Source of the DNA: Taurinivorans muris
GTDB lineage: Bacteria > Desulfobacterota > Desulfovibrionia > Desulfovibrionales > Desulfovibrionaceae
Direction: 5' to 3'
Length of the DNA stretch: 64,000 bases
Assembly (NCBI RefSeq): GCF_025232395.1
Contig: NZ_CP065938.1
Coordinates: 1,798,001-1,862,000, forward strand
Shown here: piece after piece, positions 1 to 64,000 of the stretch
Layout of the letters: every line of letters begins with the position of its first letter
How positions within the stretch are numbered: position 1 is the stretch's first letter
Made by a program: the position numbers and the translations under genes
The notes under the pieces: generated by a model
What the model saw: only the letters and a program-made list of their open reading frames with translations
What the model was told of the DNA's origin: nothing
The model's database searches: none

Positions 1-2163
1 GCCCCGCAATGTATTCTCCGTTTTGGGGCGACGTTTCCGGAAATTGAAGTCGGAACCGGCAAAAATAAGCAGAAAAAAATCGATTATAAAAATTTGGTCT
101 ATGATTTAAATGCGTTGTCTTCTTTTAATCAGCGTTTGGTCAAAGGGGTAAATATCCAATATCCAAGTTTAATAAAAGAGGAAAGCTCAATTTATAAAGT
201 TGTCGGGTTAACCAATACTGCATTGACATTAAAAAAGGATAATAAGGAATATCAAATAGAAAAGGGAGAATTGTTACCCGATGATTTCGGAGGCAATTTA
301 TACTATGTTGGAGGAAAAGAGAAACTTCTTTCCAACGGGTTGAATCTTGAAAGCAATATGCAGTTGGTTTCCGATGTTTTTCTGCAAAGTTATCAGGAAA
401 TATTATTGAAACAAGCTATTGATACGCATTTTAAAAAAGAAAAAGAAAACTGGGAAGAGAATATAAAAACCTTATCCTTATTTTTTATTGATGATATTAA
501 GAGTTACCGTAATAAAGAAAATGAGGGCTGGCTTAAACAAAAATTTGAAGAATTATTAAAACATAAACTTGAAGCGTTGATAAAAGAGGAAACGAACCAA
601 GAATATAAAGAATTTTTAAAAGAAAGTTTAAAAAATATCGGGCAAACCCATGCCGGCTATTTTGCGGAAGATACAGGAAAGGCTGATGAAGAAATTCAAA
701 AGCAGATTGACGATATTTTAAGAAATAAATCGGAAATGCTTTCTTTTAAAGATAAAAATAGTGCATGGGTTGTGCGAAGGTTTTTCTTTTCAAAATGGAC
801 ATTACGTGAGGGCTGGGATAATCCGAATATTTTTGTAATTACAAAATTACGGAAAAGCGGAAGTGAAATAAGCAAAATTCAGGAAGTCGGCAGGGGCTTG
901 CGTTTACCCGTGAATGCCAGCGGTAAAAGAATGTCAAACACGGATAAAGATTATTACTTAGATTTAATTATTGATTGGTCGGAAAAAGATTTTGCACAAA
1001 GTTTAAAAGAAGAAATTGTTAGTGATAATAAACAATTATATAAAAAAATAACCGATGAATTGTGCGATATTGTTTTGCACAAACAAGGGAAGGAATGTAC
1101 AGAAAAAAATAGGGACGAGCTTTTTATTTCTTTGCTGACTGAGAAAATTATTAACCGTGAGGGTGAGATTACAAATTTTGAAGAATTTGTAAAATATTTG
1201 CCTGAAGAATATGTTCTGAAAGAAAATATTATTACTGAAAATGGCAGAAAAAATTCTAAAGTAAAATTACGGAAAGAAAATTGGGAAAAAATTAGGGAAT
1301 TATGGAAACAAATTACAAAAAGATTTATGGTTGAGTATGACCAAATCCCTAATGAAGATTTAAAAAATATTTTAAAACATTCCTTAAAAAATAATGCTTT
1401 TCAATTAAATTCCGGAACTATTGTTCATAAAAAATTGGTTGTTGAAAATGGTATGCTCGTTATCAAGGAAACGACAGAAGATTTGAATTTTCCTGTGGGA
1501 ACCTTGCCTTATGGTGTGTTTTTACAAAAACTTTCAATGGTTACCAATATTCCTGTACATATAATTCATAAGGCAATGTCTGAATTATATCCTGATGGAG
1601 TGAATAAAGAGCAATTCAATATCAATTCTGTGAATAATATCAATGTTAATTTTGAAAAAGAATTTGCAGAATATTTTTCAACAAGATATGAATATAATTC
1701 TTTAGATTTTATTGCCGCAACCAGCCTTATGAAAGACGGTGTTTTCCTTGATGAAATAGAGCAAAATTTATTGGGTCTAAAGGAAGATAAAACCTTTGAG
1801 GTTGAGAAAAATTATTTGTATGACAAAAAAGTTTTTGACAGTGGCATAGAGCAGGATATTTTGAAGGAAGCCCCGCAGAAAGAAGTTCTTGTTTTTGGAA
1901 AACTTCCAAGACGTAGTGTAAAAGTTCCTCTTTATACCGGCGGAACAACAAGTCCTGATTTTGTTTATGCCATAAAAAATAATAAACAGGTGCAAGTTGG
2001 TTTAATTGTCGAAGCAAAATCAGATAATTTGCGGGAAAAAGAAATATCTGCCATAAATGCCCAAGAAAAATATTTTAAACAATTTGATAAAATAAAATGG
2101 AAAAAAGTGACTTCTGTAAATGAATTTCGTAATTGCTTGAAAAGTTTGATTAAAGAGGAATAA
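1..2163 (+). CDS. Type III restriction endonuclease subunit (Res), 3' part only
   Basis: The reading frame is open from the first base of the window, so the N-terminus, including Walker A and the DEAD box, lies outside; about 720 codons remain. The motif REGWDNPN followed by QEVGRGLRLPVN matches helicase motifs V and VI of type III Res proteins. Near the C-terminus, SPDFVYAI, a spacer and IVEAKS form the PD-(D/E)XK nuclease core, so both translocase and nuclease domains are represented. Res works with a Mod methyltransferase, presumably encoded to the left. No frameshift is visible. An ATG at 94 is internal to the protein and is not taken as the start. Confidence 0.85.
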   Translation, partial: APQCILRFGATFPEIEVGTGKNKQKKIDYKNLVYDLNALSSFNQRLVKGVNIQYPSLIKEESSIYKVVGLTNTALTLKKDNKEYQIEKGELLPDDFGGNLYYVGGKEKLLSNGLNLESNMQLVSDVFLQSYQEILLKQAIDTHFKKEKENWEENIKTLSLFFIDDIKSYRNKENEGWLKQKFEELLKHKLEALIKEETNQEYKEFLKESLKNIGQTHAGYFAEDTGKADEEIQKQIDDILRNKSEMLSFKDKNSAWVVRRFFFSKWTLREGWDNPNIFVITKLRKSGSEISKIQEVGRGLRLPVNASGKRMSNTDKDYYLDLIIDWSEKDFAQSLKEEIVSDNKQLYKKITDELCDIVLHKQGKECTEKNRDELFISLLTEKIINREGEITNFEEFVKYLPEEYVLKENIITENGRKNSKVKLRKENWEKIRELWKQITKRFMVEYDQIPNEDLKNILKHSLKNNAFQLNSGTIVHKKLVVENGMLVIKETTEDLNFPVGTLPYGVFLQKLSMVTNIPVHIIHKAMSELYPDGVNKEQFNINSVNNINVNFEKEFAEYFSTRYEYNSLDFIAATSLMKDGVFLDEIEQNLLGLKEDKTFEVEKNYLYDKKVFDSGIEQDILKEAPQKEVLVFGKLPRRSVKVPLYTGGTTSPDFVYAIKNNKQVQVGLIVEAKSDNLREKEISAINAQEKYFKQFDKIKWKKVTSVNEFRNCLKSLIKEE

Positions 2164-2226
2164 TTTTTTAAGTGAGATAAGAAAAGAACAAAAGGCATAT
2201 GGATGAATTTTGTATGGGCTTATATG

Positions 2227-2245
2227 CTGTATAAAATTTATACAG
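2227..2245. promoter_or_regulatory. 19-bp perfect palindrome, candidate enhancer (UAS)
   Basis: CTGTATAAAATTTATACAG has 9-bp perfect arms around one central base. It lies about 115 bp upstream of the -24/-12 promoter at 2360, the usual distance for a dimeric sigma-54 activator site. The cognate activator is unknown. Confidence 0.5.
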
Positions 2246-2359
2246 AAAGGCGGAAAAACTGTGCAAAGATTGTATAGGCGGCAGGGGCTGTGAGATGAGT
2301 TTGTAAAAAATATATTTTTATTTTATTGAATTTATTATATTTTAATTTTTACGTATGTT

Positions 2360-2375
2360 TGGCACGGTCCTTGCT
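2360..2375 (+). promoter_or_regulatory. Sigma-54 (RpoN) -24/-12 promoter
   Basis: TGGCACGGTCCTTGCT, preceded by T, matches the sigma-54 consensus YTGGCACGN4TTGCW at every defined position with correct GG-N10-GC spacing. Transcription would begin near 2386. The next gene, uvrA, starts at 2607, behind an intrinsic terminator. Confidence 0.85.
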
Positions 2376-2385
2376 GATAAACAGG

Positions 2386-2536
2386 TATCATATCAAAGTT
2401 CTGATTTGATATGTTTACATAGCTTATAAAGCAAGGGGAGTTCGGAACCCCTATAAAAACACCGTTTATATAAAACTCTCCTTTAAACTGCCTCCTTTTT
2501 TAGCCCTTTATTCCCCAAGATAAGGGGCTTTTTTCG
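2386..2536 (+). ncRNA. Putative sigma-54-dependent small RNA, about 150 nt
   Basis: The stretch lies between a consensus sigma-54 promoter (2360-2375) and a terminator-like structure ending at 2536, and has no reading frame longer than a few codons. The expected 5' end falls just before a hairpin at 2389-2413 (9-bp arms CATATCAAA/TTTGATATG). A second hairpin is at 2434-2452 (AGGGG/CCCCT with an inner GTT/AAC). The segment between it and the terminator is pyrimidine-rich, with CTCTCC and GCCTCC, which could pair with Shine-Dalgarno sequences; this suggests, as inference, a trans-acting translational regulator. It could instead be an untranslated leader of uvrA if the terminator is leaky. Confidence 0.6.
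2502..2536 (+). terminator. Intrinsic terminator of the putative sRNA
   Basis: AGCCC and GGGGCT pair around a loop containing CCCCAAGATAAGGGG and are followed by six T residues. Confidence 0.65.
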
Positions 2537-2606
2537 TATGATTTTTTGTGCTTGCCAAATATTATAGAAATGATATTAACGTAACTGCAAAGAAAAAGGA
2601 AACAAT

Positions 2607-5549
2607 ATGTCAGAAAAGAAAAACAAGATAAAGCAAAATACGGAGCAAAACGGTGCGATCATTGTCGAAGGGGCAAGACAGCACAATTTGAAAAATATCA
2701 ATGTGCGTATTCCGCGCAATGAACTTGTGGTTGTGTGCGGTCCTTCCGGGTCCGGCAAATCGACCCTTGCTTTTGATATTGTTTACGCAGAGGGGCAAAG
2801 GCGCTATGTGGAGTCTTTGTCCGCCTATGCCCGCCAGTTTTTGCCTAAAATGGATAAGCCCTTGGTGGATAAAATCGAGGGGCTTTCTCCCGCCATAAGT
2901 CTTGAGCAGCAGACCACGGGGCGAAATCCGCGCTCGACTGTGGGCACGGTGACGGAAGTGTATGATTTTTTAAGGGTGTTTTTCGCGCGGCTCGGTTCGA
3001 TGTATTGTGTGAAGTGCGGTACTCCCATTGAAGCCCGCGCCTCTGATGAAATCATTGCCGACATCATGGATTTGCCGCAAGGGTCACGGCTTGTTTTGCT
3101 TGCGCCGCTTGTGGAAATGCAAAAAGGCACGCATCAGGACAGGTTTAAAAAATTGAAAGCTGACGGTTTTGTGCGGGTGCGGGTGGCGACTCTTGGTGAA
3201 GAAAAGAAAATTTACACCCTCGATGAAGCACCTGAATTGGATAAGAATAAAAAGCACAGTATCGATTTGGTCATTGACAGGCTGGTTATCAAGGAAGACA
3301 TGCGCACCCGTCTGGCTGATTCTGTGGAATTGGCTCTCAAATACGGTGAGGGGCGTATCATTGTGTCCTGCGAGGGCAGGGAAGACGTCGTCCATTCGAC
3401 AGACAGCGTTTGCCCTAAATGCCATACGACAATGCCGGTTCCCTCTCCGCAGCTTTTTTCGTTCAACAGCCCGCAGGGGGCTTGCCCGCAGTGCGCAGGC
3501 ATAGGCACTGTGGCGACGTTCGATTCCCAACTTATCGCGCCGGATGAAAGCCTGTCCCTTGCCGAGGGGGCATTGGCGCCGTTTTCCAGCCCGTATACAT
3601 GGAAACAAATAGAAAAACCTCTTGCGGAACTGGGCAGGCGGCATGGTTTCACGTTGAATATGCCTTTGAAAGATTTCAGCGAAGAAGCCAAAAAAGCCCT
3701 TTTTCATGGCGAAGCGGGGGGCGTGAACAGAACAGGAAGCCTGCGCCGGAATTTCATGGGCGGAACAAGCCTCAATCGGGCGCTGGACGAAAGCGCAAGC
3801 GGTAATGCCCACTGGTCCGGGGTGATGTATTTGCTGGAACGTTTCATGGCGCATGGCGATGCATGGAGTGAAATTTTGTCGAAATACAGCTATGCGGTGG
3901 ACTGTCCGCAGTGCAGGGGGGCAAGGCTGCGTCCGGAAGCGCTTTGCGTGAAAGTGGGCAAAGCCCATGTTAAAAATCCGGCGGCAGAATATAATATTTA
4001 CGAATTTTGCAGTCTTTCCATTGCAAAGGCTTTGGCTTGGCTTGAAAGTTTGGAATTTACCGGCAGGCATGCGATCATTGCCGAACCTTTATTGAAGGAA
4101 TTGACGCACCGTCTTTCTTTCATGCTCAATGTGGGGCTTGATTATCTTTCCCTCGCCCGTTCCATGATAACCCTTTCCGGCGGGGAGTCCCAGCGCATAC
4201 GTCTTGCTTCCCAGCTCGGTTCCGGTTTGGTCGGGGTGACCTATGTTTTGGATGAACCGTCCATCGGTCTGCACCCCCGTGACAACGAGCGGCTTATTCA
4301 AACGCTGCGAAGCCTGCAAAACAGAGGCAATACGGTTTTGGTTGTGGAGCATGACGAAGCGACTATCCGCGAGGCGGATACCATTTTGGAACTGGGACCT
4401 GCTTCGGGGGCGAACGGCGGAGAACTTGTTTTTGCGGGAACTGTGCAGGAATTGTATAAAAATGCGCATTCGCTCACGGCAAAATATTTGCGCGGGGATA
4501 TGAAAGTCCCTCTTCCCGATGAACGGCGCGAGCCCAAAGAGTTTTTAACCTTGAAAGGCGTGACGACCAACAATATCAAAAACATCGACTGCGCCATTCC
4601 TTTAGGTTTGCTTACGTGTGTGACGGGCGTTTCCGGATCCGGCAAAAGCTCCCTTGTGATTGATACGCTGTATAAGCATATAGCCATGCACTGCGGGATA
4701 AAGGTCGATCAGCCGGGGGAAGTGAAGAGGATTGTCAATATCGATAAAATCGAACGTGTCGTGTCCATTGACCAAAGCCCTATCGGCAGGACGCCCCGTT
4801 CCAATCCTGCAACCTATACGAAGATTTTTGATGAGATACGCAATATTTTCGCCATGACGCAGGACGCGAAACGGCGCGGGTACAAGGCGGGACGGTTCAG
4901 TTTCAACGTTGCGGGCGGGCGCTGTGAAACGTGCAAAGGCGACGGACAGATCCGTGTCGAAATGCACTTTTTGCCTGATATTTTTGTGCAGTGCGATGTT
5001 TGCAAAGGTCAGCGTTTTAATCGGGAAACGCTGGAAGTCCACTATAAGGATAAGAATATCGCCGAAGTGTTGGATATGACGGTAAGCGAAGCAAGGCAGT
5101 TTTTTGAAAATTATCCTTCTCTGGAAAGGCGGCTTGCCATGCTTGAAAGCGTGGGACTCGGTTATATCCGTTTAGGGCAGCCGGCAACGACGCTTTCAGG
5201 CGGAGAAGCGCAAAGGATAAAAATCTCCCGCGAGCTTGGCAAGCGTTCTTTGCCGAATACCGTATATATTCTGGATGAACCGACAACGGGGCTGCACATG
5301 CACGAAGTGGGCAAACTGGTGACGGTTTTGCACCAGCTGGTGGAGCGCGGGGCGAGCGTTGTCGTTATCGAGCATAACACGGATGTGATTTTGGCTTCCG
5401 ATTATGTTATCGACATCGGTCCCGGAGGCGGCGAAAATGGCGGAACCATTATTTCGGAGGGCACGCCGGAGGCTATTATGGCGGACCCTGCTTCCGTGAC
5501 AGGAAAATTCCTGGTAGAGGAACGGCGTATGCGCCGGAAATTTTCATAG
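2607..5549 (+). CDS. uvrA: Excinuclease ABC subunit A
   Basis: This is the damage-recognition ATPase of nucleotide excision repair, which loads UvrB on DNA lesions in the cytoplasm. At 980 residues it has two tandem ABC ATPase halves with Walker A motifs GPSGSGKST near residue 45 and GVSGSGKSS in the second half. Both LSGGE signatures are present, as are zinc-binding CxxC pairs (CVKC, CPKC/CPQC, CETC/CDVC). The length is slightly above the E. coli protein (940). The start at 2607 follows AAAGGAAACAAT. The gene sits alone behind the sRNA locus, and gmhB follows after 9 bases. No LexA-like box was recognised upstream. Confidence 0.97.
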   Translation: MSEKKNKIKQNTEQNGAIIVEGARQHNLKNINVRIPRNELVVVCGPSGSGKSTLAFDIVYAEGQRRYVESLSAYARQFLPKMDKPLVDKIEGLSPAISLEQQTTGRNPRSTVGTVTEVYDFLRVFFARLGSMYCVKCGTPIEARASDEIIADIMDLPQGSRLVLLAPLVEMQKGTHQDRFKKLKADGFVRVRVATLGEEKKIYTLDEAPELDKNKKHSIDLVIDRLVIKEDMRTRLADSVELALKYGEGRIIVSCEGREDVVHSTDSVCPKCHTTMPVPSPQLFSFNSPQGACPQCAGIGTVATFDSQLIAPDESLSLAEGALAPFSSPYTWKQIEKPLAELGRRHGFTLNMPLKDFSEEAKKALFHGEAGGVNRTGSLRRNFMGGTSLNRALDESASGNAHWSGVMYLLERFMAHGDAWSEILSKYSYAVDCPQCRGARLRPEALCVKVGKAHVKNPAAEYNIYEFCSLSIAKALAWLESLEFTGRHAIIAEPLLKELTHRLSFMLNVGLDYLSLARSMITLSGGESQRIRLASQLGSGLVGVTYVLDEPSIGLHPRDNERLIQTLRSLQNRGNTVLVVEHDEATIREADTILELGPASGANGGELVFAGTVQELYKNAHSLTAKYLRGDMKVPLPDERREPKEFLTLKGVTTNNIKNIDCAIPLGLLTCVTGVSGSGKSSLVIDTLYKHIAMHCGIKVDQPGEVKRIVNIDKIERVVSIDQSPIGRTPRSNPATYTKIFDEIRNIFAMTQDAKRRGYKAGRFSFNVAGGRCETCKGDGQIRVEMHFLPDIFVQCDVCKGQRFNRETLEVHYKDKNIAEVLDMTVSEARQFFENYPSLERRLAMLESVGLGYIRLGQPATTLSGGEAQRIKISRELGKRSLPNTVYILDEPTTGLHMHEVGKLVTVLHQLVERGASVVVIEHNTDVILASDYVIDIGPGGGENGGTIISEGTPEAIMADPASVTGKFLVEERRMRRKFS

Positions 5550-5558
5550 GGATTTTTT

Positions 5559-6164
5559 ATGATTAAATATCTTTTCGCAGACAGGGACGGAACGCTTATT
5601 CTCGATAAGCATTATCTTTCCGACCCCGCCCAAGTGGAACTTTTTCCGGGGGTGTCAAATTCCTTGAAATTGTTACGGGATAATGCTATTAAGATTTTTG
5701 TGGTAACAAACCAATCCGGAATTGGCAGAGGCTATTTTTCAGAAAATGATTTTTTTGCCTGCCAAGAGGCGCTGAAACAGCTCTTGCTTGAAAAGGGTGT
5801 GGAAATTTCCGATTACGCCTTTTGCCCCCATGCGCCGGAGGAAGAATGTTCCTGCCGCAAGCCCGCCCTCGGAATGTGGGAATACTTATCGCAAAAACAT
5901 GGCATTTGCGCGGATGAATGCGCCATGGTCGGGGATAAGATGGAAGATGTCGTTTTTGGAATAAAAGCGGGGTTTGCGCTTTCCTGTTTGGTTTTGACCG
6001 GAAAAGGAGAACAGACGGCACGGAAATTTCATCTGCAAAGGAAAGGAGAACCTACGGGGTTTTCAAGTGAAGTTTTTGGAATAAAACAAGAAAAAACAAA
6101 ATGTTATCTTGTTTCAACTTTGTCATCATTGAGTGATTTCATTATAAAAGACAGCAGAGATTAG
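5559..6164 (+). CDS. gmhB: HAD-IIIA phosphatase, probably D-glycero-D-manno-heptose-1,7-bisphosphate 7-phosphatase
   Basis: The HAD motif I is FADRDGT with nucleophile D8 and D10, motif II is TNQSG (residues 50-54), and the later KP and GDKMEDV segments complete the fold. A GmhB-type zinc loop is seen as C89-x-H91 and C97-x-C99 (CPH...CSCRKP). GmhB dephosphorylates heptose bisphosphate in the cytoplasm for LPS inner-core synthesis. About 40 residues after GKGEQTA do not resemble the family and look like a species-specific tail. The HisB N-terminal phosphatase is the closest alternative. The next gene begins one base after the stop, so they are probably cotranscribed. Confidence 0.8.
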   Translation: MIKYLFADRDGTLILDKHYLSDPAQVELFPGVSNSLKLLRDNAIKIFVVTNQSGIGRGYFSENDFFACQEALKQLLLEKGVEISDYAFCPHAPEEECSCRKPALGMWEYLSQKHGICADECAMVGDKMEDVVFGIKAGFALSCLVLTGKGEQTARKFHLQRKGEPTGFSSEVFGIKQEKTKCYLVSTLSSLSDFIIKDSRD

Positions 6165-6165
6165 T

Positions 6166-7233
6166 ATGAACATATCGGAAAATTGCTATCAATGGCTTAT
6201 GAATATGCATGATTTCAGTGCGGAAGAAGCGTTGTGGAATAAGCTTTCAGGTGAAGAACAAGCACAATTTGAGGCATTGAGAAAACAACATTCAGCCCGG
6301 CTTGCACAAATTAAAAAAATGGAAGAAGACAATCAGTATTTTTTAAGTGCTTTCAATGCCATTCCGCTGCCTGTCGCCATAAAAGACGCAAATGCGAAAT
6401 TTTTGCTCGTAAACGAAGAATATAAGAAAGTCGTGTGTATGAACCAAACCGATTATCAAGGTTTGGACGTTACGCATTTGGCGTATTTTTCCGATGAAGA
6501 CAGGGAAGTTTTTTATGAAAACTGCAAATATGCCATTGACCAGTCCGCTATTGTCCAGCAGGAATTCAGCCTCGGACTTGATGATGAACAGAGGAATTAT
6601 GTTTACTGGCTCTCCGGCTTTGAAACGGAAAGCCGTAAGAAAGGCTTGGTTTCCATTTATTATGACGCAACATTCTTTCAAAGCATTTTGAACAGATTGA
6701 ATAAAAAAGTTGTCGATTTGGAGCAGGAACAGCAAAATATCATCAAAAACTCCGCGCTTGACCCTCTGACCGGTGCGTATAACAGAAATGTTTTAGCCGG
6801 ATTTCTAGAGGAAGCATTTAAGGAAGCAAGCGAAAAAGGAAGGGATTTTTGTTTATTGATGCTTGATATCGATTACTTTAAAGCGGTTAATGATACCTTC
6901 GGGCATTTGGTCGGCGATCAGGTTTTGCAGCTGCTTGTCATGCTTTTGCAAAAAACGCTGCGTGACAAAGATTATGTCGTGCGCTTCGGAGGCGAGGAAT
7001 TTATCATTATTTTGCATAATACCGTTTTGGAAAATGCTTACCGTATCGCGGAGCGTATCCGGCATACTGTGGAAACGAATATGGTTACGCCGAACCATAA
7101 GCCGATTACCGTCAGTATCGGGCTTGTTTCCTACCGTGAGGGCGAGGGCGTAAAGGAACTGCTCCAGCGTGTCGATGAAAATCTGTACAGGGCGAAGACG
7201 GCAGGCCGCAATATGGTTGTTCCGCAGATGTGA
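6166..7233 (+). CDS. PAS-GGDEF diguanylate cyclase
   Basis: A 355-residue cytoplasmic protein with no membrane segment. An N-terminal helical region is followed by a PAS-like domain (about residues 55-170, FNAIPLPVAIKD) and then a GGDEF domain (about 200-355). The active-site signature is GGEEF, a functional variant, and RDKD lies exactly five residues upstream, giving an intact inhibitory I-site. It should make cyclic di-GMP and be feedback-inhibited. It starts one base after gmhB and is closed by the terminator at 7261-7290. The ligand sensed by the PAS domain is unknown. Confidence 0.9.
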   Translation: MNISENCYQWLMNMHDFSAEEALWNKLSGEEQAQFEALRKQHSARLAQIKKMEEDNQYFLSAFNAIPLPVAIKDANAKFLLVNEEYKKVVCMNQTDYQGLDVTHLAYFSDEDREVFYENCKYAIDQSAIVQQEFSLGLDDEQRNYVYWLSGFETESRKKGLVSIYYDATFFQSILNRLNKKVVDLEQEQQNIIKNSALDPLTGAYNRNVLAGFLEEAFKEASEKGRDFCLLMLDIDYFKAVNDTFGHLVGDQVLQLLVMLLQKTLRDKDYVVRFGGEEFIIILHNTVLENAYRIAERIRHTVETNMVTPNHKPITVSIGLVSYREGEGVKELLQRVDENLYRAKTAGRNMVVPQM

Positions 7234-7260
7234 TTTAAAATTTATATGGCATGAAGAAAG

Positions 7261-7290
7261 AAAAAGGTACCTGAAACAGGTACCTTTTTT
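7261..7290. terminator. Bidirectional intrinsic terminator
   Basis: AAAAAGGTACCTG, a three-base loop and CAGGTACCTTTTTT form a perfect hairpin. It lies between the convergent GGDEF gene and the lipoprotein gene and has A/T tracts on both sides. Confidence 0.9.
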
Positions 7291-7311
7291 ATGATGAATT
7301 GTTTTGTCAAA

Positions 7312-7674
7312 TCAGCGGCGCGGAGGACGGGGAGGGCGCCCGTGGGGCGGACGCGGTCTGTGAGGGGGCGGCGGGCGGTGGTAACGTCTGCCATGCCAAT
7401 ACGGTTTGTAGTAGCCGAAAGGATAAAAAAAGCCGACGGATAAGGCGGGATAAACAGGATACGTCTTTTCGATAACCACGGTTTGTTTCGGTATGATTAC
7501 TTCTTCGACAATTGTTTGTCCGTTTGTTACCGGTGCTGCGGTTATAACGCTGACACTTTCCGTTGTGGAGTAATAGTGTCTGGGCGGAGGAATAAAGCCC
7601 GTATTGAAACTCACACTGCTTACGCACCCGGAAAGCAGGCTGACACTAAGAAATACCAATAAAAATTTTTTCAT
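7312..7674 (-). CDS. Small lipoprotein with proline/arginine/histidine-rich tail
   Basis: A 120-residue protein with a type II signal peptide: MKK, a hydrophobic stretch and lipobox LSGC with the lipidated cysteine at residue 17. The middle part is rich in Val, Ile and Thr. The C-terminal ~35 residues are almost wholly Pro, Arg, His and Gly (for example HRPPPPHRPRPPHGRP), which suggests a disordered, possibly metal- or polyanion-binding tail. It is probably anchored in the outer or inner membrane facing the periplasm. I do not recognise a named family, and no partner gene is adjacent. Confidence 0.7.
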   Translation of the reverse strand: MKKFLLVFLSVSLLSGCVSSVSFNTGFIPPPRHYYSTTESVSVITAAPVTNGQTIVEEVIIPKQTVVIEKTYPVYPALSVGFFYPFGYYKPYWHGRRYHRPPPPHRPRPPHGRPPRPPRR

Positions 7675-7932
7675 TTTTGTTTCCTTGAATAAAAATTTTA
7701 TTAAGGAAAGCTTGCTTGCATAACATAAATAAGTATAGGCTCATTGTTGTTTTTATGCAACTGATTTTGTTAAACAAAAATAGTGTTAAATAAGGATGTT
7801 ATAAGAATGAGCGGAAGTATTTTTTGTCATTTTACTTCCAGAAACATACAGAAAATCATGTAAAAATAAATGGGATAGTGTGTGTTGTATCTTTTGGGGA
7901 GAAATTTTTTATGCTTAAAAAGCATATTAAAC

Positions 7933-7970
7933 AAAAAAATTGCACTCTTTTCAGGGAGTGCAATTTTTTT
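7933..7970. terminator. Intrinsic terminator downstream of hynBA
   Basis: AAAAAAATTGCACTC pairs with GAGTGCAATTTTTTT around a short loop, just after the hynA stop on the minus strand. The rest of 7675-7981 shows no gene. Confidence 0.9.
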
Positions 7971-7981
7971 AGTTTCATATT

Positions 7982-9661
7982 TTAGAGGATTCTGAAATCG
8001 CGGCTTGTGTTGGTTTCGTTGTCAATAACGTGAACGGAGCAAGCCATGCATGGGTCGAAGGAGTGAACGGTACGCAAGATTTCAACTGGACGTTTCGGAT
8101 CTGCGATAGGCGTTCCGATAAGGGCTTCTTCAACAGCGCTCATATTTCCTTTTGCGTCGCGCGGTCCCAAATTCCATGTTGAAGGCACGACAAGCTGGAA
8201 GTTTTTAATCACGCTGTCTTCAATGACGATCCAGTGTGAAAGACCGCCGCGCGGAGCATTGACAATGCCGACGCCTTTGGCGGCAGCCGGAACTTCAGTG
8301 TCAATGCAGATTTTCGTATCGCCTTTGGCGAGGTTTTTCTTGAGTTCTTCAAGCCAAACTTTTACTTGCCGGGTAACGATGAGGCATTCGGAAGCGCGGG
8401 CTGCGGTTCTGCCGAGTGTTGAGAAGAGGTCGGCAGGTTTAAGACCGAGAGCGTTCAAAACAAAATCAATGGTTTCTTTTGTTTCTTTGTGTCCTTGCGC
8501 ATAGGCTACAACCATGCTTGCCAAAGGTCCGGTTTCGATGACCAAGCCGTCGTACCGTGGGGCTTTGAGCCATGAATAACGGTCTGTGTCGCCGATTTTC
8601 GTGAATTTCGGTTTGGTTTCGCCTTCGTACGGATGGCGCGCCTTGTCGCCTTCATACCAGCTATGGCGTACGTGTTCGTCGATTTTGCTGAAATCAATGT
8701 CGTATACTTTGCTCAAGTCGCGGTTTTTCACAAGACCGGGTTTGAACCAGCGGCTGTTTAAATCACGTTCTTTGCCCGGAGCCGGAAATTCGCCGAAAGA
8801 CAAATAGTTTACCGCGCCGCCGCCGAATTGCGCCCAATCTTTGTATGCGCCGCCTACGAGAAGAACATCGGGGATAAGGGTGTTTTCAATGAAATCAATG
8901 GTTTCATTGTACAGTTCCTCGAATTGTTTGAGAGGTTCCTTTTCAAGGCTGTTGTAGCAAGTCACGCCGCCGGCGATAAGGGTTTGCGGATGAGGGTTTT
9001 TGGAGCCGAAAATAGCCATTGCGCGTGCGACTTTCACTTGGATTTTAAGTGCTGCGAGGTAGTGGGCGACAGCAAGCAGGTTTTGCTCCGGAGTGAGATA
9101 GTAGGATGGGTGACCGCCTAAGAAATATGCATTGCTGAAAGGTCCCAATTGTCCGCTTTGCACAAGTTTGCTTACTCTGTCTTTTACTTCCTGCAATTCT
9201 TTTTGGGAAGTCGGTTTTTTAGACACGGATTTTGCAAGTTCGGCTGTTTTTGCGACATCTGCGGTTGTTGCGGAAGCGACATCGACAAAGTCCAAAGCGT
9301 GCAGGTGGTAGAAATGCACAATATGGTCGTGGGCGAAAAGCATGCCGAGCATGATGTTGCGGATATGGGTGGCGTTTGCGGGAATTTCAATGCCCATTGC
9401 GTCTTCCAATGCGCGGGTGGAAGCCAAAGCGTGGGTGTAGGTACATACGCCGCATGTTCTTTGGGTGAAATGCTGCGCGTCGCGCGGGTCGCGGCCGACT
9501 AAAATATTTTCAAGACCGCGGAAAAGCGTTCCGCAGCTTCTTGCATCTTTAATAACACCGTCTTTTACTTCAACTTCAATGCGAAGGTGACCTTCGATAC
9601 GGGTGAGCGGATCAACGACAACCGGTCCGCTGTAATTGCTTTTTGGAGTTACTTGACTCAT
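7982..9661 (-). CDS. hynA: Periplasmic [NiFe] hydrogenase large subunit
   Basis: The catalytic subunit of a group 1 uptake hydrogenase binding the NiFe(CN)2CO site. At 559 residues it is close to the Desulfovibrio HynA proteins. The N-terminal ligand motif is R-T-C-G-V-C, and the C-terminal motif is DPCMACSVH, followed by 15 residues that a maturation endopeptidase would remove after the histidine. The position that is selenocysteine in [NiFeSe] enzymes is an ordinary Cys, so this is the [NiFe] type. It has no signal peptide and is co-exported with the small subunit. It follows hynB by 59 bases in one operon; no maturation protease lies beside it. Confidence 0.96.
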   Translation of the reverse strand: MSQVTPKSNYSGPVVVDPLTRIEGHLRIEVEVKDGVIKDARSCGTLFRGLENILVGRDPRDAQHFTQRTCGVCTYTHALASTRALEDAMGIEIPANATHIRNIMLGMLFAHDHIVHFYHLHALDFVDVASATTADVAKTAELAKSVSKKPTSQKELQEVKDRVSKLVQSGQLGPFSNAYFLGGHPSYYLTPEQNLLAVAHYLAALKIQVKVARAMAIFGSKNPHPQTLIAGGVTCYNSLEKEPLKQFEELYNETIDFIENTLIPDVLLVGGAYKDWAQFGGGAVNYLSFGEFPAPGKERDLNSRWFKPGLVKNRDLSKVYDIDFSKIDEHVRHSWYEGDKARHPYEGETKPKFTKIGDTDRYSWLKAPRYDGLVIETGPLASMVVAYAQGHKETKETIDFVLNALGLKPADLFSTLGRTAARASECLIVTRQVKVWLEELKKNLAKGDTKICIDTEVPAAAKGVGIVNAPRGGLSHWIVIEDSVIKNFQLVVPSTWNLGPRDAKGNMSAVEEALIGTPIADPKRPVEILRTVHSFDPCMACSVHVIDNETNTSRDFRIL

Positions 9662-9720
9662 ATATCAGCTCTCTTTAATAATAACGTTATGCCATTTGGC
9701 GTAAAAATTTTTGATAAGGA

Positions 9721-10671
9721 TTATGCTTCATAGAATGGAGATAAGCTGTCCCAGAAATCCGGTTCGCTGCAGCCGATGCATGGGTGCCCGCCTTTGACCG
9801 GCCAGCTCACTTCGTTAAAAAGGACTTTCGGGCAGTTGTTGTAAGTGCTTGGACCTTTGCAGCCAAGCTCGTACAGACACCAGCCGTTTTTGGCTTCTTC
9901 GGAATCAAAGGAAGGGGCAAATTCGCCGGCTTCAAAGTGAGGCAGGCGTTCGCATTGGTCGTGGACGGTTTCGCCAAAGAACATAAGAGGGCGGTTGTTG
10001 TCGTCAAGTTCGACTTCTTTTCCTTGCAGAAGTGCTACCAATGCGCCTACCATGTTGAGCGGATTTGGCGGACAGCCTGCAATGTTGATTGCATTGACGC
10101 CAAATTCGCCGTAACAATCATTGAGGCCTTTCGCTCCGGTTGGGTTTGGTGCTGCGGCTTGCACACCGCCGAAAGCGGCGCATGTGCCGATAGCGACGAC
10201 AGCTTTCGCTTTTGTGAGGATTTTTTTGCAGTTGTCATACATGGTATGTCCTGCGATTGTGCCGAAAATGCCGTCTTGGGCGGTAGGAATGGCGCCTTCC
10301 ACCAAGCAGATGAAACCGTCGGGGTGGTTGATCGCTTCTTCAAGGGATTTTTCCGCCATTTCACCAGAAGCTTGCATAAGGGTTTCGTGGTATTCAAGGG
10401 AAATGGTGTCAAATAAAATCGCGTCGAGCAAAGGTTGATAGGTACGAAGCAATGCTTCGGAACAACCGGTGCATTCTGCGTTGTGAAGATAAACAACGAC
10501 AGGACGTTTGCCTTGGGTAAGAGCTTTTGCGATGGATGGCGCCATGGATGGGGCGAGTCCCATCGCTACGGCGACAGCGGAACAGAATTTAAGAAAATCG
10601 CGGCGGGAAACGCCATTTTGTTCAAGACGTTCTTCAACTCCGTCTTTTCCAAGTCCAATGGAGAAACGCAT
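9721..10671 (-). CDS. hynB: Periplasmic [NiFe] hydrogenase small subunit, Tat-exported
   Basis: The electron-transfer subunit carrying three Fe-S clusters and passing electrons to periplasmic cytochrome c3. The twin-arginine signal SRRDFLKF (residues 22-29) is followed by a hydrophobic stretch ending near ALTQGK. The proximal-cluster motif ECTGC is at residues 66-70, and further Cys/His ligands follow ([41 protein letters not shown]). At 316 residues it matches Desulfovibrio HynB. The start is supported by GGAGG upstream. It is first in the hynB-hynA operon, which is divergent from the solute-binding protein gene, with a 257-bp region between them. Confidence 0.96.
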
Positions 10672-10928
10672 AAGTAGCCTCCGTATAAGTTTTTATAAAA
10701 GGGAAAGAAGTAAAACTTCTTAAATAGTTATTGCATAACTTTACTTTTAAAAACGGATTGCGTCAAGAAGTTAGGGCTTTATTTTGTCTTTTATTGAAAC
10801 TAAATGAAATATGAGCAAGAAAAACTTTTTTTCACAATTATGATGTATGCATTATCAGGTGAAATTTGCTTTTGCATTTTTTTTAAATTCATTATATGAA
10901 GAAACGGTATTTTTCTTTTGGAGGATGT

Positions 10929-12050
10929 ATGAAAAAAATAACATGGTTTGCGTTTTTGGGACTATGCTTATTCGCCTGGACCGGAGCGGCGTTTGCCGAA
11001 AATATCAAGATCGGTCTGATGTGTCCCCTTACCGGCGGCTGGACAAGCGAAGGCAAGGATATGGAACGCATTGTCAGCTTATTGGCTGAAGAAGTGAATA
11101 AAAACGGCGGAATTAACGGAAAACAGATTGAACTTGTCATCGAAGACGATGCCGGTGACCCGAGAAGCGCCGCTTTAGCCGCGCAGAAACTGGCTTCCAA
11201 TGAAGTTGTCGCCGTAATCGGCACGTATGGTTCCGCCGTGACGGAAGCTACCCAAAATATTTATGACGAATCGGAAATTTTGCAGATAGGCACAGGTTCG
11301 ACCAGCGTCCGCCTTACGGAAAAAGGGCTCGATTATTTCTTCAGAACATGTCCCCGTGATGATGAGCAAGGCATTGTCGCCGCGCGCTATATTCAAAAGC
11401 TCGGCTATAAGAATGTCGCCATTGTGCATGACAATTCTTCCTATTCCAGCGGCTTGGCGGAAGAAAGCCGCGCCGAACTTGAAAAACTCGGTATCAATGT
11501 TGTTTTTTACGACGCCCTCACGCCGAAAGAAAGGGATTATTCTCCGATTTTAACCAAAATCAAAGCCGTAAATCCGGATCTTATTTTCTTTACCGCCTAT
11601 TATCCGGAAGCGGGCTTGCTGCTCCGTCAAAAATCGGAAATGGGCTGGGATGTGCCCATGATCGGCGGCGACGCTGTCAATAATCTCGATCTTCTGAAGA
11701 TTGCGGGAAAATCCGCTGAAGGCTTTTTGTTCGTAAGCCCTCCGGTTCTGAAAGACTTCAGCACGGAACAAGGCAAAGCTTTTCTTAATGCGTATAAAGC
11801 CAAATATGACGATACGCTGCCCCAATCCGTTTGGGCTGTTTTGGCGGGGGACGCGTTCAATGTTCTGGTGGAAGCGCTGAAAAATACGGAACCTGACGCC
11901 GAAGCGCTTTCTGCATACTTGAAAAATGATTTGGGCGAATATGAAGGTATTACGGGAACGTTCGGTTTCAACCAAAAGGGCGACCGTGTTGGTCCTTTGT
12001 ACAGATTGTATGAAGTGGATAAAAACGGAAATTTCGTGATCAAAGAATAA
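10929..12050 (+). CDS. ABC transporter solute-binding protein, branched-chain amino acid (LivJ) type
   Basis: A 373-residue exported protein. The start at 10929 follows CTTTTGGAGGATGT; a longer frame from 10896 is less likely. The signal peptide is cleaved after a hydrophobic segment ending TGAAFAE. The mature part begins IKIGLMCPLTGGW, typical of type I periplasmic binding proteins of the Leu/Ile/Val family. Such proteins bind hydrophobic amino acids, amides or aromatic acids and deliver them to LivHMGF permeases. No permease or ATPase gene is nearby, so it is an orphan here. The gene ends at a terminator (12078-12108). Confidence 0.9.
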   Translation: MKKITWFAFLGLCLFAWTGAAFAENIKIGLMCPLTGGWTSEGKDMERIVSLLAEEVNKNGGINGKQIELVIEDDAGDPRSAALAAQKLASNEVVAVIGTYGSAVTEATQNIYDESEILQIGTGSTSVRLTEKGLDYFFRTCPRDDEQGIVAARYIQKLGYKNVAIVHDNSSYSSGLAEESRAELEKLGINVVFYDALTPKERDYSPILTKIKAVNPDLIFFTAYYPEAGLLLRQKSEMGWDVPMIGGDAVNNLDLLKIAGKSAEGFLFVSPPVLKDFSTEQGKAFLNAYKAKYDDTLPQSVWAVLAGDAFNVLVEALKNTEPDAEALSAYLKNDLGEYEGITGTFGFNQKGDRVGPLYRLYEVDKNGNFVIKE

Positions 12051-12077
12051 TCATATTGTGATTACAGTATATTGAAA

Positions 12078-12108
12078 TAAAAAAGGGCATAGGGATATGC
12101 TCTTTTTT
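12078..12108 (+). terminator. Intrinsic terminator after the solute-binding protein
   Basis: AAAAAAGGGCATA and TATGCTCTTTTTT form a hairpin followed by T residues. Confidence 0.8.
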
Positions 12109-12126
12109 ATTGCTTTTTAAAAAAAG

Positions 12127-12173
12127 AAAACATGCCCGAATCAATTCCAAATCAATTTCAAGGCATGTTTTTT
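12127..12173 (-). terminator. Probable terminator after the universal stress gene
   Basis: AAAACATGCC and GGCATGTTTTTT form 10-bp arms around a loop of about 25 nt containing a short direct repeat (ATCAATT). The A-tract gives a U-run on the minus strand. Confidence 0.6.
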
Positions 12174-12199
12174 ATGTGTCAATAACAGTCAGACAACGG

Positions 12200-12661
12200 T
12201 TAGCCGTTGTTTTCAGTCAAGTTTGCGGGGCGGATGGTAAGAACCGGAATTTTTGATTGGGTGACGACTTTTTCTGCGACGGAACCGAATAAAATTCTGT
12301 CAATGCCTTTGCGTCCGTGCGTACCCATAACGATGATGTCCGCATTGTATTTGTCAGCTGCCGCAAGAATTTCTTCCGTGGCGTACCCGACAACCACATC
12401 GGCTTCGACTTCAACGCCTTCAAAGTGTTTCGCCACAAATTCAGCCATGCTGTTTTCCGCACCGGTGACGATTTCGCCGACAAAGCCGTCAATAGTGCTG
12501 GGCGCCACATGAAAGCCGGTATATTGGGTCATGGTCGGAGCGACATACATTGCATAAATCTTTGCGCCGGATAATTTTGCAAGCATGGAGGCTTCTTCTG
12601 CCACTACTTGGCTGTGTTCCGATAAATCCAATGCACATAAAATAGTTTTTAATGATGGCAT
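12200..12661 (-). CDS. Universal stress protein, UspA family
   Basis: A single-domain Usp protein of 153 residues. The C-terminal signature GTHGRKGIDRILFGS gives the G-x2-G-x9-G-S/T pattern of the ATP-binding Usp subgroup. It is cytoplasmic with no signal peptide. The family has roles in starvation and oxidative-stress survival; a specific role cannot be read here. It stands alone, facing the solute-binding protein gene, and is followed by its own terminator. Confidence 0.93.
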   Translation of the reverse strand: MPSLKTILCALDLSEHSQVVAEEASMLAKLSGAKIYAMYVAPTMTQYTGFHVAPSTIDGFVGEIVTGAENSMAEFVAKHFEGVEVEADVVVGYATEEILAAADKYNADIIVMGTHGRKGIDRILFGSVAEKVVTQSKIPVLTIRPANLTENNG

Positions 12662-12747
12662 AATGCACCTCTTTTCATAGATTTTGTTTCATCATACTCT
12701 TTGCGGCGGATCTTGTCAATAAACACGGGGCAAGTTCCGGGCAAGCA

Positions 12748-13077
12748 TCACAAATCCCCTTTTGCGTCAAGATAAACGCTTACTATGTCTTCCGTGCCGT
12801 TCGCTTCGCTTTCAAGCTGCGCTTCGCGCATAAGGCGTCCGATATACTGGAGCTGGCGCCTTTTCGCTTCTTTGCTTTTCAGTTTTCTGTATTCTGCGAA
12901 GGCATGTTCCAAATCTTCGGTAAGGGGCAACAGGGCGAGCTTGGCGGGAGCCAAACCGGCAAGTTCCTCGCCTAGTTTTTGCAGTTCCGTGCTGTCCCGC
13001 TTTTTTTGCGAGCGGCTGATACGGTTTTCATCGCCGCTTGTGTTTTCCTGATATTGATAGCGGTTTTTTTTAGCCAT
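12748..13077 (-). CDS. darP: Ribosome biogenesis protein DarP/YjgA family (DUF615)
   Basis: A 109-residue basic protein. The segments SRSQKKRDSTELQKLGEEL, LPLTEDL and RRQLQYIGRLMRE are diagnostic of the DUF615 family, whose E. coli member associates with late 50S assembly intermediates. It is shorter than the E. coli protein (~183 aa), as is common outside gammaproteobacteria. Its ATG overlaps the stop of the upstream gene (13077-13466) by one base (TAATG), indicating translational coupling. Confidence 0.85.
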   Translation of the reverse strand: MAKKNRYQYQENTSGDENRISRSQKKRDSTELQKLGEELAGLAPAKLALLPLTEDLEHAFAEYRKLKSKEAKRRQLQYIGRLMREAQLESEANGTEDIVSVYLDAKGDL

Positions 13078-13466
13078 TATTGTTTCCGTCCGTTTTTATT
13101 GAATTCCATTTCAAAATTGCGCAATTCCTCCGCTTCCAGATTTTCCAGCTTTTCGGCAAGCCAGCCTAAAAGCGCCCGTGCCGTGTGCCGGTTGATTAAG
13201 ACTTTCGCGTTGATTTTGCGTGTGACAATCCGGGTGTCTTCTTCCGTAAGGGTTATTTCCGGTCCGAACGAACCGTCTGGTTTGAGATAGCGTTCGGAAT
13301 TTGTGGGAATTTTATCTTGTTCGGTATAAAAATTGATTTCAATTTCCCCTTGGGGGTTGATTCCCCCCCAAACGCCATGGGCGTATTGCATAGCGAGATT
13401 GCTTTCTTCCTGATATTCATAGCGGATTTTATTCGGCAGCTGCGATTTGTTCATTTTGTTTTTCAT
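13077..13466 (-). CDS. Small uncharacterised protein, possibly DUF3467-like
   Basis: A 129-residue protein. The start at 13466 is chosen because TGAGG lies 5-6 bases upstream; a longer frame to 13586 lacks such a site and crosses the promoter of the divergent gene. An N-terminal YANGV-like strand (QYAHGVWGG) and a C-terminal helix with NRHTARALLGWLAEKLENLE recall DUF3467 proteins, but this is from memory of the pattern and only moderately secure. It is translationally coupled to darP, so a link to translation or ribosome assembly is possible. Cytoplasmic, no membrane segment. Confidence 0.65.
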   Translation of the reverse strand: MKNKMNKSQLPNKIRYEYQEESNLAMQYAHGVWGGINPQGEIEINFYTEQDKIPTNSERYLKPDGSFGPEITLTEEDTRIVTRKINAKVLINRHTARALLGWLAEKLENLEAEELRNFEMEFNKNGRKQ

Positions 13467-13606
13467 AAAAACCTCATGTAAGTTTTCGCTCTTGCATTTT
13501 TGCATTTTACTTTGCATGACAAGGAATGTAAAGGCATATAAATTATGTGTTTGACACCTCGCATAAAGCGTATATACTGTTCTCATACTTTATCTATGAG
13601 GATTAT

Positions 13607-14161
13607 ATGGCGAATTACACAAAAGAAGTGCTCAAGGTCCAGCCTTATTTCGATATGGAAGCCGTCATGGCTCTTTTGCAGGAAACCCGGCTCGGCGGAC
13701 AGGTTCTGGAAGATATGGTGCATACTTTCGAACGTGTGGCGAAAGAGCTGAACAGCGTTGTTTTAAAAACGGAAAAAGGCGATTATCTGGTTGTTTGGCT
13801 GAATGAAAAAGCGGAACAGGAAGCGGATGAGCTTTTTGCGAAAGACCCTGAAAAAGGGTTCCGTTTCAACTGTATCGGGCAAAGCATCATTATGAACGCC
13901 GTGTATCAAATCTTGCCCGAAGTGGAACAAGCGGGCTGTGCCCCCTGCCCCGTTCCCAACGAAAGCATTGCGGAAGCTTTGAAAGCGGAAAATATTCCTT
14001 ATCTTGACGGTGAGCCTACTTTGGTACGCCGTTTCAGCGTTTTGACTTCTCTGCCTTTCAGAGGGGCTTGCGAAATTTGCTATTTGCGTGAAGCTTGTCC
14101 GAAAGCGAACGGGCAAAGCGATAATTTCCATTCCGTCGAATTGCCCGGTTATCAAGAATAG
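13607..14161 (+). CDS. Uncharacterised cysteine-motif protein
   Basis: A 184-residue soluble protein that I do not recognise. ATG 13607 follows TGAGGATTAT; the longer frame from 13547 has no ribosome site. Four or more cysteines cluster in the C-terminal half (CAPCP near residue 111 and CEICYLREACPK near 160), in a pattern that could bind zinc or an Fe-S cluster. It is transcribed in the same direction as dgkA and the aminotransferase, with a 53-bp gap, so it may head that operon. Confidence 0.6.
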   Translation: MANYTKEVLKVQPYFDMEAVMALLQETRLGGQVLEDMVHTFERVAKELNSVVLKTEKGDYLVVWLNEKAEQEADELFAKDPEKGFRFNCIGQSIIMNAVYQILPEVEQAGCAPCPVPNESIAEALKAENIPYLDGEPTLVRRFSVLTSLPFRGACEICYLREACPKANGQSDNFHSVELPGYQE

Positions 14162-14214
14162 CTGCGATTTTTTCAGCCGGTACGTTTGAACATATCTGCA
14201 TAAGGGAAATGGTT

Positions 14215-14628
14215 ATGGAAAAAAAGACAGGTTTTTTTAATGGAATAGTGCATATCTTTTACGCGCTCAGTTACTCCTTACAGGGCATTTTGACGGGCTT
14301 GCGGGTGAGCGTCGCCATACGGCAGGAATGTTTCATATTGGTTCTTTTGGGCTTTTTAGGGTGGTATACGGATAAATATTGGTTTTTAACCTCAATATCC
14401 GTTGCCGGATGGCTTTTGGTCATTGTGGCTGAACTTTTTAATTCCGCCATTGAAGAAGCTCTCGATTTAATTACCCATGAATATTCGGTACGGGTGAAAG
14501 CCGCCAAGGATATGGGGTCCGCCGCCGTTTTTATTCTGATTATGATCAATATTTACGGACAGGCGCTTATTTACGCTCCGGAATTGTATCAGCTGATTAA
14601 TTACGCAAAAACATATTTGAATAAGTAG
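14215..14628 (+). CDS. dgkA: Diacylglycerol kinase
   Basis: A 137-residue integral membrane kinase with three predicted helices that recycles diacylglycerol to phosphatidic acid at the inner membrane. The conserved block WLLVIVAELFNSAIEEALD contains the catalytic Glu and Asn-Ser-Ala-Ile-Glu motif of the prokaryotic DgkA family. Of two in-frame ATGs, 14215 is favoured because AAGGGA lies 8 bases upstream, while 14209 would be too close. The aminotransferase gene begins 8 bases after its stop, so the two are likely cotranscribed. Confidence 0.93.
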   Translation: MEKKTGFFNGIVHIFYALSYSLQGILTGLRVSVAIRQECFILVLLGFLGWYTDKYWFLTSISVAGWLLVIVAELFNSAIEEALDLITHEYSVRVKAAKDMGSAAVFILIMINIYGQALIYAPELYQLINYAKTYLNK

Positions 14629-14636
14629 GATTGGAA

Positions 14637-15830
14637 ATGCAAAATCATTTACGCCTTTTAACTCCCGGACCCACGGCGATTCCGGACAGAGTGCGCCTTG
14701 CGATGGCTATGCCCATGATACATCACAGGAAGCCTGAATTCAAAGCTGTCTTGGAAGAAACACGGTTTTATCTTAAAAAACTTTTCGGCACGGAGCAAGA
14801 AGTTTTGCCCTTGGCAAGTTCCGGGACGGGAGCGATGACCGCGGCTGTCATCAATTTATTCAGCCGTGGTGAAAAAATCCTTGTGGCGCAAGCGGGAAAA
14901 TTCGGGGAACGCTGGCGTTCCATCGCACAGGTGCAGGGCTTGGAAATCGTTGAAATTGCGAAGCCTTGGGGAGAGGCGGTTTTAGCTGAAGATATTGAAG
15001 CGGTTTTGAAACAGCATGCCGATATAAAAGGTGTTTGCATTCAAATTTGCGAAACCTCCACGGGGGTTATGCACCCTATTCATGAAATTGCGAAAATAAC
15101 GCGGAAATATGATGTCTTGCTTGTTGCCGACGGTATTTCGTCCGTGGGAATTTCTCCTGCGCCTATGGACGAATGGGGGATTGACGTTCTTTTAACCGGT
15201 TCGCAGAAAGGGCTTATGGTGCCGGCAGGTCTTTCGCTGCTTGCTTTTTCGGAAAAAGCGTGGAAAAAAGCCGAACAAACGGAAACAAGCTGTTTTTATT
15301 TCAATTTGAAAGCGGAACTTAAGAACGTGTTGAAAAATCAAACCAATTTCAGTTCTCCGGTTTCGCTGATTGTGGGCTTGAAAGAAGCTCTTGCCATGAT
15401 TTTTGAGGATTCAGGACACGGGGGCTGCGGAGGCTTGGACGCTCTTTATCAAAAGCACTTCGCCCTTGCGCAGATGACCAGAGCGGGAATAAAAGCCATG
15501 GGGCTCGAGCCCTTTGCGAAAACGTATTACGCATGGGGACTCACTTCCGTCGCAATGCCTCAGAACGTTTCAGGCAGCGAACTGGTCGGTCTTGCGGCGA
15601 AAGAAACAGGCGTGGTTATCGCAGCAGGGCAGGAGCCTATGAAAGATGAGATGATACGCCTCGCCCACATGGGACATGTGGATTTTGGGGATATGCTTGC
15701 CGGGCTTTATGCCGTTGCGAGAAGTTTGCCTCAAAAACCTGCTGCTTTTGATAACGCTTATATGAGCATAGCCATGCAGGCGTATGAGAATGCTCCGGCA
15801 TATCCGAAAAATGGTGTCGCAGGCGCATAA
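14637..15830 (+). CDS. Class V aminotransferase (alanine/serine-glyoxylate type)
   Basis: A PLP enzyme of 397 residues. LTPGPTAIP at the N-terminus and the PLP lysine in TGSQKGLMVPAGL are hallmarks of the alanine-glyoxylate/serine-glyoxylate/PucG subgroup. VADGISSVG supplies the PLP-binding Asp. Members transaminate small amino acids with glyoxylate or pyruvate in the cytoplasm, so the exact substrate cannot be assigned. ATG 14637 has AGGA six bases upstream; an in-frame TTG at 14631 overlaps that site. The next gene starts 10 bases after the stop. Confidence 0.88.
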   Translation: MQNHLRLLTPGPTAIPDRVRLAMAMPMIHHRKPEFKAVLEETRFYLKKLFGTEQEVLPLASSGTGAMTAAVINLFSRGEKILVAQAGKFGERWRSIAQVQGLEIVEIAKPWGEAVLAEDIEAVLKQHADIKGVCIQICETSTGVMHPIHEIAKITRKYDVLLVADGISSVGISPAPMDEWGIDVLLTGSQKGLMVPAGLSLLAFSEKAWKKAEQTETSCFYFNLKAELKNVLKNQTNFSSPVSLIVGLKEALAMIFEDSGHGGCGGLDALYQKHFALAQMTRAGIKAMGLEPFAKTYYAWGLTSVAMPQNVSGSELVGLAAKETGVVIAAGQEPMKDEMIRLAHMGHVDFGDMLAGLYAVARSLPQKPAAFDNAYMSIAMQAYENAPAYPKNGVAGA

Positions 15831-15840
15831 TCGGTGCGGT

Positions 15841-16719
15841 ATGAAAATTTTTTGGATTTTTGTTTTTATTTTGCTCTTTGGACAGGAAATATCAGCCGAA
15901 GAGCCTTCTTTTTATGAAGAATTCGACCCGCGGTCGGCATTGGAAGAAGAAAGCCGTGCGGAACATGCTAAACAGCCTGCCGCAGAAAACAATGCAGAGC
16001 AAAGCCCGGAGGATTTTCAGGAAGATTTTTTCCTCACGGATGAAAAACACGCTCATTTTACAGCCGATAACGAACAATACGCTTTAGCCGATTCCATGCT
16101 TAATCAGACATGGCGGATTTTAGTGAGGAAATCGGATAAAAAAGCGTACGGCAAACTTTGGCAGGGACATAAGATTTGGCTTGAAAGCGGCAGGAATGAC
16201 GTTGCGAATACGTTTAAAGAGCAAGTGCCCGCCATTCCGGAAGACCATGCCTTTATGCTCGCAACAGTGGCGAAAACACAGGAATTAGCCCAAAAAATTT
16301 GGCATGAGCCGGTGCTCGGACGTTATGTCAAAGGGGAAACCTTTGTTACGCTGACCGAGGAAGATGAAAAGGTTTTTCTGCAGGGTTACGGCACTGTTCC
16401 TTTATTTATGGGAAAGAGCGCCGAAGCGAAACCGCAGGAAAGCGCGGTCAGCAATGCGAAATTGGAGCAGGAAAAAACGCTTGCTGAAAAAGATGCGGTG
16501 AATGCGGAAAACAGGAAAAATGAACCCTTAGCAAACACAAAAACAATGCCTCAGCTTTTTTTTCGCGCTGAGCTTCCGGAAGACGGAAAACTGTGGCTTG
16601 CCCTTTCGACCGTGAACGGGCAGAAGCTGTATTTGCTCACCATGCAGGACAGCCTTTGCATAGTTCATGCGCCTGCCCTTTTTCCTCTTGATTTCAACGG
16701 CGTTTTCGCAAGAAAATGA
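15841..16719 (+). CDS. Uncharacterised exported protein
   Basis: A 292-residue protein starting MKIFWIFVFILLFGQEISAEE, a clear Sec signal peptide with likely cleavage before EEP. The mature N-terminal region is acidic and Glu/Ala-rich and is probably disordered. A central Trp-containing part (MLNQTWRILVRK, KIWLESGRND) may be a lysozyme-inhibitor-like or DUF1311-like domain, but this is uncertain. Another low-complexity Lys/Glu segment precedes a short C-terminal beta region. It lies right behind the aminotransferase gene with a poor ribosome site. No function is proposed. Confidence 0.65.
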   Translation: MKIFWIFVFILLFGQEISAEEPSFYEEFDPRSALEEESRAEHAKQPAAENNAEQSPEDFQEDFFLTDEKHAHFTADNEQYALADSMLNQTWRILVRKSDKKAYGKLWQGHKIWLESGRNDVANTFKEQVPAIPEDHAFMLATVAKTQELAQKIWHEPVLGRYVKGETFVTLTEEDEKVFLQGYGTVPLFMGKSAEAKPQESAVSNAKLEQEKTLAEKDAVNAENRKNEPLANTKTMPQLFFRAELPEDGKLWLALSTVNGQKLYLLTMQDSLCIVHAPALFPLDFNGVFARK

Positions 16720-16835
16720 GTTGCCTGCCATGGTTTCTGATTTACATCATTTTGCGCCATGTCCCGTTCATCGGTTTCACCCGTTCGGCAAACGGGGCAT
16801 GGCGCGTATACATGTTTATCGGGATACCCGTTTTT

Positions 16836-17783
16836 TTATGAAGGCGTATTGCTTTTCCGCCATGCAAGGGCGGCGAGAAAGGCATGGATTACTGAAACGC
16901 CGGCTAAGGCGGTTATGCCTGAAGCGTCCTTATCCGGCAGAACTTCCACGAGATCCATGGCTGCCACGTCGATTTTTTTGCAGATTTTTCGGACCATGCA
17001 GAGGGCTTGCCGTGTTGAAAAGCCTTCCACTTCCGGGGTGCCTGTTCCCGGGGCGTATGAAGCGTCAAGAAAATCAATGTCAAAGGTTAAAAAAACAGGG
17101 CTTCCTTGCAGCCGCGCAATGGCTTCGGCGATAATTGCATCACAGCCCCTGTTGTGGAGTTCGTCGCCCAGGACGATCCGCAAGCCTTTGTTTTTGGGAT
17201 AATCCAAGATATGCTTGTCGTAAAGAGGTCCGCGTATGCCGATTTGTATGGATTTTTCCGGAATGATCAATCCTTCGTTGAGGGCATGGTAGAAAGGCGA
17301 GCCGTGGTTATAGGGTTTTCCGAAATATTCCGGAACGGTATCGCTGTGGGCGTCGAAATGGAGCAGTGCCGCAGGTCCTTTCGCTTCATGAAAAGCCCTC
17401 AGTTCCGCAAGGGTTATGCTGTGGTCGCCGCCTAAGACAACGGGAACGGTGTTTTCCTTGTAAAAGGGAAATAAGTGTTCCTGAATCTTGTCGAGGCTTT
17501 CCGCGGTGTATCCCGGAATTGTCGGGCAGTCGCCATAATCGGCGATTGTCAAATGTTCCAGAATATCCACATCCACGACGGGGCAATAGGGTTTGAGAAT
17601 AAGGGAAGCTTCGCGCAGGGCGGCAGGTCCGAATCTTGTTCCCGGTCTGAACGAGGTTGCCGTATCGAAAGGTACCCCGATGACGGAAACGTCCGCTTTT
17701 TGTCCGTCTGCCGCCTGAGGCAGGCGCATGAAGGTTCTAATGCCGGAAAATCTTGGTATTTCTAGTGAATTTACAGTCATCAT
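16836..17783 (-). CDS. Ureohydrolase of the agmatinase / guanidino-acid hydrolase family
   Basis: A binuclear-manganese hydrolase that releases urea from a guanidino compound. Metal motifs are GGDHS, FDAHSD and FDIDFLDASYAPGTGTPE, all intact; length 315. The agmatinase, guanidinobutyrase and guanidinopropionase branches cannot be separated by eye. It is the last gene of the dctPQM operon and starts 13 bases after the dctM stop. ATG 17783 is preferred (AGGA six bases upstream) to TTG 17789. TRAP binding proteins usually capture organic anions, so an acidic guanidino substrate such as guanidinobutyrate, guanidinopropionate or taurocyamine is more likely than the cation agmatine; that is inference. 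Confidence 0.88.
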   Translation of the reverse strand: MMTVNSLEIPRFSGIRTFMRLPQAADGQKADVSVIGVPFDTATSFRPGTRFGPAALREASLILKPYCPVVDVDILEHLTIADYGDCPTIPGYTAESLDKIQEHLFPFYKENTVPVVLGGDHSITLAELRAFHEAKGPAALLHFDAHSDTVPEYFGKPYNHGSPFYHALNEGLIIPEKSIQIGIRGPLYDKHILDYPKNKGLRIVLGDELHNRGCDAIIAEAIARLQGSPVFLTFDIDFLDASYAPGTGTPEVEGFSTRQALCMVRKICKKIDVAAMDLVEVLPDKDASGITALAGVSVIHAFLAALAWRKSNTPS

Positions 17784-17796
17784 ATTCAATCCTTTT

Positions 17797-19113
17797 TTAT
17801 CCGAAAATCAAGTCGGGAAGCCAAAGCACAAGCTGCGGGAACAAAATTAAAAGAATGAGAAGAAGCCCTTGCAGGAAAATGAACGGAACAGCTCCCCAAT
17901 AAATGTCTTTCAGGGTGACTTCTTTCGGCGCCACCGCCCGCATGTAAAATAAGTTGAGCCCGTACGGCGGTGTGATATACGCCATTTGCATATTGACAAC
18001 AAATAAAATGCCGAACCATACGGGGTCAAAACCCAAACCGATGATGATAGGGATATAAATGGGCATGCACATGAATAAAATGGCGATGTCGTCCATGAAC
18101 ATTCCTAAGATGAAAAACGAGATCTGAATAAGCGCCATGACGACAATGGGATTGGGGTCAAGTCCGAGGACAAGGGATTTGATCATTGTTGTCGCGCCAA
18201 GTCCGGTGTAAACTTTGCTGAAAATCAATGCCGCTATGATAAGGTATGCCGCAAAACCGCAAATAGCGAATGTTTGCCTGCAGCTGGCTTTGAGCATTTC
18301 CAAATTCAGGCGTTTTTTGATTGCGGCGCAGACAAGGGAGCCTGCCGCGCCGATGGCGGCTGCTTCTGTCGGAGAAGCCAAGCCCATGAAGATAGTGCCC
18401 AAGATAGAGAAAATAAGGGTTAATGGAAGCGCAAGTTCAAGAAGGGCTTTGGCTTTGATTTTGGTGCAGACGGGTTCCTCGGTTTCCATGGCGGGAGCAT
18501 AATCCGGCTTGAGCCATGCGAGGATGACGATATAAAGGATATAAATCAGCGAAAGCAAAATTCCGGGAACAATGCCGCCTGCAAAAAGCTTTCCGACCGA
18601 AACGCCGCTGATGAAGGCATACATGACCATCATCATGCTGGGAGGAATTAAAAAGCCCAATGCGCCGCCCGCCTGTACGATGCCGACAGCCAGTGATTTG
18701 TCATATTTTTTTTGGAGCATGGCAGGAACGGCGATAACGCCCATGGAGAGTACCGTCGCGGAACTTACTCCGAGCATGGCAGCCATCAATGCGCATAAAA
18801 GCATTGTTCCTATGCCCAATGCGCCGCGGAGCCTGCCCGAACACAAATGGACGGTGTCGAACAAATCCCTGCCTATTTTTGATTCATGAAGGACGAAGCC
18901 CATGAAAATAAAGAGCGGTACGGCGCTCAGGATAAGGTTGTTCATGAGGTCGACAGTTGCAAAATAAACGATGTCCAGCGCTTCAAAGCCCCAAAGGAAA
19001 ATTGCGGCAAGAGAGCCGACTGCACCGAGGCAGTAAACAATAGGCAGACCTGTTGCCATTAAAAGCAGCATGGAAAGAAACATGTATGCGGTGGTCGAAT
19101 ACGCGTCTATCAT
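17797..19113 (-). CDS. dctM: TRAP transporter large permease, DctM type
   Basis: The 438-residue, roughly 12-helix membrane subunit that couples sodium gradient to solute uptake. Hydrophobic segments fill the sequence, and the blocks GVSSATVLSMGVIAVPAMLQ, GFLIPPSMMMVMY, SPTEAAAIG and YITPPYGLNLFYM are characteristic of DctM. ATG 19113 overlaps the dctQ stop as ATGA and has GGAGG upstream; a longer frame to 19263 runs back through dctQ and is rejected. It works with dctQ and dctP upstream. Confidence 0.95.
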   Translation of the reverse strand: MIDAYSTTAYMFLSMLLLMATGLPIVYCLGAVGSLAAIFLWGFEALDIVYFATVDLMNNLILSAVPLFIFMGFVLHESKIGRDLFDTVHLCSGRLRGALGIGTMLLCALMAAMLGVSSATVLSMGVIAVPAMLQKKYDKSLAVGIVQAGGALGFLIPPSMMMVMYAFISGVSVGKLFAGGIVPGILLSLIYILYIVILAWLKPDYAPAMETEEPVCTKIKAKALLELALPLTLIFSILGTIFMGLASPTEAAAIGAAGSLVCAAIKKRLNLEMLKASCRQTFAICGFAAYLIIAALIFSKVYTGLGATTMIKSLVLGLDPNPIVVMALIQISFFILGMFMDDIAILFMCMPIYIPIIIGLGFDPVWFGILFVVNMQMAYITPPYGLNLFYMRAVAPKEVTLKDIYWGAVPFIFLQGLLLILLILFPQLVLWLPDLIFG

Positions 19114-19619
19114 AATTCCTCCCCGGTTATCGCAAGGTATGCGTTGCGGATGAAGTCGGAAACCGTTTGCGCGAAAGTCAGCACATAGGCTATGGGGATG
19201 AGGGCTTTCCAATGATAAATGGGCTGACCCCACGCGGATGTCGACACTTCTTTCAATTCCCATGATTCCATTGCGTATTTAAAGGTTAAAGAAATTATGC
19301 TGACGAAAAACGCCATGGTGAAAACATAGGTGAGGCAATGCACGGCGGCTTGCGTTCTGGGTTTCCATTTTGAAGAAAACAAATCGACGCCTACCTGCAC
19401 TTTTTCATAAACAGAGCAAGGTCCCGAATAAATCATATAGATACCGAAAATCATGGAACTCAGTTCCGCCCCCCAAACCGTCGGGGAATGGAACGCATAG
19501 CGCATGACCACCTCAAAAAGCATGATGCCGATCAATGGAAGAATGAGCCACATTGTGAACGATGTGATAAAACGGTTCGTTTTATCAATGCATTCCACAA
19601 TTCTTTTTATTGTCATCAT
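19110..19619 (-). CDS. dctQ: TRAP transporter small permease, DctQ type
   Basis: A 169-residue protein with four predicted transmembrane helices; it partners DctM in the cytoplasmic membrane. The block WGAELSSMIFGIYMIY is typical of DctQ. It starts ATGATG at 19619 with AGGACG upstream and overlaps dctM by four bases, showing tight coupling. It sits 65 bases after dctP. Confidence 0.92.
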   Translation of the reverse strand: MMTIKRIVECIDKTNRFITSFTMWLILPLIGIMLFEVVMRYAFHSPTVWGAELSSMIFGIYMIYSGPCSVYEKVQVGVDLFSSKWKPRTQAAVHCLTYVFTMAFFVSIISLTFKYAMESWELKEVSTSAWGQPIYHWKALIPIAYVLTFAQTVSDFIRNAYLAITGEEL

Positions 19620-19684
19620 AATACGTCCTTTTCCGCTGATGTTGCAAAAAAGTCAGGGCGGCTTGCCGCCCTGAGCCCTCATGG

Positions 19685-20683
19685 TTAGAGTCTTCCTTTT
19701 TCTTTGGCGAACTGTTTCAAAATTTCTACGCCTTTCGCAAATTCAGGAGAGCGTTTCGCTTCCTCGTCCCATACTTTGATTGCGGCTTGGAGGATTTCTT
19801 TTTGGTCTTCCGCGGAGAAAGACGTTGTCTTGTCTTTGAACGTGGTTCCGATAACGCGCATGCTTTCGTTCGCCGTGAAGAAATAGTAATCGTTTACGGC
19901 GCAGTCGGCGGCGGCTCTGAAAATGGCTTTAATGTCGTCAGGGAAAGAATCCCAAAGTTTTTTATTGATGATCAGCGTGTCGGTGATTGGGTCGATGAGC
20001 GGCGTCGTATTGATATATCGGGCGACTTCGTAATATTTGGTTTCTTCGTATTCAAACGCGTTTCCGTACAGAACGCCGTCAATCTGTCCGGTTGAAAGCG
20101 CCATGTAAATATCTTCCACTGGAAGGTTCACACAGCTCACGCCCAAATTGGTGAGCATTTTTGCTGCTGCGCCCACCGCCCTGATTTTTAATTTTCTCAG
20201 TTCATCAAGGGAGCTGACCGGGGTTTTGGTCAGGAGCTGGTATGCGGAAGCTCTGGTCGGCCCGAGATACACCACTCCGGCGTTTTCATACTGCTTTTCA
20301 AAAATTTCTTTCAATCCTCTGTGCTTATAGAGGATTTGCGCTTCCGTGGCGTCCATCCAAGCCATGGGAAGTCCGGATTCCAACGTGCCTGTCTTCATTT
20401 CCGCAAAATGGTGGCCCATGCCGTGTCCGATGTCGATCATGCCAGTTTTAACGGATTTCAGGATATTGCCGGAGCCGACAAGTTCTCCGCCGGAGAAAAT
20501 TTGAATGTCGACCCTGCCGTTTGACATGGCTTTTACGTTATCCGCAAACCCTTTGGCGATTTGCAGGGTTGTCGCCGGATAATATGTCTGTAATTTAAGG
20601 TTGTAGTCAGCGGCTTGGGAAATACCGGCGGACAGCAAAACCGCGGCGCATGCCGCTAACGCTTGTTTCAATAATTTTTTCAT
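19685..20683 (-). CDS. dctP: TRAP transporter periplasmic solute-binding protein, DctP type
   Basis: A 332-residue exported receptor. The start at 20683 follows GGAGGAACGT; the longer frame to 20728 begins inside the operator region. The signal peptide ends near SAGISQAADY. The core has the DctP features: KAMSNGRVDIQIFSGGELVG, an RAVGAA stretch supplying the arginine that usually salt-bridges a substrate carboxylate (or sulfonate), and GQIDGVLYG. It captures an acidic solute in the periplasm for DctQM. It is the first gene of the operon, controlled by the palindrome at 20727-20742. Confidence 0.93.
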   Translation of the reverse strand: MKKLLKQALAACAAVLLSAGISQAADYNLKLQTYYPATTLQIAKGFADNVKAMSNGRVDIQIFSGGELVGSGNILKSVKTGMIDIGHGMGHHFAEMKTGTLESGLPMAWMDATEAQILYKHRGLKEIFEKQYENAGVVYLGPTRASAYQLLTKTPVSSLDELRKLKIRAVGAAAKMLTNLGVSCVNLPVEDIYMALSTGQIDGVLYGNAFEYEETKYYEVARYINTTPLIDPITDTLIINKKLWDSFPDDIKAIFRAAADCAVNDYYFFTANESMRVIGTTFKDKTTSFSAEDQKEILQAAIKVWDEEAKRSPEFAKGVEILKQFAKEKGRL

Positions 20684-20726
20684 ACGTTCCTCCATTAAAA
20701 ACAAAGAAAATGTTTTATGTTGTTTC

Positions 20727-20742
20727 AACTGATATATCAGTT
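20727..20742. promoter_or_regulatory. 16-bp perfect palindromic operator of the TRAP operon
   Basis: AACTGATATATCAGTT is self-complementary. It lies 44 bases upstream of dctP and in the intergenic region shared with the divergent GntR gene, the usual place for a FadR-type operator. Confidence 0.65.
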
Positions 20743-20929
20743 AACTTATCTATATAAAAATTTTTAAAAAAAGAAAAGCCTTTTTTAAAAAATTCTGTGA
20801 TTTTGTTTGCGAAATAAATATAACCTCTTATAATTATATATTTTTCTGAAAGATAAATTGTATTTTTGTTGTTGACTTGATGTTTTATTTGATATACTTA
20901 TGAAAAGCATAATGATAAAAGGAAGATAT

Positions 20930-21604
20930 ATGATACAGCCAATTCATTCCGAAGGGTCCGCACGTGAAAAAGTTTATGAATATTTGCTGAAACAAATGCG
21001 TGACGGCGTGCTTCTTCCGGGAAGCACGCTGAATTTGAAAGATATCAGCAAAAAGCTCGCCATGAGCAGCACTCCTTTGAGGGATTCGCTCATCAAGCTT
21101 GAAGCGGAAGGGTTCCTGACCATTTATCCGCGCAGCAAAGTTGTGATCAATTCTTTGGAATATGAGGATTTTCCTTTTTTATACAGCACCATCGGAACGC
21201 TTGAAGCGCTGCTCATAATGAGCTCCCTGCATTTTTACACGCCGGAGCATTTGGAATATCTTTACCTGAAAAATGAAGAAATGAGAAATGCCTTGAATGA
21301 GGACGACATGGTCACATATGACAAATGCCATTATGAATTTCATGATGTTTTCACCGAGCTTGGCAAAAATGTTTTCGCCGAACGCATTATCACGCCTATC
21401 AAAAACAGGCTTTGGGACTTTCCCCGCAAGAATTTCATCAGGGAATGGTATCAAAACGCGATTAAAGAGCATGGGCAGATTGTTGATTCCATAAAGGAAA
21501 AGAATATTGCCAAGCTTGAATACATTATCAAGCAAATCCACTGGGGAATTGATTATAATCTGCATTATATCAAAAAAGCCTACGGCGTTTCAAAAAACGA
21601 CTGA
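20930..21604 (+). CDS. GntR-family regulator with FCD-type ligand domain
   Basis: A 224-residue transcription factor. A winged helix (residues 10-75: REKVYEYLLKQMRDG, DISKKLAMSSTPLRDSLIKL) is followed by an all-helical FCD-like domain with acidic and His residues placed for metal and carboxylate binding (HYEFHDVF, EHGQIVDSI). ATG 20930 has AAAAGGAAG upstream; ATG 20900 has none. It is divergent from dctP and most likely represses the TRAP-ureohydrolase operon until its substrate or a metabolite is bound. Confidence 0.88.
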   Translation: MIQPIHSEGSAREKVYEYLLKQMRDGVLLPGSTLNLKDISKKLAMSSTPLRDSLIKLEAEGFLTIYPRSKVVINSLEYEDFPFLYSTIGTLEALLIMSSLHFYTPEHLEYLYLKNEEMRNALNEDDMVTYDKCHYEFHDVFTELGKNVFAERIITPIKNRLWDFPRKNFIREWYQNAIKEHGQIVDSIKEKNIAKLEYIIKQIHWGIDYNLHYIKKAYGVSKND

Positions 21605-21646
21605 AATTGAATGTTGCGGAAAAATGCTTGTTTTGCGATAATACGC

Positions 21647-21873
21647 ATGGAAGCGGTTTTAAATTTATCTGATGTATCAGTTTATATAATAGCTAATGTG
21701 TCTATGCTTCACCATCAAATCATGCCTGAAGCAATTATGAAAAAGGTTTTGATTTGGAAACAGCCCAGTCCGTCCTTTTTAAAGTGACTGAAAGAGAAAT
21801 TATCAATATGGTTAATGCCATAGAAACAGCTTCGTTAATGCATACTGTTAATTCACCGGTATTGGATGAATAG
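21647..21873 (+). pseudogene. Small frameshifted reading frame of unknown function
   Basis: Two adjacent frames join to a plausible ~75-residue protein. The first begins ATG 21647 (MEAVLNLSDVSVYIIANVS...MPEAIMK) and shifts at the AAAAA run near 21738. It continues KGFDLETAQSVLFKVTERE and ends SPVLDE at 21873. The total length is 3n+2, as expected from one lost base. No ribosome site is obvious. Its length and helical pattern recall short motility-linked proteins, but I do not recognise it. It may be a decayed gene or a sequencing slip. Confidence 0.35.
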
Positions 21874-21902
21874 TTAGATGCAAAACTTAAAAGAATGTGA
21901 AT

Positions 21903-21937
21903 AAAAAGCGGCTTGGAATACTTTCAAGCCGCTTTTT
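21903..21937. terminator. Bidirectional intrinsic terminator
   Basis: AAAAAGCGGCTTG pairs with CAAGCCGCTTTTT around a nine-base loop, between the small frameshifted frame and the convergent ybaK gene. Confidence 0.9.
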
Positions 21938-22051
21938 GGGTATTCTTTGAACGGCTTTTCAGCTTGCAAGAGGTGTGTTTTATTTTTTATCGGGCGTGAT
22001 GAATTTAATATTGTTATCGATATGAATAGTACAATATTTCTGCATATCGGA

Positions 22052-22537
22052 TTAATCGTTCTTGGGTTCATTCCAATTTTTGCAAACATCTACCCATGCC
22101 GTCATTTGGGCATATTGTTCAAGTTCCGGAATGGTCAGCTCGATGGCGCTGTTATCACTTCCGCAAGCGGGAAAAACGGTTTGAAACCGTTTCAATGATT
22201 CATCAAGGTAAACGTCAATATTTTCATTGACAGCAAAAGGGCAAACGCCTCCTGCTTTATGCCCGATTATTGTTTCGGTGTCTTCAGGCAAAAGCATTTT
22301 CGCTTTTGTTTTGAATTGGGCTTTGTATTTTGAATTGTCGATTTTGGCGTCGCCGGCAGCCACAATCAATATGGGGTGTTCATTGACCGAAAAGGAAAGT
22401 GTTTTGGCAATTCTGCACGGTTCACAGTGCAGGGCTTGAGCGGCAAGCTCAATGGTTGCGCTGGAAACTTTAAATTCCTGTATTTTGTTTTCCATGCCGA
22501 ATTTTTTAAAATACGCTTTGACTTTTTCTATTGCCAT
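22052..22537 (-). CDS. ybaK: YbaK/ProX-type aminoacyl-tRNA deacylase
   Basis: A 161-residue single-domain editing protein related to the INS domain of prolyl-tRNA synthetase. It hydrolyses mischarged tRNA such as Cys-tRNA(Pro) in trans. The signature GHKAGGVCPFA and a conserved Lys in the SKYKAQFKTKAKM region are present. ATG 22537 (AGGAAAATTGA upstream) is preferred to an in-frame TTG six bases earlier. It stands alone. Confidence 0.88.
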   Translation of the reverse strand: MAIEKVKAYFKKFGMENKIQEFKVSSATIELAAQALHCEPCRIAKTLSFSVNEHPILIVAAGDAKIDNSKYKAQFKTKAKMLLPEDTETIIGHKAGGVCPFAVNENIDVYLDESLKRFQTVFPACGSDNSAIELTIPELEQYAQMTAWVDVCKNWNEPKND

Positions 22538-22713
22538 ATTCAATTTTCCTGTTTACTGCAAGTATGATACGTCACAAGAAACGGTTAGAACATACTTTTC
22601 CGTTTGTGTACTTGAATGTATACCGACTTTTTGAAGAGCGCAAGAAAAATTATATGCATTGTGCGTTCAATTTATTGTTTTAATTTTATTTTTTAAATGA
22701 AAAACCCCTCGCC

Positions 22714-22770
22714 GCGAACCGCTTCTCAAGTATTGGTTTGGCTGTGCCCGATAAATGGGGTGCGGTTCGC
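22714..22770. repeat. Inverted repeat with 9-bp arms
   Basis: GCGAACCGC (22714-22722) and GCGGTTCGC (22762-22770) are separated by 39 bases, immediately downstream of the first transporter gene (minus strand). It may act as a terminator or an mRNA-stabilising stem; there is no U-run. Confidence 0.45.
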
Positions 22771-22800
22771 CGCAAGCGGCTTTGTTTTTTCAGAGATATG

Positions 22801-24267
22801 TCAGAACACCAAAAAACCTACCGGAATGCCCACAACACACACGCAAAGGAAAATGACAATCACTCCGGGGACGACATATGTATAAATATCCTTTGTAGTT
22901 ACCCATTCACTGTTGCCGAACATGAGGGCTGACATGGGGGAGCCCGCCGGGGTGAGCATGGCGAGCGCCAGGCAGAAAATCATCAAAACGGTAATCATTG
23001 CGGGGTTGACGTTTATGGCTACCGCAAAGGGGTAAACGATAGAGAACAAAATTCCTCCGCAAATTGCATTGTTCATGAACTGGGTGGAAATAATGGTTAT
23101 GAGTATGACAAGGAAAATGAAAAGGTTCGGTGAGAGTCCGGTAAACAAAATGCTGAATTTTTCAACCAAAAAGGCATTGATGCCTGTGCTTTCGGCATTG
23201 AGCGCCGCGGTAAAGGGAAGCATGGCGGCGGTCAGGAAAATGCAGTCCCATTGCACGTCGCTGGAAGACTTTCTGATGTTGATCATTGGCTTATTATTAA
23301 AGCGCAGGAATACGAATATGCCGAGGATAAGGAACGTCACGCCGTGCGCTCCGATACCCCGCAGTATCTTTGTGACAGCCCATGTTTTCGGCATGATGCT
23401 GGGAGCTATCAATAAGATAACCAATAAAACAAGCATGGAAATGATGATTTTTTGATTGGTGTTGATTTCCAAATCTTTCGGGTCGAAGGAATCTTGAGTG
23501 ACGAGCTTCAGCTTTTCAACATCCAAGCGGAAAAGAAATTTGCCCAAAAGAACATAACCGGTAATGGCGGCAATACTGATAGGAAGCGTCAGCGCAATAT
23601 ACAGGGAATATTCAAGCTGATAGCCCGCCGTATTTGCGAACATGCCCAAAACAACCATTTGAAGCACTTTCCAAGGAAACAGCGCCAAACCGATAAGGCT
23701 GGAATAAACGACGCCGACCACCATGTAAGAGGATAGGGGATTGCCCGCTTTGTATCCTAATTGGTTGAGAATGCAGTATAAAATCCCCCAGCCCACGACA
23801 ATGGTCGGTACGGATGACGTCATTGCCGACATAAGGAAAATGGTGAAGAAAAAGGTGAAAATCAAAATCCAAGGTTTTCCCAAAACGAATTTCCGTGAAA
23901 TGAAATAGGTGGCGATGAATTTGCTTACGCCTGCGGAATCAACCAGTGAAGCGATTAAAAGCATGCCCCACATGAGAAGGACGGTATTGTTGCCAAAGCC
24001 GCTTTTCATAAGCGTGTCAAGCGGTGCGTAGCCGGTCAGGCTCAGTGCTATCATTCCCAATATGCTGGGCCATATTTGGTCGACAAAAGTCCAGCCGTAG
24101 AGCAGCGCAAGGAATATTCCCAAAATTTTCATTCCAAGGGGAGTGATGGGGGCTATGGGAGGCAAATAACCGAAACCGAACATAATGGCTATTGTGATGA
24201 ATGCGTTGATATAATAGCGTATGTTTTTAGATTGTAGTGCAGTATTTTGGGTTGTTGTCGCTTCCAT
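22801..24267 (-). CDS. Anion permease, DASS/SLC13-like (redox module 1)
   Basis: A 488-residue inner-membrane protein with about 12 hydrophobic segments. GFGNNTVLLMWGMLL, SAMTSSVPTIVVGWG and LTPAGSPMSALMFGNSEW match the hairpin and helix-break regions of the divalent-anion/sodium symporter group of the ion transporter superfamily, which carries dicarboxylates, tricarboxylates or sulfate. It starts with GAGAGG upstream. It lies 258 bases after the ferredoxin gene on the same strand, with a strong hairpin between. Context suggests uptake, or substrate/product exchange, for the flavoprotein of module 1. The substrate is unknown. Confidence 0.87.
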   Translation of the reverse strand: MEATTTQNTALQSKNIRYYINAFITIAIMFGFGYLPPIAPITPLGMKILGIFLALLYGWTFVDQIWPSILGMIALSLTGYAPLDTLMKSGFGNNTVLLMWGMLLIASLVDSAGVSKFIATYFISRKFVLGKPWILIFTFFFTIFLMSAMTSSVPTIVVGWGILYCILNQLGYKAGNPLSSYMVVGVVYSSLIGLALFPWKVLQMVVLGMFANTAGYQLEYSLYIALTLPISIAAITGYVLLGKFLFRLDVEKLKLVTQDSFDPKDLEINTNQKIIISMLVLLVILLIAPSIMPKTWAVTKILRGIGAHGVTFLILGIFVFLRFNNKPMINIRKSSSDVQWDCIFLTAAMLPFTAALNAESTGINAFLVEKFSILFTGLSPNLFIFLVILITIISTQFMNNAICGGILFSIVYPFAVAINVNPAMITVLMIFCLALAMLTPAGSPMSALMFGNSEWVTTKDIYTYVVPGVIVIFLCVCVVGIPVGFLVF

Positions 24268-24441
24268 AAAATCCTCTCAAAAGGTGATTTTCAACTGTCG
24301 AGCTTGTGATTTTTTTATTTTATCACATTAAAAATTTTTTTATTGCCGTTGTCAGCAACTTATTTTTATTGCTCCCAGCTGATTTAATGTGCTGATTTAA
24401 TGTACGGAAAAAGAATGTGAAAAAGATACGGCGTTTTTCCG

Positions 24442-24473
24442 CTCTGACATGCAAAAAAAATTGCATGTCAGAG
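24442..24473 (-). terminator. Perfect 13-bp hairpin between ferredoxin and transporter genes of module 1
   Basis: CTCTGACATGCAA and TTGCATGTCAGAG enclose AAAAAA. On the minus strand it follows the ferredoxin stop and lacks a clean U-run after the stem, so it may attenuate readthrough or stabilise the upstream mRNA. Confidence 0.65.
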
Positions 24474-24525
24474 TGTTGTTATGGGTTAACGTGCCGGATA
24501 TGTATCGGCGTTTTGTTTGCAGGAT

Positions 24526-24723
24526 TCAAACTCTTGTGTAAAGAGGAAATTCAAAGCTGATTGCTTCGTGTTCGCAGGCGATACGGCAGCAGCCGCAGTG
24601 CCAGCATTCGTTCGGAAAACGCACTTCCGGTTTTTTTTCACCCATTTCAAGCAAATATCCTGGGCAGCGTGTCACACATTTACGGCATTTTTTACATTTT
24701 GTTGCGTCAAAAACAGGAGGCAT
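24526..24723 (-). CDS. AprB-like 2x[4Fe-4S] ferredoxin (redox module 1)
   Basis: A 65-residue cytoplasmic ferredoxin with eight cluster cysteines in two sets: CKKCRKCVTRCP (residues 10-21) and CWHCGCCRIACE (residues 40-51). The second block and the following EAISFEFP resemble the cluster region of adenylylsulfate reductase beta subunits, but the long AprB C-terminal tail is missing. It starts MPPVF, as its module 2 relative does. It follows the flavoprotein gene by 50 bases with AAGGAG upstream and probably carries electrons to or from its FAD. Confidence 0.92.
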   Translation of the reverse strand: MPPVFDATKCKKCRKCVTRCPGYLLEMGEKKPEVRFPNECWHCGCCRIACEHEAISFEFPLYTRV

Positions 24724-24773
24724 ATCTTACTCCTTTTAAGGTTATTTTTAATTGCTTATTGATATTTCAAGCC

Positions 24774-26417
24774 TTATTTCGTCCAGTCAAAATGCGGAAC
24801 TCCGCTTTCGTCCAGACTGGTGATCAGGCATTTATTGTATGCAGGGTCGAAGTTCGGATAATCCGTACGGTTATACATCGCCCGTCCTGATTCCTTACGC
24901 TGCAGACAGGCTTGAATGTAAATGCGTACAAGTTTAAAGAGTTCCAAACTTTCGCGTATTCTCATGAGTTCGCGCAGCGTTGCCGCTTCAAGCCGGGGAA
25001 TGTATTCCTCAATGGTTTGCATGCTCTTTAATGCTTGCAGCATGCCTTTTTCCGTTCTGTTGAAGCCGACATAATAATCCATGACTTGGCGGATGGCATC
25101 TTCAAATTCCGTGTATGTGATTGCATTTTCAGATTTTGTTTCTTTGAAATGCGTGAAAATTTCATCGTGCATTTTTTCAAAATCTTTTTCCTGTAAGTTT
25201 GGCATATCAACGGTTTTCGCGCGTTTTGCGGCATGTTCGCCAGCTGTCCAGCCTATGCCCATGCAGCAGGAAAATGTTGCCAAAAGACTTGCGGCATAAA
25301 GGTTTTTAATAGGGGTTTCCTGTTCGTCGTCGCATTTGATGATACCGCCGATCATGCGTTCCCCTATTTCGACCTCAAGCGGTTCTTTGGTGAAATCGAT
25401 ATTTCTTGCGCGGCAATAATCCAAATAGGTTTCCTTATCGCCGGGCATAAGGTCGTATTGGAGATGCCTTGCGTCTTCTTCGCTGAAATGGCGCATATCC
25501 ATATAGAACGGAGGCCCGCTTCCTTCAAGCGCTTCCTGGAATGTGCCCATGATTTGGTCGCGGCGGCGGCAGTTTTCCCAATTGGGATCGTATTTGCCCA
25601 TAAAGCGTTCGCCTTTGGCGTTCAATTCGTGACCGCCCATATTGTTGATGCCGTTCATGCCGGGAGCTCCGTATCCTTTAGGCAGCAGTGTGCCCTTATC
25701 GGCAATATCGAGATTTAAAACGGCAGCGCCAGCTTCCAAAGGCAATATGATCTGACTGCCTGTGACATAGGGGGAATACCAGCAGTTGAAAGGTTTGCGT
25801 GTTGAATTTGTGGATACCCGCTGGGCTGACAAGCCGAAAGCGATAACAGCTGTTTTGCAGCGGACAGTGACGAAGTCGCCTTTCAAAACATCAAAACCGA
25901 CACAGCCGGCAATGCGGTCTCCGTCTTTTAACAGTTTTGTGACAAAGAAATTGTTCACAACGCGGATACCAAGATTTTTGATGTATTTTGCGATTTTTGA
26001 TTTTACGGTATACCCTTTGTTGATATGTATCCACCATGGTCCGGGCTGCCCGAAACCTGCGGAACGGACATAGGTTCCGTCCGGATTGCGCAAAAGTTCT
26101 ATGCCGGATTCTTCAAGAACTTCCAAGCAAGGACGCATGGCTTTGTAAAAATTATAGGCTATGGTGTCGGTTATGCCGGAAGTCGGCGTAACGTAATATT
26201 TGCGCATGTCTTCAAACGTATCGTGTTCCGCTTCGTTGAGCACAGCCATGAAGTGGTCGTTTCCCCCGCCGATATTGCCGGAACTTTCAAGGACGCCTTT
26301 ATCGACAAGCAAAACATCGACGCCTTCTTTCTTTGCGGCGATGGCGGCACCGCAGCCTGAAATTCCGGAACCGAGGATAAGCACGTCGGTTTCATATGAT
26401 TTTGTTGTGAAACTCAT
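24774..26417 (-). CDS. AprA-like FAD-dependent oxidoreductase (redox module 1)
   Basis: A 547-residue soluble flavoprotein of the fumarate reductase / adenylylsulfate reductase alpha superfamily. The dinucleotide fold is LILGSGISGCGAA near residue 15, followed by SSGNIGGGNDHFMAVL; GGNDHF is shared with the two paralogues in this window. Further shared blocks are GAPGMNGINNMGGHELNA and PPFYMDMRHF. The C-terminal family motif is RKESGRAMYNRTDYP. There is no signal peptide and no membrane or haem partner. ATG 26417 has AGGAGG five bases upstream. It is driven by the sigma-54-like promoter at 26481-26496 and is very similar to the module 2 protein. Substrate unknown. Confidence 0.88.
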   Translation of the reverse strand: MSFTTKSYETDVLILGSGISGCGAAIAAKKEGVDVLLVDKGVLESSGNIGGGNDHFMAVLNEAEHDTFEDMRKYYVTPTSGITDTIAYNFYKAMRPCLEVLEESGIELLRNPDGTYVRSAGFGQPGPWWIHINKGYTVKSKIAKYIKNLGIRVVNNFFVTKLLKDGDRIAGCVGFDVLKGDFVTVRCKTAVIAFGLSAQRVSTNSTRKPFNCWYSPYVTGSQIILPLEAGAAVLNLDIADKGTLLPKGYGAPGMNGINNMGGHELNAKGERFMGKYDPNWENCRRRDQIMGTFQEALEGSGPPFYMDMRHFSEEDARHLQYDLMPGDKETYLDYCRARNIDFTKEPLEVEIGERMIGGIIKCDDEQETPIKNLYAASLLATFSCCMGIGWTAGEHAAKRAKTVDMPNLQEKDFEKMHDEIFTHFKETKSENAITYTEFEDAIRQVMDYYVGFNRTEKGMLQALKSMQTIEEYIPRLEAATLRELMRIRESLELFKLVRIYIQACLQRKESGRAMYNRTDYPNFDPAYNKCLITSLDESGVPHFDWTK

Positions 26418-26480
26418 CAAAACCTCCTCATAAAGGTTGTTGTTGAAAGAATGAATAAATTTTTTTTATGATTCTGTTTT

Positions 26481-26496
26481 TGCAAGGATAAGACCA
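26481..26496 (-). promoter_or_regulatory. Candidate sigma-54 promoter of module 1
   Basis: On the minus strand this reads TGGTCTTATCCTTGCA: -24 TGG and a perfect -12 TTGCA with GG-N10-GC spacing. The -24 element deviates from TGGCAC in its second half. The start of transcription would be near 26469, about 50 bases before the flavoprotein ATG. Confidence 0.6.
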
Positions 26497-26559
26497 ATTG
26501 TGAAAAATTTTATTATTTTAGTGTGTTGTCTGGGAGTTCAATGGAAATGAGAAAAATAG

Positions 26560-26673
26560 TGACATTCTTGTCAGTATGGTATTTAAATTAAAAATTTATT
26601 AAATCAATATGTTATGAAAGAATGAATATGAAATATGTATTGACAAACTTGTCACTATATGTCAGTATTGACA
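26560..26673. promoter_or_regulatory. Three TGACA/TGTCA palindromes, candidate enhancer sites
   Basis: TGACATTCTTGTCA (26560-26573), TGACAAACTTGTCA (26641-26654) and TGTCAGTATTGACA (26660-26673) are inverted repeats with 4-base spacers. They lie 64-190 bp upstream of the module 1 promoter and just before the divergent activator gene, so they are likely its binding sites. Confidence 0.6.
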
Positions 26674-26715
26674 TTATTTGTTCTAAAAAACATTTAGCCT
26701 TTGCAAGGAAATACT

Positions 26716-28464
26716 ATGTCTTTTGCGGAAAATTTTTTTTACTTCAGCCAGCAGTTTGCCGGTTTTGCGATTAATTTAAAGCATGAAGTCACATGGTGGA
26801 ATAAAGTAAACGAAAAGTTGACGGGCGTTAGTGAAAAAGATGTCTTGCATACCGATAACTATTGGAAAATATTTTATCATACGCAAAAAGTTTTGCCCGT
26901 CGATTTGCTTCTTATGGAAGATACCGACAGGGAAAAAGAATTTCCGAGTTTGAATTTTTTTGGCGACATCTGTTACGGGTTTTTAAAAATTGAAAAAAAT
27001 ATCAATGACAAAAGTTTGTTATGGGTTATCGCAAGCAAGGTTTTTGACGGCAATCGGCAATTAATCGGGGCTATCATGTCTTTTCAGCTTATTTCACTGC
27101 GCCATTTGTATTGGAACAGTCCTTTGCTCGGAGAACTTATCATGCGGTTTCCGCTTCCGATTGCCATTATTTTAAACGGGCATATCACGCTTGCCAACAA
27201 ACTTTATGCCGCCCTGTTGGGCTGTGCTTCCCCCAAGGAGATAGCCGGCAAGCCTGTCGAAACGTTCATTCATTCCCTTGACCGTAAAAAATATCGGGAA
27301 CTAAGCAAAAACAATTATCAGAACATTGTTTCGGAAAAAGAATATGACTGGAAATATTCCGTACAAAATTCAATCCGTTACGTAACAGAAATTCCGACTG
27401 TTTTCAAAAAGGAGGACGATACGCTTTTAGTGAGCACGTTTATTGACAAGACGGAGGAAATACAAAAAGAAAAGCAATTAATGGAAGAAAAAGAAGAACT
27501 GCTTGCGGCAAATAAAAATTTAATCAAATTGCTGCGGGAAAAAGATGGCTTTTTCATCAGCCAATCGCCTAAAATGAAAAATGTCATTGAAAAAGCCCTG
27601 CGTTTGGCAAAAAGTGAAATCAATGTCGTCATTCTTGGAGAAACAGGAACAGGCAAGTCTTTGCTCGCAAAAATCATTCATGAAGCAGGAACGAGAAAAG
27701 ACAAGCCGTTTATTGCCGTCAACTGTGCGGCAATTCCGGAAACGCTCATGGAAAGCGCTTTTTTCGGATATGTGAAAGGGGCGTTTACCAATGCCCATTC
27801 CGCAAGCCGGGGATTTTTGGAAGCCGCCCATGAAGGCACGCTTTTTCTTGATGAAGTTGCGGAACTTTCACCCGCCATGCAGGCGAAACTTCTTCATGCT
27901 GTTGAAAATAAGCTTTTCACTCCCCTTGGGTCGACGGTGCAAAAGGCGTGCGATGTCCGCATCATCAGTGCGACGCATAGGAATTTAAATCAAATGCTTC
28001 AGGAAAAAAAATTGCGTGAGGACTTTTTTTACCGGATTTGCGTGGTTGATTTGTATTTGCCGGCGTTAAGGGAACGGAAAGAAGATATTCCGCTTTTAAT
28101 CGGGTTCTTTTTGAAACGTTTCAGCGGCACGGATACTCCGCCGCGTATTCCCGAACGGGTATTTGCCCAAATGATGGACGCCCCATGGGCAGGAAACATA
28201 CGGGAACTGCAAAATGCGATACTTCGCTTTATTGCCACGGGCGAATTGCAGGAAATGCAGGAAATGCGGCAGGTTTCCATTAAAGAAGAATTTTTTGCAA
28301 AAGAAGATATGCTGTTTGACCTTGAGTTATGCAAAACGGAAACGGAAAGGCGTTGTTTGGAGCATGCCCTGAAGTGTGCGAAAGGAAACAAGAGCCGCGC
28401 GGCGAAATTGATGAATATGAATATCAGAACGTTTCACAGGTATTGCGCGAAACATAATATTTAG
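26716..28464 (+). CDS. PAS-type sigma-54-dependent activator (enhancer-binding protein) for module 1
   Basis: A 582-residue regulator. The N-terminal ~245 residues form two PAS-like sensor regions, a coiled linker follows (250-275), and the AAA+ domain begins at ISQSPKM (about 281). Walker A is GETGTGKS (308-315) and Walker B is LFLDEVAE. The sigma-54 contact loop reads GAFTNA (355-360) instead of GAFTGA. A Fis-type helix-turn-helix is at the C-terminus (KSRAAKLMNMNIRTFHRYC). ATG 26716 has AAGGA upstream. It is divergent from the flavoprotein operon whose -24/-12 promoter it probably activates in response to a small molecule. Confidence 0.9.
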   Translation: MSFAENFFYFSQQFAGFAINLKHEVTWWNKVNEKLTGVSEKDVLHTDNYWKIFYHTQKVLPVDLLLMEDTDREKEFPSLNFFGDICYGFLKIEKNINDKSLLWVIASKVFDGNRQLIGAIMSFQLISLRHLYWNSPLLGELIMRFPLPIAIILNGHITLANKLYAALLGCASPKEIAGKPVETFIHSLDRKKYRELSKNNYQNIVSEKEYDWKYSVQNSIRYVTEIPTVFKKEDDTLLVSTFIDKTEEIQKEKQLMEEKEELLAANKNLIKLLREKDGFFISQSPKMKNVIEKALRLAKSEINVVILGETGTGKSLLAKIIHEAGTRKDKPFIAVNCAAIPETLMESAFFGYVKGAFTNAHSASRGFLEAAHEGTLFLDEVAELSPAMQAKLLHAVENKLFTPLGSTVQKACDVRIISATHRNLNQMLQEKKLREDFFYRICVVDLYLPALRERKEDIPLLIGFFLKRFSGTDTPPRIPERVFAQMMDAPWAGNIRELQNAILRFIATGELQEMQEMRQVSIKEEFFAKEDMLFDLELCKTETERRCLEHALKCAKGNKSRAAKLMNMNIRTFHRYCAKHNI

Positions 28465-28629
28465 AGCGTTTTTGTTAATTATTGGGAAATGTTTCAGGGG
28501 AAAAATTTTGTAAAAGTTCTCTCCTGTCCCTCTCTCGACACTTTTTATGATATTTTTTATCGTTACGGTATTATTACCATATAGGGGACCGGAGGGATAA
28601 TTCCTTTCGGGAAAAAAATATTATGAAAA

Positions 28630-30135
28630 TCATATGGAAACGATCTGCTGGTTCAGACCGCCGCTCTTTTCGCTTTCTTGATTTTCTCTGCCTTGGTGGT
28701 ATTTCTTTTTGTTATGGTACATGACCTTGTCCGCCAAATCGATGAAAAATTCTTCGTCCGTTTGCTGGCGAGGCTTATTTTGCAAAACATTTTTATCAGG
28801 GCTGACATAGCCTATGCTTACCGTCATAATGCAGGATATGCCGTCAAGCAGATAGGGCTGCTGAAGATAATTCTGTATTCCCTGCAGACGGGTGGGCATG
28901 GAATCATCATCAGGCTTTTTGCAGTAAAATATGGCTAAAAATTCATCGCCGCCGAGCCGTGCGGCAAATTCTTCAGGCAAAAGGCATCGGGATATTCTTT
29001 TTGCAAATTCGATAAGCAGCTTATCGCCGATATGGTGTCCGTACGTATCGTTGATGTGTTTAAAATCGTTGAAGTCCAGCATGCATAGATAGAGTATCGG
29101 CTCATCGTTCCGATAGGCGCTGTTTTGGTGCTTTATGAGCGCTTCCCGAAGAAGTTTGTAAGTCCAGTTTCTGTTTGGCAGATTGGTCAGGCTGTCGGTG
29201 CGGCTTTGCCTTTCAATGATTTTATTTTTTGTTTTTAAAATGATGACAATGGTCAAAAGCAGGGAAAGCAAAATGCAGATAATGCTGTATACGGTGATTT
29301 CAAAAAACAGGTTTTTGCGGTCAAGCCAGCCGGATTTCGGGGAAATGTCAAGATACCATGTTGCGTTTTGAATTGGAATTTCAAAGGTCTCGGTATTTTT
29401 GTTGAGTTGGGTTTCAGAAGAAATAATGGTTTCCTTTTTGCCTGTTGACGGGGAAAAACGCCATAAATTCCAAGAAAATCCGGCAAGTGACAATTCATCG
29501 TATTTCAGCCGTTCCAGAATTTTGGGAAAATCATAGGTTATAAGGACGAAGCCCCAAAAATATTCATTGTCTGTAAGGTGTTCGGTATTGGGTATGGTTT
29601 CGGCATTTGTTTTGGGCAGAAATACCGCCTGCCTGAACGCAAGTCCCGTTCCGCCCTGCACGAGTTTGAACGGTCCGGAAATGGTGACTTTCCTTGTTGT
29701 AATGGCAAGCCGGGCTTCCTCTTTGCGGGTTTTTGAAAGCAATAAATTGTGTCCCATGGCGTTTTTATTCCGCTCATAGGGATAAACATGGCTGACAATG
29801 CCGTTTTTCGCCAAGTTGATATTGAGGGTTTCAGGAATGATTTGTATCAAATGCTCCGCAATTTCTTCGTATAAATCCGTTTTTCCGTTTTGCCACGTGA
29901 TCACGCGGGAGAGTATGTGCAGGCTCTGGGCGAAATTTTCAAAGGTGAGCTTTGTTTTTTGGGAAAAATAATTGCCGTAGATTTTCACGCGTTCCAGTTT
30001 TACGCGGTATTCTTGCTTGCTCGAATAACAAAGGAAACAGCCTGCAATAAAAAGCGTTGCAAGAAGGGAAGCCATAAAGACATACGCGGGTTTGAGCCGT
30101 TTTCTTTTTCTTCTGTCATAGGCAAAATTACTCAT
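28630..30135 (-). CDS. Membrane CHASE-GGDEF diguanylate cyclase
   Basis: A 501-residue protein. A transmembrane helix near residues 18-40 is followed by a periplasmic CHASE domain (about 50-260, containing FKLVQGGTGLAFRQAVFL), a second helix near 280-300, and a cytoplasmic GGDEF domain with an intact GGDEF site (ARLGGDEF). The position of the inhibitory I-site reads LPEE instead of RxxD, so product feedback is probably lost. CHASE domains sense small organic ligands outside the cytoplasm. ATG 30135 has AGAGGATG upstream; the longer TTG start is less likely. No neighbour is cotranscribed. Confidence 0.9.
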   Translation of the reverse strand: MSNFAYDRRKRKRLKPAYVFMASLLATLFIAGCFLCYSSKQEYRVKLERVKIYGNYFSQKTKLTFENFAQSLHILSRVITWQNGKTDLYEEIAEHLIQIIPETLNINLAKNGIVSHVYPYERNKNAMGHNLLLSKTRKEEARLAITTRKVTISGPFKLVQGGTGLAFRQAVFLPKTNAETIPNTEHLTDNEYFWGFVLITYDFPKILERLKYDELSLAGFSWNLWRFSPSTGKKETIISSETQLNKNTETFEIPIQNATWYLDISPKSGWLDRKNLFFEITVYSIICILLSLLLTIVIILKTKNKIIERQSRTDSLTNLPNRNWTYKLLREALIKHQNSAYRNDEPILYLCMLDFNDFKHINDTYGHHIGDKLLIEFAKRISRCLLPEEFAARLGGDEFLAIFYCKKPDDDSMPTRLQGIQNYLQQPYLLDGISCIMTVSIGYVSPDKNVLQNKPRQQTDEEFFIDLADKVMYHNKKKYHQGRENQESEKSGGLNQQIVSI

Positions 30136-30350
30136 GATATCATCCTCTTGCTCCAAGCGTTTGTGTATCTTTAATAGGAAAGCGTGTCAAATCGTATTTC
30201 CGGGTTTTGCGCTCGCCGCAAAAACATGAAATATCCGTTTTGGCAGTATTAGGCAAGAAAAAGCAAAAAACAGCTCTTTTTCCTGTTTGGGGTTTTGCTA
30301 CAATGGCAACAACGTGGAATAACTCGTATGAAAGACAAGAGGAGATTTTT

Positions 30351-31013
30351 ATGAACAGGCGGATATTCATGAAACGGGCGGGATTGGCGTTACTGGGAAC
30401 AGGGTTTGGAATGAAATCAGCCTTGCTTTTCATGAAAAATGCTTACGCCCGAACACCCCGAACACAAGGAGGAGAAAAAACAATGAAAATATTCGTGCTG
30501 ACCGGCAGTCCCCGTGAAAATGGAAATTCCAATATCTTAGCTGATCATTTTATTAAAGGAGCGAAGGAACAGGGGCATGAAATCGTCCGTTTTGACGCCG
30601 CACAGAAAAACGTTCACCCTTGTATTGCTTGCAATTCCTGCGGAATGGACGGTCCATGCGTATTTAAAGATGATTTTGAATTTGTGCGGGAGCATATTGT
30701 TCCGGCTGATCTTGCGGTTTTTGCAACTCCTATGTATTATTTCGGCATATCGGCACAGCTGAAAGCCGTTATCGACAGGTTTTATGCGATTAATGGACAA
30801 ATCCATGTTCCCAAGAAAGCTGTCTTGCTTATGACGTATGCGAACAATTCCCCCGCCCATGAGCTACCAATTTTGACGCACTATGAGAAGCTCCTGGATT
30901 ATTTGGGCTGGGAGGACGCCGGCAGGGTTGTCGCTTCCGGAACATGGACGGCAGGTTCCGTTTTGCGGACGGATTTTCCAAATAAAGCGTATGAATTAGG
31001 CAAACGTATCTAA
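30351..31013 (+). CDS. Iron-sulfur-flavoprotein-like NAD(P)H oxidoreductase with Tat-like leader
   Basis: A 220-residue flavodoxin-fold protein. The FMN-reductase start MKIFVLTGSPRENGNSNILAD is at residue 45. Next comes C-x2-C-x2-C-x5-C (CIACNSCGMDGPC), the cluster pattern of iron-sulfur flavoproteins, then the flavin loop TPMYYFGISAQLKAVIDR. Before it is a leader, NRRIFMKRAG plus a hydrophobic stretch, that looks like a twin-arginine signal. ATG 30351 has GAGGAG upstream. A second in-frame ATG at 30483 also has GGAGGAG eight bases upstream and would make a leaderless cytoplasmic form. The hydrolase gene at 31031 follows and may be cotranscribed. Confidence 0.82.
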   Translation: MNRRIFMKRAGLALLGTGFGMKSALLFMKNAYARTPRTQGGEKTMKIFVLTGSPRENGNSNILADHFIKGAKEQGHEIVRFDAAQKNVHPCIACNSCGMDGPCVFKDDFEFVREHIVPADLAVFATPMYYFGISAQLKAVIDRFYAINGQIHVPKKAVLLMTYANNSPAHELPILTHYEKLLDYLGWEDAGRVVASGTWTAGSVLRTDFPNKAYELGKRI

Positions 31014-31030
31014 GGGGGAACATTGTTTTT

Positions 31031-32158
31031 ATGACACGGAGAATGTTTTTGCGGTTTTTCGCCGGTGCCTGTCTGGCATGCGGAGGGCTTGGCGGAGGCG
31101 GTTACGCGTTTTTGCGGAAGAACATGTTCGGCGCCCTGCCGGCAGGCGGTTTGGAAAAAACGCTTATGCGTTCCCCGCATTATTACAATGGGGAATTTCA
31201 TAACTTGGCGGAACGGGCTGTTTTAAAAGATGACGGTTCCGTGCTTTTTTCTCTTTTCCGCTATTTGCTTGAAAAAAAGGAAAATCCTTTTCCCGAAAAT
31301 CCGGTTCCGGTCAATACCCATGCTTTCGAGAATTTGAACCGTGTCCAAGATTGCTTGGTTTGGCTGGGGCATTCTTCGTTCTTTCTGCAATGTTCAGGAA
31401 AAAGGTTTTTGATTGACCCGGTCTTCAGTCCTTATGCTTCACCTTTTTCGTTCAGCATAAAAGCTTTTGCCGGAACTTCGGCTTATGCCGCCGAAGATTT
31501 GCCTTTCATCGATTATGTGCTTGTTTCCCACGACCATTGGGACCATTTGGATTATCCCACCATGCGAAAGTTACAGCCTAAAACCGGCAAAGTCATTTGC
31601 GGGCTTGGCGTAAGTTCCCATTTAATGCATTGGGGATTTCAAAGAGAACAGATTATCGAGGGTGATTGGGGAGATACCGTTGTTTCGGATAATGATATCA
31701 ATATCAATATTGTGCCTGCACAGCACTTTTCAGGCAGAATGCTTGTGCGCAATAAGACGTTATGGTGCGGGTTCGTGCTTGAAACAAAAAATCTGAAACT
31801 GTTTTTCAGCGGGGACAGCGGCTACGGGGAACATTTTGCCGGACTCGGTAAAAAATTCGGCAAAATCGATATTGCCTTGCTTGACTGCGGGCAATACAAT
31901 GAGCGCTGGCGTTTTGTGCACATGGTACCGGAAGAAGCCGTGCAGGCGGCTTCGGACTTGCAGGCTTCTTATCTGCTTCCCATGCATATCGGTAAATTTT
32001 CCCTGGCTTATCACCCATGGAACGAACCCTTCGAACGGGTGAAAACCGCAAGTTCGGGCAAAAATTTTCGGCTTCTCACGCCTATGATAGGGGAACGTCT
32101 TAATTTGGCAAACCTCGCTTCCGCGCATTTTTCCTCTTGGTGGGAAACGCTCGGCTGA
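31031..32158 (+). CDS. Exported metallo-beta-lactamase-fold hydrolase (NAPE-PLD/UlaG-like)
   Basis: A 375-residue protein with a Tat-like leader (TRRMFLRFFAGACLACGG) and then an MBL domain. WLGHSSFFL and IDPVFSPYASP introduce the fold, SHDHWDHLD is the HxHxDH metal motif, and a later FFSGDSGYG Asp and MHIGKF His complete the dinuclear site. The DPVFSPYASPFSF element is typical of the N-acyl-phosphatidylethanolamine phospholipase D-like branch. The natural substrate is unknown; phospholipid or N-acyl compounds in the envelope are possible. It follows the flavodoxin-like gene by 17 bases. Confidence 0.85.
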   Translation: MTRRMFLRFFAGACLACGGLGGGGYAFLRKNMFGALPAGGLEKTLMRSPHYYNGEFHNLAERAVLKDDGSVLFSLFRYLLEKKENPFPENPVPVNTHAFENLNRVQDCLVWLGHSSFFLQCSGKRFLIDPVFSPYASPFSFSIKAFAGTSAYAAEDLPFIDYVLVSHDHWDHLDYPTMRKLQPKTGKVICGLGVSSHLMHWGFQREQIIEGDWGDTVVSDNDININIVPAQHFSGRMLVRNKTLWCGFVLETKNLKLFFSGDSGYGEHFAGLGKKFGKIDIALLDCGQYNERWRFVHMVPEEAVQAASDLQASYLLPMHIGKFSLAYHPWNEPFERVKTASSGKNFRLLTPMIGERLNLANLASAHFSSWWETLG

Positions 32159-32182
32159 TTTACCGGTACTGCCGAATTTCTT

Positions 32183-33838
32183 TCATAAAAGCCGTATGTC
32201 TTCCCATGTGAGGTTCAAGCCTTTTAAATATTTGTTCAGCCTTGCTGTATCGTCATTGCTTTTTTTCTTTTGTCTGGAAGCGGAAAAAAGTTTCCGTCCC
32301 GCTTCGGAGCGGGTTTTCGCGTTTCTGCAAACGCTGAGAACTTCCTCAAGCTGAACTGCGTCAAATAAATCCCGCTGGTTTGCATGGACGGTTTTTTGCA
32401 TGGCTGCCAATTTGTTTTGCAGGGGAAAGCGTTCGGTTTTTTCCGCCGTTTGAAAAGCTGCCGCGGCGTGTTGAAAAGGCGGTGTCCTCTTACTCCAGTT
32501 CTTTTTGAGCAATTCTATTTCCTGCAAAACAATTTCAAGGGTAATTGAGCCATACGAGGAATAAGTCACCATGCGTTCCATGCTTGCCGTGAGGGAGCGG
32601 AAATTGTCCGTCCACAGCGCTTCTTCGCTTGTGGCAAAATCAAGATAGGCTTTCTTGGCTTCCGGGGTGAAATCCGCAAGCAATCCCTTTTCTTTGCGCA
32701 AGCGCCGTATTTCATATTCAATATTGGGCTCTATGTCTTCCAAACGTTCCGTCAGGCTTGGCAAATGAAATTCCCATAAGTTGATACGGGCGTAAAGGTC
32801 TTGGCGGAATAAGCCTTGAGAGATGTTTTCCGGGAGAATTTTGTTGGTTGCGCAAATCAGCTGGAAATCACTTCGTATTTCTTGGTCCGCGCCCATGGGC
32901 AAATAGCTTTTTTCTTCAATGGCTTTCAGAAGCTGCGCTTGCAGTTCAAGACTCAATTCGCCTATTTCGTCTAAAAATAAAATTCCGCCGTCCGCTGTTT
33001 TCAATAATCCGTTTCTGTTTGTTGCCGCTCCTGTGAAAGAACCTTTGATGTGCCCGAAAAGGGTGGAATATGCCAAATCGCCGTGCAGGGTCGCACAGTT
33101 TACGGAAACGAAACTTCCTCTGACCGTGCCTATTTTTTTCCGCAGTTCATAAACTTGTTTGGCGAGTTGCGATTTGCCCGAACCGGTCGGTCCTAAAAAT
33201 AAAATAGGGGCTGTGGAGTGGACGGCGATATGCTCGATATTGCTGATAAGTTTGTTGAATTGCGGGTTGTTCGTGGGAATGGAGGATTTGAGCAGCGACT
33301 GCGTATCGTAATATTCCTTTTCGTAGGTGCTGATGTCTGTCAGCCATTTTCCGAAGCTCGCTTCATATATTTCCGGAACATAAAGGGGGGATACCGCATT
33401 CCGGTTTCTTCTGAGGTGCACGATACGGCATGGAAGGTGCCGTATGTTGATAAGCATGGTGATAAGGAAAGAATGGGCGAAAAGATTGCCTTTGGCGAAA
33501 TAGAGATAGTAATTATAATTCGCTGTATCAAAATTGAATTTTGTAAACCATTCGGCAAACACGCTGTAAATATGATTGAAATTTTCCACGTTGAAATCAA
33601 GCGTTGAATTGATTTTGATGAAACGGATTTTCGTATTGTTCAAATGATTTTTCAAATAGTTGAAAAAGAGCGGAATATGCTTGATGTTTCCCGGATTGAT
33701 GAAAAAGAAAATACGCTCGACCGGAAAAGAAGAAATATTTATGAGTTGAATGTATTGCTCCCATTGCGCAAGCATTTCCGAAACTTGCAAAAATCGGTAA
33801 TTGGCAGGGATTGTTGCGAAAATGACATTTTTTTTCAT
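32183..33838 (-). CDS. RtcR-like sigma-54-dependent activator with CARF-type N-terminus
   Basis: A 551-residue enhancer-binding protein. The C-terminal segment CRNAKTRSEAGRKLFSASRQ and the LNKYLKGLNLTWEDIR end closely follow RtcR. The AAA+ domain has Walker A GPTGSGKS (216-223), a GSFTGA loop (266-271) and FLDEIGE. The N-terminal ~180 residues align in order with the CARF sensor of RtcR, but the segment where RtcR carries TTGTH reads AKGNL here. RtcR normally controls rtcBA RNA repair; no rtc gene is in the window. It is divergent from module 2, which has a consensus sigma-54 promoter, so it probably regulates that instead. Confidence 0.87.
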   Translation of the reverse strand: MKKNVIFATIPANYRFLQVSEMLAQWEQYIQLINISSFPVERIFFFINPGNIKHIPLFFNYLKNHLNNTKIRFIKINSTLDFNVENFNHIYSVFAEWFTKFNFDTANYNYYLYFAKGNLFAHSFLITMLINIRHLPCRIVHLRRNRNAVSPLYVPEIYEASFGKWLTDISTYEKEYYDTQSLLKSSIPTNNPQFNKLISNIEHIAVHSTAPILFLGPTGSGKSQLAKQVYELRKKIGTVRGSFVSVNCATLHGDLAYSTLFGHIKGSFTGAATNRNGLLKTADGGILFLDEIGELSLELQAQLLKAIEEKSYLPMGADQEIRSDFQLICATNKILPENISQGLFRQDLYARINLWEFHLPSLTERLEDIEPNIEYEIRRLRKEKGLLADFTPEAKKAYLDFATSEEALWTDNFRSLTASMERMVTYSSYGSITLEIVLQEIELLKKNWSKRTPPFQHAAAAFQTAEKTERFPLQNKLAAMQKTVHANQRDLFDAVQLEEVLSVCRNAKTRSEAGRKLFSASRQKKKSNDDTARLNKYLKGLNLTWEDIRLL

Positions 33839-33937
33839 AGAATATGCTTTCCTTGAAAAATGGGAAGAAATATGACGGGTGATGAAACAAAATCATAAAA
33901 AAATCTGATAAAATCATATTTTTTTATTTATCTCGGA

Positions 33938-34007
33938 TGATATTCTGATATTTGAAAATAGTCAATATTGGTGTCTATATGATATAACATTGTGATATTA
34001 TTGATAT
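33938..34007. promoter_or_regulatory. Five TGATAT repeats, candidate activator sites for module 2
   Basis: TGATAT occurs at 33938, 33946, 33980, 33993 and 34002, within 80 bp upstream of the -24/-12 promoter and in the intergenic region shared with the RtcR-like gene. AT-richness makes chance repeats possible. Confidence 0.35.
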
Positions 34008-34015
34008 GTGATTTT

Positions 34016-34031
34016 TGGTACAATAATTGCT
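34016..34031 (+). promoter_or_regulatory. Sigma-54 (-24/-12) promoter of module 2
   Basis: TGGTACAATAATTGCT fits TGGYAC-N5-TTGCW exactly. The transcript would begin near 34043, 40 bases before the flavoprotein ATG. Confidence 0.85.
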
Positions 34032-34082
34032 TTTCTCTGGATATGGAAAATGAATTGAAAAACCTTATCCAAAGGAGTTTTT

Positions 34083-35747
34083 ATGAATACAATCCAAAAA
34101 TCGTGGGGTACTTTGTATGAAACGGATATGCTCATACTCGGTACCGGCGCTTCCGGTATCGGCGCGGCGCTGAAAGCGGCTGAAAAAGGCTGTGAAGCAT
34201 TGATGATCGGCAAAGGCACTCTTGAAAGTTCCGGTTCGCTCGGCGGCGGCAATGACCATTTCATGGCGGTGCTTGATACGGATGAACCGTATGACGATAA
34301 GGAAGCGTTCATTAATTTTTATATGAAATCCGCATACGGCTATAAAAGGGAACAGCTCGCGCAATGGCATGATGCGTTCAAACCCTGCCTTGCCGTTCTT
34401 GATGAAGTCGGTACTGAATTTAAACCCAAAGAGGGCGGAGGACGTTTCCGTTCCGTCGGTTTCGGGCAGCCCGGGGCATGGTGGCTCCATATTGTGAACG
34501 GACGCACCATTAAACGAAATCTCGCCAAAAAAGTGCGTAAATTGCCCGGTATCCATGTTTTGGATGACATCGTCATCACGAGGCTTTTTGCAAAAGACTG
34601 CCATATTGCCGGCTGCATGGGCTTTAATGTGCTTACGGGCGAAACCGTGGCTGTTTCTTGCAAGGTTGCGGTCAACTGCCTTGGCTGGCATGCGCAGAGA
34701 GCGGGCAACAACTCTACCGGCAATCCGTTTAACTGTTGGTTTACGCCGTTTACGACAGGCAGTTATTTTTCTTTGGCTTATGAAGTCGGAGCGGCGGTTG
34801 TCAATGCGGATATTTCCGGGCGTACCACCATGCTTCCGAAAGGTTGGGGCGCTCCGGGAATGAACGGTATCAACAATATGGGCGGTCATGAGCTTAATGC
34901 TCTCGGCGACCGTTTCATGGGCAAATACGACCCCATGTGGGAAAACGGCAAACGCCGCAACCAAATAATGGGTACGGAGCAGGAACAGCTGGAAGGGTAC
35001 GGTCCTCCGTTCTATATGGATATGCGGCATTTGAATAAAGAAGACGTTCATCATCTGCAATATGTGCTCATGCCTGCGGATAAGGAAACCTATTTGGATT
35101 ACTGCGCCGCCCGCGGCATTGATTTCCATACGACCCCGCTTGAAGTGGAAATCGGCGAAATTGCGCTTTCCGGCATGCTGCTTGCCGATGAACGTATGGA
35201 AACAACCGTGAAAGGGCTTTTCGCCGGCTGCAATTTCACAAGTTTTTCAGGAGCGATGTGCGGCGGATATGTCGCCGCAAACCATGCCGCCGATGATGTG
35301 AAGACCGCGGAGCAGGGCGGACTTGATGACGCCGTTATCACGGCACATAAGGCGAAGGATATGGCTCCGCTTGAAAATGCAAGCACAACCGGCTTGAATT
35401 ATATGGAATTTGAAGGTCCTATCCGTCAGGTTATGGATTATTATGCAGGGTTCAGGCGGAATATGCCCGGTATGGAATTGGCTTTGAAACGCCTTGAATT
35501 GATTTCCGCCTACAAGGATAAGGTCAAAGCGAAAAATCTGCATGATTTGATGCGGCTGCGGGAAGGGTTCGATCTTTTGGAACTGTGCAAAATCCATTTG
35601 GGCGCTTGTTTACAGAGAAAAGAAACCGGCCGCGGAATGTATAAGCTTTCAGACTATCCGAAGCTTGATCCAAGTCTTGATAAGGGATTGGCGGTGCGGA
35701 ATAAAAACGGTTCGCCAAGCTATTTTTGGATTGAAAAGACAGCATAA
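34083..35747 (+). CDS. AprA-like FAD-dependent oxidoreductase (redox module 2)
   Basis: A 554-residue cytoplasmic flavoprotein. The FAD fold is LILGTGASGIGAA, followed by SSGSLGGGNDHFMAVL. The long block GAPGMNGINNMGGHELNA, then PPFYMDMRHL and LMPADKETYLDYC, is nearly identical to module 1; by eye about half of all residues match. The C-terminal motif RKETGRGMYKLSDYP is present. It starts 13 bases before the ferredoxin ATG region and has AAAGGAG upstream. It belongs to the AprA/fumarate reductase superfamily, but the conserved pocket of true AprA is not evident. It is expected to exchange electrons with the adjacent ferredoxin. Substrate unknown. Confidence 0.88.
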   Translation: MNTIQKSWGTLYETDMLILGTGASGIGAALKAAEKGCEALMIGKGTLESSGSLGGGNDHFMAVLDTDEPYDDKEAFINFYMKSAYGYKREQLAQWHDAFKPCLAVLDEVGTEFKPKEGGGRFRSVGFGQPGAWWLHIVNGRTIKRNLAKKVRKLPGIHVLDDIVITRLFAKDCHIAGCMGFNVLTGETVAVSCKVAVNCLGWHAQRAGNNSTGNPFNCWFTPFTTGSYFSLAYEVGAAVVNADISGRTTMLPKGWGAPGMNGINNMGGHELNALGDRFMGKYDPMWENGKRRNQIMGTEQEQLEGYGPPFYMDMRHLNKEDVHHLQYVLMPADKETYLDYCAARGIDFHTTPLEVEIGEIALSGMLLADERMETTVKGLFAGCNFTSFSGAMCGGYVAANHAADDVKTAEQGGLDDAVITAHKAKDMAPLENASTTGLNYMEFEGPIRQVMDYYAGFRRNMPGMELALKRLELISAYKDKVKAKNLHDLMRLREGFDLLELCKIHLGACLQRKETGRGMYKLSDYPKLDPSLDKGLAVRNKNGSPSYFWIEKTA

Positions 35748-35761
35748 AAAGGAGAATGACT

Positions 35762-35974
35762 ATGCCCCCGGTATTTAATGAGGAAAAATGTATCCGCTGC
35801 GGAAAGTGCGTAAAAGATTGTCCTGCATATATTCTTGCTTTGGATAAAAAACAAGGCGAAACCCCGCACGTTATCGAAGAATACAAATTTGAATGCTGGC
35901 ATTGCGGCAATTGCCGGATCAGCTGTCCCGCAAACGCTATCAGTTTTGAATTTCCGCTTTATACATTGGTGTAA
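35762..35974 (+). CDS. AprB-like 2x[4Fe-4S] ferredoxin (redox module 2)
   Basis: A 70-residue protein with CIRCGKCVKDCP (residues 10-21) and CWHCGNCRISCP, eight cluster ligands in all, ending SFEFPLYTLV like its module 1 relative (SFEFPLYTRV). ATG 35762 has AAGGAG seven bases upstream and gives the shared MPPVF start; the in-frame ATG at 35756 is too close to that site. It is cotranscribed with the flavoprotein. Confidence 0.92.
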   Translation: MPPVFNEEKCIRCGKCVKDCPAYILALDKKQGETPHVIEEYKFECWHCGNCRISCPANAISFEFPLYTLV

Positions 35975-35980
35975 GATTCG

Positions 35981-36008
35981 TAAGCCATTTCCTTTTGGGA
36001 ATGGCTTA
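35981..36008 (+). terminator. Hairpin between ferredoxin and transporter genes of module 2
   Basis: TAAGCCATT and AATGGCTTA form a stem followed by TTTG. It mirrors the hairpin at the same place in module 1 and may reduce transporter expression relative to the enzyme. Confidence 0.55.
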
Positions 36009-36096
36009 TTTGAAAAACTTCTTTGTGAATTTTAAAACGCAAAAATTTCACTATCTTGTTTAAAAATTGCTTGAGCGGTTTTCTAACGGAGGTCTT

Positions 36097-37512
36097 ATGT
36101 CGCAAACAAACGCAAAAATGGATTTTCTGAGTGCAAACCAATTATTGGTAAAATGGCTTGTATCGCTTGCCATTCCTACGATTGTTTATTTTATGCTACC
36201 TATTGACGGTAAGACGATGACCCATGAAATGGGCATGTTTTTAGCTATTACCATTTTTATGGTTGTTATTTGGGCTTTCGGTCTGGTCAATGAAATCGCA
36301 ACCGGTATCGTGCTGCCTGTTCTGTATGTGGCTTTGTGCCATGTTCCTGCAAAAGTTATTTATGCGGGCTGGCTTTCTGACGTTCCCAACACTGTTATCG
36401 GCGGTTTTATTTTATGTAAAATTTTGCAGACAACAGGACTGGGGAAACGTATAGGGTTAGGCTGCATGTATGCCATGAAAGGTTCCTTTGTGGGCGTTAT
36501 TTGGGGACTTGCAACAGCTATTTATATTGTTTCTCCCTTTATCCCCTCTGCAAATGGTAAAAGTTTGATTTTCTGCGCCATTGTCATCAGCCTTTGCGAA
36601 GCACTCGATATCAAGAAAAAAAGTACGGAAGCGACGGCGCTGATGATGGCTGCATTTTTGGCTGTAACCAGCTCAAAACTTTGTTATCTGACTGGCGGCG
36701 GGGACTTGGTTATCGGTATGAATTTGGTGAACGGCGTAACTGGCGGAACAGTTACCTGGTTTGAATATGCTTTATGGAACTTAGTACCTGCAACTGTTTA
36801 TACCATTATGAGTGTGGGCATTGTTGTTTTCCTGCTTCCATCAAAAATGGATAAAGAGGCATTAAAACAAGTTCTTGTTTCCCGTTATAATGAACTTGGA
36901 GTCATGTCAAAACAAGAAAAGATTGCAACAGCTTTCTTTATTTTTACTTTGATATTGCTTGTAACGGATAAGTTCCATGGTCTTGCTCCCGGTATGTCCC
37001 TTTGCCTGGTTGCTTGTATCAGCTTCCTGCCAAAAATAGAGCTTATGGACGCAGACAAGATTAAAACCGTGAACTTTGGACCATTGTTCTTCATTATGGG
37101 GTGTATGGCTATTGGCGGTGCAGGCAATTATCTTAAAGTAACGCAATGGATGGCTGACGGTACCTTTGGCTATTTCCATGGACTTGGCGATTTTGGCGCT
37201 GGCTTAGCTGCTTATGTTGTTGGGGTGGTTGGCAACTTTATTTTGACTCCGCTTGCGGCAACAGCTTCTTTCTCGGCACCTCTTGCTGAACTTGGCCTGA
37301 ATATTGGTGTTGAACCAAGAATTGTATATTTCTCCTTTGTCTATGGTTTTGATAATATTATCTTCCCATACGAAACAGCGCCGCTCTTGCTGTTCTACGG
37401 CTTCGGCTATATCCATTTTGCAAAAATGGTGAAAGTACTGGCGGTAAGAATTTTGCTGGTCATGCCCTTCCTGCTTCTGGTCGCCATTCCGTGGTGGAAA
37501 TTCATTTTCTAA
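36097..37512 (+). CDS. Anion permease, SLC13/DASS type (redox module 2)
   Basis: A 471-residue, ~12-helix membrane protein. SANGKSLIFCAIVISLC, TGGGDLVIGMNL and FGFDNIIFPYETAPLLLFYG fit the sodium:dicarboxylate/sulfate symporter group. ATG 36097 has GGAGG six bases upstream; the longer frame from 36067 has no site. It follows the ferredoxin gene by 122 bases, across a hairpin, and ends at a strong terminator. It presumably brings in, or exchanges, the anionic substrate of the module 2 flavoprotein. Confidence 0.87.
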   Translation: MSQTNAKMDFLSANQLLVKWLVSLAIPTIVYFMLPIDGKTMTHEMGMFLAITIFMVVIWAFGLVNEIATGIVLPVLYVALCHVPAKVIYAGWLSDVPNTVIGGFILCKILQTTGLGKRIGLGCMYAMKGSFVGVIWGLATAIYIVSPFIPSANGKSLIFCAIVISLCEALDIKKKSTEATALMMAAFLAVTSSKLCYLTGGGDLVIGMNLVNGVTGGTVTWFEYALWNLVPATVYTIMSVGIVVFLLPSKMDKEALKQVLVSRYNELGVMSKQEKIATAFFIFTLILLVTDKFHGLAPGMSLCLVACISFLPKIELMDADKIKTVNFGPLFFIMGCMAIGGAGNYLKVTQWMADGTFGYFHGLGDFGAGLAAYVVGVVGNFILTPLAATASFSAPLAELGLNIGVEPRIVYFSFVYGFDNIIFPYETAPLLLFYGFGYIHFAKMVKVLAVRILLVMPFLLLVAIPWWKFIF

Positions 37513-37536
37513 AGTTGAGATACTTTTTCTCCAAAA

Positions 37537-37579
37537 AATACCAAAAGGCTATGGCATTTGCCATAGCTTTTTTGGTATT
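37537..37579. terminator. Intrinsic terminator of module 2
   Basis: AATACCAAAAGGCTATGGCA pairs with TGCCATAGCTTTTTTGGTATT, a long nearly perfect stem with a T-run in the descending arm. Confidence 0.92.
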
Positions 37580-37645
37580 ACTTTTAATTTATGTGGAAGG
37601 GGATAATAAAAAAAGAATGACAGAGGGTATATTTGTTTTTTCAAT

Positions 37646-38590
37646 TTATGCCGGAGCGCAAGATTGATCTGTTTTTATGAGAATTTCTGCCTCTTGTCTG
37701 ATTGTTTCCACAAATTCCGCCATTGGAGTTAACAGCGTGGAATTTTTACAGATGTACATGATGTCATAGCGGAATTCGCAGTCTTCAATGTTCAGAAGAT
37801 GAATATCGCTTTTCATATCCGCCCGCATTTTGACCATTCCTGTATGGGTGCCGACCCAAAATCCGTTGGTGCTGGTGGCTATGTTGTGATTGAGTATGTG
37901 GTTGACCTGCAAAATACGGCGGTCGTAGCCGTTTTCCTTGAGGTAGAAATAAAAGGCGTCCTCTTCCGTATCTTTGCTGGTGATATACGGATATTTTGTC
38001 AGTTCTTCCAGCGTGCAGGTTGTGCCGGCTGCCAGCGGGTGGGTTTTTGGCACTGCCACATTGATACTGTCCGAAGCCAAGTAATGGGTTTTTATGTTAA
38101 TATTTTCAATAGTCGCAGGCAGCAGTATGTTTTTTCCTATGCGGCCGAACTGAAGCAGGGCGAGATCGAATTTACCGGAAATCACTTCAAAAATATTGCT
38201 GGCACTTGTACGAATGTCATTGATTTTTATATTCAGTTCCGGGGTGGAAGCGTTGGTTTTCAGCATGGCACGAGTGGCAATCATATTGCAGAGATAGGAA
38301 GAAACACCAACGGAAATATTTATATTTTGGGGAGTTCCGTTTTTATTCATGTTTGTTATCGCATCAATTTCAGTGCAGATAACTTGAGCATGTTTTAGGA
38401 TTTCTTTCCCTTTTTCCGTAAGGTGGACCCCTATGGGCGAGCGTTTAATAATTTCACAGCCAAGCTCTTCTTCCAGCTTCTTTATGGCTATGCTTAACGA
38501 AGCTTGGGAAATGAACAGCTTGGCTGCGGATTTTGACAGCGATTTGTAAATATCTATATAAACAATAGCCCGCAGTTGTGTAAGATTCAT
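37646..38590 (-). CDS. LysR-family regulator (redox module 3)
   Basis: A 314-residue LTTR. The N-terminal winged helix (SLSKSAAKLFISQASLSIAIKKLEEELG) is typical, followed by a two-lobed periplasmic-binding-like effector domain (TPELNIKINDIRT, SINVAVPKTHPLAAG). It is the last gene of the module 3 operon rather than divergent, the less common arrangement, and lies 61 bases after the transporter across a hairpin. It likely senses the module 3 substrate. Confidence 0.88.
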   Translation of the reverse strand: MNLTQLRAIVYIDIYKSLSKSAAKLFISQASLSIAIKKLEEELGCEIIKRSPIGVHLTEKGKEILKHAQVICTEIDAITNMNKNGTPQNINISVGVSSYLCNMIATRAMLKTNASTPELNIKINDIRTSASNIFEVISGKFDLALLQFGRIGKNILLPATIENINIKTHYLASDSINVAVPKTHPLAAGTTCTLEELTKYPYITSKDTEEDAFYFYLKENGYDRRILQVNHILNHNIATSTNGFWVGTHTGMVKMRADMKSDIHLLNIEDCEFRYDIMYICKNSTLLTPMAEFVETIRQEAEILIKTDQSCAPA

Positions 38591-38606
38591 TGAGGAGCCT
38601 CTTTAA

Positions 38607-38638
38607 CCGGAGACTGTTTTTTTCGTAACAGCCTCCGG
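38607..38638 (-). terminator. Hairpin between transporter and lysR
   Basis: CCGGAG-A-CTGT pairs with ACAG-C-CTCCGG around a ten-base loop. Partial terminator or attenuator; no U-run follows on the minus strand. Confidence 0.45.
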
Positions 38639-38651
38639 TACGGATTGTGGA

Positions 38652-39950
38652 TTATCCAACCCAGTTTCCCAAAATACCTGTGTATAGGCAAAATTCAAGC
38701 CAAATGAGGCTGACAACAGGCAGGAGCAGCAGTTTTTTGAAAAGAACGTCTGCCTCATGCTGATCTTCAAGTCCTGCAAGAGCCATCGCACCGCAGGTTG
38801 AAAACGGAGAAGATCCGGTGTAGAAGCCCCCTACGGAAATCAGCGAGAACAGAATGATGGGTTCAATGCCGGTACTGGCGGCAAGTGGCACAATCAGCAG
38901 GGCAAGCGTGGGAATGACCACGCCCAGCGTGGCTACGAAGAAGCTCATGGTACAGGCAGCCGCCAGCAGGAAATAAGGAGCTGCGGAGCTGGTTATATTT
39001 GTTTGTACCCAAGAGGAGAGGCTGTTGACAAGACCGCCCGAAACTGCGGTACCAATCAGTGTGCCCATGGCGCAAATCATGATTATAATGGAAAACGGCA
39101 CCTTGTCAATGGCGTCTTTTTCTTTGGCTGCTTTAAAAATGCTACATAGTATGATACCGACAGTGCAAGTAACGGTGATGTCGCAAAAGGAAGCGATTTT
39201 TTTAATTACCGCCGAATCCGGCATGAAAACCTTGAGCATGGCAGGAATGACGGTGCAGAGAAAAACCAGACCGACTATCCATAAGGTCTTTTTTTGAACT
39301 TCGGTAAAAGGTTCCGGTTTGTCGATTTCCACCTTTTTCGTTTTGTGGCCGCCTGTGACAAAATAGGTGATGATAAAAAATATGGACATGGTTATCAGGC
39401 AGTTCATAAGCACATTCATGCACATTGCCATACCTTCATTGCGGAAACCGGTATTTTCAGCTACCTGCTGAATGATTATGCCGCCGACGCTGAACGGAAA
39501 TTGTGAGCCGATGGTTGCGCCGCAGCAGATAAGCACCGTGGCAAGCACTCTTGAAATTTGTGATTTTATGCAAATGGTCATTACCAAGGGGGAAAGAAAT
39601 GCGAATGTGGCAGGTGCACCGGCACCGGTTCCCGCAAACATCATGCAGATAAAAAACAGCACAATGGGTAACTGCGTCGGTCTGTTGCGGCTGCTGTAAA
39701 TAATTTTTTCCGCCAGTTTTACGAGGGTGCCGTTGGATATGGCGAAACCGTAAAACGCCGTGACAATGAACAGCATCAAAAAGAGGTAAATCGGCCATAG
39801 CCCGGCAATTTTTTTTATCGGCAGGTCATAGATGAACATGCCGTTGGCAAAAGCGAAGGTCAGGGCGAAGTAACCGATATTGACTTTGAATAGGAAGCCG
39901 AGGACCAAAGCCAGCACAAGGGATATTAAAAAGAGGAGTTCTGCACTCAT
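38652..39950 (-). CDS. Anion permease, ion-transporter superfamily, MatC/DcuC-like (redox module 3)
   Basis: A 432-residue membrane protein with about 11 hydrophobic segments. Blocks such as MFAGTGAGAPATFAFLSPLV, GATIGSQFPFSVGG and GGFYTGSSPFSTCGAMAL show the two inverted repeats with broken helices of the IT superfamily. It differs from the module 1 and 2 transporters and resembles dicarboxylate carriers of the MatC/DcuC type; the exact family is uncertain. It starts 95 bases after the flavoprotein stop on the same strand and probably handles the module 3 substrate or product. Confidence 0.82.
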   Translation of the reverse strand: MSAELLFLISLVLALVLGFLFKVNIGYFALTFAFANGMFIYDLPIKKIAGLWPIYLFLMLFIVTAFYGFAISNGTLVKLAEKIIYSSRNRPTQLPIVLFFICMMFAGTGAGAPATFAFLSPLVMTICIKSQISRVLATVLICCGATIGSQFPFSVGGIIIQQVAENTGFRNEGMAMCMNVLMNCLITMSIFFIITYFVTGGHKTKKVEIDKPEPFTEVQKKTLWIVGLVFLCTVIPAMLKVFMPDSAVIKKIASFCDITVTCTVGIILCSIFKAAKEKDAIDKVPFSIIIMICAMGTLIGTAVSGGLVNSLSSWVQTNITSSAAPYFLLAAACTMSFFVATLGVVIPTLALLIVPLAASTGIEPIILFSLISVGGFYTGSSPFSTCGAMALAGLEDQHEADVLFKKLLLLPVVSLIWLEFCLYTGILGNWVG

Positions 39951-40045
39951 GATCTTACTCCGGATTTAAATAGACTTTTGGGCGAATTTTTGCAGTATCA
40001 CATTAGAGATTTCGACGGTCGGTGGTGCAACCGCCGAAAGCATGG

Positions 40046-41734
40046 TCAGCGTATTCTTTCGCGGAATTTTGTTTGCAATCCCTCTGGGGTAAGGGTGACT
40101 GTCTGGAATTTATTGTTGAGCAAAGGGTTTGTGAATGGGAAATCGCTTCGTTTATGATAGGCGCCCCGGCTTTCCTGTCTGTCCAGAGCTGAAATGGCAC
40201 AGGCTTCCGCTAAATCCAGTAAATCCAACACCTCCAGACAACGCATCAGCTCGTGGGAATTTTCCGCTTTGAGCATTTTTTTTGCATAGCCGCGCAAGTC
40301 ATTGATATATTTTCTGCCTGCTGTGAGCAGGGTTGCCGAACGTATTCTTGTGCCTACATATTCATCCATGATTTTTTGCAAGGTGGAGTTGGCTTCTTTC
40401 CAATGTGCCCCTGCTTCATTTCGCATGAGCTGGCGGTACAAGGCAACTTTTTCCTGAATTTTGCTTTGTAGGTTCAGAACATCGTATTCCGGTACATTTT
40501 TCACATGTTTCGCAGCTGCTCCAGCGGCATAATCGCCGAATACGGCGGCTGACGTAATGTCGCCGCGCACATTGCCCACGGACATGCCGGAAGCGTATAA
40601 ACCGGGAATGGTTGTCATGGAGCTTTCGTCCACATCTATGCCATTCATATAAAACATGTGTTCATATTGACCGAATTCAATCATGCTTTTACGCAAATCA
40701 ATGCCGTATTGGTCGAGGTATTCATTAATGGAGGTGCATCCTTCTGAAACCAGCGCGTTACGCATATGTGCCAGATCATCTTCGCTGATACCCGTGCAGT
40801 TCATGAATACCGGTCCTTTGCCTGAATCCATCATTTTTATGAAACAGTCTTTCCAGACATCGCTTGTCGGGTCCGGAAGTTCGCGGCTTACATGAATGTC
40901 CTTGACAAATGGCCCGACAATTTTGCCGTTGAGATCCGTAAGGGCGCCAATCCAAGTTCCTTTGCCGGAACGGGTGAAATATTTGGGTCCGGCATGCCGG
41001 CTTGGCAGATCCAAATTCACCAGCCGCGCCCCGGCTCGAAGAGCCATGGCTGCACCGCTGCCGGCATTGGCGGGGCAATGGGATGTGTTGAACAGATATG
41101 CCGGATTGTTGCCGGGGTACATGCGCATTGCCTCGCCCACGCAAATCAATCCTGTCTTGGCTTGGAAAATTATAATTCTTGGTTCGTCTTCGCGGATATC
41201 TATGCCGATAGCCCCTGCAAAGTGACCTGCTTCATTGACCAGCACTTCGTTGACCACTATTTTGTTCATGATTTTGGCACCGGCTTTTTGGGCTGCTTTC
41301 GTGAGACAGGCTTTTTGGTTGGAACCGTCATATTTCAGATGATAACGGCGGCGTCCCGGCATGGCATGACCTTCAAAATTCCATGTGCCGGTTGGACGCA
41401 TGTTGATTCCGTAAGATTCCCATTTGTGGATAAGATCGGCTGAACGTTCCAGCATGAGCCTGAAAAGATTGTTGTCTTGATTGCCGCCGACCAGCGTTTC
41501 TTTGACCTCTGCCATAATTTCTTCAAAATTATCACCATGGTATTCGGGAAGGTAACATAAAAAGTGGTCATTGCCGCCACAGCCGTTGCCGGATCGCCGC
41601 GTATCCGCTTTTTCCAGAATGAGGGTATCCAAGCCAAGTTCCGCGGCTGTTATGCCGGCTTGAAGACCGCTTATGCCGCCGCCAATGATAAGGAAATCGG
41701 TTTTTACAATTTGTTCGTCGATGTTAATGTTCAT
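40046..41734 (-). CDS. AprA-like FAD-dependent oxidoreductase (redox module 3)
   Basis: A 562-residue flavoprotein. The FAD fold LIIGGGISGLQAG is followed by RSGNGCGGNDHFLCYL, so the GGNDHF signature is kept. The middle differs from modules 1 and 2 (SGAAMALRAGARLVNLDLPS, KGPVFMNCTGI). GLYASGMSVGNVRGDITSAA is the FAD-binding C-terminal strand, and the end motif is RQESRGAYHKRSDFP, the RxESRG form common in AprA/FrdA. Its start overlaps the ferredoxin stop by 11 bases (41724-41734), and here the ferredoxin comes first. It is more distant from the other two copies and may act on a different substrate. Confidence 0.88.
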   Translation of the reverse strand: MNINIDEQIVKTDFLIIGGGISGLQAGITAAELGLDTLILEKADTRRSGNGCGGNDHFLCYLPEYHGDNFEEIMAEVKETLVGGNQDNNLFRLMLERSADLIHKWESYGINMRPTGTWNFEGHAMPGRRRYHLKYDGSNQKACLTKAAQKAGAKIMNKIVVNEVLVNEAGHFAGAIGIDIREDEPRIIIFQAKTGLICVGEAMRMYPGNNPAYLFNTSHCPANAGSGAAMALRAGARLVNLDLPSRHAGPKYFTRSGKGTWIGALTDLNGKIVGPFVKDIHVSRELPDPTSDVWKDCFIKMMDSGKGPVFMNCTGISEDDLAHMRNALVSEGCTSINEYLDQYGIDLRKSMIEFGQYEHMFYMNGIDVDESSMTTIPGLYASGMSVGNVRGDITSAAVFGDYAAGAAAKHVKNVPEYDVLNLQSKIQEKVALYRQLMRNEAGAHWKEANSTLQKIMDEYVGTRIRSATLLTAGRKYINDLRGYAKKMLKAENSHELMRCLEVLDLLDLAEACAISALDRQESRGAYHKRSDFPFTNPLLNNKFQTVTLTPEGLQTKFRERIR

Positions 41735-41969
41735 GGTCGCACCTTTTTATGGTTTTGGGAGCATCATAGTGCAGAAGCATATGGGAAAGCGGATAACGCA
41801 TGCTGATTGCTTGTTTTGGGCAATCCATGACACATGCGCGGCAATGCCAGCATTCGTCCGGATAGAGCACAACAACGGCGCCATCTTGGTATTTAATGAC
41901 GTCAAGCGGACAAATGTCTGCACATTTTTTACAAACAATACACAATTCATTGTTTATTAGTGGTGGCAT
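41724..41969 (-). CDS. AprB-like 2x[4Fe-4S] ferredoxin (redox module 3)
   Basis: An 81-residue protein starting MPPLINNELC. Cluster motifs are CIVCKKCADICP and CWHCRACVMDCP. After the second motif it has a tail of about 25 residues (MRYPLSHMLLHYDAPK...) that the module 1 and 2 proteins lack. ATG 41969 has GGAGG upstream; TTG 41975 is less likely. It is the first gene of the operon ferredoxin-flavoprotein-transporter-lysR. Confidence 0.92.
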   Translation of the reverse strand: MPPLINNELCIVCKKCADICPLDVIKYQDGAVVVLYPDECWHCRACVMDCPKQAISMRYPLSHMLLHYDAPKTIKRCDHEH

Positions 41970-42005
41970 GTTCAACCTCCTTTGGTATTTCTTTTAAGAA
42001 AAATA

Positions 42006-42016
42006 TCACAATGTGA
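42006..42016. promoter_or_regulatory. Possible LysR box of module 3
   Basis: TCACAATGTGA is an 11-bp inverted repeat of the T-N11-A kind, 37 bases upstream of the first ATG of the operon. No -24/-12 motif is seen here. Confidence 0.35.
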
Positions 42017-42486
42017 AATTTCAATACAAATAGTATTTTTTTATAGGGGGATATGCGGAAGTTATAGCCATATGCCGAGCTCTGCCCTGGATCTGCTCAA
42101 CAGGCTGTTTTCAGGCAGGGAGAAACGCCGATGGATAGGTGAGAATTAGGGACGTCTTAGGGATGTTCAAGGGTGCAATCTATTGTTTTAATTGGTATGA
42201 CAGGCTGTTGGTGATTTTATTCTGAATTTGAGCGATAATTATCATATGCAGAGCTATGATTTGTTGAAATAGTATATGTTTTGCGAGGGCTTGTTCTATT
42301 TTTCCCATGGAATACGGATAGGCTGATTTACTGAAGCGGCAACTATTGATACTACCAACATTCTCTTTTAACGATTTTATTATTCAATGCGTATTTAAAA
42401 CGGGAGTGTATCGTTATATCTGATAACAATTTTTTTACGATTTGTTGTTCAGACTTTTTATTATATGAAGCTGTTACCAATAAAAA
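42017..42486. other. Non-coding junction before the integrase
   Basis: About 470 bases hold no convincing gene. There is no tRNA, no integrase-type attachment repeat that I can see, and only a 25-codon frame from 42072 that is not credible. The left end of the mobile island is probably in this stretch. Confidence 0.4.
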
Positions 42487-43638
42487 ATGGCGCGGGGATT
42501 AAATGTATACCAAAGGAGGACAGGCTTGTATCTAACTATTTTTTATTCCACCAGCTTAGTTTTTTTTTGTGCTGAAACGACAAAAAAAGACTTATACCGC
42601 AAAAATGGAAAATTGATTGAAGAAAAAGTCGGCGGGCAATTTAAGGATAATATGACGCCTGCAAAAGCTTCCAGCATACGAGGGCTACGCATTGAAGGGT
42701 CTATCCCTACCAATAATGAAAAAAGGGAACGTATCAGGCAGGAAAAGCTTAAAGAAAAAAGTTCGTATTCTTTTATCCGTTTGTTCAGTCTGTTTGAAGA
42801 ATCAGAGCGTGAAAACAGAAGTCTGAAAGACGACAGAATCCGATTTAGTCTGCATATTGCCCCGCTTATCGGCAAAAAAGCCATTTCGGAACTTACGACA
42901 CAGGATATAGAAAAAATCCGCCGAAAAATGGAAAAAGAGGGGAAATCCCCGCAAACCGTGAAACACGTGCTGACGCTTATTAAGCGGCTTGTCAATTATG
43001 CCTTGAAAAACGGATATATTGAGTCTGTTCCTGCGACCTTGCATTTTGATATGCCCGCTGTTGACAACAAAGTAACCGAAAATCTAACGGCGAAACAGGT
43101 TGCTAAGCTTTTGCAGGTTCTTGACGAGGAAGAAGATATTGTCATGGCATCCCTTATCCGTCTTGCACTGTTTACAGGTATGCGAAGAAGTGCCCTGCTG
43201 AATTTGCAGTGGACAGACCTTGATTTTGAGCGGAACAGTATTATGCTGCGCGGTGATGTGGCAAAAAAGAAAAAGACGGAATATATTCCCATGAACGAAC
43301 AGGCAAAAGCCATTTTGCTTTCTGTGCCGAAAACGACAAGTCCTTATGTTTTTCCGGGCCGTGACGATGATAAGCCAAGGGTTAATATAACTGCCGTGTT
43401 AAAACGGGTAAAGGAAAAAGCAGGGCTTCCCGAAAGTTTTCGTCCTCTGCATGGCTTGCGTCATTCTTTTGCGTCTTGGCTTGCCAATTCGGGACAGGTT
43501 TCCATGTATGAACTGCAAAAGCTTTTGACACATTCAAGCCCGCTTATGACCCAGCGTTATGCCCATTTGCACGATGAGGCATTAAAGCGAGCTTCAAATT
43601 TGACGACTAATCTTTTTACCACAAAAGAAAAGGAATAA
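42487..43638 (+). CDS. Tyrosine recombinase integrase
   Basis: A 383-residue site-specific recombinase. The N-terminal arm-binding region (ARGLNVYQRRTGLYL) and a SAM-like core-binding domain (about 95-185) precede the catalytic domain. Catalytic residues visible are R233 in GMRRS, H322-x2-R325 in LHGLRHS, H349 in LLTHSS and Y358 in MTQRYAH. It should integrate and excise the mobile island. The next gene begins three bases after the stop. No excisionase was recognised. The start ATG 42487 gives the arm-domain MARGL beginning, although its ribosome site is weak. Confidence 0.93.
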   Translation: MARGLNVYQRRTGLYLTIFYSTSLVFFCAETTKKDLYRKNGKLIEEKVGGQFKDNMTPAKASSIRGLRIEGSIPTNNEKRERIRQEKLKEKSSYSFIRLFSLFEESERENRSLKDDRIRFSLHIAPLIGKKAISELTTQDIEKIRRKMEKEGKSPQTVKHVLTLIKRLVNYALKNGYIESVPATLHFDMPAVDNKVTENLTAKQVAKLLQVLDEEEDIVMASLIRLALFTGMRRSALLNLQWTDLDFERNSIMLRGDVAKKKKTEYIPMNEQAKAILLSVPKTTSPYVFPGRDDDKPRVNITAVLKRVKEKAGLPESFRPLHGLRHSFASWLANSGQVSMYELQKLLTHSSPLMTQRYAHLHDEALKRASNLTTNLFTTKEKE

Positions 43639-43641
43639 TTT

Positions 43642-44633
43642 ATGGTAAGAAAAATAAATTGGCTTCAAAATGGTAAAGGAAATGTGGCAGTTTCTTATGT
43701 TTTGAGTTATCTTGTATTTTTCGGCATTATTTTAGGAATGACTTACTATTATGCTGATAGGTTTGGAGAGTATTTTAATTGGCTGTTGGAAAATGATTAT
43801 ATCAATGAAACTCAATGTTCATTATTAAATCAAAGTACGAATTTAGGAATGATAATTATTATTCCAAATATCATAATGATATCATTTACAGCATTTATAC
43901 TGCTTATTTTTATTCAAAATAAAATACTAACCCTTTTTTTACCTAAAAAGCAAAAATTAGAAAAAGTTATTTCTTTTGTGTCTGCAATGGATAAGTTAGA
44001 AATATTAACTACGAAAGATGCTATTGATTTTATATTAAAGAATAAAATAAAAGTTTATGTTGTTGATGAACCGTTTGATAAAAAGAACAGTATACGGGAA
44101 AATTGTTATGCGAAATTTGTTTATTATGCAATGGACAGAACATATTTAAATAGAGGAAAGTTAGAGCAATATATAGGGAAAAATGTTTTATGTTTTGAAT
44201 ATAATGATTTTATATCTTATAATGATATTTTGAAAAATTATAAAAAGGAAATATTGCAGAAAGCTCTGGAAGAAAATACCAATAAATTTAATCAAAAATT
44301 TATAAAATTTGTAATGATTATAACAAAGAATTTGTCAGATTAAAAGAGGAATATGAGAAAAAAGAGAAAGAGCTGCTGACAGTTATTGAGTTAAAAAACA
44401 AAGCAATTCAAGAAGAGCTGTCATATAAGAATGAGTATAAAAATCAGAAAGTTCAGCTTGAAAAAGAGAAAATTGAATTACAAGCTGTTATTGAGAAATT
44501 GCAGTCTGAAAATTCTCCTGAAGAAAAAAGAATAATGGAACATTCACCGTTTTATTTTGTTCTTTTGCGGACGTATCAAGATTTGAAAAATAAAAATTCT
44601 GTTCATTGGAATGCTGCAGGCCTTATCTTGTAA
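43642..44633 (+). pseudogene. Membrane and coiled-coil protein, frameshifted
   Basis: The first frame (43642-44343, 233 aa) has two transmembrane helices (about residues 12-35 and 70-95) and a soluble part. After a lost base near 44305 (TTT run) the next frame continues NKEFVRLKEEYEKKEKELL as a long coiled coil and ends at 44633. That second frame has no start codon before the coiled coil, so it is read as the 3' half of the same gene; total length 3n+2 fits one deletion. I do not recognise the family. It may be a membrane-anchored accessory of the mobile element. Confidence 0.55.
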
Positions 44634-46878
44634 ATATTTTGCAGAAGCTTCTGCCGGGCGGTAAAGTTGTCGGAAAGGAATATACCTGTGCTTCCCCTTG
44701 CAGGGCGGGGAAGGCAATTCCTGTAAAACCAATATAGAAACAGGACTTGGCAGTGATTTTGCCACAGGGCAGACTTGGGCAAATATTATTGATTTGGCAG
44801 GTAAAGTATGGGGCTGTTCATTTTATGAATCAGCCAAAGAATTGGCAAGGAAATACGGCAGAGAAGAAATTTTTGAGTCAGGTTCTGTAAAACAGTATGA
44901 CGAAGAACTGATACCGATTGTTCCCGTGCTGTTAAATGCACCGCGGCCCTATAAATCCCACCCGCAATATGGATATGCCCAAAAGCAGTGGTTTTATAAG
45001 GATATGGAGAATCAGCTTTTAATGTGTGTTTCCCGCTTTGAAACAGACAAAGGTAAATTTATTCTTCCGCAGATTTATGCTAAGACCTTGCAGGGCAACC
45101 CAAAATGGTACTGGAAGGCACTTTACAAACAGCGTCCTTTGTATGGACTGCAAAACTTAAAACAAGATAGAAAGGTTTTATTGGTGGAAGGCGAAAAAAC
45201 AGCCGATAAAGCACAGGAGCTTTTGCCGGATTATGCTGTTTTGACATGGAGCGGAGGAAGCGGCGCAGTTTCAAAAACGAATTTTTCTCCTGTGTATAAT
45301 CAAGAACTTATTGTATGGCCTGACAATGATGAACCTGGTTTTAAAGCTTGTTTTGAACTTGCCAAGGTTTTGCAGGATTATTCGGCGATAAAATTTGTTC
45401 TTCCTCCTGCCGTGCTTCCCGATAAATGGGACTTGGCAGATGAACTGCCTGAAAATATGGAGGTGCGGAAACTTCTTGCAGATGCGGTTTCTTTTCAGGA
45501 ATTTTCTCATGCGGCATTTTTGCGTTATCCTGCTTTGGCTAAAAAGTATGAAGTAACGGAAATGCAGGAAACGGAAGATTTTGACATACGGGAATGGCCT
45601 AAATTCAGTTTTGAGGCGTGTCCCGGTTTTTTAGGGGACTTTGTTCACCTTGCAACGGAAAACAGTGAAGCAGACCCTGCGGCAGTATGCATAACCGCTT
45701 TAGTTCGTTTTTGTGCGGAAGTGTACGGTTTTGCCCCGCAAAAAGGCCCGCATTTTTATATCAGCGAAAAGCTGCACCCGCCGAAGCTTTTTGCCGTTAT
45801 CTGCGGAAATTCCAGCAAAGCCCGCAAAGGAACGTCAAAATAGCCTGTGCTTAAGCTTTTTGGCAGGGAATATTGCACAAAAGAAGAATTACAGTTTCTT
45901 CCTTTGCCTGCCAAAGAAAGTAGCGGCCCTTTGTCAACGGGTGAAGGTCTTGCCTATCATGTGCGCGACCTTACGGAGCAGGAACGGGAACGGCTCATAC
46001 AGCAAGGTGAAGCCGTTCGGGACAATAAGGATAAACGCCTTATTATTTTGGATGAAGAATTTGCCAGCGGGCTTATGTGCACGAAACGGGAAGGCAATAC
46101 GCTTTCCATGGGACTTCGCACGTTTTGGGATTCTGATGAATACGAGGCTTTGACTAAAAACAATTCTTTTAAAATAAAGGGTGCGCATATCAATATTGTC
46201 AGTCATATCACCATACAGGAGCTTTCGTATTATTTGAACGGCCTGCAGGCATATAATGGATTTGCCAGCCGTTTTTTGTGGATTTGCGCAAGGCGTTCCA
46301 AGCTTGTTCCTTTGCCCGAAAGAATGCCTGAAGAAAAAATCAGCAAACTGCAGAAACGCTTATGGCAGCTTGTTGCCCTTGCCCAAAAGCGCGGCACTAT
46401 GGAAATGACCAATGCTTGTCTTTCGTTGTGGAAAGAGGTGTATTACGAGCTTTCCAAAGAGCACGCAGGGCTTGCGGGAAGCGTAATTAATAGGGCAGAA
46501 GCACAAACTTTGCGGCTTGCCCTTGTGTATGCGTTGCTGGACGGCAAAGGCTATATTGATAAAAATCATTTGCAGTCTGCGCTTGCCATGTGGAATTATG
46601 CCCAAGAATCTGCGCTGTATATTTTCCGCAATAAAGAAAAAAACGGGTATGAACAGAAAATTCTTGAAGCATTGTCCAAAGGACCGTTAAGTGCCACGGA
46701 GCTGAGCAAAATTTTTAACGGTCATTTATCCAAAGAACGCTTACAGCCGATTTTGGAACAGCTTGAAGCCCGTCAAAAAATTTCTGTTGAACGGCAGAAA
46801 ACCGCAGGACGTCCCCGCATAATTTTACGGTTAAATTCTCTCTATGAGAAAAAAGCTAAAAAAGAGAAAAAAGCGTAA
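44606..46878 (+). pseudogene. Primase-helicase (zinc/TOPRIM plus DUF3987-like), broken by a frameshift and a stop
   Basis: Three pieces form one gene. Piece 1 (about 44606-44700) reads LQKLLPGGKVVGKEYTCASP, a primase-like zinc-ribbon start. A missing base near 44698 (GGG/GGGG) shifts it into piece 2 (to 45843), with TGLGSDFATGQ and a TOPRIM-like KVLLVEGEKTADKAQ. An in-frame TAG at 45841 then interrupts the P-loop region GNSSKARKGTS, and piece 3 (45847-46878) carries the rest of the DUF3987-type helicase (RLIILDEEFA, GFASRFLWICA). An intact version would replicate the element. The TAG is a substitution and so is harder to explain as a base-call slip. Confidence 0.75.
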
Positions 46879-47059
46879 AACTTCTTTGGCTTTTTTCGCT
46901 TAATTCTCTTTTTTCTTTTTCCGCTTTTGTTTTTGTCAGCGATATTTTTCAGCAGAAAATGTGCAAAGTTTCGGTTCAAAATTTGAACTGCGTTGACAGT
47001 GAAACAGTAGTTTCATCGGATAATTTTTTACCTTGCTCCAAAACTATTACCCATAAGAG

Positions 47060-47108
47060 CCAGCCTACCCGTTGTGGGTACACGTTGGCACGCACCACAA
47101 CAGGCTGG
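47060..47108. other. oriT-like inverted repeat upstream of the mobilisation genes
   Basis: CCAGCCT (47060-47066) and AGGCTGG (47102-47108) enclose a second pair, GTTGTGG (47071-47077) and CCACAAC (47095-47101). The joint hairpin lies 48 bases upstream of mobC, where transfer origins of MobA/MobC elements usually are. The stretch 46879-47155 holds no gene. Confidence 0.6.
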
Positions 47109-47155
47109 TGAGTGGGCAAAGCCCCCTTCAAACCCCCATTTAATGGAAAGGCATT

Positions 47156-47503
47156 ATGATAAAAAATAAAACTCCAAATAATATGACAGGCGAAAAAACT
47201 TTAAAAACTTCATGGATAAAAATCAGGGTTACTCCGCAGGAAAAACTTTTGCTTGTGCAGAAAGCGGCGTTGCAAGGCATGAGCCTGACAGATTTTATTC
47301 GCGTGCGGACATTGAATTACAGACAGCGTCAGCACCCACTATCCAAAGAATATTTATTTCAGCTTGCCCGTATAGGCGCAAATCTCAATCAGCTTGCAAA
47401 GTGGGCAAATACGTATAAGTCCAAGACAGAAGCCTTGGAAGTTGTGCTTGCCCTTGCTGATTTTGAAAAGGAACTGCACGCTCTGCACAGACAGGAGGAA
47501 TGA
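47156..47503 (+). CDS. mobC: Mobilisation accessory protein, MobC-like
   Basis: A 115-residue protein. An N-terminal ribbon-helix-helix-like part (SWIKIRVTPQEKLLLVQKAA) is followed by ARIGANLNQLAKWANT, the hallmark of the bacterial mobilisation protein family. It would bind oriT DNA and help the relaxase open the strands. The relaxase ATG lies one base after its TGA, so the genes are coupled. Confidence 0.85.
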   Translation: MIKNKTPNNMTGEKTLKTSWIKIRVTPQEKLLLVQKAALQGMSLTDFIRVRTLNYRQRQHPLSKEYLFQLARIGANLNQLAKWANTYKSKTEALEVVLALADFEKELHALHRQEE

Positions 47504-48245
47504 TATGTATATCAAAGTTTTTCCTCACGGCAAAGGAAACGGCAGAAGCCCAACGCAGTATCTTGTCCGCCTTGATTACCCCAACAGAAAAGAAAATCCA
47601 CCTGTTGTACTGCGTGGTGATGTCGATAAAACGCAACAAATTATAGACAGCCTTTCTACGCAATGGAAGTTTACAGCTGGAGTTTTGTCCTGGCATCCTG
47701 ATGATGCGGTCAGTCCTGAAAAAGAGCAGGAAATCATGGACGCTTTTGAAAATTTGGCTTTTGCAGGCTTGGAGCAAGACCAACGCAATATTTTATGGGT
47801 ACACCACAGCCACGCCAAGCATCATGAACTGCATTTTGTTATTCCACGAGTAGAATTTATAGGGGCAAGGCATATAATCCCTGTCCCCCTGGCTGGCAGA
47901 AATCTTTTGATGTCCTGCGTGATTATTTCAATCTCAAAGAAAATTGGGCAAGACCCGATGACCCAAATCGGGCAAGATTGTATCTGCCTGAACAGGCTGA
48001 CCTAAAGAATGCAAGGCTTATCCGCTGGGGTAAAACTCCACTAAAGAAAGAAGAACGGGAGCAAGCAAAAGAAGCCTTGCATACGTATCTCATTCAGCAA
48101 ATTGAATGTGGAAATATAAAAAACAGAGCAGATATTATACAAATATTACAAGATATTGGCTTGCAAATAAACAGACAGGGCAAGGATTATATCACTGTTA
48201 TTGACCCAGCAAGCAAAGAAAAATTACGTTTAAAAGGAGCGATGT

Positions 48246-48773
48246 ATGCAGAACAATTTGACCTCACTGACCGAGAAAATCAAAATCAAAGCAGAACAGG
48301 AACAGCAAGAAACAGAAGCGATACTCAAACAGAACTTTCAAAGCTTGCAGGAGAACTTGAGCAGGTTATCCAAAGACGCATTGAATACAACAGAAAACGC
48401 TATCCACAGCAACCTGTTGAATTTGGAACACACTATCAAAACGGATTGTCAGAGTATTCAAAGCCTTTTCAGCAGCCAATACCGCAAAGCCCTTTTATGG
48501 AGCATAGCAATAATCCTGATAACGAGCCTGACGATAGCAGGAATAATAAGTTTTGCCCACTTCCAAATCAAATTCCTGAAAACAGAGTTGCAGAATTTGA
48601 AAGAGCAGACAGAGAAAACGGAAGCAGAATACCAGAAAATTTGGAACAGGTTCAAGGGACTGGAGTCATACCCCTATCAGGGGGAAAATTATCTGCTGAC
48701 ACCGCAGAACTGGCAGATAACTTTATACGGGACAAAGGGAAAACAGAATGTCTGGAAAATCAGCAAGGATTAA
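48246..48773 (+). CDS. MobB-like coiled-coil membrane protein, overprinted within the relaxase gene
   Basis: A 175-residue protein in a different frame from the relaxase. A long coiled coil (residues 5-80), a transmembrane helix (LLWSIAIILITSLTIAGII, about 87-105) and a second coiled coil (FLKTELQNLKEQTEKTEAEY) can be seen. AAAGGAG lies five bases before ATG 48246. In RSF1010-type plasmids mobB lies inside mobA in another frame and encodes a membrane protein that stabilises the relaxosome; position, overlap and topology match that pattern, though sequence relation is not shown. Confidence 0.75.
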   Translation: MQNNLTSLTEKIKIKAEQEQQETEAILKQNFQSLQENLSRLSKDALNTTENAIHSNLLNLEHTIKTDCQSIQSLFSSQYRKALLWSIAIILITSLTIAGIISFAHFQIKFLKTELQNLKEQTEKTEAEYQKIWNRFKGLESYPYQGENYLLTPQNWQITLYGTKGKQNVWKISKD

Positions 48774-48890
48774 GCGTATGTCAAGATATTTCAAGAAATG
48801 TCAAGAATTTTCAAGATACTGCAAATTATTGCAATGTATTTCAACATATTTCAAATTCACAGACCATTCTGTCAATCAAGGAGAAAGCAG

Positions 48891-49157
48891 ATGACCGAGA
48901 TAGAACGCACGCTCAAAGAAACACTGCTTGCCCTGCAAAAGGAAATTCTACAGACGCAGGCCAATCAGGAGGCAAGGCTCAGCGAACAGGAGCAGAAACT
49001 GCAAATTTTGACGGAGCAGACAGCACGGCTTATGGCAGAAAATCGGGATTTACAGTCAGCCTTGATCCAATACGCCGAAATCTTGCAGGAATTAAGTTCT
49101 GTATACAAGAGCTTAAATCCCTTGCTCATGTCCTTTCAGGCACTCTTGAAAAGGTAA
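48891..49157 (+). CDS. Small coiled-coil protein, also overprinted within the relaxase gene
   Basis: An 88-residue protein in the same frame as the MobB-like gene and a different frame from the relaxase. It starts ATG 48891 with AAGGAG eight bases upstream. It is almost entirely heptad-repeat helix (TLLALQKEILQTQANQEARL, EQEQKLQILTEQ) with a hydrophobic C-terminal end. It probably forms part of the mobilisation complex; no family is recognised. The longer frame from 48798 lacks a ribosome site. Confidence 0.6.
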   Translation: MTEIERTLKETLLALQKEILQTQANQEARLSEQEQKLQILTEQTARLMAENRDLQSALIQYAEILQELSSVYKSLNPLLMSFQALLKR

Positions 49158-49203
49158 GAGGACGTAGAAGATAATGTATTCCACACAGTTAGCATTTAAA
49201 GAC

Positions 49204-49258
49204 TTGCATATGAAGCGATACTTTGCTATATTCGCTTCATAAAGTGAAGCGAAAGGAG
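49204..49258 (+). promoter_or_regulatory. Promoter and operator of the fic gene
   Basis: TTGCAT (49204-49209) and TATATT (49227-49232) are spaced by 17 bp as a sigma-70-type promoter. GAAGCG (49212), CGCTTC (49233) and GAAGCG (49246) give two overlapping inverted repeats, the second directly beside the ribosome site AAAGGAG. Confidence 0.55.
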
Positions 49259-49265
49259 TTGTTAA

Positions 49266-50375
49266 ATGCCTCAATATGTTTGGCAGCATGAAAACTGGAC
49301 AGCGTTTTCCTATGATGCGGAAGTTGTTTTGCCGGTTTTGTCACGCTTTAGGAAGAAACAGGGCTATTTTTTGCGGCAAATCCATGAACTTGGCTTTACG
49401 GACGAGCTCAACACCTATGCGAAAATTTTGGAAGAAGAAGCCGTGCAGACATCAGCCATTGAAGGCATTGTACTGGACAGGGAGGGTGTGCGTTCTTCCA
49501 TTGCCAATCATTTGGGCATAGAGCAGGCGGGACTTCGGGATGCAACACGCGAAACGCATGGGCTTGTTACTGTTTTGCTTGAAGCTGTGCACAATTATTC
49601 ACAGCCGCTTGATAAACTCTGCTTGTTTCGCTGGCACAGCCTGCTTTTTCCAAGCGGCATGTCAGATTTCAGAACCATTGAAGCTGGCACTTGGCGAAAA
49701 ACTAAAATGCAGGTTGTTTCGGGAGCTTTCGGCAGGCAAAAAGTCCATTTTGAAGCACCGCTGCCCGAAAACGTGGAAGAAGAAATGCAGGGCTTTTTTG
49801 CGTGGTGGAAGAATACGCAGGACACAATGGACGGCATAATCCGCACGGCTTTTGCCCATTTGTATTTTGTGACCGTACACCCCTTTGAGGACGGCAACGG
49901 CAGACTTGCCCGTGTTCTTTCCGATATTGCCTTGGCACAGGACGAGGACATGGCAAAGCGTTTTTACAGCGTTTCAGCCCAGATTATGAGAGAACGCAAT
50001 GCCTATTATGATATTTTGGAAAAGACGCAGAAAGGGGACGGGGACTGCACCGAGTGGCTTGTGTGGTTTATCGGCTGTCTGGAGCGTTCAATTACTTCCG
50101 CCTGCCTTATTATTGAAAATATCTTGGCAAAGGCGGAGTTTTGGAAAAAGCACAGGGATACGGATTTAAACGAAAGACAGCGAAAAGTCATTAACCGCCT
50201 TTTGGACGCAGGCAAGGACGGCTTTGAAGGTGGACTGACAACGCAAAAATACTGCGGCATGACAAAATGCTCCCGTGCAACCGCATTCCGCGATATAGAA
50301 GACCTTTTGGCTAAAAACATCCTGTCCCCCCTCTCCAAAGGCGGCAGAAGCACGGCGTATACGGTTGTGGGGTAG
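49266..50375 (+). CDS. Fic-domain protein (DUF4172-type), predicted AMP-transferase with wHTH tail
   Basis: A 369-residue protein. The Fic active-site motif HPFEDGNGRLAR (205-216) is complete. An inhibitory helix motif is N-terminal (TSAIEG, residues 62-67), so this is a class II, self-inhibited Fic. The beta-flap SGAFGRQKVHF precedes the core. The C-terminal ~80 residues look like a winged helix (TQKYCGMTKCSRATAFRDIEDLLAK), which could bind the GAAGCG repeats in its own promoter. Fic enzymes transfer AMP to protein hydroxyls; the target is unknown. It sits between the mobilisation genes and the helicase pair. Confidence 0.9.
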   Translation: MPQYVWQHENWTAFSYDAEVVLPVLSRFRKKQGYFLRQIHELGFTDELNTYAKILEEEAVQTSAIEGIVLDREGVRSSIANHLGIEQAGLRDATRETHGLVTVLLEAVHNYSQPLDKLCLFRWHSLLFPSGMSDFRTIEAGTWRKTKMQVVSGAFGRQKVHFEAPLPENVEEEMQGFFAWWKNTQDTMDGIIRTAFAHLYFVTVHPFEDGNGRLARVLSDIALAQDEDMAKRFYSVSAQIMRERNAYYDILEKTQKGDGDCTEWLVWFIGCLERSITSACLIIENILAKAEFWKKHRDTDLNERQRKVINRLLDAGKDGFEGGLTTQKYCGMTKCSRATAFRDIEDLLAKNILSPLSKGGRSTAYTVVG

Positions 50376-50704
50376 ATTATATTAAAGAGATTGTATTTTT
50401 TATATTAATTTGTTGTTAACAAATGATTAATGTATATAAGAGTTGAAATTCTTGTCTATTAGTTTGTTATTAAATATGAAAAGGAGTAATATAAGGTAAA
50501 TTAGGATATAATGTATTAAAATCTTGCAAAAATAATATTGAACCATTATAAATTAAATATGAAAGTAAATAAGTTAATAGAATATAGTTGTGGAAAGTTA
50601 TAAAAAATAAAAAGATGAAAATGGTGTTTGTTTAAAAATTTTGCTTTATAATACAAGTAGATATTGAGAAATAGATAAAAATTATTAAATAAAAGGATTC
50701 GGAT
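50376..50704. other. AT-rich non-coding stretch
   Basis: No credible reading frame, RNA gene or strong hairpin is visible. Base composition falls sharply towards A+T compared with the fic gene, marking a junction between cargo of different origin. Confidence 0.5.
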
Positions 50705-52852
50705 ATGGTAACAATAATTACAGGAACAACAAATAAGCCAGTTTCTAGTGAAGAGTTAAAAAATTTTTTTCAGCAACATTCTGAGCTTGAAGGATATCTT
50801 TATATTGGATATCCAATTATTGGTACTGTAGAAGGAGCATTTCCAATTGATTGTTTATGGGTGTCACCAAATCATGGATTAGTTATTTTTAGTCTTGTAG
50901 AAGGAAAAGCAGTAGATGATTATCAGGAAATACAAGATGATTATGTTAATAAAATGGAAGCAAAGCTGAAAGGACATAAAGAATTAATGCAAAAAAGAAA
51001 GCTTTGTGTTGAGATAAATGTTATTACATATGCACCTGCTTTATCAAAAAACTCCTATAATGATGAAGACTATCCTTTTTGTATAAATAATAGTGAACTT
51101 GAAAATTGTATTAAAAATTTTCAATGGAATGATAATATTTATTATGAAAAACTTGTTTCAGTTTTACAGGCGATTTCAACAATTCGAAAAGGAAAAAAAC
51201 GGAGAGAGGTTAATAAAGTTTCATCTAAAGGAGCAAAATTAAGAAGCTTAGAAGATTCTATTGCTAATTTGGATAATCAACAAAGTCGGGCTGTTATAGA
51301 AACAGTGGAAGGAGTTCAGCGAATACGAGGATTAGCTGGATCAGGTAAAACTATTGTTCTAGCTTTAAAAGCAGCCTATTTACATGCTCAACATCCAGAA
51401 TGGAAAATTGCTGTTACATTTAATACGCGTTCTTTAAAGGGGCAGTTTCGTCAATTAATAAATACCTTTTATATAGAACAAACGAACGATGAGCCAGATT
51501 GGGATAATCTTCAAATTATTCATGCCTGGGGAGCTCCTGGCGGTGGAGAAAAAAACGGAATTTATTATAATTTTTGTTTAAAAAATAATATAGAATACTA
51601 TGATTTTATGGGTGCACGTAGAAAGTTTGGTGCCAACGATCCTTTTGGGAGAGTTTGTGAGGAAGCTTTGGGTAATATGAAAAAGAATATTGAAGAATAT
51701 GATGTTATTCTTGTTGATGAAGCTCAAGATTTTTCTCCTGCTTTTTTACGGCTTTGTTATGAAATGCTTAAAGAGCCTAAAAGACTTGTTTATGCATATG
51801 ATGAACTTCAAAATTTACGTTTGCAATCATTGCCATCACCTGAAGAAATTTTTGGAAGATTAAAGGATGGTACTCCAAGGGTCAAATTTAAAATATCTGA
51901 AAAAGGGCAACCTCAGCAAGATATTATTTTGGAAAAATGTTATCGAAATTCGCGTCCAGTTTTGGTAACAGCTCATGCTCTGGGGTTTGGAATTTATCGT
52001 CAGCCTACGAATAAGGGGCAAATAGGACTTGTGCAAATGTTTGAGCAAAGTAGTTTGTGGGAGGATGTTGGTTATAGGGTAGAGAATGGGGAATTATCTG
52101 ATGGTAATCATGTTATTTTAGCACGGACTAAGCAAAGCAGCCCTGAATTTTTAGAAGAGCATTCTTCTATTGATGATTTGATAGTATTTAAAAGTTTTGA
52201 TTCTAAAGAAGAACAGAATGAATGGGTTGTGAGAGAAATTAAAAAGAATTTAAAAGAGGATGAATTACGGCCTGATGATATAATTGTCATTAATCCTGAT
52301 CCATTAACAACCAAACAAGCTGTTGCACCTATTCGTTCTCTTTTATTTCAGTCAGAGATTCAAACGCATACAGCAGGAGTAGATACAGCTCCTGATGTTT
52401 TTTTTACTGAAAACCGAGATTCAATTGCTTTTACTGGAATTTATCGAGCTAAAGGAAATGAGGCTGCAATGGTTTATATTATAAATGCTGAACATTGTTT
52501 TGATTCACATTATGGTTTAGCTAAAATTCGTAATCAATTATTTACTGCAATAACTCGCAGTAAGGCATGGGTCAGAGTGTTAGGTGTTGGTGATAGTATG
52601 AAGGGATTAATTTCTGAATATAAACGAGTAAAGGATCATGATTATAAGTTAGAGTTTGACTATCCTACGAGATTAGAGCTAGAACGCATAAATATTATTA
52701 ATCGTGATATGACAGATGCTGAAAGAGAAAAAATAGAAAAAAGTCAAAATGATATTGATAAATTGATTAAAGGATTGGAAGATAAGACATTACTGCCAGA
52801 GGATTTTGATGCAGAGCAATTAGAACGATTATGGCAACTTTTAAATAGATAA
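50705..52852 (+). CDS. Superfamily 1 helicase/ATPase with extra N-terminal domain (putative defence)
   Basis: A 715-residue protein. Residues 1-170 form an N-terminal domain possibly related to NERD nucleases (GYPIIGTVEG...DCLWVSPNHGLVIFSLVEGK). Then come QSRAVIETVEG, Walker A GLAGSGKT, Walker B ILVDEAQDF, motif III-like AYDELQNL, and the C-terminal UvrD-like IYRAKGNEAAMVYIIN and FTAITRSKAWVRVLG. It is strongly A+T-rich and unlike the core genome. It forms a two-gene unit with the DUF2290 protein 12 bases downstream. Such pairing in a mobile island suggests phage or plasmid defence, but that is inference. Confidence 0.82.
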   Translation: MVTIITGTTNKPVSSEELKNFFQQHSELEGYLYIGYPIIGTVEGAFPIDCLWVSPNHGLVIFSLVEGKAVDDYQEIQDDYVNKMEAKLKGHKELMQKRKLCVEINVITYAPALSKNSYNDEDYPFCINNSELENCIKNFQWNDNIYYEKLVSVLQAISTIRKGKKRREVNKVSSKGAKLRSLEDSIANLDNQQSRAVIETVEGVQRIRGLAGSGKTIVLALKAAYLHAQHPEWKIAVTFNTRSLKGQFRQLINTFYIEQTNDEPDWDNLQIIHAWGAPGGGEKNGIYYNFCLKNNIEYYDFMGARRKFGANDPFGRVCEEALGNMKKNIEEYDVILVDEAQDFSPAFLRLCYEMLKEPKRLVYAYDELQNLRLQSLPSPEEIFGRLKDGTPRVKFKISEKGQPQQDIILEKCYRNSRPVLVTAHALGFGIYRQPTNKGQIGLVQMFEQSSLWEDVGYRVENGELSDGNHVILARTKQSSPEFLEEHSSIDDLIVFKSFDSKEEQNEWVVREIKKNLKEDELRPDDIIVINPDPLTTKQAVAPIRSLLFQSEIQTHTAGVDTAPDVFFTENRDSIAFTGIYRAKGNEAAMVYIINAEHCFDSHYGLAKIRNQLFTAITRSKAWVRVLGVGDSMKGLISEYKRVKDHDYKLEFDYPTRLELERINIINRDMTDAEREKIEKSQNDIDKLIKGLEDKTLLPEDFDAEQLERLWQLLNR

Positions 52853-52864
52853 AGGGATAGGTTT

Positions 52865-53524
52865 ATGTTAGGTATTGATGAGGTATATAAACAAATTCTA
52901 AAGCTAACATCAGATATAATTGAAGCTGGATTATGTGATGATCAAAATTATCCATCAAAAAAAGGTGATAAAAGAGGTGAATCATCAATAGGGATTAATA
53001 CTAGTCAAGATAATTCAATTTGTTTAAAAAACATTTCTTATAGTGAAATGTATAATGAACTTTATAAGACAAAAAATTATAATTTAAAAATGATAGATGG
53101 GGCTTTGATTTCTTTATTATATAGATTTCAAGATAATCAAGTTGTTACACATCGTTTATCTTTTTTCCCTGCACCTAATTTAGAACATTTTCAAAATGAG
53201 CCTGAACTTTATATGGAAGATGAATTGTATCTAGAAATTTATGATAAAAGAACAGTTATTGTTCCATTAAGATTTGATTTTGATTCTAGTGAGTCATTTA
53301 TACCAGTAGAACATCCTAAGTCACATTTAACATTGGGACAATATAAAAATTGTCGAATACCCGTTTCTTCAGCTCTTTCTCCTTATCAATTTATTTCTTT
53401 TATTATACGAAATTTTTATTATACTCAATTTATTTATTGTAATCTTACCTGTTTTTCAGAAAAATTTTCTAAAAGTATTGTTTCTGCAGAACAAGAATTG
53501 ATCCATATTTGTACAGCTATATAA
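52865..53524 (+). CDS. DUF2290-family protein
   Basis: A 219-residue soluble protein. The segments MIDGALISLLYRF, FFPAPNLEHFQNEPELYMED, PLRFDFD and HPKSHLTLGQYKNCRIPV match what I recall of DUF2290. No catalytic motif is obvious. It follows the helicase by 12 bases and shares its low GC content, so the two act together or were acquired together. It ends near a hairpin (53574-53614). Confidence 0.78.
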   Translation: MLGIDEVYKQILKLTSDIIEAGLCDDQNYPSKKGDKRGESSIGINTSQDNSICLKNISYSEMYNELYKTKNYNLKMIDGALISLLYRFQDNQVVTHRLSFFPAPNLEHFQNEPELYMEDELYLEIYDKRTVIVPLRFDFDSSESFIPVEHPKSHLTLGQYKNCRIPVSSALSPYQFISFIIRNFYYTQFIYCNLTCFSEKFSKSIVSAEQELIHICTAI

Positions 53525-53573
53525 AATACGGCAGAATATATAGAAAAGAATTTTTTTATTTTAAATAAGATGG

Positions 53574-53614
53574 AAATAAACAGGCCTAGACGTTAATGTT
53601 AAGCCTGTTTATTT
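53574..53614. terminator. Hairpin with 12-bp perfect arms
   Basis: AAATAAACAGGC (53574-53585) and GCCTGTTTATTT (53603-53614) flank a 17-base loop and end in T residues. It follows the DUF2290 gene. Confidence 0.75.
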
Positions 53615-54006
53615 ATATTAAATATGAGATATCCTAGGGGATGTCTCTTGTTTTGTCCAATAGATTGTTTGAAGTGCCCTCTTTTTTCACCATACTCATG
53701 TTGATGCAATTTGATAAATGACACGTCAATGATAATTGCTTCACAGTCAGTATTTATGGAGAGCATTTTCAGGATATCATCCCAAATTTCCAGTTTTGCC
53801 ATTGAAGAAAACGTTTATGAACTGTTTTCCAAGAATCAAATTCAGACGGTAACTCCCACAAGATGCACCGGTTTTTAATATCCATAGGATACCATTGAAT
53901 AATAATCGGTTATCCTTGCGTTTGTGGCCTCTTGTTTCGCTGTTATTTTTGCTAGCATAGGATCTATTACAGCCCATTTTTTATCAGAAATATCATGTCT
54001 GCTCAT
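53599..54006 (-). pseudogene. IS5-family transposase remnant, N-terminal part only
   Basis: The minus strand starts MSRHDISDKKWAVIDPML at 54006 and then continues in changing frames: HKRKDNRLLFNGILWILKTG, LPSEFDSWKTVHKRF, then DDILKMLSINTDCEAIIIDVSFIKLHQHEYGEKRG. These are segments of IS5-type transposases, with several frameshifts. The DDE core beyond the first Asp is missing, and the frame runs out into the hairpin at 53603. No terminal inverted repeats were identified. Confidence 0.75.
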
Positions 54007-54160
54007 AAATAAAGTTAAATATATATTAAAAATATGTTCAGATGTTATTTAGAGACAGCTCTTAACATAGTTTTTAGCTTTTTTTGAAATAATGGATAAA
54101 ATAAAAGCGATCAACTTTTTATGGTTGATTGCTTTTGCTTTGGATATTATTTTTATATTT

Positions 54161-54748
54161 TTAAGTTGAGAATTCATCTGCTAAATGATTGCTTAGTTCA
54201 GATAACGACCTGATTAGACCCAAATTACTATATTCAAAGTTCTGTGTTAAACTATCCCACTGCATAAAACCGAGACAATGTTCTTGATGCTTACCATTGA
54301 CAATGGTTTGAATATTAGAAATATGTGCTTCTGTAGAAAGAATATGAGCTAATCGTGGACTTGCCCCATTATCAATATTGACCAGAAGCCCATATTTTGC
54401 TCCTGAAACTAAGCAGTATCCAACAAGTTGCGACCATTCTTTTAGCCCTGCACTATTCATTAGTTTAATTTCTAGAATTAAAATTTCAAATTGCGTTTCA
54501 TCAGTAATTAAAGCAAAAATATCAAGATTTAGTGGAGGAACTCGATTTGCAAAATTTTGAACGCAGGTACATATATCTGGATGTTCAGAAATAATTTTTA
54601 AAAGATTAGTTTTTAATTCTCCAATCCCCCAAAAGACATTAAGCTCTTTATGGCGTTTTGTTCTGAAATTACTTTTAAGCTGTACCTCAATAAAAGTTTG
54701 AATTTCTGGATAATATGAAACTTCGTTTCTATTACGTTTACCGGGCAT
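54161..54748 (-). CDS. PD-(D/E)XK restriction endonuclease candidate of the R-M cassette
   Basis: A 195-residue protein. D76 in PPLNLD, then E93-x-K95 in ILEIK, give the PD-(D/E)XK metal site. A preceding helix with E44 (GIGELKTNLLKI) fits the fold. ATG 54748 has GAGGAGG upstream and overlaps the end of the LAGLIDADG-like gene by 11 bases; the longer frame to 54796 is less likely. As last gene of methyltransferase-LAGLIDADG-nuclease it probably cuts unmethylated sites. The family is not named. Confidence 0.72.
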   Translation of the reverse strand: MPGKRNRNEVSYYPEIQTFIEVQLKSNFRTKRHKELNVFWGIGELKTNLLKIISEHPDICTCVQNFANRVPPLNLDIFALITDETQFEILILEIKLMNSAGLKEWSQLVGYCLVSGAKYGLLVNIDNGASPRLAHILSTEAHISNIQTIVNGKHQEHCLGFMQWDSLTQNFEYSNLGLIRSLSELSNHLADEFST

Positions 54749-56129
54749 TTCGTAAGTCCTCCTCGGTAATTTGGCGAACAAGTAATTTGTATTCATTGTC
54801 TGGTGAATTTGTTACTAATCGTTTGTAAACATTAGGATTTCGAGCTCCAATTAAAGCTCCACGGCCATTCCCCACAATAACCAACGGTGTGAGTAGATCA
54901 GGCTTTCTTATTTCAACTAATGAATTTACATCATTTTGTGAATGGCGTTCAACAATTTGCAGATACCCCTTTGGACGCTTGCCAGAAAGTTCATCATTGT
55001 TTGCAATGACATAAGCTATCGCTTGAAGAATTTCAGCTATTGGATAACCAGTATTGGCAGTCATGCCATACAACAAAGCAGTCTTATCTTTCTTATACTG
55101 ATCTATTAAGGTTCTAATATTTATATTAAAAGAAGTGTACTTTCGTTTTGATAACAGAGGATCTGCTTGAATAAGCTCCTCAATCTGAATGTAGTTATCC
55201 TTATGTAAAATTGGAAATGGATTAATCAATTCTCCAATATACTTAAACTGCTCTCTAATTTTACAGTATGGGGCGTGTTCGCAGCCCATTACCGTACAAA
55301 AATGTCTGAAATGAATGTAATGTCCCCCTCTAATGACTTCTGGCAAACGAGCATCATTTTCAGCTGGATGCACTGTTGATGAAGTGAAGTGCATATCCCT
55401 CATCTCACATTTTTCCGCAATATGAGTTTTTCTCTGTAATCTACGATTTTCATTTGATGTTTCTGCTTTGGTTCTAAACGCAAATGCTCCGAACTGAGCA
55501 TATTGATCCAATAAAATTCGCAGTTTAAAGCCCTTATTCCATTGGGTATAGTATGAATCACTCGTGCAATGGATATTGGGATGATTCCAGTTCACTTGGT
55601 CAGGAATACAATTTATGCTATATAACAGCCGACATAAATCACAAACAAAATTAAAGTTGTAGCCTTTAATTTCAAAAGAAATAATTTGGTGTTCATCAGT
55701 AAAACGACGTTGAGATTTTGCCATGCTTCCGATTGTATCTGCCAACCCTGCAATAAAGCGGCGCTTAAGATTATCATCAACTAATTCTAATATCACTTGA
55801 CCAATATTAGCGTTTCCTCGAAGTTCTCCTTCACATGTAATGCCATAATGTGTAAGATCATTTTTTACCGCTGTTGTATCACCTTCGCAAAGAATAGTCC
55901 AAGTACCTCCAGGAGTTGTTTCATATTGCACTGAAAGGTCATAAACTGCTCGAAACATTTGCCCCACTTTGCGTAAAATATCTCCAGCAATATCTCCAGC
56001 ACGCTGTGGATTTTCAAGGTATGACCCCCATTTTTTATATGGCAAACGAATACTAAAAATATCTTCGGCATTTCCGAATATTCCCCCACCTATGATTAAT
56101 CCTAATAGGTATGCTTTATCTGTATTCAT
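54738..56129 (-). CDS. LAGLIDADG-fold protein lacking catalytic acids (R-M accessory or specificity subunit)
   Basis: A 463-residue protein with two degenerate LAGLIDADG helices, LLGLIIGGG (residues 8-16) and IAGLADTIG (126-134). The acidic residue that normally cuts DNA at position 8 of each motif is G15 and I133, so strand cleavage by this fold is unlikely. Cysteine clusters near residues 180-300 (CDLCRLLYSINC, CTVMGCEHAPYC) could hold zinc or an Fe-S centre. It lies between the methyltransferase (11 bases) and the nuclease (overlap 11 bases). I infer a DNA-recognition role, as in other non-cleaving LAGLIDADG proteins. Confidence 0.7.
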   Translation of the reverse strand: MNTDKAYLLGLIIGGGIFGNAEDIFSIRLPYKKWGSYLENPQRAGDIAGDILRKVGQMFRAVYDLSVQYETTPGGTWTILCEGDTTAVKNDLTHYGITCEGELRGNANIGQVILELVDDNLKRRFIAGLADTIGSMAKSQRRFTDEHQIISFEIKGYNFNFVCDLCRLLYSINCIPDQVNWNHPNIHCTSDSYYTQWNKGFKLRILLDQYAQFGAFAFRTKAETSNENRRLQRKTHIAEKCEMRDMHFTSSTVHPAENDARLPEVIRGGHYIHFRHFCTVMGCEHAPYCKIREQFKYIGELINPFPILHKDNYIQIEELIQADPLLSKRKYTSFNINIRTLIDQYKKDKTALLYGMTANTGYPIAEILQAIAYVIANNDELSGKRPKGYLQIVERHSQNDVNSLVEIRKPDLLTPLVIVGNGRGALIGARNPNVYKRLVTNSPDNEYKLLVRQITEEDLRNAR

Positions 56130-56140
56130 TTTCTTGTTCC

Positions 56141-57400
56141 TTACATTTTATTTATGGCTTTCTTAAATACTTGCTCCATTATTGTAGAAGCAATATTATA
56201 TGCCAGCATAACAGGCACCGCATTTCCTATAACTTTATACATTGCGGTAATATTTCGTGCTGTATCTGTTAAAAAGTTAAAATCATCAGGAAAAGTCTGG
56301 ATACGAGCAACTTCTCGTACTGTAAATCTTCTATTTTCAGTAGGATGTATAATGCCGCAGTTCTCTGGTTGAGCAGATGCCGTCATAGTTCCACAGATTT
56401 CATCCCTTGAAAAACGCCGGTAAAAGTTGGGTGAATGGTATTTTTTCATGTTATCTCGAATTTTTTGAAAGCGAGGAGCTAAATGTTCATACGGAACATC
56501 CTTCCATGAACCTCCTTCAGGAATAAATCTAACCATGTCCAATGCCTGCGGTGAGAGTGTCCAATCCACATTGTTAGCTACTTTCGATGGAATATCTAAA
56601 ATATTACGTAACGCCAGTTTTTCTTTCGTTTGTTTTTTGGGAAACTGAAATGTAATGCCTAAATCTTTTCGGATACCTACAAATAAAACTCTTTGCCTAT
56701 TTTGGGGAACTCCATAATCTGATGCATTTACAAGCTGATAAACAACATTATACCCTATACCGTTCATATTGGATAAATCTTCTACAATAACTTCTGCCAA
56801 ATTGCGTCCATCAACATATTTAGTCGAGAGCAACCCTTTTACATTTTCAAAGATAATTACTTTGGGCTTCTTTTTTTGAATTATGCGCAAACATTCTTTG
56901 TACAACATGCCCCGAGAATCATGAACACCTTTCCGGTTACCAGCATTAGAAAAAGGCTGACATGGAAAACCAGCAGTTAAAATATCACCATCTGGAATTT
57001 CATCTTCTCCAATCGATAGTATATCACGTTTATCTATATAACCTATATTCAGTGAATAAATTGCTTGTGCATCAGCGTCAAAATCATTTGCAAATACAAT
57101 GTCAAATCCTGCTTTTTTAAAACCTAAATCCATACCACCGCAACCTGAAAATAGAGAAATTAGACGAGGATTTTTCGGAGGATTTAGTTCTAATTCTGGG
57201 AAAGGTTGTTTATTGTATATAGGGGGCTTTTGACAAGAATTAGACACATATTCGTCAATGTCACATGCACGAATCCGCCAAGTACGGTTACCAAGTTTTG
57301 ACGCAGGTAAACTACCATTTCCAATCATACGGCGTATAGTTTTTTCAGAAAGCTGTAAATATTGAGCTGTTTGAGAAACAGTTAACAGTTTCGTATCCAT
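56141..57400 (-). CDS. DNA (cytosine-5)-methyltransferase with N-terminal helix-turn-helix
   Basis: A 419-residue type II methyltransferase. FSGCGGMDLGF (motif I), GFPCQPF (motif IV, C147 nucleophile), FENVKGL (motif VI), QNRQRVLFVG (motif VIII) and GNAVPV (motif X) are all present. Residues 1-55 form an excisionase/MerR-type helix-turn-helix (LTVSQTAQYLQLSEKTIRRM), unusual for this family, which may let it repress its own operon. It is the first gene of the three-gene cassette and protects host DNA before the nuclease is made. Confidence 0.93.
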   Translation of the reverse strand: MDTKLLTVSQTAQYLQLSEKTIRRMIGNGSLPASKLGNRTWRIRACDIDEYVSNSCQKPPIYNKQPFPELELNPPKNPRLISLFSGCGGMDLGFKKAGFDIVFANDFDADAQAIYSLNIGYIDKRDILSIGEDEIPDGDILTAGFPCQPFSNAGNRKGVHDSRGMLYKECLRIIQKKKPKVIIFENVKGLLSTKYVDGRNLAEVIVEDLSNMNGIGYNVVYQLVNASDYGVPQNRQRVLFVGIRKDLGITFQFPKKQTKEKLALRNILDIPSKVANNVDWTLSPQALDMVRFIPEGGSWKDVPYEHLAPRFQKIRDNMKKYHSPNFYRRFSRDEICGTMTASAQPENCGIIHPTENRRFTVREVARIQTFPDDFNFLTDTARNITAMYKVIGNAVPVMLAYNIASTIMEQVFKKAINKM

Positions 57401-57847
57401 AAGTTAATTTCCCCACTCTATTCTTCGTTATTTTATATTTTAATATACGAATCTTCCGATGTCAATAAAATAAGGGAAAATATAGGACATTAATGGACTT
57501 TTATGGACACAATAACAATATACGCAATACTAATAAATATTTCTCTATAATTAATTAAATTATTTTATAGTATTCATGAATTCATATATTACGGTTAGAA
57601 CATCAAGTTTAGAACAAACGAATGATGAGAATAATGAAAGAATAATGTTTGTGCTTGAAGGATGGGAAAGCTTTTCTAACGTAGAATCAAAGATAATTTA
57701 ATAAATTAATATACATGATTAATAATAGTTTCATATGACTTTAGGCTGAAAAAACTCAAATTAGATTTATCAAAAAGCACACAAATAAAAAATTTTTTTT
57801 TAAGTTATTTGATTAATGGGGTATTACATTTTATCCTATTATAAATT
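57401..57847. other. AT-rich non-coding stretch upstream of the R-M cassette
   Basis: This holds the promoter of the methyltransferase operon at its left end. A 41-codon frame (57576-57701, MNSYITVRTSSLEQ...) is open but has no clear ribosome site and is not annotated as a gene. Confidence 0.4.
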
Positions 57848-57903
57848 ATAAATAAAGCAATGCTAATTTGAAAGATATTTTTTACTGGCATTGCTTTATT
57901 TAT
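57848..57903. terminator. Hairpin with 16-bp perfect arms
   Basis: ATAAATAAAGCAATGC (57848-57863) and GCATTGCTTTATTTAT (57888-57903) flank a 24-base loop. It lies downstream of the ribbon-helix-helix operon (minus strand) and probably ends it. Confidence 0.75.
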
Positions 57904-57952
57904 CATGTTTATATCTAACGCTAAGTTCAGAAAACTTTAACAAATGATAGTC

Positions 57953-58114
57953 TTATAAATCTTCCTCTTCTTCATAGCATTCAAAGGGAAAATTGTCCGT
58001 ATAATCTCTGAGAGCCCTTCTGATGATTTCAAAACGGGGTGTATAGTATTCTTTTTCAAAATAAATAATTTTGTCGTACAATTCGTTGGGCAGCTGAATT
58101 TTGATGCGTATCAT
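57953..58114 (-). CDS. Small ribbon-helix-helix protein (third of three)
   Basis: A 53-residue protein, MIRIKIQLPNELYDKIIYF followed by a helix (PRFEIIRRALRDY) and an acidic end. The beta strand then two helices fit the MetJ/Arc/CopG fold. AAAGAGG precedes ATG 58114. It begins 12 bases after the middle gene and is the last of the operon. Confidence 0.7.
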   Translation of the reverse strand: MIRIKIQLPNELYDKIIYFEKEYYTPRFEIIRRALRDYTDNFPFECYEEEEDL

Positions 58115-58126
58115 TTTACACCTCTT

Positions 58127-58357
58127 TTAATAATAGTTTTTATAATATTCTAAGGTCATGGGCGGTTCTTCGTCCGTACATTCAATTTTCTTTGGCGTGC
58201 AAAAATCACTGTTCAGGCAGTAAAGTTTTTCGGTTTCTTCCAAATGTTCCTCTATGGCCTCGATAATGACTTCTTTTACGGGGATTTTTCTGCACTCTGC
58301 AACCTGTTTTAATCGTTCCAATACTTCTGTTTCAATATTGACAATAAGTTGTTTCAT
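58127..58357 (-). CDS. Ribbon-helix-helix (CopG-like) protein, antitoxin type (second of three)
   Basis: A 76-residue protein. The first ~45 residues (KQLIVNIETEVLERLKQVAE, PVKEVIIEAIEEHLEE) form the DNA-binding domain. The C-terminal 30 residues (CLNSDFCTPKKIECTDEEPP) are extended and could wrap a partner, as antitoxin tails do. No toxin gene follows. It lies 11 bases after the first gene. Confidence 0.75.
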   Translation of the reverse strand: MKQLIVNIETEVLERLKQVAECRKIPVKEVIIEAIEEHLEETEKLYCLNSDFCTPKKIECTDEEPPMTLEYYKNYY

Positions 58358-58368
58358 GTTCTCCTCGC

Positions 58369-58593
58369 TTATTTCTTTAGGACGGTTTTGTTTTGTTCGA
58401 TTTGTTCCTGTTCCGTAAGATAGATTTTTTCCAGTTCTTCAAGGTGCAGGCGTATTGCTTCTTGGATATAAAATGTTTTGCTGCGGTCGGTGCGTTCCGC
58501 AAGCCGTTCCAAACGGGCGTGCAGTTCGGGTGTCAGCCTTAATGATGTGGAATATGCTTTTCTTTCTTGGTTGGTTTTGAATCCGCTGTTCAT
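58369..58593 (-). CDS. Ribbon-helix-helix (CopG-like) protein, antitoxin type (first of three)
   Basis: A 74-residue protein with the strand AYSTSLRLTPELHARLERLA and helix DRSKTFYIQEAIRLHLEELE, the RelB/CopG type. It is the first of three small tandem genes and starts 38 bases downstream of a 30-bp near-perfect palindrome, which it most likely binds. No toxin was recognised within the operon. Confidence 0.8.
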   Translation of the reverse strand: MNSGFKTNQERKAYSTSLRLTPELHARLERLAERTDRSKTFYIQEAIRLHLEELEKIYLTEQEQIEQNKTVLKK

Positions 58594-58630
58594 GCTTTAC
58601 TCCGGTAAGCATTATTGTGTTGCTGTGTAT

Positions 58631-58660
58631 TATAAGTGTATTACATGTAGTACACTTATA
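58631..58660 (-). promoter_or_regulatory. 30-bp near-perfect palindrome in the promoter of the ribbon-helix-helix operon
   Basis: The arms TATAAGTGTA and TACACTTATA and the inner TACATGTA are symmetric; only one base pair of the 30 bp breaks the symmetry. A perfect -35 box TTGACA (minus strand, 58667-58672) stands just upstream, so a bound repressor would cover the -10 region. Confidence 0.7.
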
Positions 58661-58871
58661 TGACTATGTCAAGTTAACTTTATGCAGGGAGGAGAGAATA
58701 GGTAATTAAGAAATATTGCGTTGCACCGACAGTGCAGAAAATATTGATTACAGAATTGCTTGAACGATGCAGAACAATTTTTTTGATTGAGGATATAAAT
58801 TTTTTGTGGGGAATAGTGTGGGGAAGATAAACAAAAAGGACTTAGAATTTTCTCTAACTCCTTCAAATTTT

Positions 58872-58948
58872 TGGCGTCCTCAAGGGGATTTGAACCCCTG
58901 TTGACGGCGTGAAAGGCCGCTGTCCTGGGCCGGCTAGACGATGAGGAC
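58872..58948 (-). tRNA. tRNA-Glu (anticodon TTC), CCA encoded
   Basis: On the minus strand, acceptor arm GTCCTCA pairs with TGAGGAC. The anticodon loop CTTTCAC has anticodon TTC, the T-loop arm contains GGTTCAAATC, and the terminal GCCA is encoded. All four arms fold. tRNA-Glu genes often serve as integration sites, and the accessory island lies on its 3' side; no duplicated 3' end was found by eye. Confidence 0.95.
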
Positions 58949-59292
58949 GTATGCCGTGAAAAGTCTTTTATGTGATATTGCATGCTTTGTCAAATGTTTT
59001 TTTTTTTTTTTTTGAGAAAAGGAGATATTTTGATAGAGTTGTTACAGTAGATGGGGTTTTCAACATCAATATTGATATTGATGTTGAAAAGGTCATCCTT
59101 ATTTGTTTGATGTTACTTAACCTTTTGGCATAACTTTAAAAAGTAATCGCTTGATAGCTTGATGTAATGGAAAAATATTGAACGTTATGATGAAAAAATA
59201 TAGTCAGACTGATTATTGAACGAACGGATATATTATTGACTTTTTATTGATAAGAAGATAAATAAGTTGAATAAAAATATAAAGAAGTGTTT
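58949..59292. other. Non-coding stretch with T17 tract and perfect palindrome
   Basis: It contains a run of 17 T residues (58997-59013) and a 34-bp palindrome (59057-59090), then AT-rich sequence up to the PD-(D/E)XK gene. No gene is seen. Confidence 0.5.
59057..59090. repeat. 34-bp palindrome with 16-bp perfect arms
   Basis: TTTTCAACATCAATAT (59057-59072) and its exact complement (59075-59090) are separated by TG. It is too symmetric for chance but has no obvious terminator U-run and no recognised protein partner. Confidence 0.7.
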
Positions 59293-60480
59293 ATGAATAT
59301 AAATAATCTTATAAAAAAATTTAAAGAAGATGAAAGTATAGCCCGTGTTACCCAAAACAATCTGAGTAATTTTTTAAGTTGCAATGAAGTTGGAATTTCT
59401 AAAATAATAGCGTGGCTGCTTGATTCAGAAGAGACGCATGAATTAGGAAATAAATTTTCAAAAGCTTTTATAAAACAGTTAAATAAAAAAGCAAAATTAA
59501 GACTAAGCGTTAATGCCTTAAATAAAGCTATTATTGTATGTGAATATCCTATTCGGCACAACAACCAAAATAGGCGACTAGATATTCTTATTACAACTGA
59601 TGAGCTATGTATTGTTATTGAAAATAAGTTTGGCTGTAAAGAACATAATAATCAATTAAATTGCTATAAAAAATATTTTGAAGATGCGAGAAAGAAAAAA
59701 CAGGTTTCTTCATATTTTGTGTATTTAGACGTGAATTATGCTGAGAGTGGTGAAGAAAATACTATAAATTCTGATTGGATAGCTCTAAATTACGATTGGA
59801 TACTTGACTTTTTAAATGAGAATATTCAATCAGTCGCTAAAGAAGCAAAGCCGGTTTTGTCGGAATTTCGCGCAATGATTGAAGCGCATGATCTTTCTGA
59901 TGATATTGACGAGTTATGCTTAAACCATCATGAGTTGATTGATGAAGTGGAACAGATCAGGCAGGAAAAGGTAACGAATTTTATTTTTAGCAAAAGTTCA
60001 TTTAACCTTGAATTATTTAAAGTTTATAAAAAATACCAATGGATATTTGATTGGCTTATTTCGCATAATAAGTTTTACCATAATATAACTCTGGCAAATG
60101 ATGTATGCAATTCAATAAGATATAAGAATACGGTTAAGTATAATATTACAAAAAATACGATTGAATTTACGCATAGAGATACGTATGATTTTGCGGAAGA
60201 ACAAGATATATATTGGGGAAGTTACATTATATTGAAAACTGTTGAGCATGAGAACAGGTATTCATTAAAACTTTATTTTAATCTTGAACAATGCGATGAA
60301 AATAAAAAAGAAGAAATAAAAGAAAAAATTTATGAGTATAGAGAGAAAACAATAGGCTCGACAGCAAAGCGTGTTTTAGTTTTAGAATATGAAGATGTGA
60401 GCAAAAGAAGTTTAGCTGATAGATTTGACGAGCTTTTTTCAATACTAAAAAAATTGCAAAAAGTATACGTCATCAAGTAA
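59293..60480 (+). CDS. PD-(D/E)XK nuclease-superfamily protein
   Basis: A 395-residue protein. D97 in RRLDILI, E110-x-K112 in VIENK, then Q121 in NQLNCYKKYF give the PD-(D/E)XK_4 arrangement. The N-terminal helix (SKIIAWLLD) is typical of that family, and the C-terminal ~200 residues are unassigned. ATG 59293 is favoured over GTG 59287. It stands alone, strongly A+T-rich, between the tRNA and rnr, which suggests recent acquisition and a role in defence or DNA repair. The partner, if any, is unknown. Confidence 0.8.
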   Translation: MNINNLIKKFKEDESIARVTQNNLSNFLSCNEVGISKIIAWLLDSEETHELGNKFSKAFIKQLNKKAKLRLSVNALNKAIIVCEYPIRHNNQNRRLDILITTDELCIVIENKFGCKEHNNQLNCYKKYFEDARKKKQVSSYFVYLDVNYAESGEENTINSDWIALNYDWILDFLNENIQSVAKEAKPVLSEFRAMIEAHDLSDDIDELCLNHHELIDEVEQIRQEKVTNFIFSKSSFNLELFKVYKKYQWIFDWLISHNKFYHNITLANDVCNSIRYKNTVKYNITKNTIEFTHRDTYDFAEEQDIYWGSYIILKTVEHENRYSLKLYFNLEQCDENKKEEIKEKIYEYREKTIGSTAKRVLVLEYEDVSKRSLADRFDELFSILKKLQKVYVIK

Positions 60481-60546
60481 AAAAAAACAGAAGTTAACAA
60501 GCAGTTATTGGCTATTAGTAAGAACATCTCATTCATATTTTTATAG

Positions 60547-60580
60547 AAAAGCATGCGGGAAAATACCCTGCATGCTTTTT
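60547..60580. terminator. Bidirectional intrinsic terminator
   Basis: AAAAGCATGCGGG and CCCTGCATGCTTTTT pair around a short loop between the convergent nuclease and rnr genes. Confidence 0.85.
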
Positions 60581-60590
60581 GCAATCCGAA

Positions 60591-63251
60591 TTATTTTTTG
60601 CGCTTTTGCTTGGAGTGTTTTTCCTTTGGGTTTTGTTTGGAGTTTTTGGCATTTTTTTCATTTGTAGCGCGCTGTGATTTTGTTTTTTTTGATTGATATT
60701 TTTCTGATTTATACTTTTTTGCTTGCCGATTTTTATTTTCATTTTTATTGTTGCGGAAAAGGGTGCTTCTGCCTTTTGCTTTGCGAGGAGTCACGCCCAT
60801 AAGGATTAAATCAATTTCAAGGCGGGTGATGTCCACAAATTCGATTTGCACGTCTATTTCGTCGCCAAGCCTGTATTCGGCCCCTGTGCGTTCTCCGTAA
60901 AGGATTTGTTTGGTTTCGTCATAAACAAAATAGTCGTCGCCCAGTTTTTCCATGCGTATCATGCCTTCAGCCATGTTTTCCCGCATTTCTGCAAACACGC
61001 CGAAATTGCTCAATCCGCTGATAACGGCTTTAAAGGTTTTTCCGATGGATTTTTCCAGCATCAAACAAGAAAGCCTGCGGAATACCTCACGTTCAGCCGT
61101 TTGGGCGGTGCGTTCCTGCTCGTTGCAACTATCCGCAATATTTTCAAGGTATTCCGGATTGAAAATGGAATGGTTTTTGTCGAAAAGTCCGAGTTCCGCT
61201 TTGAGGCTCCTATGGACCATAAGGTCCGCATACCTGCGTATGGGCGAGGTGAAGTGGCAGTAACATTTTGAGGCGAGCCCGAAATGAATGTCCAAAAACG
61301 GACTGTAACGCGCCTGCATCATTGCCCGCAAAATCATGCGGTGGGCGAGATAATTATTTTTCGCAATGCTTGCAAGGTGGGTATGTTCATCGGTATCGTC
61401 CGTAACGTTTTGTTTGGGATTTTCAAGTTCCGCATTATGTCCGTTCGTATTTTTTTCCGCAATTTTTCTTATGGAGCTCAAACTGTTCAGAATTTGGCTG
61501 AGCCATGCGCTTTCGCCTATTTTGTCGGGTGTTTCGGCAGGCAGGATTTCTGCCAAGCTTGTTTGTCCGAAAATAACGGAAAGATTTTGCATGCGTTCAG
61601 GCGCAGGAGCGGGGTGGACACGGTAGAGGCAAGCAGCCTTTTTCTTGTGCAGAAATTCGGCGACAGCTTCATTGGCGCTGACCATGAACGCTTCAATAAG
61701 CTCATGGGCGAAAAAATGAGGGCGCTTTTCAAGGGCGATCATGGTATCATTTTCGATAACGCATTGTTGTTCCGGAATTTCCAAATTGAGCGAACCTGCT
61801 TTATGACGTTTTTTGATAAGAATTTCAGCCAGTTCCTTCGCCTCAAACAGCATGGCGCCGACTTCCTCCGCAATGGCGGGGACTAAAGCGTTATTTCTTC
61901 CGGCGTCGTATAATTCCTGCACGGCATTGTATGTAAGGCGAGCCTTGGATTTCATGACGCCTTGTCCGAATTCCGTATTTTTGATTTGCCCGCGGACGCC
62001 AAAGCTGATTTTTGCGAACATGACCCTGTGTTCTTCGTCGGGGCGTAAACTGCACAGTCCGTTTGAAAGCGTTTCCGGGAGCATCGGTTCGACAGAATGA
62101 GGAAAATAATAAGAATTGCCGCGGTGTTTGGCTTCCTTGTCAAGCTTGGAATAGGGGGTGACGTAGCGCGACACATCGGCAATGGCGACAATAAGATTAT
62201 AACCTTGGTCCGTTTTTTCAACAAAAACAGCGTCGTCAAAATCGCGGGAATCTTCTCCGTCAATGGTGACAAGACAAATATCCCTTAAATCCGTATCTCC
62301 CTCTTCCAAAGGAATACGGAGTGTTCGCCGTTCTTGTTCCGTTTTTAAAAAGCCTTCGGCAAGAGCGATGTTTTCCGCCTCGTTAAGAACGTCGTCAGGA
62401 AATTCCGTAGGGATATTGTTGCTGATTTTGGTAATGCTTTCCTGTACGGAAACTTTGTTTTGTCCGCCGAGGAACTTCTGCGGAAAAGCAAGCCAAAGGG
62501 GCGTATCAAGACTGGAGGGCAAGCGGTTTTCAATGCGGACTTCCAACAGGTCGCCGTTTTTGAGGATTTGATTGTTCTCTGCCGTGATTTCCTGCAAAAA
62601 CTTTTCCGTAAGGGGAATGAGCACGGTAAAATTGAAACGGCTGTCCGTCGGTTTTGCAAGATACGCATGTTCGGCAAGATGTTTGATGTGTTTCAATTGC
62701 TGCTTATTCGCGTCTTCTTCAAGGCGGACCGTCAGTGCCGTATGGGTCCTTTCCAAAATTCGGGTGACTTTTCCCTCGCGTCTTTTATTGAAAATTCCGT
62801 GCGCGTTCGCTTTCGGGCGGGGCATAAGAATGACTTCAACAATATCGCCGTTCCATGCGTCGCCGAGGTTGTGCTCCGGAATATAAATATCTTCTTTGAT
62901 TTGTGGAAATTCTTCTTTGCTGACAGTGACGAAAGCCGCTCCGGAACGCTGCACCGCCAACCGCCCCTTTAAATGGCTGAGGCTGGCGCTGACGCTGTAT
63001 GTCCCGCCTCTTTGACGGGTAATTTTTCCCTTTTCCACAAGTTCGTGCAGCAGGGAAAGGACTTCTTTCTTGGAGCGACGGCTTACTTCCGCGCGCCGTA
63101 AAATATCGTCAAGCCTAAGCGGGTGGGGAGTTTTTTCCAGAATGGAATAAATGAGTTCGGAGGAAAATTCGGATTGTTTTTTGTTTTTTGAATGTTCCTT
63201 TTCCGGATCTTGTCCAAAGTATGTCTTTCTCTTTTTTGATGTTTTTTTCAT
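60591..63251 (-). CDS. rnr: Ribonuclease R
   Basis: A 3'-5' exoribonuclease of 886 residues that degrades structured RNA. An N-terminal winged helix (residues 25-90) and cold-shock domains precede the RNB catalytic domain with TIDGEDSRDFDDAV (metal-binding Asp residues) and YCHFTSPIRRYADLMVHR. An S1 domain (GLSNFGVFAEM) is followed by a basic, Lys/Arg/Asn-rich tail of about 60 residues that would bind RNA. ATG 63251 lies 12 bases into the longer frame. It follows lpxK by 12 bases, so they are probably cotranscribed. Confidence 0.96.
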   Translation of the reverse strand: MKKTSKKRKTYFGQDPEKEHSKNKKQSEFSSELIYSILEKTPHPLRLDDILRRAEVSRRSKKEVLSLLHELVEKGKITRQRGGTYSVSASLSHLKGRLAVQRSGAAFVTVSKEEFPQIKEDIYIPEHNLGDAWNGDIVEVILMPRPKANAHGIFNKRREGKVTRILERTHTALTVRLEEDANKQQLKHIKHLAEHAYLAKPTDSRFNFTVLIPLTEKFLQEITAENNQILKNGDLLEVRIENRLPSSLDTPLWLAFPQKFLGGQNKVSVQESITKISNNIPTEFPDDVLNEAENIALAEGFLKTEQERRTLRIPLEEGDTDLRDICLVTIDGEDSRDFDDAVFVEKTDQGYNLIVAIADVSRYVTPYSKLDKEAKHRGNSYYFPHSVEPMLPETLSNGLCSLRPDEEHRVMFAKISFGVRGQIKNTEFGQGVMKSKARLTYNAVQELYDAGRNNALVPAIAEEVGAMLFEAKELAEILIKKRHKAGSLNLEIPEQQCVIENDTMIALEKRPHFFAHELIEAFMVSANEAVAEFLHKKKAACLYRVHPAPAPERMQNLSVIFGQTSLAEILPAETPDKIGESAWLSQILNSLSSIRKIAEKNTNGHNAELENPKQNVTDDTDEHTHLASIAKNNYLAHRMILRAMMQARYSPFLDIHFGLASKCYCHFTSPIRRYADLMVHRSLKAELGLFDKNHSIFNPEYLENIADSCNEQERTAQTAEREVFRRLSCLMLEKSIGKTFKAVISGLSNFGVFAEMRENMAEGMIRMEKLGDDYFVYDETKQILYGERTGAEYRLGDEIDVQIEFVDITRLEIDLILMGVTPRKAKGRSTLFRNNKNENKNRQAKKYKSEKYQSKKTKSQRATNEKNAKNSKQNPKEKHSKQKRKK

Positions 63252-63263
63252 AATAAATCTCAA

Positions 63264-64000
63264 TTAATTTCCATTGTTAAAATGTGTTAAAATATTTTCG
63301 GCGAACCACGTTTCAAAAGTATGGGGTGTGAACGCGCAAGCATGGAATTGTACGGCTGTTGCAGTGCAATATATTTCTTTTCGTGCCAATTCCGGATGCC
63401 GTTTTAGTTTTACAGCGTCTTTTTCCGTGCAGATGACAGGCATATCAAGGGCTAAAAGTTTTGCGGCATGTTTTTCCATGTCGGCATGGTCGGTTAAAAA
63501 TATGCTTTTCGCACAGGCCTGTCCTAAGAAATTTTGTACACTTTCCTGAAATTGGTAAGGATTGCCGATGCCGGCGATGAGGGCGTACTGCCTGATCGGT
63601 TTTATTTCTTTATGAAAGAGCGGTTCCAAACGTTCGATATTAAGGTTGAATACAAAAAGCGGTTTATGGTAAGGAGCAAGCTTGACAAGGCAATGCTGTT
63701 TGATTTGTTTCCATGCGGAGGGCGGGCATTTCAGAAAGAATGCGCTTGCTCTGTGCAGGGCTTGTTCGGGTTCCCGCCATGAGCCGAGAGGGATAAGAGT
63801 GTTCCAGTTGGATTTTGCATACTCCGCTTTCGGGGTGAGGTCGTCTTTATCAAGCAGAACAAAATTTTCTGTACGGTTCAGGGCAAAATGCTGAAATCCG
63901 TCATCCATGAGCAGGGCTTGGATATGGGGCAGGTTTTTTTCAGCATACAAGGCGCTTTCTGCACGCTTCGGGTTGATAATGATAGTCGTGAAAGGATTTT
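63264..64000 (-). CDS. lpxK: Tetraacyldisaccharide 4'-kinase, 3' part (truncated by the window edge)
   Basis: The frame is open through the right edge, so the N-terminal P-loop part is outside; about 245 codons remain. MDDGFQHFAL is the DDGFQH motif of LpxK, IPLGSWREP the conserved LPxGxLREP-like block, and ADMEKHA and VICTEKDAVKL follow. LpxK adds the 4' phosphate to the lipid A precursor at the inner membrane. It is likely cotranscribed with rnr. Confidence 0.9.
   Translation of the reverse strand, partial: NPFTTIIINPKRAESALYAEKNLPHIQALLMDDGFQHFALNRTENFVLLDKDDLTPKAEYAKSNWNTLIPLGSWREPEQALHRASAFFLKCPPSAWKQIKQHCLVKLAPYHKPLFVFNLNIERLEPLFHKEIKPIRQYALIAGIGNPYQFQESVQNFLGQACAKSIFLTDHADMEKHAAKLLALDMPVICTEKDAVKLKRHPELARKEIYCTATAVQFHACAFTPHTFETWFAENILTHFNNGN

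Follow-up and report, generated by a model that had tools for sequence, protein, structure and literature searches.

Genomic context

The region described here belongs to a window of 64,000 nucleotides (the whole stretch of DNA that was analysed, to which positions without a prefix refer) from Taurinivorans muris, whose genome consists of one contig of 2.17 Mb. It contains a candidate small RNA gene, sRNA1, preceded by rpoN, then a D-Ala-D-Ala carboxypeptidase gene (dacA) and then the sodium:alanine symporter gene agcS, an order found in T. muris and in three other species of the genus (genomes G001, G002 and G004). On the 3' side sRNA1 is followed by uvrA in T. muris, G001 and G002, but by the gene for an SLC13-type transporter in G004. 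Between agcS and sRNA1, T. muris carries a type III restriction-modification pair (mod, res; window 1-2163, L041:14600-19163); this insert is absent from that place in the relatives that were read. The rpoN-dacA-agcS synteny has been kept despite this insertion in T. muris and the loss of the adjacent uvrA in G004. A strongly conserved sigma-54-like element, TATGGCATAAGAAATGCAT, occurs shortly 5' of the rpoN start in four species (L041:10344-10391 and the equivalent place in L043, L044 and L045), which suggests that rpoN may be autoregulated. The coordinates of the features are collected in Table 1.

Table 1. Features of the sRNA1 locus of T. muris and position of the second RNA, sRNA2.
Feature	Position	Strand	Description and basis
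UAS1	2227-2245		Perfect 19-bp palindrome CTGTATAAAATTTATACAG, TGT-N11-ACA; putative enhancer-binding-protein site
UAS2	2259-2277		Second, weaker pair of half-sites, CTGTGCAAAGATTGTATAG, at a distance of three helical turns (32 bp) from UAS1
-24/-12 sigma-54 promoter	2358-2376	+	TTTGGCACGGTCCTTGCTG; exact consensus
sRNA1 transcript	2386-2536	+	5' end inferred about 12 nt after the -12 element, 3' end inferred at the terminator
5' hairpin	2389-2413	+	9-bp stem and 7-nt loop; predicted fold, covariation
Second hairpin	2434-2452	+	AGGGG...CCCCU; predicted fold
Conserved CU-rich core	2456-2501	+	CUCUCC at 2476-2481, ACUGCCUCC at 2487-2495; presumed mRNA-pairing segment
Intrinsic terminator	2502-2535	+	11-bp stem (2502-2529) and T6; found by terminator scan
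uvrA	2607-5549	+	Downstream neighbor, outside the sRNA unit; Pfam UvrA domains
sRNA2	C1:1896771-1896872; with control module C1:1896644-1896872 (L186:14844-15072)		Outside the window; found by synteny, between ffh and a SEC-C gene

The Promoter and Its Putative Tandem Activator Site

A preliminary description of this DNA, made from the letters alone, had proposed a sigma-54-dependent small RNA with a fully consensus -24/-12 promoter. The element in question, TGGCACGGTCCTTGCT at 2360-2375, is an exact match and the only one within the 64-kb window; the exact consensus occurs twice in the 2.17-Mb genome, and a reversed control pattern once. The promoter, with its conserved GG-N10-GC arrangement, lies directly 5' of the RNA, and 13 of its 19 bases are invariant in the four aligned species (T. 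muris, G001, G002 and G004) versus 9 of 80 in the preceding spacer.

Two further sites of this type were observed. The only other exact TGGCACGNNNNTTGCW of the genome (C1:1394375; L003:1501-1516) is located before an MFS-like transporter gene, divergent from the gene for a 997-aa sigma-54 activator-like protein. A good sigma-54 promoter, TTTTGGCACTCAATATGCTAT, is found immediately 5' of an apparent fliJ (L037:1160-1182), as expected for flagellar genes.

The palindrome that had been taken as the enhancer of the RNA (UAS1) is perfect over its 19 bp. The 64-kb window has just one other perfect palindrome with 9-bp arms, and the probability of finding such a palindrome by chance in 310 nt of local composition is about 0.01. 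UAS1 is conserved in the alignment (G001, G002, G004) as well as in the orthologue of a fifth species (G003, described below). As an account of the control region it was incomplete, since the palindrome is only the first member of a putative tandem activator site. UAS1 and the second site, UAS2, are offset by exactly 32 bp in every one of the five sRNA1 orthologues and by 31-32 bp at the second RNA, sRNA2; conservation of UAS2 in the four-species alignment is lower (42-47%), its first half excepted. The distance from UAS1 to the -24 element is 124-138 bp at sRNA1 in the five species and 101-138 bp across all eight loci, and a putative enhancer-binding-protein site is therefore present in the interval 80-200 bp upstream of sRNA1. 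The phased pair would fit two activator dimers bound on the same face of the helix. In Desulfovibrio, the motifs of enhancer-binding proteins contain TGT-ACA half-sites separated by 9, 11 or 12 bp in three groups (PMC4641369). None of the near-palindromes found in T. muris, whether at aroQ/ysxC, within coding genes or elsewhere, is accompanied by a fitting promoter.

Predicted Transcript and Its Conservation

The two hairpins and the terminator that had been proposed to follow the start point are all present, the terminator being a strong one, and the 152 nt located 3' of the promoter fold with a predicted energy of -36.7 kcal/mol (z -3.5), none of 200 shuffled sequences being equally stable. 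The 5' arm of the second hairpin may alternatively pair with CUCUCC (2476-2481). No open reading frame of at least 30 aa exists on the + strand within 2386-2536, as the preliminary description had stated. Both pyrimidine-rich segments pointed out in the DNA, CTCTCC at 2476-2481 and GCCTCC at 2490-2495, are found; in the predicted T. muris fold CUCUCC forms pairs with AAGGGGAG, and consequently only the CUGCCUCC segment, with an unpaired probability of at least 0.88, is reliably exposed.

In a DNA search of 99 related genomes strong matches were limited to three congeneric species, those of the two closest starting at the promoter. A separate BLAST match, at C1:1162133, is AT-rich. The alignment of the four species shows a pattern of islands, with an identity of 65-84% for UAS1, promoter, core and terminator and of 0-54% for the spacers; within the CU-rich core 35 of 46 positions are invariant. 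In the 5' hairpin both bases differ between species in five of the nine pairs, without loss of pairing (100% of cells paired). Over the whole structure seven pairs are double-changed, compared with 2.3 in shuffled alignments, none of 500 of which reaches seven, and 98% of cells are paired; sliding the structure along the alignment abolishes the covariation signal. Promoter and hairpins are thus kept in relatives, the lack of which had been named as grounds for abandoning the proposal.

The covariance search that had been suggested was carried out with a model of sRNA1 (R1) in 288 genomes of the family, and matches with E <1e-22 came from the four species alone, T. muris being represented by two genomes. 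Weak R1 matches elsewhere (L051-L060) were discarded because no sigma-54 promoter precedes them. A pattern scan of GTDB contigs yielded four loci, all congeneric, one of them on a contig of the metagenome-assembled genome UBA8003, which has been assigned to Taurinivorans muris (PMC10507020). At the gathering threshold, sRNA1 matches no Rfam family (Qrr, CrcZ, GlmZ and 6S included) and the same is true of sRNA2 and the G003 loci, which bears out the earlier impression that the sequence resembles no recognised regulatory RNA.

As a separate observation, several members of the genus have related inverted elements rich in G (GGGGGAAATCATTTCCCCC-like), which recur at intergenic sites unrelated to one another (L057, L060 and L051 near 1501; downstream of agcS in L146).

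A Second RNA With the Same Control Module

The genus was also scanned for the palindrome alone, keeping those sites that have a sigma-54 promoter within 450 bp. This search uncovered new loci in G001, G002 and G003, with the promoter at 101-124 bp. In G003 sRNA1 is absent beside agcS, and a diverged orthologue with the same enhancer and promoter is located elsewhere (C7, L173:1501-1803), adjoining a gene of the HU/IHF type. Its predicted RNA shares the hairpin with a stem of 9 bp and a loop of 7 nt, contains an ACCG-UUAUAUA stretch and matches R1 better than any other of the sequences searched (E 0.013). It does not contain the CCUCC motif, so the pairing segment may differ in this species.

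At the new loci of G001 and G002 the module precedes a predicted RNA, sRNA2, some 100 nt long and flanked by ffh and a SEC-C gene; T. muris has a counterpart at the syntenic position (Table 1). sRNA2 has the same tandem activator sites, UAS1 being nearly identical in sequence at sRNA1 and sRNA2. The sRNA2 core is nearly invariant in the three species, and CU-rich single-stranded segments and a terminator are predicted. When about 0.4 Mb of the T. muris genome and the loci of its relatives were scanned, the composite module with promoter was found only at the sRNA1 and sRNA2 RNAs; the scoring matrix was trained on these very sites, and hence the absence of others is independent evidence while the scores of the training sites are not.

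Candidate Activators, Hfq and Targets

Fifteen T. muris genes encode a full sigma-54 activator domain, and at least seven of them have clear orthologues in most or all of the genus members examined; these conserved genes are candidates for the activator of sRNA1 and sRNA2. None of those whose neighborhood was read adjoins either RNA, and in an NCBIfam scan of four T. muris activators none reached the cut-off of any named family, GlrR included. Hfq (PF17209) was found in the E. coli and B. subtilis controls and was not detected in the T. muris genome; the encoded Hfq that accompanies Hfq-dependent trans-acting small RNAs was accordingly not found in this genome.

Searches for mRNA targets gave no discriminating or conserved gene. 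Seed AAGGAGGCAGTT matches a ribosome-binding site in place only at single genes, serS in G001 and one of 267 codons in T. muris, and these are not conserved; matches to the extended seed at such sites are few, none being common to different species. Duplex energies over 287 ranked start regions were no better than those of shuffled seeds, and an apparent pairing of sRNA2 with the rpoN start, strong in T. muris, is unconserved.

Proposed Function and Alternative Explanations

A sigma-54-dependent small RNA gene is supported by the conserved islands, the covarying 5' hairpin and the persistence of the module in G004 without uvrA. The explanation that we regard as probable is that of a stand-alone sRNA1 gene of about 150 nt which shares its activator with sRNA2 and acts in trans on Shine-Dalgarno regions without Hfq. 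According to this proposal, an enhancer-binding protein would bind the tandem TGT-N11-ACA sites at 2227-2277 and turn on the sigma-54 RNA polymerase at the -24/-12 promoter, so that sRNA1 would be transcribed from near 2386 to the terminator at 2535; the same activator would drive sRNA2 between ffh and the SEC-C gene. The exposed CU-rich segments would then pair in trans with Shine-Dalgarno regions and lower the translation of mRNAs, Hfq taking no part. The promoter, the tandem site, the folded RNA, the terminator, their conservation and the control module common to two RNAs can be read from the genomes, and from them we infer transcription, one common activator and an action on mRNAs. As the CU-rich core varies least among the single-stranded parts, with CUGCCUCC exposed, Shine-Dalgarno pairing appears as the likeliest mode of action of sRNA1 on the predicted fold. 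The full combination (one dedicated enhancer-binding protein, a tandem enhancer with 32-bp phasing and two unrelated CU-rich RNAs, one of them near rpoN, that jointly repress many mRNAs free of Hfq) is proposed tentatively, its chances being somewhat below even.

The alternative that survives best, although unlikely, is that sRNA1 and sRNA2 both depend on sigma-54 and respond to different activators which prefer TGT-N11-ACA alike, given that TGT-ACA half-site motifs with a spacing of 9-12 bp are common to several enhancer-binding proteins of Desulfovibrio (PMC4641369). However, both RNAs have the two-site arrangement at 31-32 bp with nearly the same UAS1, and nothing else in the scanned stretches has it, which favors a common activator.

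It is improbable that sRNA1 titrates a protein of the CsrA/RsmE type instead of pairing with mRNAs. A GGA motif does occur in the loop region of its second hairpin, and several sigma-54 RNAs of other bacteria act by titration, CrcZ among them; yet this loop has lost the GGA in G004, the inferred sRNA2 transcript has none, and it is the CU-rich single-stranded core and not the GGA loop that is most conserved.

A still smaller likelihood is assigned to the promoter and hairpins belonging to uvrA as its regulated leader, of an attenuator or riboswitch-like type. This gene starts 70 nt past the terminator on the same strand in T. muris, and G001 and G002 are arranged alike, but in G004 the whole module stays by agcS in front of the SLC13-type transporter gene, and the G003 orthologue is found at another locus. 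Since the module does not depend on uvrA in these two species, the leader was rejected; in addition, the interval from terminator to uvrA is poorly conserved (8 of 71 positions invariant in the four species). A dual-function RNA encoding a small protein was rejected as highly improbable for want of a conserved frame: similar frames of 31-38 codons run across sRNA1 in G001 and G002, but T. muris has only ATG-TTT-ACA-TAG at that place, the 11-codon frame of G004 is unrelated, and indels shift the frame between species.

Relationship to Known Small RNAs and Significance

The stand-alone small RNA gene favored here has counterparts in the same family. In D. vulgaris four sigma-54-dependent RNAs have been described, Dv_sRNA2 under the control of DVU0679 and the others under DVU0653, DVU1419 and DVU2359 (PMC3333781, PMC4641369); Dv_sRNA2 was detected on tiling arrays, and none of the four has a known function (PMC3333781, PMC4641369). 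Both organisms belong to the Desulfovibrionaceae, and the D. vulgaris RNAs resemble sRNA1 in being intergenic and having a sigma-54 promoter and an enhancer-binding-protein site, putative in the case of sRNA1. They are located near DVU0653, DVU0679, DVU3282 or DVU2357, two of them directly 3' of their activator gene, whereas sRNA1 lies near rpoN/agcS with no activator gene adjoining. sRNA1 and Dv_sRNA2 are set apart by description, and R1 has no strong match outside the genus in the 288 family genomes.

More distant parallels exist in other bacteria. The enterobacterial GlmY and GlmZ, which are sibling RNAs, are under the sigma-54 response regulator GlrR/QseF bound at upstream activating sequences, similar to what is proposed for sRNA1; sRNA1 has no sequence or Rfam match to these RNAs, and the four T. 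muris activators scanned fall below the GlrR cut-off. The Qrr RNAs of Vibrio are sibling small RNAs activated by LuxO and sigma-54, with base-pairing segments and terminators, and they need Hfq. sRNA1 and sRNA2 share with them the design of siblings with sigma-54 promoters, presumed CU-rich pairing segments and terminators, and differ in that Hfq was not detected in T. muris and no Rfam family is matched. In RepG of Helicobacter pylori, a bacterium without Hfq, the CU-rich pairing segment is the terminator loop and expression is not sigma-54 driven. Compared by description and not by sequence, sRNA1 is like RepG in its presumed CU-rich pairing segment and in that Hfq was not found, and unlike it in its sigma-54 promoter and in the location of the presumed pairing segment outside the terminator loop.

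Since sigma-54 small RNAs are already known, Desulfovibrio included, sRNA1 and sRNA2 are further members and not a new kind. They belong to no Rfam family, and the module shared by the two RNAs suggests a regulatory circuit, small and so far undescribed, of a generally known kind. To our knowledge, post-transcriptional control has been little studied in the Desulfovibrionaceae. T. muris is a culturable bacterium of the mouse gut that respires taurine and forms H2S from it. The putative circuit is clearly bounded, with two RNAs, one shared enhancer module and an activator to be sought among some fifteen genes, and it would also reveal how CU-rich small RNAs work without Hfq.

Follow-up and report, generated by a model that had tools for sequence, protein, structure and literature searches.

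CARF domains are readers of cyclic oligoadenylate and of RNA ends, in defence and in RNA repair. In RtcR, the activator of the rtcBA operon in Salmonella and Escherichia coli, the CARF domain keeps the AAA+ domain repressed in the absence of a signal; upon a signal, the protein oligomerises and remodels the sigma-54 polymerase (PMC7790460, PMC9650030). Induction of the operon needs RtcA in Salmonella (PMC7790460), and RtcR of E. coli needs RtcAB (PMC9650030). CARF-sigma54 activators also occur outside the rtc system: CoCoNuT and restriction loci have RtcR-like activators (PMC4012209, PMC11090510) that are tied to defence and are predicted sensors of RNA ends. The activator described here likewise stands outside the rtc system but, unlike them, has a probable metabolic target and no recognised defence genes beside it. 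It lies in a 64-kb stretch of DNA (the window), in which it had been predicted to be an RtcR-like protein without rtcBA, facing a sigma-54 promoter of a redox-transport module and carrying a sensor domain of possibly altered ligand specificity. The features of the locus are listed in the table.

Table. Features of the activator locus (positions in the window).
Feature	Position	Strand	Basis
RtcR-like sigma-54 activator, 551 aa (CARF, AAA+, C-terminal DNA-binding region)	32183..33838	-	NCBIfam RtcR; Pfam Sigma54_activat; Walker A and GSFTGA loop
CARF domain, residues 1-165	33344..33838	-	AlphaFold2 model; fold matches to CARF proteins
Re-specialised strand-4 motif AKGNLFAHS, residues 115-123	33470..33496	-	TTGTHVAQ in canonical RtcR
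Predicted upstream operator 1, ATCATAAAAAAATCTGAT, 12/14 to palindrome	33892..33909	.	Top matrix score in window
Predicted upstream operator 2, CTCGGATGATATTCTGAT, 11/14 to palindrome	33932..33949	.	Second matrix score in window
Sigma-54 (-24/-12) promoter, TGGTACAATAATTGCT	34016..34031	+	Pattern rarity; counterpart in relatives
FlavoA, FAD_binding_2 flavoprotein of the AprA / PAPS-reductase-alpha / fumarate-reductase kind	34083..35747	+	Family matches; nearest solved structure 8a8o
2[4Fe-4S] ferredoxin, 72 aa	35756..35974	+	Pfam Fer4
DASS-type permease (Na_sulph_symp)	36067..37512	+	Family matches; TRAP transporter instead in most relatives

The NCBIfam RtcR model (NF038308) aligned with residues 2-549 of the activator at 526 bits, so that the homology to RtcR spans the CARF, AAA+ and C-terminal regions. 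This score lies below the equivalog cut-off of the model (650 bits), and the gene is therefore not called RtcR: the predicted kinship with RtcR held over the full length, while by profile score the product is a relative of RtcR and not a member of the equivalog. Pfam Sigma54_activat scored 171 bits, and the match to the Pfam RtcR N-domain was weak (25.9 bits; cut-off 23.1). The Walker A motif (GPTGSGKS) and a GSFTGA variant of the GAFTGA loop were both intact. At the sequence level the attributes of a bEBP were found, namely AAA+ motifs, upstream sites, a -24/-12 promoter, and RpoN encoded in the genome. The activator shares with RtcR its domain architecture, a conserved C-terminal region, sigma-54 dependence and the divergent gene order, but differs from it in lacking rtcBA, in falling under the equivalog cut-off, in its operator, in having a flavoprotein/transport target, and in the replacement of the strand-1 LGT and strand-4 TTGTHV motifs. 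Genes of this kind should not be annotated as RNA-repair regulators.

The divergent operon begins 244 bp from the activator gene and contains the flavoprotein, ferredoxin and permease of the predicted redox-transport module. The structure nearest to FlavoA is 8a8o (E 1e-35), a PAPS reductase of Methanothermococcus. The FlavoA-ferredoxin pair is like this enzyme and AprAB in joining an FAD alpha subunit to a small [4Fe-4S] partner. However, FlavoA has NADISGRTTMLPKGWGAPG in place of the 8a8o stretch FEMRFI.ALRVKD, and the FlavoA operon includes an organic-anion transporter; a role as (P)APS reductase is therefore unlikely judging from the sequence, and the pair more probably acts as a reductase or dehydrogenase of organic acids. 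The nearest solved TRAP receptors gave matches (5i5p, 7nr2, SiaP and others) too broad to point to a substrate, and the DASS permease had no structural match.

A profile of the clade's N-terminal domain (A1), searched against 348 genomes of the order, matched 15 Desulfovibrionaceae genomes of five genera at 137-302 bits and thereby set them clearly apart from canonical RtcRs, none of which exceeded 53 bits; a sample of 395 genomes of the phylum yielded no further match. In a tree built from AAA+ and C-terminal columns, these RtcR-like activators fell together on one side of a branch (support values 95/82; recovered in 96% of bootstraps; root not inferred) and by this analysis are a monophyletic clade. 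Since the same branch sets the canonical RtcRs of Desulfovibrionaceae apart, these grouping among RtcRs of other phyla, an origin of the clade as a recent local duplicate of them was rejected.

The association of activator and module is conserved. At all 13 readable clade loci (four genera) the activator was divergent from FlavoA (67-92% identity), with the ferredoxin next, at the loci where it was called, and then a transporter, of DASS type in the window, L068 and L110 and of TRAP type elsewhere; at L111 no transporter was identified, and at L105 the contig ended inside FlavoA. The transporter has thus been exchanged, while the pairing of activator and FlavoA is constant. In the fifth genus (G011, L109) activator and FlavoA are both decayed and still adjacent. 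Reciprocally, 288 genomes of the family contained 14 FlavoA genes with an identity of 67% or more, and each of these adjoined a clade activator, a contig-truncated copy in G188 included. The next FlavoA (61%; G277, L194) adjoined a PAS-type sigma-54 activator instead, as did the FlavoB modules of the window (activator at 26701-28464), L195, L196 and L201. These PAS-type activators of sister modules take the same position beside an FAD flavoprotein and TRAP/CitM-type transport genes but carry a PAS sensor where the clade activator has CARF. The CARF activator therefore fills a slot held elsewhere by a PAS sensor.

Targeted searches, on which all genome-wide statements here rest, found neither RtcB nor RtcA in the genome (a single contig of 2.17 Mb, 99% complete), and their controls were positive. 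A contig of Desulfovibrio sp. UBA8003 matches the locus at 100% identity, and the nearest named relatives are Mailhella MAGs. RtcB was also missing from 13 of the 15 clade genomes. It lay within 3.5 kb at 65 of 78 canonical RtcR loci (several of the remaining 13 are cut by contig ends) and at no clade locus; nor did rtcBA adjoin the activator at any of the 13 readable loci. The claim of an activator without rtcBA thus stood, both for this genome and for the neighbourhoods of close homologues. One genome (G177) encodes both kinds of protein, a canonical RtcR (L131) and a clade member (L113). No defence genes were recognised among the genes neighbouring the module in the window and at the clade loci, where no linked nucleic-acid genes were found either, and the only RNA family detected in the window was one tRNA.

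An AlphaFold2 model of residues 1-189 (pLDDT 82.7; 45-row alignment, mostly canonical RtcR) had the element order b1-a-b2-a-b3-a-b4-a-b5-b6, which is the CARF layout described earlier (PMC4012209). The best Foldseek matches were Cad1 and Csm6, and the best VIA-align match was VC1899 (Z 12.2; 2.8 A over 129 residues), with CARF and ring-nuclease proteins throughout among the matches listed. By model and fold search, the N-terminal fold is that of a CARF domain, in agreement with the original prediction, which had also placed AKGNL opposite the TTGTH of RtcR, correctly according to the alignment. Positions at which at least 90% of 78 canonical RtcRs agree were compared with 12 clade members. Within the CARF domain, 26 of 47 such positions were found in none of the 12; in the AAA+ domain the same held for 4 of 98, and in the C-terminal region for 1 of 21. 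Strand-1 LGT.LD is switched to TI[PS] in the clade, and strand-4 TTGTHVAQIC to xxGNxFxHxF[ML], so that the canonical signature LGTxLD ... TTGTHVAQIC is absent from all 12 members. The clade-invariant residues of strand 4 are G117, N118, F120, H122 and F124; the canonical counterparts are T115, T116, G117, T118, H119, V120 and Q122. These switches cluster in the regions after strands 1 and 4, which line the CARF pocket (PMC4012209). The position after strand 4 at which a K/R contacts the nucleotide is K116 here and P, R or S in the relatives; most canonical RtcRs also lack a K/R there (PMC4012209). Divergence is thus concentrated in the CARF domain, yet the clade has 32 CARF columns of its own conserved at 90%, which indicates persisting constraint: judged by this pattern, the domain is re-specialised and not decaying.

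The ligand motifs being altered as originally predicted, it is improbable that the activator still senses RNA ends or cyclic oligoadenylate and so couples the redox module to phage stress or damaged RNA. Such a role would fit the full-length homology to RtcR and the binding, by the CARF domain of Salmonella RtcR, of tRNA halves with a 2′,3′-cyclic phosphate (PMC7790460). Against it, every clade member has lost the TTGTH and LGT signatures, RtcB is missing, as is the RtcA on which induction depends in Salmonella, and the module has no linked nucleic-acid gene.

The sigma-54 promoter that had been predicted to face the activator was borne out: the -24/-12 pattern was found twice in the window against 0.11 expected, and matches were present in 10 of 12 other clade intergenic regions. 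These regions contain a palindrome, ATCAGAA-N4-TTCTGAT (consensus read by eye), in one to three tandem copies spaced 19-21 or 39-40 bp apart. The last copy has its centre upstream of the -12 element, at a distance of 84-113 bp (91 bp at five of the loci). Clade upstream regions scored 11-14 out of 14 for the palindrome versus 8-11 for the upstream regions of canonical RtcRs of the same family (P = 2e-5), and the clade scores exceeded those of shuffled versions of the respective region (P no higher than 0.03). All positions of the window were scored with a matrix from which the window itself and the near-duplicate L104 had been left out; 33892 ranked first (20.6 bits) and 33932 second (16.3 bits), the next position reaching 12.7 bits. 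The two operators of the window are weaker than those of the relatives, and by base composition alone a loosened form of the pattern is not rare (three found, 2.4 expected). Five copies of TGATAT, at 33938, 33946, 33980, 33993 and 34002, had been proposed as possible binding sites of the activator. The copies exist, but no more than two of them, the first and second, overlap a conserved operator; the comparison gives the palindromes at 33892-33949 instead. Elsewhere in the genome, nine further matches of at least 12/14 (two mismatches or fewer) all lie within ORFs with no sigma-54 site nearby, and a wider regulon was rejected on this basis.

The sole match of at least 12/14 outside ORFs is in this intergenic region, adjoining the activator. 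The usual rtcBA targets being absent, the activator might be thought to control something else, or to be a decaying RtcR whose adjacency to FlavoA is incidental. This idea is close to refuted and deserves next to no credence, given the position of the operator match, the CARF columns that the clade conserves on its own, the Walker A and G[SA]FTGA motifs, both intact, and the presence of the pair in four genera with decayed remnants in a fifth; a chance neighbourhood was rejected on the strength of the divergent pairing at 13 of 13 loci and, in reverse, of the 14 of 14 FlavoA genes.

The activator is thus probably a dedicated local sigma-54 activator of the FlavoA operon, whose signal would be a small molecule of the pathway held in the CARF pocket rather than an RtcAB or RNA-end signal. 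Its co-inheritance with FlavoA, the conserved palindromes and the -24/-12 promoter point to local control of the flavoprotein-ferredoxin-permease operon. By analogy with the biochemistry of RtcR, the CARF domain would keep the AAA+ domain inactive until the signal is present; the activator would then oligomerise on the palindromes, and its G[SA]FTGA loop would contact the sigma-54 polymerase, leading to promoter opening. With RtcA and RtcB both absent, the RtcAB-dependent route is unavailable in this genome. Since a PAS sensor sits in the corresponding slot of other modules, a pathway ligand is the simplest reading, most plausibly the imported organic anion or a product of it, bound in the rewritten pocket.

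The main rival to a pathway ligand, though an unlikely one, is control of the CARF domain by protein contact in trans, with FlavoA, the ferredoxin or another protein, the signal being the status of the pathway. RtcA and RtcB bind the CARF domain of RtcR in E. coli (PMC9650030), which offers a precedent, and the activator has been kept with FlavoA while the transporter was exchanged, as if activator and enzyme must match. A shared substrate would explain this co-inheritance equally well, however; a change of ligand is suggested by the rewriting of just those motifs, after strands 1 and 4, that belong to the CARF pocket, and the PAS activators of the sister modules presumably act alone.

To our knowledge, the CARF domains whose ligands have been characterised bind nucleotides or RNA ends, and a metabolite ligand would therefore be unprecedented. 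The chances seem to us evenly divided that a CARF domain has here come to sense a non-nucleotide metabolite, either an organic anion or the product of its reduction, replacing a PAS sensor at an anaerobic flavoprotein-reductase operon, and that this is the first case outside nucleic-acid or nucleotide signalling; the literature searched yielded no RtcR-like activator associated with a metabolic module, which falls short of proving that none exists. The comparisons made here, on a few relatives of Desulfovibrio of the gut type, suggest that the CARF fold can serve ordinary metabolism. If a CARF domain with a rewritten pocket does govern a metabolic operon, the fold would be a general ligand sensor. 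The candidate ligands are bounded by those of the DASS/TRAP transporter and the flavoprotein, and natural paralogue pairs such as that of G177 would allow the determinants of CARF specificity to be mapped. Finally, another genome (G134, L114) contains two more divergent RtcR-like activators, near an amidohydrolase and a TctA/TctC-sulfatase cluster; from this gene context, recruitment to metabolism may have occurred more than once.

Remnants of the RtcR-like regulator and of its partner flavoprotein, FlavoA, were found side by side with broken reading frames in another genome (G011, locus L109, 9262-11386); the regulator-FlavoA module appears to decay as one unit. Two more RtcR-like activators, both strongly diverged, were encoded at a single locus of genome G134 (L114, 7415-9028 and 9487-11082); one adjoins an amidohydrolase/thioredoxin cluster, the other faces TctC/TctA and a sulfatase, and the CARF motifs of both have changed once more. 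Sigma-54 activators with a CARF-like N-terminus bearing SGSP/PGTP motifs were also detected at four further loci (L115, L116, L118 and L120); in the tree they branch a long way from RtcR and its group.

Three related flavoprotein modules, with three regulator types, all lie in one 20-kb part of the window. The sister module spans 22801-28464, and the third, adjoining module (37646-41734) includes a LysR regulator, a MatC-type permease and a flavoprotein; this permease shows 88.6% identity to one encoded in a different genus (locus L197). The integrase, the DUF6371 protein and the tRNA gene listed in the table possibly belong to an integrated element adjoining the three modules.

Further features of the window
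Feature	Position	Strand	Remarks
Predicted sigma-54 promoter	2360-2375	+	Second perfect match in window; TGGCACGGTCCTTGCT
CitM-type permease	22801-24267		Sister module; likewise divergent from PAS-type activator
Related flavoprotein	24774-26420		Sister module; divergent from PAS-type activator
PAS-type sigma-54 activator	26701-28464		Sister module
CHASE-GGDEF diguanylate cyclase	28630-30156	-	Between first two modules
Phage-type integrase	42487-43638		
DUF6371 protein	44698-45843		After integrase
tRNA gene	58875-58948		16 kb further on
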